In this document: positions 1 to 41,622 of the stretch, piece by piece | Layout: each line of letters opens with the position of its first letter | Numbering within the stretch: the first letter of the stretch is position 1 | Source: an uncultured Acidobacteriota bacterium | GTDB lineage: Bacteria > Acidobacteriota > UBA6911 > CAINFC01 | Length of the DNA stretch: 41,622 nt | Direction of reading: 5' to 3' | Assembly (NCBI GenBank): GCA_903847975.1 | Contig: CAINFC010000069.1 | Span: 1-41,622, forward strand | The notes under the pieces: model-generated | Database searches by the model: none | What the model was told of the DNA's origin: nothing | Seen by the model: the letters and a program-made list of their open reading frames with translations, nothing else | Position numbers and translations under genes: made by a program

Positions 1-71
1 CCCCCTTTTTGAGGTAGAATCCCCTCGGATTTATAAACCCAATACTTTTTTCAAATAGTCAGGACTTTATT

Positions 72-551
72 ATGGCGTGCCAATGCGAGTTTGAAGAAGT
101 CGACCTGGCACCGCTGGATGCAATCATCGATGACTGGCGGGGGAAGAAGGGATCCCTGATCCCCATCCTCCAGCGCGCTCAGGAACACTACGGCTATCTG
201 CCCCGTGCCGTCATCCAACACGTTGCCAAGCGGACCAAAACCCCGCCGAACAAAGTTTTCGGCGTGGTCACCTTTTACTCCCAGTTCTACCTGAACCGAC
301 GCGGCAAGTACATCGTCCGGCAGTGCGACGGTACCGCCTGCCACATCCGCGGCTCCGGCAAGATTATCGATTCGGTGGAGCGCGAGCTGGGGATCAAAGT
401 GGGCGAAACCACACCAGACTACAAAATCACTTACGAGGTGGTCTACTGCCTCGGCTCCTGCGGACTGGCGCCGGTAGCCGTGGTGAACGACCGGTTCGTG
501 GGTCGGATCGGTGTGGATGAAATGCCCCGGGTACTGAAGGAGTTGCCTTAA
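72..551 (+). CDS. NuoE/HoxE/HndA-family 2Fe-2S subunit of a hydrogenase diaphorase
   Basis: This 159-residue protein has the thioredoxin-like [2Fe-2S] fold of the complex I 24-kDa subunit (NuoE) and its hydrogenase relatives HoxE, HydC and HndA. The four expected cluster ligands are visible: C85 and C90 (CDGTAC) and C126 and C130 (CLGSC). The helical N-terminal part contains the usual segments LIPILQRAQEHYGYLP and GVVTFYSQF. Family members dock on the NuoF-type flavin subunit and relay electrons. It is the first gene of an operon ending at the hydrogenase protease at 9028, so HoxE/HydC is the better description than respiratory NuoE; no membrane complex I genes are present. The ATG at 72 is the first plausible start, with only a weak AGGA upstream. 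The 71 bases before it are AT-rich and probably include the end of the operon promoter. Confidence 0.93.
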   Translation: MACQCEFEEVDLAPLDAIIDDWRGKKGSLIPILQRAQEHYGYLPRAVIQHVAKRTKTPPNKVFGVVTFYSQFYLNRRGKYIVRQCDGTACHIRGSGKIIDSVERELGIKVGETTPDYKITYEVVYCLGSCGLAPVAVVNDRFVGRIGVDEMPRVLKELP

Positions 552-564
552 CAGGAGGCCCGGC

Positions 565-1107
565 GTGCTGGAACTCTCGCTACACGTTCTGGATGTTCTC
601 CAGAACTCGGTGGAAGCGGGTGCAACGCGGGTAAAGCTTGAGGTAAACGAGGACCTGGCGGGCGACCGCCTGGAAATCACGGTCGAAGACAACGGCAGGG
701 GGATGGACCCGGAAATGACTGCCCGAGTCTTTGACCCTTTCGTGACGACCCGCAAGACCCGACATATCGGCCTGGGGATTCCCCTTTTCGCCGAGGCCGC
801 CCGCGGCTGCAACGGCGATTTGAAAATAGAATCCACGCCGGGAGTCGGCACCCGGCTGACGGCCGGTTTTCAGCACAGCCACCTCGACCGTATGCCTCTC
901 GGCGATATGCCTTCCGTAATATTAATGACGCTTTTATCTCCCCGGAACGTGGATATCGAATACGTCCATCGCATCGACCGGCAGGAATTTGCCTTCGATT
1001 CCGCCGAAGCCCGCGAAGTGCTGGGTGAGGTGCCCTTTTCCCAGCCGGAAGTGAGGGCCTGGCTGGAGTCCACCCTGCGCGAGGGGGAAGCGGAAATCAA
1101 GAAATAA
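565..1107 (+). CDS. Stand-alone GHKL (HATPase_c) ATP-binding protein in the hydrogenase operon
   Basis: This 180-residue protein consists mainly of a histidine-kinase-type ATP-binding domain. The N box has N14 (DVLQNSVEAGA), the G1 box is EDNGRGMD (D42, G44, G46), an F-box-like FDPFVTTR follows, and the G2 box is HIGLGIPLFAEA. There is no dimerisation/phosphoacceptor His domain, no sensor domain and no membrane segment, so it is not a complete sensor kinase. The C-terminal 80 residues are not recognised. It starts with GTG at 565 behind a strong AGGAGG (553-558), 13 bases after the upstream gene, so it is firmly in the operon. As I recall, similar small ATPase genes accompany hyd/hnd hydrogenase operons in anaerobes; their role is unclear. 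Regulation or assembly of the complex is inference. Confidence 0.85.
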   Translation: MLELSLHVLDVLQNSVEAGATRVKLEVNEDLAGDRLEITVEDNGRGMDPEMTARVFDPFVTTRKTRHIGLGIPLFAEAARGCNGDLKIESTPGVGTRLTAGFQHSHLDRMPLGDMPSVILMTLLSPRNVDIEYVHRIDRQEFAFDSAEAREVLGEVPFSQPEVRAWLESTLREGEAEIKK

Positions 1108-1123
1108 CAATTAAGGAAACGCT

Positions 1124-1504
1124 ATGAGCAAACTGAAAAGCATTGAAGAGTTGAAGAAGCTGCGCGAAAACCTGCAGAAAGGGATGCAGATTCGCACCCA
1201 GACCGGGACCCGGATCATCGTCGGCATGGGCACCTGCGGGATTGCCGCCGGGGCGCGGGAGGTCATGTCCGCCATTCTGCAGGAACTGGACCAGCGGAAA
1301 ATCGAAGCCAACGTGGAAACCACCTCGTGCATCGGCATGTGCGCCCGGGAGCCCCTGGTGGATATCGAGCAGGCCGGCCTGAACCGCGTAACCTACGGCA
1401 ACATCAAGCCCGAATTCGTTCCCCGGCTGATCGAGGAGCATATCGTCAAGGGGCAGGTGGTGCCGGAGTGGGTGGTGGCCCGGATGGGTTCCGCCGGTAT
1501 TTAG
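1124..1504 (+). CDS. HndB-like thioredoxin-fold [2Fe-2S] protein
   Basis: This 126-residue protein resembles HndB, the small thioredoxin-like 2Fe-2S subunit of NADP-reducing hydrogenases, and the N-terminal domain of HydB. The visible motifs are GMGTCGIAAGAREV (C38) and TTSCIGMCAREP (C69, C73). Only three cysteines sit at canonical positions, so binding of a full [2Fe-2S] cluster would need another ligand; HndB proteins share the CGIAAGA motif. The preceding gene ends 16 bases upstream, and the next gene also begins with a domain of this type, so two such domains may coexist in the complex. The ATG at 1124 follows an AAGGAAA-like ribosome binding site. Confidence 0.85.
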   Translation: MSKLKSIEELKKLRENLQKGMQIRTQTGTRIIVGMGTCGIAAGAREVMSAILQELDQRKIEANVETTSCIGMCAREPLVDIEQAGLNRVTYGNIKPEFVPRLIEEHIVKGQVVPEWVVARMGSAGI

Positions 1505-1597
1505 GCATCCGTCCGACCGAGACCTTTCCGCCTGGGCATCCGCCAGGAAATGGTCCCCAGGGACCGTATTGATTACCTATAAGGAGCAATCGGCATT

Positions 1598-4500
1598 ATG
1601 AGCGAAACGAAATATCGCGCCAACGTGTTAGTCTGCGGGGTTGCGGGATGCGCCGCACTGGATTCCCTGAAAATCATCGACGCCATGACCCGCGAGATCG
1701 AGCGCCACGGCCTGCAGAACGAGGTTCGGGTCATTCAGGGCGGCTGCCGCGGCTTCTGCGCCGTGGGTCCCATCATGACCATCTATCCGGAGGGGATTTT
1801 TTACTGCCAGGTTTCCGTCGACGACGTCCGGGTGATCGTCGAGGAAACCCTGCTCAAGGGCCGGGTGGTGCAGCGCCTGACGTACAAAGAGCCGGACACC
1901 CACGCCAGCCTACCCCATTACAAGGACATTCCTTTCTATAACCGCCAGACGCACATCACCCTGCGCAACTGCGGGATCATCGACCCCGAAAAGATCGAAG
2001 AGTACATCGCCCGCGGAGGGTATGAGGCCCTTTCCAAGGCCCTGACCCAGATGACCCGCGAGCAGGTCATCGAAGAGGTCAAGCGCTCCGGACTGCGCGG
2101 CGCCGGCGGGGGCGGCTTCCCGGCGGGAGTCAAGTGGGAGTTTGCCTACAAGGCTCCGGGGCCGGTCAAGTACGTGACCTGCAACGCGGATGAAGGGGAC
2201 CCCGGGGCTTTCATGGATCGCTCCCTGCTGGAAGGGGACCCGCACTGCGTCCTGGAGGGGATGATCATCTGCGCCTATGCCATTGGCGCCCAGGAAGGAT
2301 ATGTCTACTGCCGGGCCGAGTATCCGAAGGCAGTCGAGCGGCTGAAAATCGCCATTGCCCAGGCCAATGAATACGGGATTCTGGGAGACAACATCCTGGG
2401 CACGGATTTCAACTTCCACGTTCACCTGAAGGAGGGGGCCGGCGCCTTCGTCTGCGGCGAGGAGACGGCCATGTTCGCCTCCATCGAAGGACTGCGCGGC
2501 GAGCCACGCCCCAAGCCCCCTTTCCCGGCGCAGGGCGGCGTGTGGGGCAAGCCGACCAACAACAACAACGTCAAGACATACGCCAACATCGCCCAGATCA
2601 TCGTCAACGGGTCGGAGTGGTTCCGCAAGATCGGAACCAAGACCAGCCCCGGGACAGCCATTTTCGCCCTGACCGGCAAGGTCAAAAATACCGGGCTGGT
2701 GGAAATGCCCATGGGCACCACCCTCGGAGAGCTGATTTTCGACATCGGCGGCGGGATCCTCAAGGGTCGCAAGTTCAAGGCGGTGCAGACCGGGGGGCCC
2801 CTGGGGGGCTGCCTGCCCACTCAGCACCTGAATGTCAAGGTGGACTTCGATTCCCTGCGTGAGGCCGGGGCCATCATGGGGTCCGGCGGCATGATCGTGG
2901 TCGACGAGGACACCTGCATGGTGGAGTTCTGCAAGTTTTTCCTGACCTTTGCCCAGGCGGAATCGTGCGGCAAGTGCGTTCCCTGCCGGGTGGGCGGCAA
3001 GCGCATGCTGGAGGTCCTGACCCGCATTTCCGACGGCCGCGGCCGGCTCGAGGATCTCGACACGCTGAAGCGGCTGGCCAAAGGGATGCAGACCGGCTCG
3101 CTGTGCGGCCTGGGGCAGCTAACCCCCGGCCCGGTCATGTCGGCGCTGCGCTACTTTGAAGACGAGTTCCGCACCCATATTCTCGAGCAGCGCTGTCCGC
3201 CCGGAGCCTGCAAAATGCTCACCCGGGCCCGCTGCACCAACGCCTGCCCCGCCGGGGTCAACGTGCCCGACTACGTGGCCCTGATCGCCCAGGGGCGGTA
3301 TGCGGAAGCGCTGGAAATCCACCGCGAGCAGAACCCTTTTGCCATGATCTGCGGGAGGGTCTGCCCCGCCTTCTGCGAGGAGAAATGCCGGCGGGAGGCC
3401 ATCGGGGAGCCGATCGCCATCCGCCACGTCAAGCGCTTTATGGCCGATCATGAAAAGGACAACCCCTGGACGCCGCGGCGCACGGAAGCGCTGAAGAGCC
3501 AGAAGGTGGCAGTCGTCGGCTCCGGGCCCGCGGGGCTCACCGCCGCCCTGCGCCTGGCCCAGCGCGGCTACCCGGTCACCGTCCTGGAAAAGCTCACCAT
3601 CGCCGGAGGGATGATGGCGGTGGGGATCCCGGAATACCGGCTGCCGCGGGCGGTCCTGAAAATGGAGATCGACAACATCCTGCGCGCCGGGGTGGAGGTT
3701 CAGTATAACAAGACGCTGGGGAAGGATTACACCCTGGACGACCTCCTGGACAAGCAGGGCTATAGCGCGGTGGTGGTGGCCATCGGGGCGCACAAGAGCC
3801 GCAAAATGGGCGTTCCCGGCGAGGACCTGCCCGGAGTGATGAACGGCACGGAGTTCCTGCGCGAGGTGGCCATCGGCACTCCGCCGCGGTTCGAAGGGAA
3901 AAGGGTGGCCATCATCGGCGGCGGGGCGGTAGCCATCGACGCCGCGCGAATGGCCATGCGCTACGGCGCCGCCAAGGTTCACGTAATCTACCGGCGGACG
4001 CGGGAGGACATGCCGGCCTGGGGCGAGGAGATCCACGCCGCGGCCCAGGAGGGGATCCTGTTTCATTTCCTCACCAACCCGACCCGCGTTCTCGGGGAGA
4101 AGCGGGTTACCGGGATCGAATGCCAGTCGCAGAGCCTGGGCGAATTCGACATGAGCGCCCGGCGCAAGCCGGTCCCCATTACCGGCTCGGAATTTAACCT
4201 GGACATCGACGTAATCATCACTTCCATCGGGGAAATGCCCGACATCACCAGCTTCCAGGGAAGCCAGGGAGTGAGCGTGAATCGCGACGGAACCGTCACG
4301 GTAAGCGCCGACCTGGCCACTTCCCGCCAGGGAATCTTTGCCGCCGGAGACGTGGTTCTCGGGCCGGCTACGGTGGTCACCGCGATCGCCCAGGGGAACA
4401 AGGTGGCGGTGGCGGTGGATGCCTTCCTCAAGGGAAAGTCGGTAGTGACCCCCAAATTCGTTACCGACTACAAGACCGTTCCCCAGATTTTCAACCTGGA

Positions 4501-4711
4501 GGATTACGCCGAGGCCCGGCGCGCGGTGATGCCCGAGCTCCCGGTAGAGGTTCGGCTGCGCAGCGTCGCCGAAGTGGAGCTGGGGCTGGATGAGGGCGAA
4601 TCCCGCGAGGAGTGCAAGCGCTGCCTGCGGTGCGACCTGGAATGGCTGGGCACTACCAAGCTGGTCTCTGAGCAGGATCCCGAGGAATACCGGCTGGCGA
4701 TGAACGAATAG
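1598..4711 (+). CDS. HydB/NuoF flavoprotein fused to a GltD/NfnB-like FAD oxidoreductase
   Basis: This is a 1037-residue multidomain electron-transfer protein. Residues 1-100 are a thioredoxin-like 2Fe-2S domain (C13, C18, C49, C53). Residues of about 120-540 are the NuoF/HydB core: FMN/NADH glycine-rich loop GAGGGGFPAG near 167, then CNADEGDPGAF, GAGAFVCGEETA, and the N3-type 4Fe-4S site SCGKCVPCR near 454 with its fourth Cys in SLCGLGQLTP. From about 535 the usual HydB C-terminal ferredoxin is replaced by a GltD-like module: CTNACPAGV and CGRVCPAFCEEKC Fe-S motifs, an FAD Rossmann motif VVGSGPAGL near 640, a second dinucleotide site IIGGGAVAIDAA near 769, and IFAAGDVVLGP near 912. A last cysteine cluster, CKRCLRC, lies near 1005. 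The GltD module resembles NfnB/SudA and would bind FAD and NAD(P)H. The frame is uninterrupted across the junction, so the fusion is real in this sequence. AAGGAG precedes the ATG. A role in bifurcation or transhydrogenation is inferred. Confidence 0.93.
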   Translation: MSETKYRANVLVCGVAGCAALDSLKIIDAMTREIERHGLQNEVRVIQGGCRGFCAVGPIMTIYPEGIFYCQVSVDDVRVIVEETLLKGRVVQRLTYKEPDTHASLPHYKDIPFYNRQTHITLRNCGIIDPEKIEEYIARGGYEALSKALTQMTREQVIEEVKRSGLRGAGGGGFPAGVKWEFAYKAPGPVKYVTCNADEGDPGAFMDRSLLEGDPHCVLEGMIICAYAIGAQEGYVYCRAEYPKAVERLKIAIAQANEYGILGDNILGTDFNFHVHLKEGAGAFVCGEETAMFASIEGLRGEPRPKPPFPAQGGVWGKPTNNNNVKTYANIAQIIVNGSEWFRKIGTKTSPGTAIFALTGKVKNTGLVEMPMGTTLGELIFDIGGGILKGRKFKAVQTGGPLGGCLPTQHLNVKVDFDSLREAGAIMGSGGMIVVDEDTCMVEFCKFFLTFAQAESCGKCVPCRVGGKRMLEVLTRISDGRGRLEDLDTLKRLAKGMQTGSLCGLGQLTPGPVMSALRYFEDEFRTHILEQRCPPGACKMLTRARCTNACPAGVNVPDYVALIAQGRYAEALEIHREQNPFAMICGRVCPAFCEEKCRREAIGEPIAIRHVKRFMADHEKDNPWTPRRTEALKSQKVAVVGSGPAGLTAALRLAQRGYPVTVLEKLTIAGGMMAVGIPEYRLPRAVLKMEIDNILRAGVEVQYNKTLGKDYTLDDLLDKQGYSAVVVAIGAHKSRKMGVPGEDLPGVMNGTEFLREVAIGTPPRFEGKRVAIIGGGAVAIDAARMAMRYGAAKVHVIYRRTREDMPAWGEEIHAAAQEGILFHFLTNPTRVLGEKRVTGIECQSQSLGEFDMSARRKPVPITGSEFNLDIDVIITSIGEMPDITSFQGSQGVSVNRDGTVTVSADLATSRQGIFAAGDVVLGPATVVTAIAQGNKVAVAVDAFLKGKSVVTPKFVTDYKTVPQIFNLEDYAEARRAVMPELPVEVRLRSVAEVELGLDEGESREECKRCLRCDLEWLGTTKLVSEQDPEEYRLAMNE

Positions 4712-4750
4712 TTTAATGACCTTAGAACTGGGAAAGAGAGTAGATGGCTC

Positions 4751-6469
4751 ATGAGTAAGGTGAATCTGAAAATCAACGGCAAAACGGTGCAGGCTCCGGC
4801 GGGGAGCACCATTCTGGAAGCCGCCAGGCTGGCCGAAGTGGATATTCCCGTTCTGTGCCACCACCCCAAGCTGGCCAATCTGGGAAGCTGCCGCATCTGC
4901 CTGGTGGAGATCGCCCGGCAGCCCAATTTGCACCCGGCCTGCACCTATCCGGTCTTCGAAGGAATGGAGGTGCAGACCGAGTCGCCGCGGGTGGTGGAGA
5001 TGCGCAAGTTCGTGCTGGACATGCTTTTTTCCGAGCGCAACCACCACTGCATGTACTGCGAGATGAGCGGGGACTGCGAGCTGCAGAACCTGGCGTATCG
5101 CTACCGCATGGACCGCTGGTCCTTTCCTTCTCCCCACCCGCACATGCCGGTGGATGCCACCCGGAAATATTTCCTGCTGGACCACAGCCGGTGCATCCTC
5201 TGCCGCCGCTGCCTGCGGGCCTGCTCCGACCTGGCGGCCAATCACACCCTGGGGGTCAAGAACCGCGGGGCCGACACCATGATCTGCGCCGATATGGACC
5301 TCTCCTTTGGCGAGTCGAGCTGCGTTTCCTGCGGAACCTGCCTGGAGGTCTGTCCCACCGGGGCCCTGGTGGACCGCCGCAGCGCCTACATGGGCCGGAC
5401 GGCGGAAGTGCAGCGGGTGCGGAGCTCCTGCGCCGCCTGCAGCCTGGGATGCGGGGTGGAACTGGTGGTCCGCGGCGGCCAGGTGCTGCGCGTGGAAAGC
5501 GACTGGGACCGGCATAACGAAGGAGTGCTCTGCGTGGCCGGGCGCTTCGAGCCGCTGGAACAGACCCGGGAAAAAATCACCCGGCCGCTGGTCCGGCGCG
5601 ATGGCCAGCTGCAGGAAGCCACCTGGGTAGAGGCCCTGGACGCCCTGGTTTCCGGGCTGCGGCAGGCGGCTCCCGGCGGAATCCGGGCGGTGACCTCCGG
5701 GGCGGTGCTGAGCGAAGGGATGAACGAATTCGTGAATTTTTTCAAGGGGAAAATGGGTGTCCCGGTCCACCTGCTGGAGCCCGCCCTGGCAGGTTCGGAG
5801 CTGGCGGCCGACGGCGGTCTGAAGGATGTGGATGCCGCCGATTTCATTCTGGTGGCCGGGGGCGATCCGCTGGCTTCCCACCGGGTGCTGGGGTACCGGA
5901 TCAAGCGGGCCATCGACAAAGGGGCGGAGGTCTGGCTGGTGAGCGGAAAGGAAACCGAGATGGCTCATTTTGCGGCCCGCTGCCTGGGGCTTGCCGAGCT
6001 GGATTCCGCGGTGGCCCATTGCATGGAGAGCCGTTCGCCGGTGGTTGTGTACGGTGCGGACCTGACGGCCCGGGAAGCCGGCCGCCTGGCCCGGCTGCGG
6101 GGAAAAGCCAGGTTTATTCCCTTGGCCCCCTCCCCGAACGGGCATCGCGCCCAGGTCCTGGGGCTGGAGCCGGCGGCGGGGTGGGCTGGGGCCAAAGCCC
6201 TTTTCGTGCTGTTGGAAAGCGCTCTGCTCCAGGAAGGCTGGCTGCAGGAGTTCCGGCGTCCGCAGTTCCTGGCGGTTTACGCCTCCTGCCGCAGTCCTTT
6301 GACGGACCAGGCGGACGTGGTCCTTCCCGCTCTGCAGTGGTACGAGCGACAGGGAACTTTTATCAACATGGAAGGCCGGAATGTGGATGTCCACCAGGCT
6401 GTTGAGCCGGGCGGAGAAGGCTGGTCGGTGCAGAAGCTTTTCGACCGCCTGTCCGGTTGCATGACCTAA
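4751..6469 (+). CDS. NuoG-like Fe-S subunit with a shortened molybdopterin-type domain (HydA/HoxU equivalent)
   Basis: This 572-residue protein carries a chain of Fe-S domains like NuoG and the N-terminus of HydA. In order they are a plant-type [2Fe-2S] domain (C36, C47, C50, C64), a His-Cys 4Fe-4S site (HHCMYCEMSGDC, near 98), two ferredoxin-type 4Fe-4S motifs (CILCRRCLRAC near 146 and CVSCGTCLEVCP near 190) and an FdhF/NuoG-type 4Fe-4S domain (CAACSLGCG near 225). From about 270 to the end it looks like the NuoG/formate dehydrogenase large domain but much shortened, ending with the typical ADVVLPALQWYERQGTFIN segment. There is no [FeFe] H-cluster motif. HoxU proteins are usually about 240 residues, so this is an extended form. 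It should wire the flavin subunit to HoxY. ATG 4751 is chosen because the earlier ATG at 4744 runs into a stop at once. Confidence 0.9.
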   Translation: MSKVNLKINGKTVQAPAGSTILEAARLAEVDIPVLCHHPKLANLGSCRICLVEIARQPNLHPACTYPVFEGMEVQTESPRVVEMRKFVLDMLFSERNHHCMYCEMSGDCELQNLAYRYRMDRWSFPSPHPHMPVDATRKYFLLDHSRCILCRRCLRACSDLAANHTLGVKNRGADTMICADMDLSFGESSCVSCGTCLEVCPTGALVDRRSAYMGRTAEVQRVRSSCAACSLGCGVELVVRGGQVLRVESDWDRHNEGVLCVAGRFEPLEQTREKITRPLVRRDGQLQEATWVEALDALVSGLRQAAPGGIRAVTSGAVLSEGMNEFVNFFKGKMGVPVHLLEPALAGSELAADGGLKDVDAADFILVAGGDPLASHRVLGYRIKRAIDKGAEVWLVSGKETEMAHFAARCLGLAELDSAVAHCMESRSPVVVYGADLTAREAGRLARLRGKARFIPLAPSPNGHRAQVLGLEPAAGWAGAKALFVLLESALLQEGWLQEFRRPQFLAVYASCRSPLTDQADVVLPALQWYERQGTFINMEGRNVDVHQAVEPGGEGWSVQKLFDRLSGCMT

Positions 6470-6498
6470 ATCGAGAACCGAAGGGAACGGATGATTCT

Positions 6499-7038
6499 AT
6501 GAGCAAACCGAAAATTGCTACCGACTGGCTGGCGGCCTGCGCCGGCTGCCATATGTCCCTGCTGGATATGGACGAGCGGCTGCTGCAGGTCCTGAGCCTC
6601 GCGGAGCTGACCTCCTGTCCGATTACCGATCTCAAGCACCCTCCCCACGAAGGGGTGGAGGTGGGGGTGCTGACCGGGGCGGTCAACAGTACCACGAATA
6701 TCGCCGTGGCCCGCATGATGCGCAAGCGCTGCAAGATCCTGGTGGCCCTGGGCGACTGCGCGGTCTTCGGAGGGATTGTCAACATGCGCAACTACTTCGA
6801 TATGCAGGAGGCGCTGCGCTGTGCCTACGTGGAGACTCCCAGCACGGTGGACGGTTTTGTCCCGGCTTCCGAGGAACTGGGGCGCCCGGTGCGGGCCCGC
6901 GGAGTGGACCAGGTGGTCAAGGTGGATGTCTGTCTGCCCGGCTGCCCCCCTTCCGCCGACGCTATTTTTCATGTGCTGTCCGAGCTGGCCCAGGGGCGCA
7001 TCCCGGTAGTCGCCGGAGAAACCCTAAAGTACGATTGA
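6499..7038 (+). CDS. hoxY: [NiFe] hydrogenase small subunit, HoxY type
   Basis: This 179-residue protein is the small subunit that carries the Fe-S cluster next to the [NiFe] site in soluble NAD(P)-linked hydrogenases. The motifs CAGCHMSLLDMDE, GDCAVFGG and CLPGCPPSAD supply the cysteines of a single proximal [4Fe-4S] cluster. The short length and absence of the C-terminal two-cluster domain are typical of group 3 HoxY-like subunits, and there is no Tat signal, so the enzyme is cytosolic. The frame is open upstream to a TTG at 6457 inside the preceding gene, but the ATG at 6499 begins the conserved MSKPKIATDW segment and is preferred; the ATG at 6491 is out of frame and stops after three codons. 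hoxH follows 33 bases later. Confidence 0.94.
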   Translation: MSKPKIATDWLAACAGCHMSLLDMDERLLQVLSLAELTSCPITDLKHPPHEGVEVGVLTGAVNSTTNIAVARMMRKRCKILVALGDCAVFGGIVNMRNYFDMQEALRCAYVETPSTVDGFVPASEELGRPVRARGVDQVVKVDVCLPGCPPSADAIFHVLSELAQGRIPVVAGETLKYD

Positions 7039-7071
7039 TTCCCATCCAATACGGATTACGGAGAATAGGCG

Positions 7072-8493
7072 ATGCAGAAAATTACCATTGAACCGGTAAC
7101 CCGAATCGAAGGCCATGCCAAAGTCACCATTCACATGGATGATCAGGGGCGGGTGGATAAGGCCTTTTTTCATGTCAACGAATGGCGCGGATTCGAAAAA
7201 TTTACGGAAGGGCGGCCCTTTTTCGAAATGCCCCAGATTCTTCCGCGGATCTGTGGCATCTGCCCGGTGAGCCACCACCTGGCGGCTGCCAAGGCATGCG
7301 ACATCGTGGCGGGAATACGGCCGACGCGGACCGCAGCCCTGCTGCGGGAGCTGATGCACATGGGGCAGACCGTGCAGTCCCACGGCATGCACTTTTTCGA
7401 ACTGGCCGGGCCGGACCTGCTGCTGGGCTTCGATGCCGCCCCGGCCATTCGCAACGTAGCCGGCCTGGTGCAGGCCAACCCGGAGCTGGTCAAAAAAGCC
7501 GTGCAGGTGCGAGCCTTCGGTCAGGAGGTGATCCGCCACCTCGGGGGGCGCCGGATCCATCCCACCTTTGCGGTTCCCGGCGGGGTCAACAACCCGCTGA
7601 CCATCGAAAAGCGGGATGCCATCCTTTCCCAGATGGAGGAAACCGTTAAGACCGTCAAGTTCGCCCTGGGGATCGCCCGGCAGTGGTTCGAGACCAACGC
7701 GGTTCTGGTTAAAAAATTTGCGGTGTTTCCCACCGGCTACATGGGAACGGTGGACGCGGAAGGCGCCTTGAACCTGTACGACGGGTCGCTTCGGATGATC
7801 GACCGCGAGGGGCGTCCCTGGGAAGAGTTTGACCCCCAGGACTACCTGGAATATATCGGGGAGCATGTCGAGGACTGGTCCTACCTGAAATTTCCGTTCT
7901 ACCGCAAGCTGGGCTGGCCCAACGGAGTGTACCGGGTCGGTCCCCTGGCGCGGCTGAACGTGGCCTCCCGGGTTACCACCCCCATGGCACAGCAGGAGTT
8001 CCGGCACTTCAAGTCCCTGAACTACGGGCGTCCGGTGGAAGGGACCCTCTGGTACCACTATGCTCGGCTGATCGAAACCCTTTATGCCCTGGAGCGGATG
8101 GCCGAAATCCTGGATGATCCGGAGATCCTGTCGACCGATCTGACCGGGACAGCCAAGGGGTATGTCGGGGAAGGGGTCGGATGCCTGGAAGCCCCGCGGG
8201 GCACGCTGTTTCATCACTTCCGGGCGGATGAAAACGGCACGCTTACCATGGTCAACCTGATTGTGGCCACCGGTCACAACAATTACGCCATGTCTAAAGC
8301 GGTGGAAATGGTGGCCAAGGCCTTCGTCGACGGCAATAACCTGCACGAGGGGATGCTCAACCGCGTGGAAGCGGCCATCCGCGCCTACGATCCCTGCCTG
8401 TCCTGCTCCACGCATGCCATGGGAGGGATGCCCTTGACTGTGGAGCTGATTTCCCCGGAGGGAGAGCTGCTGAACTCCATTTCGCGCGGATAG
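7072..8493 (+). CDS. hoxH: [NiFe] hydrogenase large subunit, HoxH type (group 3d-like)
   Basis: This 473-residue catalytic subunit carries both [NiFe] ligand pairs. L1 is RICGICPVSHH (C61, C64) and L2 is DPCLSCSTHAMGG (C442, C445). The L1 spelling CGICPVSHHLAAAKA and L2 spelling DPCLSC-THA are characteristic of group 3d NAD-coupled bidirectional hydrogenases. The N-terminal IEPVTRIEGHAKV motif is also standard. H448 closes the L2 motif and is the usual cleavage point, so about 25 C-terminal residues should be removed after nickel insertion; the protease needed is encoded immediately downstream. A GGAG ribosome binding site lies before the ATG. Group assignment rests on motif reading, not on a tree. 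Confidence 0.96.
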   Translation: MQKITIEPVTRIEGHAKVTIHMDDQGRVDKAFFHVNEWRGFEKFTEGRPFFEMPQILPRICGICPVSHHLAAAKACDIVAGIRPTRTAALLRELMHMGQTVQSHGMHFFELAGPDLLLGFDAAPAIRNVAGLVQANPELVKKAVQVRAFGQEVIRHLGGRRIHPTFAVPGGVNNPLTIEKRDAILSQMEETVKTVKFALGIARQWFETNAVLVKKFAVFPTGYMGTVDAEGALNLYDGSLRMIDREGRPWEEFDPQDYLEYIGEHVEDWSYLKFPFYRKLGWPNGVYRVGPLARLNVASRVTTPMAQQEFRHFKSLNYGRPVEGTLWYHYARLIETLYALERMAEILDDPEILSTDLTGTAKGYVGEGVGCLEAPRGTLFHHFRADENGTLTMVNLIVATGHNNYAMSKAVEMVAKAFVDGNNLHEGMLNRVEAAIRAYDPCLSCSTHAMGGMPLTVELISPEGELLNSISRG

Positions 8494-8518
8494 GGATCCG
8501 GATAGGACCTGGAAACCA

Positions 8519-9028
8519 ATGGCTGCGGATCGTCCGGATAACCTTGTCATCGGCTTCGGGAATCCCTTTCGCCGGGATGACGGAGTGGCCTTGGAGGTAA
8601 TCAACCGGTTTCGCCGGGAAGACGGCCTACCCCCGCTCGGCCTGGACGAGGATGGGACGGACCTGCCGGGAAAAACCGCAGATACCTGGATGTTGCACCA
8701 GCTGCTGCCCGAGCTGGCCGGGGCCCTGGCCGGCTACCGGCGTGTGGTTTTCCTCGACGCTCACCTGGGGCGCATACCGGAAGAAGTCCGGGTGGTTCCG
8801 GTGGATGAGGAATACAGCTTGCAGGCTATGACTCACCACCTCAGCCCGGGGATGCTTTTATCGCTGACCCGCCTGGCCGGCGGCGCAGCGCCCCAAGGTT
8901 GGCTGATTTCCATCCGCGGGGAGGACTTCGGCTACGGCGAAGGGCTTTCCCCGACTTGCCGGGCCAACGCCGCGGAAGCGGCCCACCGCCTTCACGCCCT
9001 TCTCGCGAACGAAATAGGAACGAAGTAG
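8519..9028 (+). CDS. [NiFe] hydrogenase maturation endopeptidase (HoxW/HyaD family)
   Basis: This 169-residue protein belongs to the M52 family of proteases that clip the C-terminal peptide from hydrogenase large subunits. The start VIGFGNPFRRDDGVALEV contains the GxGN and DDG signatures with the first nickel-sensing acidic residue; the conserved VFLDAH segment carries the second, and the HHLSPGMLL region the His. It follows hoxH by 25 bases, so HoxH is its natural substrate. An exact 88-bp stretch of this gene (8855-8942) occurs again at 9352-9439 in the following non-coding region. The 3' end (…GCGAACGAAATAGGAACGAAGTAG) merges into the short repeats that begin downstream, so the last codons may have been reshaped by repeat expansion. 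Confidence 0.92.
   Translation: MAADRPDNLVIGFGNPFRRDDGVALEVINRFRREDGLPPLGLDEDGTDLPGKTADTWMLHQLLPELAGALAGYRRVVFLDAHLGRIPEEVRVVPVDEEYSLQAMTHHLSPGMLLSLTRLAGGAAPQGWLISIRGEDFGYGEGLSPTCRANAAEAAHRLHALLANEIGTK
8855..8942. repeat. Donor copy of an 88-bp exact direct repeat (inside the protease gene)
   Basis: These 88 bases of the hydrogenase protease gene, from CTTTTATCGCTGACCC to GCTACGGCGAAG, are identical to 9352-9439. Identity ends abruptly on both sides: GATG versus GCCC on the left and GGCT versus TAGA on the right. The copy inside the gene is the one under coding constraint, so it is probably the source. Confidence 0.93.
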
Positions 9029-9084
9029 GGCGAAATAGAGGCGGGCGAAGTAGGCGAAGGGCGGGCGAAGTAGGGCGGGCGAAG
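9004..9084. repeat. Short tandem repeats CGAAATAG / GGCGGGCGAAGTAG
   Basis: From the end of the protease gene onward the sequence is a run of related units: GCGAACGAAATAG, GAACGAAGTAG, GGCGAAATAG, then GCGGGCGAAGTAG three times with a partial unit between the first two. The array contains the stop codon of the protease gene (TAG, 9026-9028) and is followed by the 73-bp tandem repeat. It looks like slippage-driven expansion rather than coding sequence. Confidence 0.75.
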
Positions 9085-9230
9085 TAGGGTAGAGAAATGG
9101 GACACCCACTTTTCTATTTCCGGCCGAAGATCATCGAGAACGAAATAGCGAACGAAATAGGGTAGAGAAATGGGACACCCACTTTTCTATTTCCGGCCGA
9201 AGATCATCGAGAACGAAATAGCGAACGAAA
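9085..9230. repeat. Two tandem copies of a 73-bp unit
   Basis: Copies at 9085-9157 and 9158-9230 appear identical. Each runs TAGGGTAGAGAAATGGGACACCC, then ACTTTTCTATTTCCGGCCGA, then AGATCATCGAGAACGAAATA and GCGAACGAAA. The segment AGAAATGGGACACCC…CCGGCCGA recurs with one mismatch at 9444-9478, where it contains the stop codon of the receptor gene on the other strand. The end GCGAACGAAATAG matches the 3' end of the protease gene. The unit is therefore a composite of both flanking gene ends around a GGGACACCCACTTTT core. Confidence 0.9.
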
Positions 9231-9245
9231 TAGAAAAACGAAATA

Positions 9246-9279
9246 GGACACCCATTTTTTCATCGGAAAGTGGGTGTCC
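9246..9279. repeat. REP-like hairpin with GGACACCCA arms, possible bidirectional terminator
   Basis: GGACACCCATTTT (9246-9258) pairs with AAAGTGGGTGTCC (9267-9279) over 13 positions with one T-G wobble and an 8-base loop, TTCATCGG. The arm sequence GGACACCCACTT is the same core found in the neighbouring 73-bp repeats. The hairpin lies between two convergent genes, so it could stop transcription from either side, but it also resembles REP palindromes. Confidence 0.6.
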
Positions 9280-9348
9280 TTGATTGTTCTTATTGATTCG
9301 CTTGGGTGTCCTTGATTGTTTTGGGTGTCCTTGATTGATTCGCTTGGG
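9271..9348. repeat. Three direct copies of TGGGTGTCCTTGATT
   Basis: The 15-mer TGGGTGTCCTTGATT occurs at 9271-9285, 9303-9317 and 9322-9336, and GATTCGCTTGGG occurs at 9295-9306 and 9337-9348. The complement AATCAAGGACACCC is close to GGGACACCC-type palindromes that often lie near IS200-like REP-associated transposases; no transposase gene is present here. Confidence 0.7.
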
Positions 9349-9351
9349 CCC

Positions 9352-9439
9352 CTTTTATCGCTGACCCGCCTGGCCGGCGGCGCAGCGCCCCAAGGTTGGC
9401 TGATTTCCATCCGCGGGGAGGACTTCGGCTACGGCGAAG
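9352..9439. repeat. Non-coding copy of an 88-bp segment of the protease gene
   Basis: This is identical base for base to 8855-8942, about 500 bases away in the same orientation. It is bounded by GATTCGCTTGGGCCC on the left and TAGAAGAAATAGGACACCC on the right, so both flanks are repeat material. The copy is too short to be a gene remnant with function. It is either a recent duplication or a misassembly caused by the repeats. Confidence 0.93.
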
Positions 9440-9464
9440 TAGAAGAAATAGGACACCCACTTTT

Positions 9465-11936
9465 CTATTTCCGGCCGAGGAGGCGGATCCGGGCGGTGAA
9501 GGTGCGGTGCTGCAGCCCGCTGCAGGTTCGGTAATACGGGGAGTCGACGTTGTTGTCGATATCCGTGGGGTTTTTGCGGTTGGTGAGATCGTTGCCGCCA
9601 AGCCGCAGGGCCCATTGAAATTTCCGCCACTGAAAGCGCCTTTCCACGTGGATATTCAGGTTCAGGAACCAGGGGTAGCGCTCCGTTGAACGGGTGGCCG
9701 TCAGCTGCTGCGCCTGGTTGACCGAATAATAGGGGAAGCCGTCCCTCCATTCGAAGGAGAAAGCCAGGTCGAGCTTCCGGGGCAGAGGAAACCAGCCCCA
9801 GGAAAGGAAGCGGTTCGGCGCGTCCCAGGGCAGCGGACCGCTGAACTGCCTTCCGATCACCGGGTTGCCCGGCGAGAACTCATGGACAGTGTTGGAGCGG
9901 ACGGCGGAGCGGGTGTAGGAAAGCATCAGCAGATAATTGCTTTTGAACGTGCGCCGCGCGGAAATTTCCAGGGCATCGTAGTTTTGACTCGACAGCGAGC
10001 GAAGGTCGTAGCGGACCGAAGTGCCGGGCGGTGGCGCATCGTCCCGGGGGACGTAAGTCAGACCATTCCTCCCGCGTTTTTGCATGAATTCCGTCCGCAG
10101 GAAAAAAGAAGAGGGTAGCTTCTGCTCCAGCCCCAGGCTCCAGTTCAGGGTCCGCGGGGTGGCCAGCGTGCCGGTGTCGGCCTGAAAGACCGATACCACC
10201 GGCGGGCCGGCAGGCGTCTGTCCGTCGGCTCCGAAAAAGCGGTCGACGCGGTTACCGGAAAATGGCTGGGCGGCCAGATCCAGCCGCGTGGCATCCCGGT
10301 AAAGCCCGGCACCGAACGAAATCTTGGTGCCGCCTTCCGGGTGCAGCAGGAAGGTGAGCGCCCACCGGGGATGGACGGACAGGCGCCCTGTCAGGCGGTC
10401 GCGGTCTGCCCGAAGCCCAAGCTCCGTCATGGTGCGTCGGGAAAGCGTCCACCGGTCCTGGGCGAAAAAGGAAAACTCGGTGTTGGTCACTTCGAAGGGA
10501 GCCCCTCCCGAAAAAACGGCTTTACGAACCCGGCTGCCATCGGTACGCAGAAAAAGGATCGGCTCCCGGGTAAAGCGGCCGCGGTAGTGCAGGCGCTGCA
10601 GATCTCCGCCGAGCTCCCACTGGTGGCTCCCTTTCCAGTGCCACAGCGGCAAATGCAGATGAGCCAGGCCCTGGCTCCGGCGGGTGCGGGTGTCCGCGGT
10701 TTCGAAATAGCTGCCCGACGAACCACCCGGAAAGAGAGCGTAGGGCACTTTCGCCAGGGGCATCTTCCGGTTGTCGGACAGGCCGGTTGCCCAGCCCAGC
10801 TCCAGCAGCAGCTCCCGGCGAAGGGCGGTCTGGTTCTTCAGGGTGACCATCTTCAGGTTTTCATGCAGATCGATGGTTGTTTCCAAAGGGTGCAGACCGG
10901 AAAGACCGAGGTGGTCCACGTGGCGGCGATTGAAAAGGAAGCTGCCCGTCAGGATGTTGGAGCGGTTCCAGTTTACCTGGGCTTTGGTCAGGGAGTTGGC
11001 CCTCCAGGCGGTGGTCTGGTTGGCATCCGCAGGCAGATCGGGGAAATCGTCCCGGCTGTAATCGGCGTCTGCGGACTGGAAAAACCATATTTTCCCTTTT
11101 TTCAGCGGCCCGGAAAAAACAGCCCGGGGGGTCCACTTGTCGAAGGAAAGGCCTTTTTTATACTGCACGGAAGGGACGAAGTTGGTGGCGGAAAACCGGT
11201 AGCGGTCGTCCCCCATGCCGGTTTCCAGGGCCAGGATGCCGCCCGACCCGCGGCCGTATTCGGCCGAATAGCGGCTGGTCTGCAGCTGGACGGACCGCAG
11301 GGCCCCGATGGAAAGACGGGGCTCGATGAATCCGCCGGCGGCATGACTCACCGAAAATCCGTCCATCTGGCTCGCCACCTGGTGAGCGGCGGCGCCGGCG
11401 GGGTGGATCTTCTCCTCGGCATCCTGGAGCACCCCCGGCAGGAGCGGCAGGACATTCCGGAAATCGCGGGCGGTCTTGTAGGGTAGGTTGAGCATGTCCT
11501 GCTGCTGCAGCTTGCGCTGGTTGGAGGTTTCCGCGAGGTCGATATCATGGGCCGATTCCGCTACCTGCACTTCTTCGTTATATTCCTGGAAGTGGTTCAG
11601 GACAAACAGGAGCTCCGCGAATTCCTCGACCCGGATTTCGTGCGCGACAATCGGGTAAAAGCCTTCCTTGTGCACCTGAAACCGGTAGAGCTCTCCGGCA
11701 CGGCCGTAGAGTTCGCACTGCCCCCGGAATCCGGTCTCGCATCGCAGGGTTTCCCGGCTGTCGGCGGCTTCGGCAGAAACCGCTGCGGATTCCACAGCCA
11801 GACCGTTTTCGTCGGAGACGTGCACGATGACGCGGGCCTTGGGGGGTTGGGCAGACGCAGACAGCCAGGGGCTGACCGCCGGACAGCAGGCGGCCAGCCC
11901 GGCGGCAAGCAAGAATTTAGGACCCCAAAACCCCAA
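9465..11936 (-). CDS. Divergent TonB-dependent-receptor-like outer-membrane protein
   Basis: This 823-residue protein has a hydrophobic signal peptide ending near SASAQ, a beta-sandwich domain of the carboxypeptidase-regulatory type (about 35-115), a plug-like region (MDGFSVSHAAGGFIEPRL, then SRYSAEYGRGSGGILALET) and a long barrel of alternating aromatic strands. It belongs with the four 1150-residue receptors at 25448-40650 but is about 330 residues shorter, and its plug is less canonical. The start is probably TTG at 11936: GGAGGA (11945-11950) sits 8 bases upstream, whereas the ATG at 11944 is out of frame and only one base from that site. It is the last gene of a minus-strand run with a peptidase and an aminotransferase, which suggests peptide-related import or binding. 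Its stop codon lies inside the repeat at 9444-9478. Confidence 0.82.
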   Translation of the reverse strand: MGFWGPKFLLAAGLAACCPAVSPWLSASAQPPKARVIVHVSDENGLAVESAAVSAEAADSRETLRCETGFRGQCELYGRAGELYRFQVHKEGFYPIVAHEIRVEEFAELLFVLNHFQEYNEEVQVAESAHDIDLAETSNQRKLQQQDMLNLPYKTARDFRNVLPLLPGVLQDAEEKIHPAGAAAHQVASQMDGFSVSHAAGGFIEPRLSIGALRSVQLQTSRYSAEYGRGSGGILALETGMGDDRYRFSATNFVPSVQYKKGLSFDKWTPRAVFSGPLKKGKIWFFQSADADYSRDDFPDLPADANQTTAWRANSLTKAQVNWNRSNILTGSFLFNRRHVDHLGLSGLHPLETTIDLHENLKMVTLKNQTALRRELLLELGWATGLSDNRKMPLAKVPYALFPGGSSGSYFETADTRTRRSQGLAHLHLPLWHWKGSHQWELGGDLQRLHYRGRFTREPILFLRTDGSRVRKAVFSGGAPFEVTNTEFSFFAQDRWTLSRRTMTELGLRADRDRLTGRLSVHPRWALTFLLHPEGGTKISFGAGLYRDATRLDLAAQPFSGNRVDRFFGADGQTPAGPPVVSVFQADTGTLATPRTLNWSLGLEQKLPSSFFLRTEFMQKRGRNGLTYVPRDDAPPPGTSVRYDLRSLSSQNYDALEISARRTFKSNYLLMLSYTRSAVRSNTVHEFSPGNPVIGRQFSGPLPWDAPNRFLSWGWFPLPRKLDLAFSFEWRDGFPYYSVNQAQQLTATRSTERYPWFLNLNIHVERRFQWRKFQWALRLGGNDLTNRKNPTDIDNNVDSPYYRTCSGLQHRTFTARIRLLGRK

Positions 11937-11951
11937 CCGGTCATTCCTCCA

Positions 11952-12045
11952 GAGAATATATTACTTTATTCTCCCGGAGCTTTCTTCCCGTTCTTCCTGT
12001 CCTCCTGCGGGTCCTCGCGCACAGGAGGGACGGAAGGTCGGGAAG
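11952..12045 (-). promoter_or_regulatory. Two hairpins between the FAD oxidoreductase and receptor genes
   Basis: In the 128-base gap, CTTCCCG…TCCTCCTG (from 11984) pairs imperfectly with CAGGAGGGA…CGGGAAG (to 12045) to give a hairpin of about 62 bases. Closer to the receptor gene, GAGAATA (11952-11958) pairs with TATTCTC (11967-11973), immediately next to the GGAGGA ribosome binding site at 11945-11950. There is no clear U-run, so this looks more like an RNA-processing or translation-control element than a terminator. Function is inferred. Confidence 0.4.
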
Positions 12046-12064
12046 GACGGCGGGAAGTGGGGCG

Positions 12065-14020
12065 TCAGGCGTAGCAGCGCACTTCGAAAAGTCGCGCCAG
12101 AGGGTCCCCGTTGGTTTCCAGGATCCGGATGCGAATGCGCCGGGCGCGGACCGGCGGGAAGGTGTGCCGCCGCAGCCGCTGGTGGTTGTCGCGGATTTCC
12201 GCCAGCGTTTTCCACTCCTGCTGGGCCTCATCCTGGTATTGGACCGAGTACTTCCGGGCGGTTTCGGGCTGCGGCCCGCGGATCATCCCCTGGTTGGTGC
12301 CGGACGAAGAGGACAGGGTCAGCTCCCGCTGGAAGCCGGAGTCGAAGGTGAGCTGGACTTGCCCGATGGTCTGCGGCGACTCCCAGGCCAGCTCCAGCCA
12401 GGCGCCTTCGGCGGTCAGAGGCGCAGCCCACTGATGCGTGCCCTCCGGCAGAGAGCGGGTCCACCCGTCGAGGACGCTGGAGGCCCGGCTTCCGCCCTCC
12501 TCGGCCGAGGCCCGGGCCGTTGCCTTTCGGGCCAGGTCGAGGGGATCCTCGTTGCGGTGTCCCTTGATGGTCTGATCGTCGCGCAGCAGGGTCTGCTGCA
12601 GCTCCTTCAGGGCGGCTTTGTTTTCGAAGAGTCCTCGCGGCAGCAGCCGGTGCTGGCGGCACAGCGCCGCGGCGGTGCCGATGGCCTGCCCTTCGACCGC
12701 GCAGGTGCCCATGACCCGGGTGGAGCTGAAAGCCGTATGGCTGGCGCTGATGTTTCGCCCGGCCATGAACAGGTTCCGGACGTTTTTGCTGTACAGGCTG
12801 CGCAGGGGGATGTTGTACACGCCGGGCAGCCGGGTGCTGACGAAGGGCGGCAGCGCCGGGTCCTCAAACCCGGTGGGCGGGTGCTCGTCCATGTTCCAGC
12901 CGCCGATGCAGACGGCATCTTCCATTTCGCCGCTCTGGCCCGTCAAATCCTTCTGGGTGAGCAGGTGGTCGCCCACCAGGCGGCGGGATTCGCGCCGGCC
13001 GGGGAACATGCCCACCCAGTCGAGGGCCCAGTTGGCGGTGGCCGGGAACCGGCCCGAGTTTTTGAGGTAGTCCCACACTCCCATGACGATGCTCAGCAGC
13101 TCGAAGCGGATGCGCTCGTTGTCGCGGACGGTGTCGATGTGCCCGCCCCACTCGATCCACCAGTAGCCGTACTCCCAGCTGCCGACGCCGCGAAACTGCA
13201 GGTTCTGTTCCGTAATCTTGCGGGCCCAGGCCGGGGGAGTGAAGGGCATCGGGCGGCCGAAGTCGCGGGAGGTGAAAAGAATGCTCGATCCCTGGGTGTG
13301 CGAATCGGCGGCCAGGGGTGCCAGGTATTCGCCGTGCTGGTCGCGGGATTCGTGCCCGACGCGGTATTCCGCGCCGGCCTCCAGCCCCAGCCGGCTGTCG
13401 CCCGTGCAGTCGCAAAAGAGCGGGGCGTCGATGCGGTAGATATGTTCGCTGCGGTCGCAGCGCGCCAGCACGTGCTGGATGGCACTCTTCTTGACTTCGG
13501 CAGCGTAGAGGGTGGTTTCCAGCAGCAGGGTGATGTTGGGCTCGCTGACCACCTTGTCATAAAGCAGCAGATCCCAGAGCTCCCAGCAGCGCTGCGGATT
13601 GCGGGCGGCATCCTCCAGCCGCAGTTCTTCCAGCAGGCCGCCTTCGCGCCAGCCCGGGCGTCCTTTGTGGTTGTTGGCCCCGACGACATGCATCTTGACT
13701 TCCGAGGAGGAGTTGCCCCCCAGCCGGGAGCGGTCCTGGACCAGGACGACTTTGGATCCGTGCCGCGCCGCGCTGAGGGCTGCCAGAACGCCCGCCAGCC
13801 CGCCGCCGGCCACCATGACGTCGCAGCGGAGGTCCACCAGCGCCATGTTTTTTTCCCGCGGGGCGGCGGCCTTTCTCCCCGGAGGATTGGTCCTGTCCGT
13901 CTCCTTGCGGATTTCCTCCGCACTGCGCACCGGGCCGTCGGCCTGCAGCCGGTCGACGCGCACCAGGAGCGAGTAGCCGGTGGCCCCGGCCGAGGCGGTT
14001 AAAAAAAGTCTTCGGTTCAT
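12065..14020 (-). CDS. Tat-type FAD-dependent oxidoreductase with C-terminal discoidin-like domain
   Basis: This 651-residue protein starts with a twin-arginine-like leader (MNRRLFLTASAGATGYS), so export of the folded, FAD-loaded enzyme is likely. The FAD_oxidored (PF12831-type) fold shows the dinucleotide motif VMVAGGGLAGVLAALSAA (glycines at 72-77), RLGGNSSSEVKMHVVGA after it, CDCTGDSRLG, and the C-terminal FAD contact NLFMAGRNISASHTA…RVMGTCAVEGQAIGTAAA. The last 140 residues (about 510-651) look like an F5/8 type C beta-sandwich, with LDGWTRS, WLELAWESPQTIGQVQLTFDSGF and ARRIRIRILETNGDPLARLFEVRCYA. The substrate is unknown. GGAGGA 4 bases before the ATG lies inside the end of the aminotransferase gene, and the genes overlap by 4 bases, so the two are translationally coupled. 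Confidence 0.85.
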   Translation of the reverse strand: MNRRLFLTASAGATGYSLLVRVDRLQADGPVRSAEEIRKETDRTNPPGRKAAAPREKNMALVDLRCDVMVAGGGLAGVLAALSAARHGSKVVLVQDRSRLGGNSSSEVKMHVVGANNHKGRPGWREGGLLEELRLEDAARNPQRCWELWDLLLYDKVVSEPNITLLLETTLYAAEVKKSAIQHVLARCDRSEHIYRIDAPLFCDCTGDSRLGLEAGAEYRVGHESRDQHGEYLAPLAADSHTQGSSILFTSRDFGRPMPFTPPAWARKITEQNLQFRGVGSWEYGYWWIEWGGHIDTVRDNERIRFELLSIVMGVWDYLKNSGRFPATANWALDWVGMFPGRRESRRLVGDHLLTQKDLTGQSGEMEDAVCIGGWNMDEHPPTGFEDPALPPFVSTRLPGVYNIPLRSLYSKNVRNLFMAGRNISASHTAFSSTRVMGTCAVEGQAIGTAAALCRQHRLLPRGLFENKAALKELQQTLLRDDQTIKGHRNEDPLDLARKATARASAEEGGSRASSVLDGWTRSLPEGTHQWAAPLTAEGAWLELAWESPQTIGQVQLTFDSGFQRELTLSSSSGTNQGMIRGPQPETARKYSVQYQDEAQQEWKTLAEIRDNHQRLRRHTFPPVRARRIRIRILETNGDPLARLFEVRCYA

Positions 14021-15201
14021 AGGTTCCTCCTGGCCAATGAGCCCAGTCCTGCGACCAGGCGCTTCATCCCTTCTTCTGCCGACACGCTGTCAATACTACC
14101 GAATGAGATGCGCAACGCGCAATCGGAACATCCGAAGGCGTGTCCGGGGATCACCCCGACGCCGAATTCCCGGATCAGGCGCTCGGCGCAGGTCAGGGAG
14201 TCCAGGGGGATGCGCGGCTGCAGCAGAAAGTAAAAAGCCCCCTGGGGAACGACCAGCTGCGGCAGAAAACCCTGCCCCTGCAATGCATTCCGGAAGATGG
14301 CGCGCAGGGCGGAAAGCTCCGGCAGAAACTGGCGGCAGTAGCCGGCCCCGGCCTGCAGCGCCGCCAGGGCCAGATGCTGGGAAAGAATCGTCGGGTTGAT
14401 CAGCACCGTGTCCTGAATTTTCAGGATGGAGGCCTCCAGCGCCCGGGGCACCGTCAGGAATCCGATCCGCCAGCCGGCCATGCCGAAGGCCTTGGACATG
14501 GAGTGCAGGCCGATAGTGAACGCCCGGTTTCCTCCGAAGGAGAGCGGCGAGGCGTGCTCCGTGCCGTCGTAGAGGAAGTACTCGTAGGCCTCGTCATGAA
14601 TGTGATACAGCCCCCGCTGCCCGCAAAGGTCGTTGATGGCCCGCACCATCTCCCCGCTGTAAACTGCGCCGGTCGGGTTGTTCGGGGAAATGGTGACCAC
14701 GGCCCGGGTGCGGGCGGTGATGCTTTTCCGGATTCGGTCAGGGTCGGGCTGATAAAAAGAATCGGTATCCACCAGAACCGGCCGGCAGCCGGCGATGCGC
14801 ACCGACATCTCCTGGTTGAAGTAAAAGGGGGAAAGAAGGATGATCTCGTCCCCCGGGTCGGTGATGGCCTGCACGACATGGTGGAAGCCCATGTTGGAGC
14901 CGGCGGTCACCAGGGTGGAGGTTTCCTCGCCCGGGTCCTGGAGCCCGTTTTCCCGGGACAGCTTCTCGCGAAACGCCTGGCGCAGCGCGGGCAGCCCGGC
15001 GGCATGCTGGTAGGCATGCAACCAAGGCTGCCCCGAAAGGGCTTCCCGGGCAGCGTCCAGGATTTGCGGCGGCGGGGAATAGCCCACCATGCCCTGGCCC
15101 AGGCCGATGCTGCCCGGGTGCTGGCGGATCAGCGATCCCATGTGGGGAATCACCGGCGACTGTACGTCCTGGATCCGGAGGGAGGGACCGGGTTGTTTCA
15201 T
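14017..15201 (-). CDS. PLP-dependent class I/II aminotransferase
   Basis: This 394-residue, cytosolic fold-type I aminotransferase has full family length. Visible motifs are ITISPNNPTGAVYSGE (the Asn and Pro of the cofactor pocket), the Schiff-base lysine K237 in SMSKAFGMAGWRIGF, and a C-terminal LRISFGSI segment with the carboxylate-binding Arg. Resemblance is to the aspartate/aromatic aminotransferase group, but the amino-acid substrate cannot be read from the sequence. It lies 9 bases downstream of the DUF2891 gene, with a GGAGG ribosome binding site in the gap, and overlaps the next oxidoreductase gene by 4 bases. In context it could deaminate amino acids released by the oligopeptidase. 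Confidence 0.92.
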   Translation of the reverse strand: MKQPGPSLRIQDVQSPVIPHMGSLIRQHPGSIGLGQGMVGYSPPPQILDAAREALSGQPWLHAYQHAAGLPALRQAFREKLSRENGLQDPGEETSTLVTAGSNMGFHHVVQAITDPGDEIILLSPFYFNQEMSVRIAGCRPVLVDTDSFYQPDPDRIRKSITARTRAVVTISPNNPTGAVYSGEMVRAINDLCGQRGLYHIHDEAYEYFLYDGTEHASPLSFGGNRAFTIGLHSMSKAFGMAGWRIGFLTVPRALEASILKIQDTVLINPTILSQHLALAALQAGAGYCRQFLPELSALRAIFRNALQGQGFLPQLVVPQGAFYFLLQPRIPLDSLTCAERLIREFGVGVIPGHAFGCSDCALRISFGSIDSVSAEEGMKRLVAGLGSLARRNL

Positions 15202-15210
15202 TTCCGCCTC

Positions 15211-16401
15211 CTAGGGGGAAATCGGCTGGGAGAGAAGATAAACGGCAAAGGAGCCCAGCCAGTGCTCTCCTTCGTAATGGCCTCCGGCGATGTGCGGGAG
15301 GGTGCTCCGGGCGTGCACCTCCGCGGCCGAGAGCAGGAGCTTCCGGCGCGGATCGCTCGCAGCCAGCGAGTTGGCGATACCCCGCATGCACCAGGCGCGG
15401 CTCAGGTTGAGCCCGTCGAGATGCACAATCTTGGGATCGGTGCGGTCGCTGACCAGGGCCGGCTGCAGCAGGGAAAGAGAGCGGTCTTTCCCCAGGGTCG
15501 GCAGAAACCGGGCGAGCCAGGAAGAGAATTCCCGGCGGTCGAGGACCCGGCGCATCAGATCCGCTTCCATCAGGCCGGGAGAGAAGAAGTCTTCTCCGCC
15601 CGGCTCCCAGGAGACCGGGGCGCTGCGGTCGTTCCCGAAATAAAAGCGGGATCGCTCGACCAGGAGCTTTTCCAGGTCCCGGTGGCCGACCGCCCGGGCA
15701 TAATCGAGCCCAAAAGCAATTCCGAATGCGGTGTTGGGGTGCACGCCGGTGCGGATCGGGTAGGTCTGCCGCGGCAGAAAGTCCATGTACAGCCGAACCA
15801 TGGCCTGCGTCAGGGGCTGCAGCGCTTCGGACCAGGCCCGCCCGTCGGCATCCGGCCAGGCATGCAGCTCCTCGGCGAGCTTAAGAAGCCAGGCCCAGCC
15901 GTAGGTGCGCTCGAAGGATTTGCGGTTGGCCTGGCCGAGGTAGCGGACTTCGGCGGAAACGTGCTCCGCGGTGATATTGCCGCGCAGGGCCGTCCGGATT
16001 TCGCCCTCTTCCGGCAGGTCCGGAAAAAGACGCAGCAGCCGGACCAGCATCCAGTGCCCGTGCACCGAGGAATGCCAGTCGTAGCACCCGTAGAACACCG
16101 GGTGCAGCGCCTTCGGGCTTTGCACCTCGCCGGCGTCGTTCATGACGTGGTCCGGCTTGTTGGGATATTCGCGGGCGACGCAGCGCAGGGCCAGCCGGGC
16201 CAGGTTGGAGGCGGCCTGCGGGCTCAGAGACAAAGATGCCTCGCTCGCCGACCCGGCCAGCGGGCGGATGGCAAGCAGCAGCAGCACGCCCCAGAGGCAG
16301 AGTCTCCCGGGGGAGGCGCGCCCGGCAAGCCGCACCGGGGCGCTGTCCCGGCCGCCGGCCGGTGCTCCGGTGCAAAACCATGGAACCATCCGATTTCTCA
16401 T
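15211..16401 (-). CDS. DUF2891 family protein, probably exported
   Basis: This 396-residue protein matches the DUF2891 pattern as I know it: HPVFYGCYDWHSSVHGHWMLVRL near 100, then TYGWAWLLKLAEEL, GVHPNTAFG and a GHYEGEHWLGSFAVYLL end. Such proteins are alpha-helical, probably of alpha/alpha-toroid type, and their reaction is unknown. A hydrophobic stretch at about 35-51 (LCLWGVLLLLAIRPLAG) looks like a signal peptide, but with an unusually long 34-residue leader before it. The true start may therefore lie further in, for example a GTG at about codon 23. The upstream peptidase ends 2 bases before the first ATG, so expression is coupled to it. Confidence 0.8.
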   Translation of the reverse strand: MRNRMVPWFCTGAPAGGRDSAPVRLAGRASPGRLCLWGVLLLLAIRPLAGSASEASLSLSPQAASNLARLALRCVAREYPNKPDHVMNDAGEVQSPKALHPVFYGCYDWHSSVHGHWMLVRLLRLFPDLPEEGEIRTALRGNITAEHVSAEVRYLGQANRKSFERTYGWAWLLKLAEELHAWPDADGRAWSEALQPLTQAMVRLYMDFLPRQTYPIRTGVHPNTAFGIAFGLDYARAVGHRDLEKLLVERSRFYFGNDRSAPVSWEPGGEDFFSPGLMEADLMRRVLDRREFSSWLARFLPTLGKDRSLSLLQPALVSDRTDPKIVHLDGLNLSRAWCMRGIANSLAASDPRRKLLLSAAEVHARSTLPHIAGGHYEGEHWLGSFAVYLLSQPISP

Positions 16402-16403
16402 CT

Positions 16404-18518
16404 TTACGGCTGCTTCAGCTTCTGCCAGAGGAACGTATAGGCCAGGGCCGACATGTGGGCGCGCTGCCGGTTGTTAGCGGCGCCTCCGTGTCCGCCTTCG
16501 ATGTTCTCGTAATAGCGGACATCCAGCCCCATGTCGCGCATTCGGGCCATCATCTTGCGCGCGTGGCCGGGGTGCACGCGGTCATCCCGGGTGGAGGTGG
16601 TGAAGAGAACCGGCGGATAGGTCTTCCCTTTTTGCAGGTTGTGATAAGGGGAGAAGTTCCGTATGAAAGCCCATTCCTCCGGCTTGTCCGGGTCGCCGTA
16701 CTCCGCCATCCAGGAGGCCCCGGCCAGCAGGTGCGAGTAGCGCTGCATGTCGAGCAGGGGCACCTGGCAGACCACGGCGCCGAACATCTGCGGGTAGAGG
16801 GTGATCATGTTGCCCATCAGCAGCCCGCCGTTGCTGCCGCCCTGGGTGCCGAGGCGCTTCGGGGAAGTGACTTTCCGGGCGACCAGGTCCGCGGCCACGG
16901 CGGCAAAATCCTCGTAAGCCCGCAGGCGGTTCTGCTTGAGCGCCGCCTGGTGCCATTTCGGCCCGTACTCTCCGCCGCCGCGGATGTTGGCTACCACGTA
17001 GACGCCTCCCCGGCTGAGCCAGACCCGGCCGATTCCCCCGCTATAGGCCGGGGTCATGGAAATCTCGAAGCCGCCGTATCCGTAGAGCAGGGTCGGGTTG
17101 GAGCCGTCCAGCTTCATCCCTTTGGGGGAGATCTGAAAATAGGGGATGCGCGTGCCGTCCTTCGAAGCGGAAAAGTGCTGGCTGACCTCCAGCCGGGCGG
17201 CATCAAAAAAAGAAGGGGTTTCTTTCAGCTTTTCCGGGGCGGACCCCACTTTTCCGTAATACAGGCTTTCCGGCGCCAGGTAGCCGCTGACCGTCATGAA
17301 GTAGTCGTCCGACTCGTCGGGGTCCACGCCGCGGATCGATGCGGTGGCGAAGGCAGGGGATCCGGGCAGCGGCTGCCGGGTCCAGTCGCCCGCGCCCGGG
17401 GTCAGCACCAGCAGGCGGTTTTTGACATCCTCCATCACATTCAGGAGGAGGTGCCCGCGAGTCCAGCTGTGCGAGGCCAGCGAAGCGTTGGCGGTCGGGG
17501 CGAACAGCACCGAAAACTGCCTTTTGCCGCTCATGAAATCGTCGAAGCGGGCGGCCAGCAGGCTTCCGGCCGGATGGGTCACGCCGCCCACAGTCCACGG
17601 CGTGCGGGGCTGCACCAGCAGCCATTCGCGGAAGACGGAGGCCTCGGCATCGTTGGGCTTATCCACTTTCTGCAGCGAGCCGTCTTTCCTGCGCAGGAAA
17701 AGTTCATTATTGTAAAAAGCCAGCTCGCGGCGGATGAAATGCCTCTCAAAGCCTTCGGTGTCGTCGAAGTAGCCGGCCACGGACATGTCCTCGTTTTTGG
17801 CCTCGTAGATCAGGCTCGCTCCGGAAAGAGGAGTTCCCCGCTTCCAGAGCTTGACCAGGCGCGGGTATCCCGAGGTGGTCATCGTCCCGGGGCCGAAGTC
17901 CGTGGAAACGTAGACCGAATCTTTGTCGATCCAGTTGATGCCCCCTTTGGCTTCCGGCAGCTGGAACCCCCCGGTGACGAAGCTGCGGGTCTGCAGGTCG
18001 AATTCGCGGACCACGGTGGCATCCGCCCCGCCGCGGGAAAGCGAGATAAGGCAGTGGCGGTAGCCGCCGGCTTTGAGGATTTCGACGCCGCTCCAGACCC
18101 AGTTTTCTTTTTCGGCCTTGGCCAGGGCGTCCAGGTCGAGAATCAGCTCCCATTTCGGCTGCGCCTTGCGGTATTCCTCCAGGGTGGTGCGGCGCCATAT
18201 GCCGCGGGGATGCTCGGCATCCTTCCAGAAATTATAGAAATAGGACCCGCGCTTGGAGATGGCCGGGATCCGGTCGCGGGAATCCAGTACCTCGAGGATA
18301 TCCGCCTCCATTTTCTGGAATTCGGGGCTTGCGGCCAGCTCGCGGCCCGATTCGGCGTTGCGCTCCCGGGCCCAGGCCAGGGCCTTTTCGCCGGTAACCT
18401 CCTCGAGCCACTGATAGGGATCGGCGCTTTTGAGTGCGGCGGGGTTTGGGTTCTCCAGGGCCAACAGCTCGCCGGCCGCCAGAACTCCGAAAAAAGTAAG
18501 GATCCAGAGCAATTTCAT
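16404..18518 (-). CDS. Prolyl oligopeptidase family serine peptidase (S9A), exported
   Basis: With the start at 18518 the protein has 704 residues, the standard length for S9A prolyl oligopeptidases. MKLLWILTFFGVLAAGELLALE is a signal peptide, so it acts in the periplasm or outside. The N-terminal DPYQWLEEV segment and a beta-propeller region of about 60-420 precede an alpha/beta-hydrolase domain. The triad is visible as S562 in TQGGSNGGLLMG, D645/D646 in TRDDRVHPGHARKM and H677 in EGGHGGAAN. Substrates are expected to be short proline-containing peptides. The frame stays open to an ATG at 18578, but GAGGAG lies just upstream of the 18518 ATG, which also begins the signal peptide. It leads a five-gene minus-strand operon. 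Confidence 0.93.
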   Translation of the reverse strand: MKLLWILTFFGVLAAGELLALENPNPAALKSADPYQWLEEVTGEKALAWARERNAESGRELAASPEFQKMEADILEVLDSRDRIPAISKRGSYFYNFWKDAEHPRGIWRRTTLEEYRKAQPKWELILDLDALAKAEKENWVWSGVEILKAGGYRHCLISLSRGGADATVVREFDLQTRSFVTGGFQLPEAKGGINWIDKDSVYVSTDFGPGTMTTSGYPRLVKLWKRGTPLSGASLIYEAKNEDMSVAGYFDDTEGFERHFIRRELAFYNNELFLRRKDGSLQKVDKPNDAEASVFREWLLVQPRTPWTVGGVTHPAGSLLAARFDDFMSGKRQFSVLFAPTANASLASHSWTRGHLLLNVMEDVKNRLLVLTPGAGDWTRQPLPGSPAFATASIRGVDPDESDDYFMTVSGYLAPESLYYGKVGSAPEKLKETPSFFDAARLEVSQHFSASKDGTRIPYFQISPKGMKLDGSNPTLLYGYGGFEISMTPAYSGGIGRVWLSRGGVYVVANIRGGGEYGPKWHQAALKQNRLRAYEDFAAVAADLVARKVTSPKRLGTQGGSNGGLLMGNMITLYPQMFGAVVCQVPLLDMQRYSHLLAGASWMAEYGDPDKPEEWAFIRNFSPYHNLQKGKTYPPVLFTTSTRDDRVHPGHARKMMARMRDMGLDVRYYENIEGGHGGAANNRQRAHMSALAYTFLWQKLKQP

Positions 18519-18594
18519 TCTATTCTCCTCGTGCCAGTTTTGAAGAAATTTCATCCAAGACGGGAAAATATAACACAACCGCCGGGAGAAGGGA

Positions 18595-18624
18595 TTGACG
18601 AGTTTCGGGATCTTTCCGTAAACT
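18595..18624 (+). promoter_or_regulatory. Promoter-like site for the DUF1573/cytochrome gene
   Basis: TTGACG (18595-18600) and TAAACT (18619-18624) are separated by 18 bases, about 40 bases before the ATG at 18666. The region lies between two divergent genes. This is a consensus match only. Confidence 0.45.
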
Positions 18625-18665
18625 TCATGCGTACAAGCAACATGGACTATTTATTAAGGAGAACC

Positions 18666-19385
18666 ATGCGGTCAAATACCCTGATTCTGTTGTGCTTCTT
18701 TTGCGGGGCGGCCCTGGGCCAGGCGCCCGGTGCTTCCTTTGCCAAAATCGAATTTCCGAAGGAGCTGGTGCTTCTCGGGGAACTGCAGGAGGGCGAGATC
18801 GCCGAAGTGGATTTTCCCTTCCTGAACAAGGGGACCGCCCCTCTGCAGCTCTTCGACCTGGCTCCGAACTGCAGCTGCACGACCGCCGATGCGGACGCCA
18901 TGACGGTCGCTCCCGGGAAGGGGAGCGTGGTGCGGGCCAGGGTGGACACCAGGGGGCGCCCGGGCAACCTGGAGAAAATGGTCATCGTGGTCTCCAACGA
19001 TCCCAAGGCGGCTCAGGTGACCCTGACTATACGGGCCGTGGTGAAGGACTTCCACAAAGAGGCCGGAGCGCGATTCCTGGCCGCCAACATCTTTCAGGAA
19101 GGATGCCGCTCCTGCCATGCCGACCGCGCCAGGGGGAAATCCGGAGAGGCCCTTTTCAAGGCGGCATGCCGCGTGTGCCACCGGCAGGGACATTCCGCGC
19201 CGGTGCTTGACAAGGGCTGGCTGAACAGACAGAAAACCGCTGCCTGGAAAGGGATGATCGCCAGCGGCAGCAAAAGCATGCCGGGCTTTGCCGTGGCGCA
19301 CAAGGGTCCGCTGGACGGCGCCCAGGTGGAAAGCCTGGTCCGGTTCCTTGACTGGCCCGCACCCCCTGCCAAGCCAGCGAAGTAA
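18666..19385 (+). CDS. DUF1573 domain protein fused to a c-type cytochrome domain
   Basis: This 239-residue exported protein has a signal peptide (MRSNTLILLCFFCGAALGQ). A DUF1573 immunoglobulin-like domain at about 24-130 shows FPFLNKGTAPLQLFDLAPNCSCTTAD and VVSNDPKAAQVTLTIRAVV. A C-terminal domain carries two CxxCH haem motifs, C147RSCH and C168RVCH; the second sits in the cytochrome-c-like context GEALFKAACRVCH, with a candidate Met ligand in SMPGF. The two motifs are only 21 residues apart, so one haem plus an additional site, or a compact diheme arrangement, is possible. Periplasmic electron transfer or redox sensing is inferred. AAGGAG before the 18666 ATG supports this start over an in-frame ATG at 18642. 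It is transcribed divergently from the peptidase operon. Confidence 0.85.
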   Translation: MRSNTLILLCFFCGAALGQAPGASFAKIEFPKELVLLGELQEGEIAEVDFPFLNKGTAPLQLFDLAPNCSCTTADADAMTVAPGKGSVVRARVDTRGRPGNLEKMVIVVSNDPKAAQVTLTIRAVVKDFHKEAGARFLAANIFQEGCRSCHADRARGKSGEALFKAACRVCHRQGHSAPVLDKGWLNRQKTAAWKGMIASGSKSMPGFAVAHKGPLDGAQVESLVRFLDWPAPPAKPAK

Positions 19386-19425
19386 TCCGGTCCGCTGCGC
19401 AAGAAGGGACTTTTCTTCTCGCCAT

Positions 19426-19520
19426 CGCTATCGCTATCGAGAACTATCCGATGGAATGTCCAACATGGCCTGTATCGCAAAAGGGTCACGCTCAGAAGGG
19501 GCTTTTCGATAGCGATAGCG
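19426..19520. repeat. Perfect 15-bp inverted repeat CGCTATCGCTATCGA
   Basis: CGCTATCGCTATCGA (19426-19440) is the exact reverse complement of TCGATAGCGATAGCG (19506-19520), with 65 bases between. Each arm is itself a doubled CGCTAT/ATAGCG unit. The right arm is followed by AAAAAA. It lies between the convergent cytochrome and FAD oxidoreductase genes, so it may act as a terminator or be a small mobile palindrome. Confidence 0.8.
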
Positions 19521-19560
19521 AAAAAATCCTTCCTCTTCGGGTTCGGGTTGCGAAAGGCCG

Positions 19561-20907
19561 TTACAGGACGCCGCCTTTCTGCTCCACCCGGCGGCGGACC
19601 TCGCGCGGATCCAGGTCGGCCGGCCGGCACTTCTTCTCCGCGCACAGCGCCGCGGCGATCCCCACCGCCTGGCCCATCATGGAGCAGGAAGTGCTGACCC
19701 GGGCCGAAGAGAGCGCCAGCTGCTCGGCGGAAAAGCAGCGCCCGGCCATAAACAGGTTGTCGGCCCCGCGGGCGATCAGGCAGCCCAGGGGAATCTGGTA
19801 GGGAGGGACTTTGAGCTGGTCCTTCGGAAGAATGTAGGTGCGCTTGTCGTCGTCCGGCTTGTGGCCGTCGAGATAAAAGACGCCGCGGGCCACGGCATCC
19901 TCGAATTTCCTGCCGGCGCGCAGGTCGGCCACGGTGAGGGTGTATTCCCCCACAATCCGCGCCCCTTCCCGCAGCCCGATCTGCGGGGAGCAGCCGTCGT
20001 AGCGCCAGGGCTGCTTCTTCTCCCGCTGGTAGTAGTCGAGCACTTCCCAGATGCGCCGCCGGGCCTGGATTTCCGCGGCGGTCAGCGATTCGGTGTCGGT
20101 GGAGTCGAACCGGGGGATCTTCACTTTCAGGGCGTTGCCTCCCGGGCCGTTGGGCCAGACGCTGGTCATGGGCAGGTCCTCTTCCCGGCGCACCGGATGG
20201 AACCATCCCGGCGGCAGCTGGGCCTGGAATTCGGCGGGGGTCACATGGCGTACAAAAAACATGACCGACATCGGCAGCTGCATGCCGTCCTCGGGACGGC
20301 CCTTGCGCACCGCGAATCCGGCCCGGCGGGTGAGATCGGCGTCCCCGCTGCAATCTACGAAAATCCCGGCGCGCAGCGCTTCGGGCCCGGACTTGCCGCA
20401 GAGCACCGCTTCGGTCAGCCGGTTTCCTTTCCGAAGCACGTCCACGAACCGGGTGTGCAGCAGGAGCTTGACCCGGTGGCGAAGCAGCAGCTCCTGGAGG
20501 ACCAGGGCCAGAATGTGATGGTCGAAAACCCGCGCCTCTCTTTTTTCATAAGGAAGATAGGGCATGATAGCCTGGAATTTTTCCAGGTCGCCGACGATTT
20601 CGTCGAAGATCTCCCCCTGGCCGCGCGTTTCCCCGCAAAAAGAGGCCACCCCTCCGGTGGTCAGGTTTCCGCCGGGGATCCCGAAGCGCTCCACCAGCAC
20701 CACCCGGGCGCCGGCGCGAGCCGCGGCGCAGGCGGTATTTACCCCGGCGATCCCGCCTCCGATCACGGCGACATCGGCCTGATAGCGCACGGGAACGCGC
20801 CGCGACCAGGTTATGGCAGAAGCCGTTTCCCCGGCTTTGGGGGATCCGGCGGCGGCACCGGCCATGTTGGCGGCGGCAACATTTCGACAGAAATTTCTAC
20901 GGTTCAT
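19561..20907 (-). CDS. FAD-dependent oxidoreductase (FAD_oxidored family), probable Tat-type leader
   Basis: This 448-residue protein is a relative of the oxidoreductase at 12065-14020 without the discoidin-like tail. It begins MNRRNFCRNVAAANMAG, a twin-arginine-like but imperfect leader. The dinucleotide motif is VAVIGGGIAGVNTACAAARAG (about 46-66), followed by IPGGNLTTGGVASFCG, VDCSGDADLTRRAG and the C-terminal NLFMAGRCFSAEQLALSSARV…MGQAVGIAAAL. The family is common in Acidobacteriota, Planctomycetota and Verrucomicrobiota, often unassigned or linked to polysaccharide or amino-acid catabolism; the substrate here is unknown. It lies about 100 bases downstream of the RNase P RNA gene on the same strand. 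Confidence 0.85.
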   Translation of the reverse strand: MNRRNFCRNVAAANMAGAAAGSPKAGETASAITWSRRVPVRYQADVAVIGGGIAGVNTACAAARAGARVVLVERFGIPGGNLTTGGVASFCGETRGQGEIFDEIVGDLEKFQAIMPYLPYEKREARVFDHHILALVLQELLLRHRVKLLLHTRFVDVLRKGNRLTEAVLCGKSGPEALRAGIFVDCSGDADLTRRAGFAVRKGRPEDGMQLPMSVMFFVRHVTPAEFQAQLPPGWFHPVRREEDLPMTSVWPNGPGGNALKVKIPRFDSTDTESLTAAEIQARRRIWEVLDYYQREKKQPWRYDGCSPQIGLREGARIVGEYTLTVADLRAGRKFEDAVARGVFYLDGHKPDDDKRTYILPKDQLKVPPYQIPLGCLIARGADNLFMAGRCFSAEQLALSSARVSTSCSMMGQAVGIAAALCAEKKCRPADLDPREVRRRVEQKGGVL

Positions 20908-21011
20908 CGCGGAAGCCCTCGCATCCAGAAATTCAAGGAAAGGCAGCGGAATCCTGCCTGCCGCGGCCCCCGGGAAGAAACATCTTCCGGCGGGGGGGCG
21001 GAAAACGAAAT

Positions 21012-21461
21012 TGCCGGGCAGGCCATAAGCCGAATTTTGTTCCTCCCCGGCCGACGGGATTTCCTGTCGGCCGGAGGGTGGCGATCATTCCTCTAGGCGG
21101 CGGATCGCTCCGCCGCTCAAGCGACTTACCCGGAAGCAGCGAGCGGGCCGCTCGCGTGCCGGCCGTCATCCGGCGGCACCGCCTCCCTATTTAGTCTTGC
21201 TCCGTGTGGGGTTTTCCCTGCCGGCGCGGTTGCCCGGGCCGCGGTGCGCTCTTACTTTAAGCTCCTTGCGGAGCCGCACCATTTCACCCTTACCCCGGCT
21301 TCCTTGCGGAAACCGCGGGCGGTATCTTTTCTGTGGCACTTTCCGTACCCTTGCGGATCCCTCCCGTTAGGAGGCACACTGCCCTGCGGAGTTCGGACTT
21401 TCCTCCCCGCCTCCCGCCCCGAAGGAACGAGCGGCGCAGCGATCGCCTGTCCTGCCCGGCA
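21012..21461 (-). ncRNA. rnpB: RNase P RNA (bacterial type A)
   Basis: Read on the minus strand, this carries the hallmark blocks of bacterial RNase P RNA: GAGGAAAGTCCGAACTCCG near the 5' end (CR I), GGGTAAGGGTGAAATGGTGCGG in the middle, and ACAAAATTCGGCTTATGGCC at the 3' end (CR V). TGCCGGGCAGG at the 5' end (21451-21461) pairs with CCTGCCCGGCA at the 3' end (21012-21022) as helix P1, which sets the boundaries to within a few bases. At about 450 nt it is somewhat longer than the E. coli RNA (377 nt). The RNA is the catalytic part of the enzyme that matures tRNA 5' ends. Confidence 0.96.
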
Positions 21462-21477
21462 AATCCATATCTCTCTC

Positions 21478-21507
21478 ATCTTACCTCCGGACGCGGATCG
21501 GTGGCAA
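21478..21507 (-). promoter_or_regulatory. Promoter-like site for rnpB
   Basis: On the minus strand TTGCCA (21507-21502) and TAAGAT (21483-21478) are 18 bases apart. Transcription would start near 21470, a few bases before helix P1. The spacing and position fit a sigma-70-type promoter; this has not been tested. Confidence 0.55.
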
Positions 21508-21622
21508 ACAAATTAAGCAAACCATCTTGCAAACAACCCTTAAATAGGGTTTTATTTAGGGCATGCAACGCCGTTGTAGCTTGTTTCTGGAGTCCTAAAA
21601 CTCACACCGGATAAGAAACCAT

Positions 21623-22324
21623 ATGTTCAAGCAATTTGTCGCCTCCTCGCTTGGGCGCAAGTACCTCATGGCTCTCACCGGGACCATCCTTTTTTCCTTT
21701 ATGGTGGTCCACATGCTGGGCAACTTTCAGGTGCTTCTCGGCCCGGAGCAGATCAACACCTATGCGCACATGCTTCAATCCAAAAAGCCCCTGCTCTGGT
21801 CCTTCCGGCTTTTTCTCGGGTTGATGGCCCTGACGCACATCACCGTGGGCATCTGGCTCTGGCTCGACAACCGGCGCGCCCGGCCGGATCATTACCGGCA
21901 GGAACGGACCCAGCAGGCCGGCCTGGCTTCCCGGACCATGATCTACAGCGGAGCCCTGATTCTCGCTTTTTTTGTGTACCACATTTTACATTTCACCCTC
22001 CGCTGGCTGAACCCGGAGTTTGCCGGCTTTACCGGCCGGATCCCCGGTGTGGAGGAGCCGGTGGCCGACGTTTACCGGATGATGAACCAGGGCTTTTTCG
22101 ATGCCGGGGTCTCCCTGACCTACATCGTGGCCGTAGCCCTGTTGGCCTGGCACCTGAGCCACGGGATTCCCAGCCTCTTTCAATCCCTGGGGCTGAGGAA
22201 CGACGCGGTTTCCCGGTTCCTGGACCGTTTCGGCTGGGCGGTGGCCTTCCTTCTTTTCCTTGGCCTGAGCATTATCCCTGCCGCCCTGTTTGCCGCTGTC
22301 CGGGGCGCCATCTACTTGAGGTAA
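21623..22324 (+). CDS. sdhC: Succinate dehydrogenase/fumarate reductase cytochrome b subunit
   Basis: This 233-residue integral membrane protein is the single-subunit, five-helix anchor typical of type B succinate:quinone oxidoreductases (Bacteroides/Bacillus-like). It begins [27 protein letters not shown], a family signature in which H30 is a haem-ligand candidate; further histidines are in LTHITVG, VYHILHF and WHLSHGIPS at helix positions suited to two b haems. It anchors SdhAB to the inner membrane and reacts with quinone. It is the first gene of sdhCAB, and sdhA starts 5 bases after its stop. The 160 bases between rnpB and this gene contain a small hairpin (AACCCT…AGGGTT near 21536-21552), which may be part of the leader. 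Confidence 0.94.
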
Positions 22325-22329
22325 CCGAC

Positions 22330-24246
22330 ATGACGCAACTGGATGCCAAAATTCCTTCCGGCCCTCTGGCGCAAAAATGGGACAGGCACCGCGCCGCGAT
22401 CAAGCTGGTCAGTCCCACCAACAAGCGAAAATTCGAGATCCTGGTGGTCGGCTCCGGGCTGGCCGGCGCCTCTGCGGCGGCCACCCTGGCCGAGCAGGGT
22501 TACAGCGTAAAGTGCTTCTGCTTCCAGGACAGCCCGCGGCGGGCCCACAGCATCGCCGCCCAGGGCGGCATCAACGCCGCCAAGAACTATCAGAATGACG
22601 GGGACAGCATCTACCGCCTGTTTTACGACACCATCAAGGGCGGGGACTTCCGCTCCCGGGAAGCCAACGTATACCGGCTGGCCCAGGTGAGCGTTAACAT
22701 TATCGACCACTGCGTGGCCCAGGGAGTGCCCTTCGCCCGGGAATACGGCGGGCTGCTGGCCAACCGCAGCTTCGGCGGCGCCCAGGTGTCGCGCACTTTC
22801 TACGCCCGCGGGGCTACCGGGCAGCAGCTGCTGCTCGGCGCCTACCAGGCCCTCAGCCGCCAGATCGGGCTGAAGCAGGTGCAGATGATCCCGCGCGCCG
22901 ACATGCTCGAGCTGGTGCTGGTCGACGGTCAGGCCAAGGGGATCGTGGTTCGCGATTCGGTCACTGGAAAAATCTCCTCTCATTCCGGGGACGCCGTGGT
23001 GCTGGCCACCGGCGGCTACGGCAACGTGTTCAACCTTTCCACCTACGCCCGCGGATCCAACGCCACGGCCATCTGGCGGGCCTATAAAAAGGGAGCGCTC
23101 TTCGCCAACCCGTGCTTCACCCAGATCCACCCGACCTGTATCCCGGTGTCGGGCGACTACCAGTCGAAGCTGACCCTGATGTCGGAGTCGCTGCGCAACG
23201 ACGGCCGCTGCTGGGTTCCCAAAAAGGCCGGCGACAAAAGGGCGGCCGATGCCATCCCGGAAGAGGAAAGGGACTACTACCTGGAGCGGCTGTACCCAAG
23301 CTACGGAAACCTGGCCCCGCGGGACATCTCCTCGCGCGCAGCCAAGCGGGTCTGCGATGAGGGGCGCGGCGTGGGGCCCAGCGGCCTGGGGGTCTACCTC
23401 GATTTCAGCGACGCCCTGAAGAGGCTGGGGGAGGCCACCATACGGGAGCGCTACGGCAACCTGTTCGACATTTACCACGAAATCACCGGCGAGAACGCCT
23501 ACCAGGCGCCGATGCGCATTTACCCGGCCATCCACTACACTATGGGCGGACTCTGGGTGGACTACAACCTGATGAGCAACGTGCCGGGGCTTTTCGTGGT
23601 CGGCGAGGCGAATTTTTCCGATCACGGAGCCAACCGCCTGGGGGCCAGCGCGCTGATGCAGGGCCTGGCGGACGGCTACTTCGTGCTGCCCTACACCATC
23701 GGTCACTACCTGGCCGGCAGCAAAAAGGTAAAGCCGTCGGTGGAGTCGGCGGAATTCCGGCAGGCGGAAAGCGAAACGGAGGCGCGGATCGCCCGGCTTC
23801 TAGGCATACGGGGCAAGCGCACGGTGTCCGATATTCACAAGCAGCTTGGGAAGATCCTCTGGGAAAATTGCGGCATGGCCCGCAACCGCCAGGGCCTGCA
23901 GGATGCCCTGCAGAAGATTCCGGCCCTGCGGGAGGAGTTCTGGGGCGGCGTCACCGTTCCCGGGGAGGGGAAGGACCTCAATCAGTCGCTGGAGAAGGCC
24001 CTGCGGGTGGCCGATTTCCTGGAGCTGGGTGAGCTCCTTTGCCGCGACGCCCTGGCCCGGGAGGAATCCTGCGGCTGCCACCTGCGCGAGGAGTACCAGA
24101 CCCCCGAAGGGGAGTGCAAGCGCAACGACGAGGAATACGCCTATGCCGCCGCCTGGCAGTACGCCGGGGAAACCAGCGCCCCGGTGCTGTGCAAGGAGCC
24201 GTTGATTTACGAAGAGCTGCCCATGGCCACAAGGAGCTACAAATGA
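22330..24246 (+). CDS. sdhA: Succinate dehydrogenase/fumarate reductase flavoprotein subunit
   Basis: This 638-residue catalytic subunit interconverts succinate and fumarate. Visible are the FAD motif [20 protein letters not shown] (near 40-60), the covalent-FAD histidine region [18 protein letters not shown], the substrate-site segments [19 protein letters not shown] and [12 protein letters not shown], and [26 protein letters not shown]. Length and the insert content match the type B enzymes of Bacteroidota and relatives. A GAGGT site precedes the ATG. The gene overlaps sdhB by 4 bases (ATGA), giving translational coupling. Direction of the reaction in the cell cannot be told from the sequence. 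Confidence 0.96.
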
Positions 24247-25022
24247 ACTTTACCCTACGCGTATGGCGCCAACCGAACTCCCGAACTCCGGGACGCCTGG
24301 AATCCTACCCGGCCAGGAATATCGATCCGAACATGTCTTTTCTGGAGATGCTGGATGTGGTCAACGAGCAGCTGACCCTGGAGAACAGGGAGCCGATCGC
24401 TTTCGACCATGACTGCCGCGAGGGAATCTGTGGCATGTGCTCCCTGGTGATCGACGGGGAAGCCCACGGGCCGGAGGAGCGGGTGACCAGCTGCCAGATC
24501 TACATGCGCAGCTTCAAAGACGGGGCCACCATCACCGTCGAGCCGTTCCGCAGCAAGGCCTTCCCGATCCTCAAGGACCTGATCGTCGACCGCAGCGCCC
24601 TGGACCGCATCATCCAGAGCGGCGGCTTCATCTCGGTCAATACCGGCCAGGCGCCGGACGCCAACGCCCTGCCGATCGGCAAGGACCTGGCCGAGCAGGC
24701 CTTCGACGTGGCGCACTGCATCGGCTGCGGGGCCTGCGTGGCGGCCTGCAAGAACGCCTCGGCCATGCTGTTCGTCTCCGCCAAGGTCACCCACCTGGGG
24801 CTTCTTCCCCAGGGGCAGCCGGAGCGCGACCGCCGCGTGCGGGCCATGGTTTCCACCATGGATGCCGAGCATTTCGGCAACTGCACCAACCAGTACGAAT
24901 GCGAAGCGGTATGCCCCAAGGGAATCAGCGCCGCCAACATCGCCCGGCTGAACCGGGATTACGCCCTGGCGTCCTTGAAAGGGATGTTCACCAAAAAGTC
25001 CGAAAGCGCCGGCGGCGGCTAA
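24243..25022 (+). CDS. sdhB: Succinate dehydrogenase/fumarate reductase iron-sulfur subunit
   Basis: This 259-residue protein carries three Fe-S clusters between flavin and haem. The [2Fe-2S] ligands are in [18 protein letters not shown] with a later Cys in RVTSCQIY. The C-terminal half has [19 protein letters not shown] and [15 protein letters not shown] for the 4Fe-4S and 3Fe-4S sites. The start at 24243 overlaps the sdhA stop codon; the open frame continues upstream into sdhA, but that part is a shadow of sdhA. It completes the sdhCAB operon. Confidence 0.95.
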
Positions 25023-25042
25023 GCCCCGGCGCGATTTCCCAC

Positions 25043-25067
25043 GGCCGCTGCCTGCCGGCGGCCTTTC
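25043..25067 (+). terminator. Possible weak terminator after sdhB
   Basis: GGCCGC (25043-25048) pairs with GCGGCC (25058-25063), followed by TTT. The stem is short and the T-run weak. It is the only hairpin close behind sdhB. Confidence 0.35.
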
Positions 25068-25447
25068 CTCCTGCCATGCACACCCCAGGTTTGCGAATAG
25101 GGGAAAATAGCGTCCTGGTGACGGACCCTCTCTTCGGGGATCTTCCGTCCCGGATCATCCCATCTTCCAGCAACCGAACGATCTATCCATATAGTAATTA
25201 TATTTATATCACTGTTTTTGACATTCCATTTTCCTGAACCACTTTCCTTGACAAATACCTCCGATTCAATAAAAAATTGGATCAGCTGAATTAAATTCGA
25301 ACGATTCCCTTGTTGCCGACAATTCGATCTGGTCAAGCGCAACCATGGAAACAGAAAAAGTACGCCCCCTCATGAAGCCGATTTACACGGCAATGGCCGG
25401 AATATTCAGCGCATCTTACACTTTCCAATTCACCGAAGGAGGTTTGA
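25064..25447. other. AT-rich intergenic region before receptor A
   Basis: No credible gene is visible. The part after 25180 is much more AT-rich than its surroundings. It contains TTGACA at 25248-25253 followed 17-18 bases later by an A-run ending AAAAAT, then a leader of about 170 bases with AGCTGAATT and CCAATTCACCGAA, both of which recur in the leader of receptor B. AAGGAGG (25436-25442) precedes the start codon. Confidence 0.6.
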
Positions 25448-28400
25448 ATGTCTCAGCTTAAGTTATTTCTTTCCATTGCACTTATATGTGTTATGGGTGC
25501 TTCGGCAGCCTATGGGCAGGAAGTACGAGCCAGCATCACGGGGATGGTTACGGATCCGAGCGGCCTGGTCATTCCCGGCGCCACGGTGGTTGTGACCCAG
25601 ACGGCAAAAAATGTTTCCGTATCCACCATGACCAACGACGCCGGACTTTTCGTTACTCCGTTTCTGGCTCCGGGGACCTACAATCTGACGGTGGAAATTT
25701 CCGGATTCAAGAAGTATCTGCGGGAAAACATCGTGCTCCAGGCCCAGGACAAAGCCCGATTGGATGTGAAGCTCGAACTGGGTTCTCTAGCCGAAACAGT
25801 GACAGTGAACGAATCGGTATCCATGCTCCAGACCGAAACGGCCACCCGTTCCCAGGTTATTGCCAAGGAGCTGATCGACAACGTTCCCACCCAGGGCCGC
25901 AATCCGTTTCAGATTGCCTGGTCCGCGGCCGGTGTGGTCAAGGCGGGCGACTTCCGCTATCTGCGCTCCTTCGATATCGGCGGCACCTCCGGCTTTTCCG
26001 TTAACGGCGGTCGCAACCGGGAAAACGAAGTTCTGCTGGACGGGGTGAGCAACGTAAAAGGCGATCGGACGGTGATCCATGTTCCCACGATGGACTCGGT
26101 CCAGGAGTTCAAAGTCCTGACCAACACCTACGATGCCCAGTACGGCAGGACGGGCGGCGGGATCGTGACCATTGTTACCAAGCAGGGCACCAATGCTTTT
26201 CACGGAAGCGTGTACGAATACTTTCAAAATAAAGTTTTGAATGCCAACCAGTGGGAATTAAACCGGGCTGGCACTAAAAAGCCGCCCAATAACATCAACC
26301 AGTTCGGTTTTCAGGCCAACGGACCGATCTATATTCCGGGTGTTTTCGACGGGCGCAATCGACTGTTCGGAATGATTGCCTACGAGGGGATTCGCCAGCG
26401 CTCTGCTGATCCAGGGACCTCCACTGTTCCTCTCATGGACTGGCGTACCGGCGATTTCTCCACCCTGCAGAATGCCCAGGGGCAGCCAGTATTGATTTAT
26501 GACCCCCTGACCACCCAGGCGAACGGGACCCGAACCGCTTTTTCCGGAAACAGAATTCCAGCCAACCGGATCAACCCGGTGGCCGCCAAGGTGCTCACCT
26601 ATCTTCCGCCTCCGGTCAGCGCGGGGGACGGACCGGCCCACATTAATAACTACCCTTATCCTTCGCGCTGGATCGGCGATTTGGCCCAGTGGATCGGACG
26701 GGTCGATTTCACGCCCTCTGCCAATCACAGCCTTTCTTTCCGCTACGGTCAGAATCCCTGGACGGAATTCCGCGGATTAGTCTGGATGGGATCGAACCCC
26801 GCCGAGCCTACAGGAAATGCACCGTTAATCCGAAACGGAAAAAACGCTACATTTGATTGGACCTGGATTACCTCACCGAAAATGACCTTCAACCTTCGCG
26901 GGGGCCTGAGCCGCTGGGAGGAGACCACCGGCAGCTCCTACGGTGCCGGCTTCGATCCAAGGCAGCTGGGCATGGCGGACAGCCTGGTTTCCCAGTTCCG
27001 GCAGCTGCAGTTTCCGCGGTTCAACCTGGGGACTTATCAGGCGATTGGTGCGGACCGGCTTCTGAATTTGACTGCCAACGACACCTATTCCTTCCAGCCC
27101 AACTTCAATCTGATTTTAGGCAAGCATATTCTGAAATACGGGTTTGAGGGCCGGCAGTACAAGGATAACATTGCCAATCCCGGCATGGCGGACGGGGTCT
27201 ATACCTTCGGTAAAAACTGGACCCAGGCACGGGCTTCCCAGGCCGATGCAGTTTCCGGCAATGAGATTGCAACTTTCCTGCTCGGCTATCCGACCAGTGC
27301 ATCCGTGGATCGGAACATCGACCCGGCTTATGTGCATCGATACTATGCCCTCTTTCTGAATGACGACTGGAAGATCAGCCAGAATCTAACCCTGAACCTC
27401 GGATTGCGCTGGGACCTGGAAATGCCTCCTATGGAGCGCCACGACCGAATGCTGCGCGGATTCGATTTCAACGTGGCCAGCCCCATCGCCTCCAAGGTGA
27501 CCGGCTTGAACCTGAAGGGCGCGGTAATGTTTGCCGGCGTCAGCGGGGCTCCGCGGACCGCTTTCGATCCGGATAAGAACAATTTCCAGCCACGGATCGG
27601 TGTCGCTTACCGCCTATGCGAAAAGTGGGCCATCCGCGGCGGGTACGGCCTCTACTACCTGGGTCAAAATGATTGGGGAGCAGCGCAGGGATTCAGCCGT
27701 ACCACCGGTGCCGTGGTCAGTACGGATGGGAATCTGACTCCTGCGGTCAACCTGGTCAATCCGTTTTCCAACCAGGCGGGTGGTCAACTTTTATCCCCGG
27801 TCGGCAACAGCCTTGGGGCTTCCAGCTTTCTCGGAGAGGGTGTTACTGCCCTTTACCTGGATCGGTCGCTTGCTTACTCCCACCAGTATTCGATCGATAT
27901 CGAGCGCGAATTGCCGGGCAATATGCTGGTGGAGGTGGCTTACGTCGGCAACATCACTAAAAAGCTGCCGATCAGTTTCGGCACCAACTACATTCCGGCT
28001 GCCGAATTGGGGCGCCGTACCTCTGCCGGGGTCATCGACACCGCCTACTATACGGCCCAGGTTCCCAATCCTATGGTCGGCCTGATTCCCAACAACGCTG
28101 CCCTGAACGGCGCAACCATTACCCGGCAGACCCTGATGTATGCCTATCCGCAGTATTCCGGTTTGACGGTAGGAAATGTTCCTATCGGCAGTGCACGATA
28201 CGACAGCTTCCAGTTCAAGGCAACCAAGCGCTTCAGCCAGGGTCTTTCCTTCGTATCCAGCTACACGGTCATGAAAAACATCGAACAGGTTAATATCCTC
28301 AATGCTCAGGACTTTAAACTCTCCGATCCTTTTTCGACCCCTCTGGAAAAGCGTTCCGCCGGCAATATCGATCTTCCCCAGAAATTCGTCATTGCCGGAA

Positions 28401-28918
28401 CGTGGAATCTTCCTTACGGGCACGGTCAGAAGTATGGAGCCAGCGCACCGGCGGTTTTGAATGCGATTGCCGGAGGGTGGCAGTTCAATTTCAACATCTC
28501 CTACCAGAGCGGCTGGGTGCAGAGCTATCCGAATGCCAGACAGGTCAAGGACGGCGATTCCAAGGTCAGCAATATCACCATGGAAAAGTGGTTCAATACG
28601 GACCTTTGGACGGACTCTTCCGGGGCACGGGTAAAAGCGCAGGAATCCTACACCTTGCGCAATTATTCGACTCTCTTCAGCAACGTCCGCACACCCGGCT
28701 ACAAGAACTGGGATATTTCCGTGAATAAGTACTTTGCGATTCGCGAGCCTTTGAAGCTGCAGTTCCGGTGCGAGATGATCAATGCTTTCAACCACCCCTG
28801 GTTTCCGAATCCGGCCAGTGGCGCCACGGATGTAACCAACGCCAACTTTGGTCGGCTTGATCCCGTCCAGCGCAATCTGCCGCGATATGTGAAGCTGGCC
28901 CTGGTGCTGAACTGGTAG
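25448..28918 (+). CDS. Oar-like TonB-dependent receptor A (carboxypeptidase-regulatory domain + barrel)
   Basis: This 1156-residue outer-membrane protein has a signal peptide cleaved after AAYG (residue 23). A carboxypeptidase-regulatory-like beta-sandwich at about 28-110 shows VTDPSGLVIPGATVVVTQ and SGFKKYLRENIVL. A TonB plug at about 120-240 has SVNGGRNRENEVLLDGVSN, VQEFKVLTNTYDAQYGRTGGGIV and KQGTNAFHGSVYEY. A large beta-barrel follows, ending in a terminal aromatic residue (…LVLNW), as expected for Bam-dependent insertion. Such Oar/SusC-like proteins import or bind large ligands; the ligand here is unknown. It is clearly the sister of receptor B, with the same length and near-identical domain spacing. 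It has its own promoter-like site and terminator, so it is probably monocistronic. Confidence 0.9.
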   Translation: MSQLKLFLSIALICVMGASAAYGQEVRASITGMVTDPSGLVIPGATVVVTQTAKNVSVSTMTNDAGLFVTPFLAPGTYNLTVEISGFKKYLRENIVLQAQDKARLDVKLELGSLAETVTVNESVSMLQTETATRSQVIAKELIDNVPTQGRNPFQIAWSAAGVVKAGDFRYLRSFDIGGTSGFSVNGGRNRENEVLLDGVSNVKGDRTVIHVPTMDSVQEFKVLTNTYDAQYGRTGGGIVTIVTKQGTNAFHGSVYEYFQNKVLNANQWELNRAGTKKPPNNINQFGFQANGPIYIPGVFDGRNRLFGMIAYEGIRQRSADPGTSTVPLMDWRTGDFSTLQNAQGQPVLIYDPLTTQANGTRTAFSGNRIPANRINPVAAKVLTYLPPPVSAGDGPAHINNYPYPSRWIGDLAQWIGRVDFTPSANHSLSFRYGQNPWTEFRGLVWMGSNPAEPTGNAPLIRNGKNATFDWTWITSPKMTFNLRGGLSRWEETTGSSYGAGFDPRQLGMADSLVSQFRQLQFPRFNLGTYQAIGADRLLNLTANDTYSFQPNFNLILGKHILKYGFEGRQYKDNIANPGMADGVYTFGKNWTQARASQADAVSGNEIATFLLGYPTSASVDRNIDPAYVHRYYALFLNDDWKISQNLTLNLGLRWDLEMPPMERHDRMLRGFDFNVASPIASKVTGLNLKGAVMFAGVSGAPRTAFDPDKNNFQPRIGVAYRLCEKWAIRGGYGLYYLGQNDWGAAQGFSRTTGAVVSTDGNLTPAVNLVNPFSNQAGGQLLSPVGNSLGASSFLGEGVTALYLDRSLAYSHQYSIDIERELPGNMLVEVAYVGNITKKLPISFGTNYIPAAELGRRTSAGVIDTAYYTAQVPNPMVGLIPNNAALNGATITRQTLMYAYPQYSGLTVGNVPIGSARYDSFQFKATKRFSQGLSFVSSYTVMKNIEQVNILNAQDFKLSDPFSTPLEKRSAGNIDLPQKFVIAGTWNLPYGHGQKYGASAPAVLNAIAGGWQFNFNISYQSGWVQSYPNARQVKDGDSKVSNITMEKWFNTDLWTDSSGARVKAQESYTLRNYSTLFSNVRTPGYKNWDISVNKYFAIREPLKLQFRCEMINAFNHPWFPNPASGATDVTNANFGRLDPVQRNLPRYVKLALVLNW

Positions 28919-28944
28919 GCAGGGTTTAGCAGAATCGTTTGACG

Positions 28945-28983
28945 GGCCCGGGGAGGACGGAAAGCCCTCCCCGGGCCATTTTT
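28945..28983 (+). terminator. Intrinsic terminator of receptor A
   Basis: GGCCCGGGGAGG (28945-28956) pairs perfectly with CCTCCCCGGGCC (28966-28977), followed by ATTTTT. Near-identical stems follow receptors B, C and D. Confidence 0.88.
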
Positions 28984-29444
28984 GTGTCGGCAGGGAACCG
29001 AATTTCTTTTGCGATTGCGGTTTAGGCGAACAAGGACAGCCAAGTGGGTATTTCTGTTTCGCATATCCCGCAAACAATTCCCTGACTTCTGGTATAGTAA
29101 TTTTTCTTGGCCGAAGATCAGTTTTTTCGAATTCGACTTGACAATTCCTGCAAGGCAAAGAAGAATTGAGACAAAGAAGATTTGGTGAGCTGAATTGTCA
29201 TTTTCGAAAATGGATTCGCTCTCATTTTATTACAGCGAACTGAAACCCTTTTTTTCTTGCCAATTCAGCGAAAGCGGTAGCCCCAAGCGGTAGTGCCCTT
29301 GCCATGTGTCTTATTTAATCAAACGATCGGGCTCGGTCCGTCGGAACGAGGAAAAAACAGGGGCTTCTTTATGTCTCTTGTGGTTTGTCGGGACAATGGG
29401 TAAAAACAGTAACTCTTTTCTCCATTCCAACGGGAGGTTAATGA
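28984..29444. other. Intergenic region and long leader of receptor B
   Basis: No gene is supported here. Behind the promoter-like site at 29138-29166 lies a leader of about 275 bases. It shares AGCTGAATT and CCAATTCAGCGAA with the leader of receptor A, but about 165 extra bases lie between that second block and the ribosome binding site GGGAGG before 29445. A small palindrome, ATTTTCGAAAAT, lies near 29200. Confidence 0.55.
29138..29166 (+). promoter_or_regulatory. Promoter-like site of receptor B
   Basis: TTGACA (29138-29143), a 17-base spacer starting ATTCCTGC, then AAGAAT (29161-29166). The same arrangement precedes receptors C and D, with matching TTGACAATTC starts. Confidence 0.6.
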
Positions 29445-32400
29445 ATGTTTCGAAAATTTTTTTTTCTTTCTCTCATGTTCCTGTGCATCCTGGGAACTTC
29501 GGCAGCCTATGGGCAGGAGGTACGTGCCAGCATAACCGGAATCGTAACGGATCCGAGCGGCTTGGCTATACCTGGAGCCTCGGTGGTGGTGACCCAGACG
29601 GCAAAAAATGTTTCCGTATCCACCATGACCAACGACAGCGGGCTGTTTGTTACCCCGTTTCTGGCCCCTGGAACCTATCAGCTGGTTGTGGAGCTCACCG
29701 GATTTAAAAAGTATATCCGGGAAAACATCATCCTGCAGGCTCAGGATAAAGCGCGCCTGGATGTCCGACTGGAGCTGGGTGCGATTTCGGATACCATCAC
29801 GGTCAACGAGTCGGTTTCCATGCTGCAGACCGAGACGGCTTCGCGGTCGCAGATCCTCGCCAAGGAGTTGATCGACAACATCCCTACCCAGGGGCGCAAC
29901 CCCTTCCAGATCGCCTGGGCGGCGGCCGGTGTGACCAAGACCGGAGCCTTTCGCTATTTACGCTCCTTTGACATCGCCGGCACGACGAATTTTTCCGTCA
30001 ATGGCGGTCGGAATAACACCAACGAGGTGCTGCTCGACGGGATCAGCAATGTCAGGGGGAGCAATAACACCGTTATCCACGTTCCCACCATGGATTCGGT
30101 ACAGGAATTCAAGGTTTTAACCAATACCTACGACGCCCAGTATGGACGCACCGGCGGCGGGATCGTGACCATCGTCAGCAAGCAGGGAACCAACGTGTTC
30201 CACGGCAGCGTTTACGAATATAACAACAACCGGGTGTTTAACGCCAACCAGTCCGAACTGAACCGGGCCGGGACGAAGAAAGGGGCCTATAACCTGAACC
30301 AGTTCGGCTTTCAGGCCAATGGACCGATCTATATTCCCAAGATTTTCGACGGCCGCAACAAACTGTTCGGGATGATTGCCTATGAAGGAATCCGCCAGCG
30401 CGGTGCCGATCCTCTGGTAAGAAATTTTCCTCTGGATTCCTGGCGGACCGGCGATTTTTCGAACCTTTATAATGCCTCGGGGCAGCCGGTACTGATTTAT
30501 GACCCGCTCACGACGCAGGCCAACGGATCGCGGACCGCGTTTGCCGGCAACAGGATTCCCTCCAACCGCCTCAATCCGGTAGCGGTGAAGGCCATCAGCT
30601 ACATGCCTTCGCCGACCGGTCAGGGAGACGGGCCCGCCCATCTGAATAACTATATTATTCCCTCCCGCTGGATCGGCGATTTGAACCAGTGGATCGGACG
30701 CGTCGATTTTACTCCCACGGCCAATCATAGCTTTTATTTCCGCTACGGGCAGAATCCCTGGAGCGAATATCGCTCCCTGGTGTGGGGCGGCTCCAACGCA
30801 GCGGAACCGACGGGCAACGCTCCGCTGATCCGCAACGGGAAGAATGCCACTTTCGACTGGACCTGGATTACCTCGCCGAAGATGACCTTCAATCTGCGCG
30901 GCGGTTTGAGCCGCTGGTGGGAGCAGACCGGCACTTCGTATGCCGCCGGGTACGATCCGCGCCAGCTGGGTTTTGCCGACAGCCTGGTGGCTCAGTTTAC
31001 CAAACTGCAATTTCCCTGGTTCGGCCTCGGAAACTACCAGCCGATCGGTTCCACCTCCCCTAAAAATTTCACCATCGACGATTCCTATTCCCTGCAGCCC
31101 AACTTCAACCTGATTCTCGGCAAGCACATCATGAAGTTCGGGTTTGAAGGGCGTCAGTATTTCGATAATTCCTCCAATGCCGGCCTGGCCAGCGGTGCCT
31201 ACAGCTTCGGCAAGAACTGGACCCAGGCCAACGCTTCCACAGCCGATGCTCTATCCGGCAACGAGATCGCCACCTTCATGCTCGGCTATCCTACCAGTGC
31301 CTACGTGGATCGCAATATCGATCCGGCCTACGGGCATAAGTACTTCGCCCTGTTTTTCAATGACGACTATAAATTATCGAAAAAGCTGACCCTGAACCTC
31401 GGCCTGCGCTGGGATTTGGAGATGCCTAAAACGGAACGATACAACCGGATGCTGCGGCAATTCGACATAAACACCGCCAGTCCGATCGCTTCCCAGGTCA
31501 CCGGGCTCACCTTGAAGGGAGTGCCGACCTTTGCCGCCGTTTCGAATCCTCGATCCGCTTTCGATCCGGATAAAAACAACTTTCAGCCCCGGGTAGGGAT
31601 GGCCTACCGGCTCTGCGATAAGTGGGTTCTCCGAGGAGGGTACGGTCTTTATTATATTGGTCAGGGCGATTGGGGTGCTACTTCCGGTTTCACCCGCCAG
31701 ACCGTGGCCACGGTCAGCACCGATGGAAATCTGACTCCGGCGGTAACCCTCACTAATGCTTTTGCCAACCAACCGAATGGCCAGCTGTTAAAAGCAATCG
31801 GCAGCAGCCTGGGGGCCTCCAGCTTTCTGGGAGAAGGCGTCAGCTTCCTCTATCCGACTCGGCCGGTGGCATTTTCCCATCAATATTCCGTTGACATCGA
31901 GCGCGAGTTGCCAGGGAACCTGCTGGTGGAATTGGCCTATGTGGGCAACATCTCCAAAAAGCTGACCCTGGGTGCTTCTGCCAACTACATCCCGGCCGGC
32001 GAATTGGGCCGAAGGACCTCCAGCGGGGCGATCGACACCGCCTATTATACGGCCAGGATCGCCAACCCCATGGCCGGGTTGATCCCCAATAACGCCGCTT
32101 TGAACGGCACGACCATCACCCGTACCCAGCTGATGTATCGGTATCCGCAGTTTACCAATATCACTCTGAACGGCTTGCCTATCGGCAGCGGCATGTATCA
32201 AGGTCTTCAGCTCAAAGTCACCAAGCGGTTTTCTTACGGACTTTCCTTTGTCGGCAGTTACACGGCCTCGAAGAATCTGCAGAAGGTTCGATTGCTCAAT
32301 GCCCAGGACTTCAATATCACCGATCCCGCGGCAACTCCTTTGATCAATGAATCCGCCTATACAGTCGATGTGCCCCAGAAGTTTGTCATTGCCGGAAGCT

Positions 32401-32915
32401 GGAATCTGCCCTTTGGAATCGGTCAGAAATTCGGGGCAAACTGGCCGGGTGTGGTGGACGCTATTTTGGGTGGCTGGCAATTCAACTTTAACATCTTCTA
32501 CCAGAGCGGCCCGGTGGAGGCCTACCCGAATGCCAGACAGGTTCAGGGCGGTTCCGCGGCGGTCGAAAAGCCGACCATCGAAAAATGGTTCAACACTTCG
32601 CTCTGGAACGATTCCAGCGGCAAGCGGGTGTCCGCACAGGAACCTTATACCCTGCGAAATTTTCCCCTCTATTTCAGTAACGTGCGGATGCTCCCGTATA
32701 AAAACTACGATCTTTCCATCAATAAATACTTCCCGATTCACGAGACTTTGAAGCTGCAGTTCCGATGCGAAATGGTCAATGCCCTGAATCATCCGTACTA
32801 CAACTCTATAGCCCCCGGTTCCACCGACGTTACCAGTGCGGCCTTTGGTCAGCTGAACCCGCAACAGGGCAACCTGCCGCGCTACGTCAAATTTGGATTA
32901 GTGCTCAACTGGTAA
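29445..32915 (+). CDS. Oar-like TonB-dependent receptor B, sister of A
   Basis: This 1156-residue protein has the same architecture as receptor A: signal peptide to residue 23 (…TSAAYG), carboxypeptidase-regulatory domain (VTDPSGLAIPGASVVVTQ), plug (SVNGGRNNTNEVLLDGISN and TYDAQYGRTGGGIVTIVSKQGTN) and barrel ending LVLNW. Long stretches of the N-terminal 240 residues match receptor A, for example QTAKNVSVSTMTND; the barrel differs more, with changes concentrated in probable loops. This pattern fits tandem duplication followed by divergence of ligand-contacting loops. The ATG at 29445 is chosen with GGGAGG 7 bases upstream; an ATG at 29441 is out of frame. Confidence 0.9.
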   Translation: MFRKFFFLSLMFLCILGTSAAYGQEVRASITGIVTDPSGLAIPGASVVVTQTAKNVSVSTMTNDSGLFVTPFLAPGTYQLVVELTGFKKYIRENIILQAQDKARLDVRLELGAISDTITVNESVSMLQTETASRSQILAKELIDNIPTQGRNPFQIAWAAAGVTKTGAFRYLRSFDIAGTTNFSVNGGRNNTNEVLLDGISNVRGSNNTVIHVPTMDSVQEFKVLTNTYDAQYGRTGGGIVTIVSKQGTNVFHGSVYEYNNNRVFNANQSELNRAGTKKGAYNLNQFGFQANGPIYIPKIFDGRNKLFGMIAYEGIRQRGADPLVRNFPLDSWRTGDFSNLYNASGQPVLIYDPLTTQANGSRTAFAGNRIPSNRLNPVAVKAISYMPSPTGQGDGPAHLNNYIIPSRWIGDLNQWIGRVDFTPTANHSFYFRYGQNPWSEYRSLVWGGSNAAEPTGNAPLIRNGKNATFDWTWITSPKMTFNLRGGLSRWWEQTGTSYAAGYDPRQLGFADSLVAQFTKLQFPWFGLGNYQPIGSTSPKNFTIDDSYSLQPNFNLILGKHIMKFGFEGRQYFDNSSNAGLASGAYSFGKNWTQANASTADALSGNEIATFMLGYPTSAYVDRNIDPAYGHKYFALFFNDDYKLSKKLTLNLGLRWDLEMPKTERYNRMLRQFDINTASPIASQVTGLTLKGVPTFAAVSNPRSAFDPDKNNFQPRVGMAYRLCDKWVLRGGYGLYYIGQGDWGATSGFTRQTVATVSTDGNLTPAVTLTNAFANQPNGQLLKAIGSSLGASSFLGEGVSFLYPTRPVAFSHQYSVDIERELPGNLLVELAYVGNISKKLTLGASANYIPAGELGRRTSSGAIDTAYYTARIANPMAGLIPNNAALNGTTITRTQLMYRYPQFTNITLNGLPIGSGMYQGLQLKVTKRFSYGLSFVGSYTASKNLQKVRLLNAQDFNITDPAATPLINESAYTVDVPQKFVIAGSWNLPFGIGQKFGANWPGVVDAILGGWQFNFNIFYQSGPVEAYPNARQVQGGSAAVEKPTIEKWFNTSLWNDSSGKRVSAQEPYTLRNFPLYFSNVRMLPYKNYDLSINKYFPIHETLKLQFRCEMVNALNHPYYNSIAPGSTDVTSAAFGQLNPQQGNLPRYVKFGLVLNW

Positions 32916-32945
32916 AGCAAAGCCTAACCTGCTGCTACGCGTGCT

Positions 32946-32983
32946 GCCCGGGGGGGACTCGAAGTCCTCCCCGGGCTTTTTTT
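32946..32983 (+). terminator. Intrinsic terminator of receptor B
   Basis: GCCCGGGGGGGA (from 32946) pairs with TCCTCCCCGGGC (32965-32976) with one mismatch, followed by seven T residues. Confidence 0.88.
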
Positions 32984-33333
32984 CAGGCCTTTTTCCCGCT
33001 CCCTAAAACCGCAAACGGCCAGTAAAATGAGCCGCAGCAACCACCGGCCGAAGCGCCGTCCTGCCGGGTGCTGTTCCCGCGAAGATTTTCCAAACCGGTA
33101 CCGGATTCTATCCAATTTTTCCCTTGACAATTCTGCCCTGCAGCAGGAGAATCTATTCCCTCAGAAAGAGGCATAATAACGCCATGACTATGTAGGGTCG
33201 ATTGGCTTTTGCTCAGCTCTGGGAAAGCGGAGCAATTTTATGAATTGGTTTGCTTTTTACTGACGACCCGCGGAGGGGTAGCGGTTCCAGGTACCTAGCA
33301 ATTGTTTAATTTTCGAGTTGAAAGGAAAAGTGC
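32984..33333. other. Intergenic region and leader of receptor C
   Basis: No gene is visible. It holds the promoter-like site at 33124-33152 and a leader of about 180 bases. The final part, TTTAATTTTCGAGTTGAAAGGAAAAGTGCATG, resembles the corresponding end of the receptor D leader. Confidence 0.55.
33124..33152 (+). promoter_or_regulatory. Promoter-like site of receptor C
   Basis: TTGACA (33124-33129), a 17-base spacer starting ATTCTGCC and ending GCAG, then GAGAAT (33147-33152). Confidence 0.6.
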
Positions 33334-36300
33334 ATGAACAAGCTGTTCCCAAGCAGGGCGGGAAGATTTCTTTCCCTTCCTGCTCTTATGGCTCTCGCGG
33401 CAATGCTCCTGATCGTAAGCACCCTAACGGTTCCCGCTCAGGAATATCGTGCCCAGGTGAGCGGGGTAGTTACCGATCCTTCGGGAGCGGTGCTGCCGGG
33501 CGCCCAGGTGACCATTACCAGCCTGGAAAAGAATGTCGACTATAAGTCGGTAACCAATAACGAAGGGGCCTACGTGGTACCCTTCCTGACACCGGGCAAA
33601 TACAGCGTGGCGATCGAGTTGACCGGCTTCAAGCGCTTTATGCGCTCCGAAGTGGAGCTGAAGGTCAACGACAAGCTGCGTATCGATGCCGCCCTGGAAA
33701 TCGGCGGAATTTCCGAAACGGTAACCGTTTCCGGGCAGACCGCCACGGTGGAAACCGATACCGCCAGCCGCGGTACGGTCATCGACCGCAAGGAGATCGC
33801 CAGTTTGCCGACCTCCGGACGCAACCCCTTCCAGTTGGCCTGGCTGACTCCGGGGGTGCAGAAGTCGGGAAGCTGGCGCATGCTGCGGCCCATGGACACG
33901 GCCGGCAGCGGCGGCATGTCGATTAACGGTGGCCGGAGCCAGGAAAATGAAATCCTGATCGACGGTATGACCGCCATCAAGCCCAACCGGGGTGTCTCCC
34001 TGGTGCCCACCATGGATGCCACCCAGGAGTTCAAGGTGCAGACCAACAGCTACGACGCCCAGTACGGACGCAACGGCGGCGGCGTGGTCAATGTCTCCTT
34101 GAAGTCCGGCACCAACAAATATCATGGCAACCTTTTCTGGGACGAGCAGCAGAAGATTTTCAACGCCAATACCGCCGAGCTCAACCGGGCGACCAACAAC
34201 ATCGACGAAAACGGCAAAGCGCGCCGTCAGCCGGGCCGGATTCACATGTTCGGTGCCGAAATCGACGGGCCGGTGATCAAGGACAAACTTTTCGTCATGC
34301 TGAGTTATGAAGCCATCCGGCAGTTTACGGGGGATCCCGCAACCTACACCATTCCGCAGGCGGATATCCGCGGCGGAAACTTCCAGGGCCTGCGCAACTC
34401 CTCCAACCAGCCGGTCATCATTTACGACCCGATGACCACCCGGCTGGCGGCGGACGGCAAGTCCTACATCCGCGATCCCTTCGCCAACAACATCGTCCCG
34501 GCGAACCGGATCAATCCGATTGCTGCCAAAGCGGCCACCTATCTGCCTCAGCCCAACTCCCTGGGCACCGGGCCGGCCCAGCTCAGCAACCTGATTCAGC
34601 CTTCCCAGTGGATCATTCACTGGGATTCCTACATCGGCCGGCTGGATTATGCCCTCAACCAGAACAACAACTTCTTTATCCGCTACGGACATAACCTGCT
34701 CCATGAAGGGCGAGGCTACCGTTACTTCAATGTCGCCGACCCGACCGGCAACGCTCCCCTGGTCCGTGGAGACACGAGCGGAGCTGCCGACTGGACCTCC
34801 ACCATTAACCCGACCACCATTTTCAATCTGCGCGTCGGCATGCTGAAGTGGCACGTGCGCAACGGCTCGCTGGGATATGGGTTCAACCCGGCTACTTTGG
34901 GTTTTGCCTCCAGCCTGACCTCCCAGATGGTCGGTCCGTCCCATTTTCCTCTGTTTCAGATGGAAGGCTATGAGCCGTTGGGCAACGGCGGCCAGAACCT
35001 GACACCCGACTACACCTACAGCAGCCAGGGAAATCTGACCAAGCTGTGGGGCCGTCACACATTCAAAATGGGGACGGAATTCCGCATTTTCCGGAGCAAT
35101 GTGGCTCAGGCCGGATACACCAGCGGTCAGTACTCTTTCTCCATTATCGACACCGGCGCCAACCCCCAGCTGGCGGATAAGGTATCGGGCAGTTCCTATG
35201 CCTCGTTCCTGCTGGGATATCCTTCCGGCGGAGTCATTCAGAAGAACGCCTACACCGCCAACCAGGGGCTTTACTACGTGCTCTTCTTCCAGGACGACTG
35301 GAAGGTCAGCCGCCGGCTCACGCTGAACCTTGGCATGCGCTGGGACTATGAGACGCCTTGGACCGAGCGTTTCAACCGCATCACCCGCGGATTCGCCTTC
35401 GGGCAGCCGGCACCGATTTCGGCTACCGGGCTGACTCTGACCGGCGGACTGCTGTATGCCGGAACGGAAGGAGCCTCCCGGGAGGCTTTCAACCGCGATC
35501 GCAACAACTTCCAGCCTCGGTTCGGGCTGGCCTACATGATGAACGAAAAAACATCGATCCGCGGCGGATACGGCCTGTATTATCTGGGCCAGAGTGCCAC
35601 CGGGTCCAACCTGGGCTTTTCTCAGGATACTCCCATTATCCAGCGCACCCAGGTGGGCATACCCGTGGCCACTCTGACCAACCCGTTCCCGTCCAAGCTG
35701 CTGGATCCGATCGGCAATTCCCAGGGAACCGCCACCAACCTCGGACTCTCCCTGGGGGTGAACTACCTGGATCGCGACTTGCCTTACGCCCACGTGTTTT
35801 CCGTCGACGTCGAGCGACAGCTCCCCTGGAATGTCGTGGCCAACGTCGGCTTCATCGGCAACCGGACCCGTCACCTGCCGGTATCGCTGAACCTGAACGC
35901 CATTCCGACCTCGGAACTGGGCAAGGTCAGCACCTATTACACGGAAAGCGTGCCCAACCCGATGGCCGGGAAGCTGCCCAACAATGCAGCTCTGAACGGG
36001 GCTACCATTCAGCGCTTCCGGCTGATGTACAAATATCCCCAATACGCCGGGCTCACTCTTTCCAACGTCCCGATCGGTAAGAACGATTATGCCGGATTCC
36101 AGTCCAAGATCGCCAAGCGTTTCTCGGAGGGATTCAGCCTGATTGCCAGCTACACCATCGCCAAAACGCTGGAAGAGATGAATACTCTGAACGACCAGGA
36201 TGTGGACCATACCGACTTCCTGAAGACGAAGCTGGAAAGGCGCATCGCCCGCGAGCTGGACAGCCCGCAGCGCTACACCCTGGCCACCGTCTGGTCCCTG

Positions 36301-36783
36301 CCTTTCGGCAAGGGGAAAATGGTAGGCAGCGACGTTCCGACCTGGGCCAACCATATCATCGGCGACTGGCAGTGGAACCTGATGGTGGAATATTTCTCCG
36401 GTTATGCCCTGGATCATCCCGGCGGACCGAAGACCATCGATGGAACCGCCAAGCTGCCGGCCGACGAACGGACGCTGGAGCGGTGGTACAACGGCAGCGT
36501 GTTCAAGGCACAGGCGCCTTATACCCTGCGCGATTATCCCACCATGTTCCCCGATGTCCGTAACCCGGACCGGTTCGATGTCAGCGTGAACATCATGAAG
36601 AACTTCATGCTTACCGAAAGGCTGAAGCTTCAGTACCGCCTGGACATCATCAACGCCCTGAACCATCCGTGGTTCATGAACAACTACACCACTTCGCCCA
36701 CGGCGTCGGGGTTGGGAGGATTGAACCAGACCCAGGCCAACCTGGCGCGAACCCTGCACATGCAGCTGCGGCTTGAGTTCTAG
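33334..36783 (+). CDS. Oar-like TonB-dependent receptor C
   Basis: This 1149-residue outer-membrane protein has a signal peptide with probable cleavage after VPA (residue 35), then a carboxypeptidase-regulatory domain (VTDPSGAVLPGAQVTITS and TGFKRFMRSEVEL), a plug (SINGGRSQENEILIDGMTA and SYDAQYGRNGGGVVNVSLKSGTN) and a barrel ending MQLRLEF with the terminal Phe. It is of the same family as receptors A and B but in a separate subtype, marked by a longer n-region, the RNGGGVVN plug motif and the EF end. It is the sister of receptor D, with identical length. The ligand is unknown. GAAAGGA lies upstream of the ATG. Confidence 0.9.
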   Translation: MNKLFPSRAGRFLSLPALMALAAMLLIVSTLTVPAQEYRAQVSGVVTDPSGAVLPGAQVTITSLEKNVDYKSVTNNEGAYVVPFLTPGKYSVAIELTGFKRFMRSEVELKVNDKLRIDAALEIGGISETVTVSGQTATVETDTASRGTVIDRKEIASLPTSGRNPFQLAWLTPGVQKSGSWRMLRPMDTAGSGGMSINGGRSQENEILIDGMTAIKPNRGVSLVPTMDATQEFKVQTNSYDAQYGRNGGGVVNVSLKSGTNKYHGNLFWDEQQKIFNANTAELNRATNNIDENGKARRQPGRIHMFGAEIDGPVIKDKLFVMLSYEAIRQFTGDPATYTIPQADIRGGNFQGLRNSSNQPVIIYDPMTTRLAADGKSYIRDPFANNIVPANRINPIAAKAATYLPQPNSLGTGPAQLSNLIQPSQWIIHWDSYIGRLDYALNQNNNFFIRYGHNLLHEGRGYRYFNVADPTGNAPLVRGDTSGAADWTSTINPTTIFNLRVGMLKWHVRNGSLGYGFNPATLGFASSLTSQMVGPSHFPLFQMEGYEPLGNGGQNLTPDYTYSSQGNLTKLWGRHTFKMGTEFRIFRSNVAQAGYTSGQYSFSIIDTGANPQLADKVSGSSYASFLLGYPSGGVIQKNAYTANQGLYYVLFFQDDWKVSRRLTLNLGMRWDYETPWTERFNRITRGFAFGQPAPISATGLTLTGGLLYAGTEGASREAFNRDRNNFQPRFGLAYMMNEKTSIRGGYGLYYLGQSATGSNLGFSQDTPIIQRTQVGIPVATLTNPFPSKLLDPIGNSQGTATNLGLSLGVNYLDRDLPYAHVFSVDVERQLPWNVVANVGFIGNRTRHLPVSLNLNAIPTSELGKVSTYYTESVPNPMAGKLPNNAALNGATIQRFRLMYKYPQYAGLTLSNVPIGKNDYAGFQSKIAKRFSEGFSLIASYTIAKTLEEMNTLNDQDVDHTDFLKTKLERRIARELDSPQRYTLATVWSLPFGKGKMVGSDVPTWANHIIGDWQWNLMVEYFSGYALDHPGGPKTIDGTAKLPADERTLERWYNGSVFKAQAPYTLRDYPTMFPDVRNPDRFDVSVNIMKNFMLTERLKLQYRLDIINALNHPWFMNNYTTSPTASGLGGLNQTQANLARTLHMQLRLEF

Positions 36784-36810
36784 TCCGCACTGACTTCCGG
36801 CACCCGAACG

Positions 36811-36848
36811 GCCCGGGGAGGATTTGAAGTCCTCCCCGGGCTTTTTTT
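36811..36848 (+). terminator. Intrinsic terminator of receptor C
   Basis: GCCCGGGGAGGA (from 36811) pairs with TCCTCCCCGGGC (to 36841), followed by seven T residues. The stem is almost the same as those behind A, B and D. Confidence 0.9.
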
Positions 36849-37200
36849 CTTCTGCCGCTCTCTCCGAAGATCATTCCTGTAATTAACCTGGGAACGGTTT
36901 CGTCTCGAACGGCCGCTGCGTCTCATCCCGGCGTGGACGGTAATACCCCGCCTTCTGTTTTAAAGTCCCCGCTGCCTCCGGCAATTACTTCCGGTCTTAC
37001 TTGACAATTCCCGTGCCCGGCAGGAAAATTGAAATGACCGGAAGAAGATGGAAAGCCGGCCACATCATCGTAAAGTTCCTTGGCTGGCTCCCGGCTGCGG
37101 GAAAGCCGGGCAGACCGTATCGGAGGATTTGCCGGGGAGGGGCGAACCTACAAATCGAATCCTTATTTCATTTAATGTTGTAATTGAAAGGTAAAACTGC
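36849..37200. other. Intergenic region and leader of receptor D
   Basis: No gene is supported. The promoter-like site at 37001-37029 is followed by a leader of about 170 bases with a GC-rich hairpin (GGCTCCCGGCTGCGGGAAAGCC region near 37085-37110) and the end TAATTGAAAGGTAAAACTGCATG. Confidence 0.55.
37001..37029 (+). promoter_or_regulatory. Promoter-like site of receptor D
   Basis: TTGACA (37001-37006), a 17-base spacer starting ATTCCCGT and ending GCAG, then GAAAAT (37024-37029). Confidence 0.6.
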
Positions 37201-40200
37201 ATGAAAAAACAGCTCCAAAACAGGAAGAGACAGGTTCTTCTGCTTCCTGCTGTTTTAGCTCTTGGTGCGATGTTCCTGACGGTGAACAACATGACCGTTC
37301 CCGCCCAGGAATATCGAGCCCAGGTGAGCGGGGTGGTGACCGACCCGTCGGGAGCAGTTCTGCCCGGCGCCCAGGTGACCATCAACAGCGTGGAAAGAAA
37401 TGTGGACTACAAGTCGGTCACCAACAACGAAGGCGTCTACGTGATTCCTTTTCTAACCCCCGGGAAATACAGCCTTTCCGTGGAGCTGACCGGCTTCAAG
37501 AAATTTGTGCGCTCGGAAATCGAGCTGACGGTCAGCGACAAGCTCCGCGTGGATGTGCGCATGGAGCTGGGCGGGATCAGCGACACCGTGACCGTTTCCG
37601 GGCAGACGGCCACGGTGGAGACCGACACGGCCAGCCGCGGTACGATCATCGACCGCAAGGTGATCGAAAACCTGCCGACCTCCGGGCGAAATCCCTACCA
37701 GCTGGCCTGGCTGACTCCCGGAGTGCAAAAATCGGGCAGCTGGCGCATGCTGCGGGCAATGGATGTGGCCGGCAGCTCCGGCATGACGATCAACGGCGGT
37801 CGGTCCCGGGAGAACGAACTTCTGGTGGACGGAATGACAACCGTAAGGCCCAACCGGAATGTCTCCCTGGTTCCGACCATGGATGCCACCCAGGAATTCA
37901 AGGTGCAGACCAACAGCTATGATGCCCAGTACGGGCGCAACGGCGGGGGCGTCGTCAACATTTCCCTCAAGTCGGGAACCAACCAGTACCATGGCAATCT
38001 TTTCTGGGACGAACAGCAGAAGATATTCAACGCCAATACCTCCGAACTGAATGCGGCCACCAACAATATCGACGAGTACGGAAAAGCCCGGCGGCAGCCG
38101 GGACGGATTCACATGTTCGGCGCGGAAATCGACGGGCCGGTGATCAAGGACAAGCTCTTTGTCATGTTGAGCTACGAAGCCATCCGCCAGGCCACGGGCG
38201 ATCCCCAGACCCTTACCCTTCCGATCTCCGCCATCCGCGGCGGGGATTTCAGCTCCCTGCGAAATTCCTCCAACCAGCCGGTCATCATCTATGATCCCAT
38301 GACCACCCGCCTGGCCGCCGACGGAAAATCCTATATTCGCGATCCGTTCCCCAATAACGTGATTCCGGCGAGCCGGATCAATCCCATCGCCGCCAAGGCC
38401 GGCCAGTACTATCCCACGCCGTTCTCGGCAGGAAGCGGGCCTGCCGCGCTCAACAACCACATCACTCCCTCCAACTGGATTATCCACTGGGATTCCTATA
38501 TCGGGCGGCTGGATTATGCCCTGAACCAGAAGAACAATTTCTTTGTGCGCTACGGCCACAACCTGCTGCACGAAGGACGCGGCTACCGCTATTTCAACGT
38601 GGCCGACCCGACCGGCAACGCACCCCTGGTCCGCGGGGATACCAGCGGGGCGGTAGACTGGACCTCCACGTTCAATCCGACCACCATTTTCAACCTTCGG
38701 GTCGGAATGCTGCGATGGCTCACCCGGAACGGAACCCTGGGATACGGATTTAACCCCGCCTCTCTTGGCTTCGCGTCCAGCCTTGTTTCCCAGATGACCC
38801 AGCCGTACCATTTCCCCTATTTCAGCCTGGAAGGATATGAAGCCCTGGGCAACACCTCGCAGAGCCATACCCCGGAATACACTTACAGCATGCAGGCCAA
38901 CATGACCAAGCTCTGGGGCAGGCACACCATCAAGGCCGGGACCGAGATTCGCGTTTTCCGCGAGAACAACGTGAACCCGGGACGGACCAGCGGCACGTTC
39001 AGCTTCACCGCCATCGACACCGGCGCCAACCCGCAGCTGGCCGACAAGGTTTCCGGAAATTCCTTTGCTTCCTTCCTCCTGGGTTACCCTTCCAGTGGCT
39101 CCATCGACAAGAACGATTTCTTTTCCTACCAGGGTCTCTATTACGTTTTATATCTGCAGGACGACTGGAAGATCAGCCGGAAGCTCACCCTGAACCTGGG
39201 GCTGCGATGGGACTACGAAACGCCATGGACCGAGCGCTTCAACCGCATCACCCGCGGTTTCGCCTTCGGCCAGCCGGCACCGATCAGCGCTCCCGGGCTT
39301 AATCTGACCGGCGGACTGCTTTACGCCGGGACCAGCGGCGTTTCCCGGATGTCCTTCAATCCGGACCGCAATAATTTTCAGCCGCGAGTCGGAGTCGCTT
39401 ATCTTCTGAATGAAAAGACCTCCATCCGCGGCGGGTACGGATTTTACTTCCTCGGCCAGAACGGTGCGGGCTCCAATCTGGGCTATTCCCAGTCCACGCC
39501 CATCATCCAGCGGACCCAGACCGGAGTTCCTGCTGCTACCCTCAGCAATCCGTTCCCGGCCCAGCTGCTGCTGCCTACCGGCAATTCGCAGGGGCTTTCC
39601 ACCAACCTGGGGCTGGCGCTGACCGTCAACTACCTGGACCGCGACCTTCCCTATGCCCATGTCTATTCCGTGGATATCGAGCGTCAGCTCCCCTGGAATA
39701 TGGTGGCCAATATCGGCTATACCGGCAACCGCACGCGGCACCTGCCGGTCGGCATCGGGTTGAACTTCATACCCTCCAATGAGATGGGCAAGGTCAGCAC
39801 CTACTACACGGAGAGAATCCCCAACCCGATGGCCGGCAAACTTCCCAACAACGCTGCCCTGAACGGGACGACGATCGAGCGCTTCCGGCTGATGTACAAG
39901 TATCCGCAGTACAGCGGGCTGACGCTGTCCAACGTACCGATCGGCAAAAACTCCTACAACGGATTCCAGACCAAGCTGGTCAAGCGGTTTTCCGAGGGGT
40001 TCACTCTGATCACCTCCTATACGATCTCGAAAACGCTGGAAGAAGTGAACCTGCTCAATGCCCAGGATGCCAACCTGGACAATCCCCTGCTGACCAGACT
40101 GGAAAGGCGCCTGGCCAACGAGGTGGACAGCCCGCAGCGGTTCACCATGGCCACGGTATGGACCCTGCCTTTCGGGAAGGGGCAGAAGTTCGGGGCCGAT

Positions 40201-40650
40201 GTTCCCGGCTGGATGAACCAGATCATAGGCGGATGGCAGTGGAACACCATGGTGGAATACTTCGCCGGCTATCCTCTGACGCACCCCGACGGGCCCAAAA
40301 CCGTGGAGCAGAGCGCCAAGCTTCCCTCCGACGAGCGTACTCTGGAGCGCTGGTATAACGGCAGCATCTTCCGGGCTCAAACCGCATATACGCTGCGGGA
40401 CTATCCTACCATGTTTCCCGACGTGCGCAACCCGGACCGCTTCGATGTGAGCATCAACATTCTGAAGAACTTCCCGATTACCGAGAAGCTCAGGCTGCAG
40501 TACCGTCTCGATGTGATCAATGCCTTTAACCATCCCTGGTTTATGGGGAATTACACCACCTCGCCGACCGCTTCCGGCCTGGGGGGATTGAACCGAACCC
40601 AGGGCAATCTGGCGCGAACGCTGCACATGCAGCTGCGGATTGAGTTCTAA
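37201..40650 (+). CDS. Oar-like TonB-dependent receptor D, sister of C
   Basis: This 1149-residue protein has the same domain order as receptor C: signal peptide to about residue 35 (…MTVPA), carboxypeptidase-regulatory domain, plug (INGGRSRENELLVDGMTT and SYDAQYGRNGGGVVNISLKSGTN) and barrel ending MQLRIEF. Large blocks are nearly identical to C, including AEIDGPVIKDKLFVMLSYEA and FNRITRGFAFGQPAPIS, while stretches such as DPQTLTLPISAIRGGDFS differ. The C/D pair looks closer than the A/B pair, which suggests a later duplication. AAAGG precedes the ATG. Confidence 0.9.
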   Translation: MKKQLQNRKRQVLLLPAVLALGAMFLTVNNMTVPAQEYRAQVSGVVTDPSGAVLPGAQVTINSVERNVDYKSVTNNEGVYVIPFLTPGKYSLSVELTGFKKFVRSEIELTVSDKLRVDVRMELGGISDTVTVSGQTATVETDTASRGTIIDRKVIENLPTSGRNPYQLAWLTPGVQKSGSWRMLRAMDVAGSSGMTINGGRSRENELLVDGMTTVRPNRNVSLVPTMDATQEFKVQTNSYDAQYGRNGGGVVNISLKSGTNQYHGNLFWDEQQKIFNANTSELNAATNNIDEYGKARRQPGRIHMFGAEIDGPVIKDKLFVMLSYEAIRQATGDPQTLTLPISAIRGGDFSSLRNSSNQPVIIYDPMTTRLAADGKSYIRDPFPNNVIPASRINPIAAKAGQYYPTPFSAGSGPAALNNHITPSNWIIHWDSYIGRLDYALNQKNNFFVRYGHNLLHEGRGYRYFNVADPTGNAPLVRGDTSGAVDWTSTFNPTTIFNLRVGMLRWLTRNGTLGYGFNPASLGFASSLVSQMTQPYHFPYFSLEGYEALGNTSQSHTPEYTYSMQANMTKLWGRHTIKAGTEIRVFRENNVNPGRTSGTFSFTAIDTGANPQLADKVSGNSFASFLLGYPSSGSIDKNDFFSYQGLYYVLYLQDDWKISRKLTLNLGLRWDYETPWTERFNRITRGFAFGQPAPISAPGLNLTGGLLYAGTSGVSRMSFNPDRNNFQPRVGVAYLLNEKTSIRGGYGFYFLGQNGAGSNLGYSQSTPIIQRTQTGVPAATLSNPFPAQLLLPTGNSQGLSTNLGLALTVNYLDRDLPYAHVYSVDIERQLPWNMVANIGYTGNRTRHLPVGIGLNFIPSNEMGKVSTYYTERIPNPMAGKLPNNAALNGTTIERFRLMYKYPQYSGLTLSNVPIGKNSYNGFQTKLVKRFSEGFTLITSYTISKTLEEVNLLNAQDANLDNPLLTRLERRLANEVDSPQRFTMATVWTLPFGKGQKFGADVPGWMNQIIGGWQWNTMVEYFAGYPLTHPDGPKTVEQSAKLPSDERTLERWYNGSIFRAQTAYTLRDYPTMFPDVRNPDRFDVSINILKNFPITEKLRLQYRLDVINAFNHPWFMGNYTTSPTASGLGGLNRTQGNLARTLHMQLRIEF

Positions 40651-40677
40651 TCCAAGCTGACTTCCAGTACCCGTACC

Positions 40678-40714
40678 CCCCGGGGAGGTTTCGCCGTCCT
40701 CCCCGGGCTTTTTT
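40678..40714 (+). terminator. Intrinsic terminator of receptor D
   Basis: CCCGGGGAGG (40678-40687) pairs with CCTCCCCGGG (40698-40707), followed by CTTTTTT. It is the fourth copy of the same terminator type in the array. Confidence 0.88.
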
Positions 40715-40777
40715 CATGTGTGCCGCCGAGCATGTTCGACAGCTTGGGGGTGAAAGTCTCCTTGACTAATTATTGGG

Positions 40778-40839
40778 GGACATCCACTCGTTCATCGCGG
40801 CCAGAGGAAGACCGAAATAAAGAAAAAAGTGGCTGTCCG
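40778..40839. repeat. Degenerate REP-like inverted repeat GGACATCCACT … AGTGGCTGTCC
   Basis: GGACATCCACT (40778-40788) and AGTGGCTGTCC (40829-40839) are complementary at 10 of 11 positions. The arm is one base from GGACACCCACT, the core of the repeats near 9100-9470, and TTCATCG follows the left arm as it does in the 9246-9279 hairpin. It appears to be a diverged member of the same palindrome family. Confidence 0.5.
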
Positions 40840-41004
40840 CTGGTTGGTCCGGCCCTGCCCTCTGTTCCCGGTCCTCCTTCCTGTTGTATCATAAGCCTTA
40901 AAGAGCAGGACCTGGGAGCGGGCTCTTGAGGCGGCGAGATCTTTCTGAAAGTTGCGGTTCATTTTCTCAAAGATGTCGCAAACAATCTCTGTGGAGGATC
41001 AAGC

Positions 41005-41436
41005 ATGAAACACAAGGCGCATATTGCCGCGTTTCTCCTGCAAATGACTGCCCTAAGTTTGGGTGTTTTTTTCATGGGACTTTTTGCAGTTCTTTACTTT
41101 AATGACAGGAAAGCACCCTGGACATGGATCACCAGCCTGAAATTCCTGCTCGGAGCCATCCCCGGGGGCTTTCTCGCCGGTTTCTCAGCAAAAGCCTTAA
41201 CGGATCGGTTGCTTCCCGCGAGCCGTATCCCGCTCACCGGGCAGGAGTTCAAAGATTCCTTGACCACTGCAGAGAGAAGGTCGCTTTTCTGGGGCGCCTG
41301 CCTTGGATTCTGCCTGGTCCTCCTAATTTCTTTTTCTCCATGGCAGTTATCCTATCGGATTTCCATTTTGTTCGGGACCTCGATGTTCGCACTGCTGACG
41401 GGGTTTCTCTTGAAGCGGAGAAATGGCAGAAAATAG
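41005..41436 (+). CDS. Small integral membrane protein of unknown function
   Basis: This 143-residue protein has four predicted membrane segments: FLLQMTALSLGVFFMGLFAVLYF (about 10-32), FLLGAIPGGFLAGFSA (about 47-62), LFWGACLGFCLVLLISFS (about 93-110) and ISILFGTSMFALLTGFLL (about 119-136). The C-terminus is basic (KRRNGRK), so it probably faces the cytoplasm. I do not recognise the family. GGAGG lies about 8 bases upstream of the ATG. It stands alone behind the receptor D terminator. The 41437-41622 stretch that follows shows no gene; it contains AAATCAGGGATGGCCACTT near 41444, which again resembles the GGGACACCCACTT core. Confidence 0.7.
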   Translation: MKHKAHIAAFLLQMTALSLGVFFMGLFAVLYFNDRKAPWTWITSLKFLLGAIPGGFLAGFSAKALTDRLLPASRIPLTGQEFKDSLTTAERRSLFWGACLGFCLVLLISFSPWQLSYRISILFGTSMFALLTGFLLKRRNGRK

Positions 41437-41622
41437 GGGCAAATCAGGGATGGCCACTTATTATGCGTTCGCAAAAAGTCCCACATCTTAAATTTTGAGT
41501 CAAGAGGACACACACTCTCTTATCCGAGTTTTTTTTCCGAACTTCCGGGCTAGCGAAAGACTCTAACGAAGGCGCTGACGCCACCGAATCGAGATTTTCG
41601 CTCCCGACGGTTGTCCGACAAA

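Follow-up and report, generated by a model that had tools for sequence, protein, structure and literature searches.

Introduction

The transporters of the SusC/SusD systems of Bacteroidota combine a TonB-dependent barrel and an N-terminal domain resembling carboxypeptidase. The receptors described here are of the same barrel type and carry the same kind of N-terminal domain, but no SusD gene adjoins them and the SusD model PF14322 gave 0 matches in the whole genome (a Bacteroides control was positive).

Oar of Myxococcus xanthus, as portrayed in PMC6434023, combines a CarboxypepD_reg (PF13620) extension, a plug with a TonB box and a large barrel of 22 predicted strands, and is needed for secretion of the protease PopC. 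Our receptors, A to D, resemble Oar in this plan of extension, plug and barrel, the likeness being one of domain plan. They differ in that Oar is tied to PopC secretion, whereas for the array we infer import; furthermore, no ExbB, ExbD or TonB gene was seen beside the array. For Candidatus Solibacter usitatus, PMC3174227 describes expanded groups of divergent paralogues, TonB-dependent receptors included, with saturated substitutions and duplications judged to be old. Many diverged paralogues, saturation and old duplications recur in our genome; however, the Solibacter groups are described there as having no conserved order or orientation, whereas the array holds four receptors in tandem. As to substrates, a paper on an acidobacterium (PMC10564751) goes no further than suggesting oligosaccharide uptake as a possible role of TonB-dependent receptors.

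The window, by which we mean the whole stretch of DNA that was analysed, is one complete contig (G000:C69, 41622 bases), one of the 326 that make up a genome of 8.13 Mb, and genus, family and order are each represented by this genome alone. With a probability of roughly 0.78, the array consists of four stand-alone Oar-like TonB-dependent transporters in separate transcription units, derived from two old sublineages that came to adjoin, each of them then doubled in tandem and diverged under purifying selection. We read the array as a receptor family of known kind that has expanded in an ordinary way, plus one small puzzle, the shared arms of its terminators.

Results

Layout and domain architecture of the array

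Four large open reading frames follow one another on the plus strand: receptor A, a TonB-dependent receptor with a CarboxypepD_reg extension (25448..28918, 1156 aa), receptor B (29445..32915, 1156 aa), receptor C (33334..36783, 1149 aa) and receptor D (37201..40650, 1149 aa). The list of reading frames and Pfam agree on four tandem members of one receptor family, as an earlier note on this DNA had proposed, and the paired lengths reported there are present in the list. C and D indeed align without a gap; the equal length of A and B is partly coincidental, with one gap on each side of their alignment. The alternation of subtypes described in the same note was not found, the actual order being AABB (AA'BB'), with A/B and C/D as the two pairs.

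The gaps from receptor to receptor are 417–526 bp, too short for a SusD or sigma factor gene, and Pfam gave no match to SusD, TonB or a sigma/anti-sigma factor in 16 other frames of the window (a subset of its ORFs), in agreement with the claim that the block lacks such accessory genes. Since PF14322 has no match genome-wide, it is normal here for receptors to lack that SusD partner. Receptor A starts 425 bases past the end of an sdhCAB-like gene set. Downstream of D lie its terminator, a 143-aa frame that matched no Pfam model and then the end of the contig, so that a further receptor copy may lie beyond the contig.

All four receptors match PF13620 (CarboxypepD_reg, E 7e-20 to 1.3e-18) and the barrel model PF25183 (OMP_b-brl_4, E 3e-170 to 6e-185). 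The barrel model PF00593 matched all four more weakly, with the match in C below cut-off, and the plug model PF07715 was weak in three of the four (E about 5e-4, below its cut-off). An N-terminal signal peptide, judged by eye, precedes the extension in A–D. When a profile of A–D and one further homologue (L059) was compared with the PDB, the plug of ferric enterobactin receptors was matched (their residues 19–165, E 1.7e-5), together with a weak match to carboxypeptidase D (E 0.018); single-sequence PDB searches with A and with C returned nothing at E<=0.01. An AlphaFold model from five aligned sequences had a mean pLDDT of 27. Between extension and plug the alignment of the four receptors shows the stretches ETVTV, DTITV, ETVTV and DTVTV, which we take to resemble a TonB box.

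On these matches the array is predicted to encode Oar-like (CarboxypepD_reg) TonB-dependent receptors, the plug match being weak. The mature protein would then run from a carboxypeptidase-regulatory-like extension through a TonB-box-like stretch and a plug into a large barrel. TonB dependence and the direction of transport are deduced from this plan: the Ton system, by pulling on the plug, would bring a bulky nutrient into the cell.

The receptor family in the genome

A search with A, in which 150 of 160 candidates were scored, found 103 stretches of the genome at E<=1e-30, some of these stretches being pieces of one ORF. Matches lying within 3 kb of each other formed nine groups, and among those listed the window array is the only group of more than two; one group (C289) is a single 1213-aa frame in two pieces, and another (C208) gains a further small piece, its third, from a 229-aa frame when the search is made with C. 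The view that a 15-kb block is devoted to one outer-membrane family stands as far as the four tandem receptors go, but in a genome with 103 matching stretches such a block does not stand out far. The array is one worked example of how a genome, here probably of the Acidobacteriota, can come to have about a hundred stand-alone receptors, namely via old tandem doublings.

Two further observations on the family deserve mention. One stretch (G000:C46:3720-4535) is a receptor remnant with an internal TAG that adjoins another receptor. Another two receptors, L021 (G000:C66:231-3380) and L024 (G000:C67:21466-24615), have the shortest combined end branches (0.18) among 35 aligned rows, C and D being next (0.26); they lie on separate contigs, their downstream DNA is 81% alike across 146 bases, and they probably represent a younger doubling than those of the array.

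Relatives and age of the duplications

Within the class, with up to 19 candidates scored per genome, the threshold of E<=1e-190 was reached in three of 38 genomes, our own included, the other two being G023 and G024 with one match each. Across the phylum, four of 396 genomes, again including our own, matched A at E<=1e-210 (two candidates scored per genome). G023 and G024 belong to two genera of one other family (f11), and their orthologous proteins are 74.0% identical to each other, 59–60% identical to C and D, and 45–48% identical to A and B.

The tree obtained was ((C13,(A,B)),((C,D),(G024,G023))), where C13 is a cousin from the same genome. The 13- and 14-row trees were computed on a chosen subset of the 35-row set (with L071 added in the latter). 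Support was 100/100 for each of A with B, C with D, and C/D with G023 and G024; the joining of C13 to A/B was weaker (87/92 on 13 rows, 98/98 with L071 added). An exclusive clade of A–D was rejected (AU p 1.6e-52 and 1.3e-45), and the six-row alternative of A–D with G023 and G024 but without C13 was not (AU p 0.069). Given that G023 and G024 are nearer to C and D than A and B are, and that an exclusive A–D clade is rejected, the AB/CD split would predate the separation of our family from f11, unless genes moved between families.

The earlier note had envisaged two rounds of duplication within the array, to be judged by whether orthologues in relatives are closer than A is to B. Two layers do exist and each pair was doubled later, but the AB/CD layer predates the families. 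At the inner doublings, no relative was found closer to A than B is, or to C than D is, and these doublings appear lineage-specific at present sampling. At the outer split the opposite holds: G023 and G024, at 59–60% identity to C and D, surpass A and B at 43–48%, as expected of old paralogues.

Horizontal transfer could give the appearance of an old AB/CD split if a C/D gene had passed from one family to another. On such an account a C/D (or A/B) gene originated in a different family of the class and was inserted next to a distant cousin, which we regard as unlikely. In its favour, GC3 is 0.68–0.70 in A and B, compared with a mean of 0.781 (sd 0.043, minimum 0.676) in 28 other receptors of the genome and 0.78 in C and D; however, this composition is only marginal within that range. 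The C/D orthologue has a patchy distribution, occurring at E<=1e-190 only in G023 and G024 among 37 other genomes of the class, a pattern that loss also yields. Within their short contigs, G023, G024 and C13 have no neighbouring genes in common with the array (reading frame lists by eye, and Pfam), whereas terminators common to both pairs speak against this account.

The same neighbourhoods were considered as a hint to the ligand and set aside, as they have nothing in common: C13 adjoins a spermidine-synthase-like gene, G024 adjoins transglutaminase/TPR and bile-acid-symporter genes (both by Pfam), and G023 adjoins a sulfatase-like frame (by eye).

Divergence within and between the pairs

A and B are identical at 854 of 1155 positions (74%, 73.9%) and differ at 301 amino acids; C and D are identical at 904 of 1149 (79%, 78.7%) and differ at 245. 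Across the pairs identity is 44–48%. Within-pair divergence is about equal to that of the orthologues of two genera in one family (74%). By the NG86 method, dN and dS were 0.193 and 1.42 for A–B and 0.150 and 0.99 for C–D, with synonymous sites near saturation in both pairs, and the second-layer doublings accordingly do not look recent (dS 1.4 and 1.0). Copying of a two-gene block would have given the order ACBD. The order ABCD makes the two doublings look separate, which is in line with dS values of 1.42 and 0.99, both near saturation, and we infer that the doublings are old and separate. In the favoured reading, the AB and CD sublineages, having split before our family and f11 separated, would now adjoin, and each would later have been doubled in tandem, its copies diverging under purifying selection.

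The N-terminal domains had been described as far more conserved than the barrel loops. This holds in direction for A–B, with identities of 87% in the extension, 83% in the plug and 72% in the barrel, but is overstated, the C–D values being 80%, 86% and 79%; the barrel figures take strands and loops together. Across pairs, extension and plug are 48–55% identical, compared with 43–48% for the barrel.

The same architecture, the same promoter type and the low dN/dS might suggest that all four receptors do one job and are kept for the amount of product. Such redundancy seems improbable given 301 and 245 amino-acid differences within the pairs and, across them, differences at more than half of the aligned residues. 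The data are compatible with specialisation on different ranges of substrates, as the earlier note had suggested, and the four receptors presumably bind different ligands or are used under different conditions.

Exchange between the copies

At four-fold sites, identity was 204/426 (0.48) for A–B, 257/479 (0.54) for C–D and 0.39–0.44 across pairs; chance identity, computed for three pairs, was 0.363 (A–B), 0.421 (C–D) and 0.37 (A–C). Identical runs of 48 nt (A–B) and 25 nt (A–D) were present. When runs were tested over all polymorphic sites, the p values were 0.0005 (A–B), 0.008 (A–D), 0.056 (C–D) and 0.20–0.53 for the other three pairs, and were discounted because conserved protein segments inflate them. 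On silent sites, A–B gave p 0.027 (codon columns 60–75) and the other five pairs 0.53–0.94, uncorrected for six pairs. Silent identity of A–B was also higher N-terminally (48/74 as against 387/751, p 0.037). The check for gene conversion among A–D, which the earlier note had called for, is therefore unremarkable at silent sites in five of the six pairs and leaves one candidate, a possible short exchange between A and B near codon columns 60–75; gene conversion as an account of the coding parts was set aside.

That note had also raised antigenic variation by recombination, which is not borne out: silent sites are near saturation and five of the six pairs have no shared silent tract. Put more broadly, the array could be a reservoir that recombines receptor segments and so alters surface loops, for antigenic or phage escape. 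Its variable segments do coincide between A/B and C/D (Spearman 0.57, p 4e-6), but ordinary constraint would produce this too; the variable segments of C–D correlate with those of the G023–G024 orthologue pair (0.39, p 0.003) and those of A–B do so weakly (0.25, p 0.06), which fits ordinary constraint. Of high-identity tracts shared between copies, which along with silent cassettes are a hallmark of antigenic variation, the only candidates are the A–B 48-nt and A–D 25-nt stretches, and the former, with its silent-site p of 0.027, fails correction for six pairs. The best match beyond the array, among stretches at E<=1e-30, is only 45% identical, so that there is no long silent cassette, short ones being undetectable in this way. 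Terminators common to the entire array would suit such a reservoir. Four-fold identity of 0.39–0.54 against chance values of 0.36–0.42, unremarkable silent runs in the other five pairs (p 0.53–0.94), four intact frames and a promoter-like site before each make it very improbable.

Transcription signals and shared terminators

Each receptor is preceded by one TTGACA-17/18-xAxAAT site, 200–307 bases upstream and with 10 of 12 consensus matches. A consensus scan placed these plus-strand sites at 25248..25277 before A (TTGACA-18-AAAAAT), 29138..29166 before B (TTGACA-17-AAGAAT), 33124..33152 before C (TTGACA-17-GAGAAT) and 37001..37029 before D (TTGACA-17-GAAAAT). In the alignment of the four promoter regions CTTGACAA is invariant, and TTGACAATTC is common to three of them. 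The region contains 9 promoter-like sites, where shuffles average 7.5 (sd 3.1); for terminator-like sites the corresponding figures are 22 and 20.0 (sd 5.0). As these counts do not exceed chance, the promoters are proposed from the location of the sites and the invariance of CTTGACAA.

A hairpin followed by a T run lies 28–31 nt past the stop of each receptor, on the plus strand at 28947..28975 (A, arms CCCGGGGAGG/CCTCCCCGGG, by exact genome pattern search and folding), 32947..32975 (B, one arm base different, by terminator scan and arm comparison), 36812..36840 (C, by exact pattern search and scan) and 40679..40707 (D, by exact pattern search). The scan, with a loop limit of 8, listed the B and C hairpins only, the loops of A and D being 9 bases. 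The arms, of 10 bases each, are alike at 19–20 of 20 positions, and an exact search found CCCGGGGAGG/CCTCCCCGGG with a loop of 4–14 at three places in the genome, all in the array (the B copy being one base off). The best arm likeness in 30 other downstream regions tested was 16/20; these comprised 26 paralogues from our genome, C13 among them, with L059, G024, G023 and G296, while L020 and L028 were left out for lack of downstream sequence. The hairpins of C13 and G024, close to the same position, differ in their arms and lack a clear T run; in G023 folding found no strong hairpin at the corresponding place. Speaking against uniqueness, four other receptor pairs share short downstream stretches, namely L012/L021, L012/L024, L019/L030 and L021/L024.

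Judged from the DNA alone, each receptor would be its own transcription unit, with a sigma-70-like promoter, a leader of ~160–280 nt, the receptor and a hairpin terminator; promoter use is deduced from position and motif. A candidate promoter together with a shared-arm hairpin terminator at each receptor is the new observation here. A literature search (partly narrow queries, mostly of papers outside subscription) returned no title on this array or on shared terminators in tandem receptors. The doubled copies would retain their own promoter-like site and terminator, and rapid reshuffling is not evident.

That these arms recur in both old lineages suggests homogenisation or some form of constraint. 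Local exchange may have kept the terminators alike, as concerted evolution of the terminator only, with the hairpin perhaps a joint for duplicating or swapping units, although we consider this unlikely. The shared arms nevertheless provide a small testable case of possible exchange confined to a 3' element.

Other features of the window

A diverged, shorter OMP_b-brl_4 protein of 823 aa, without a CarboxypepD_reg match, is encoded at 9465-11936 on the minus strand, and an RNase P RNA of bacterial class A lies at 21011-21458, also on the minus strand. A NiFe hydrogenase gene set occupies 72-8493 on the plus strand, with the PF00374 match at 7072-8493. Its NuoF-like protein (1598-4711), which has NuoE- and NuoG-like neighbours, forms a fusion with a pyridine nucleotide-disulphide module of GltD-like type, and by general likeness the set may be of the electron-bifurcating type.
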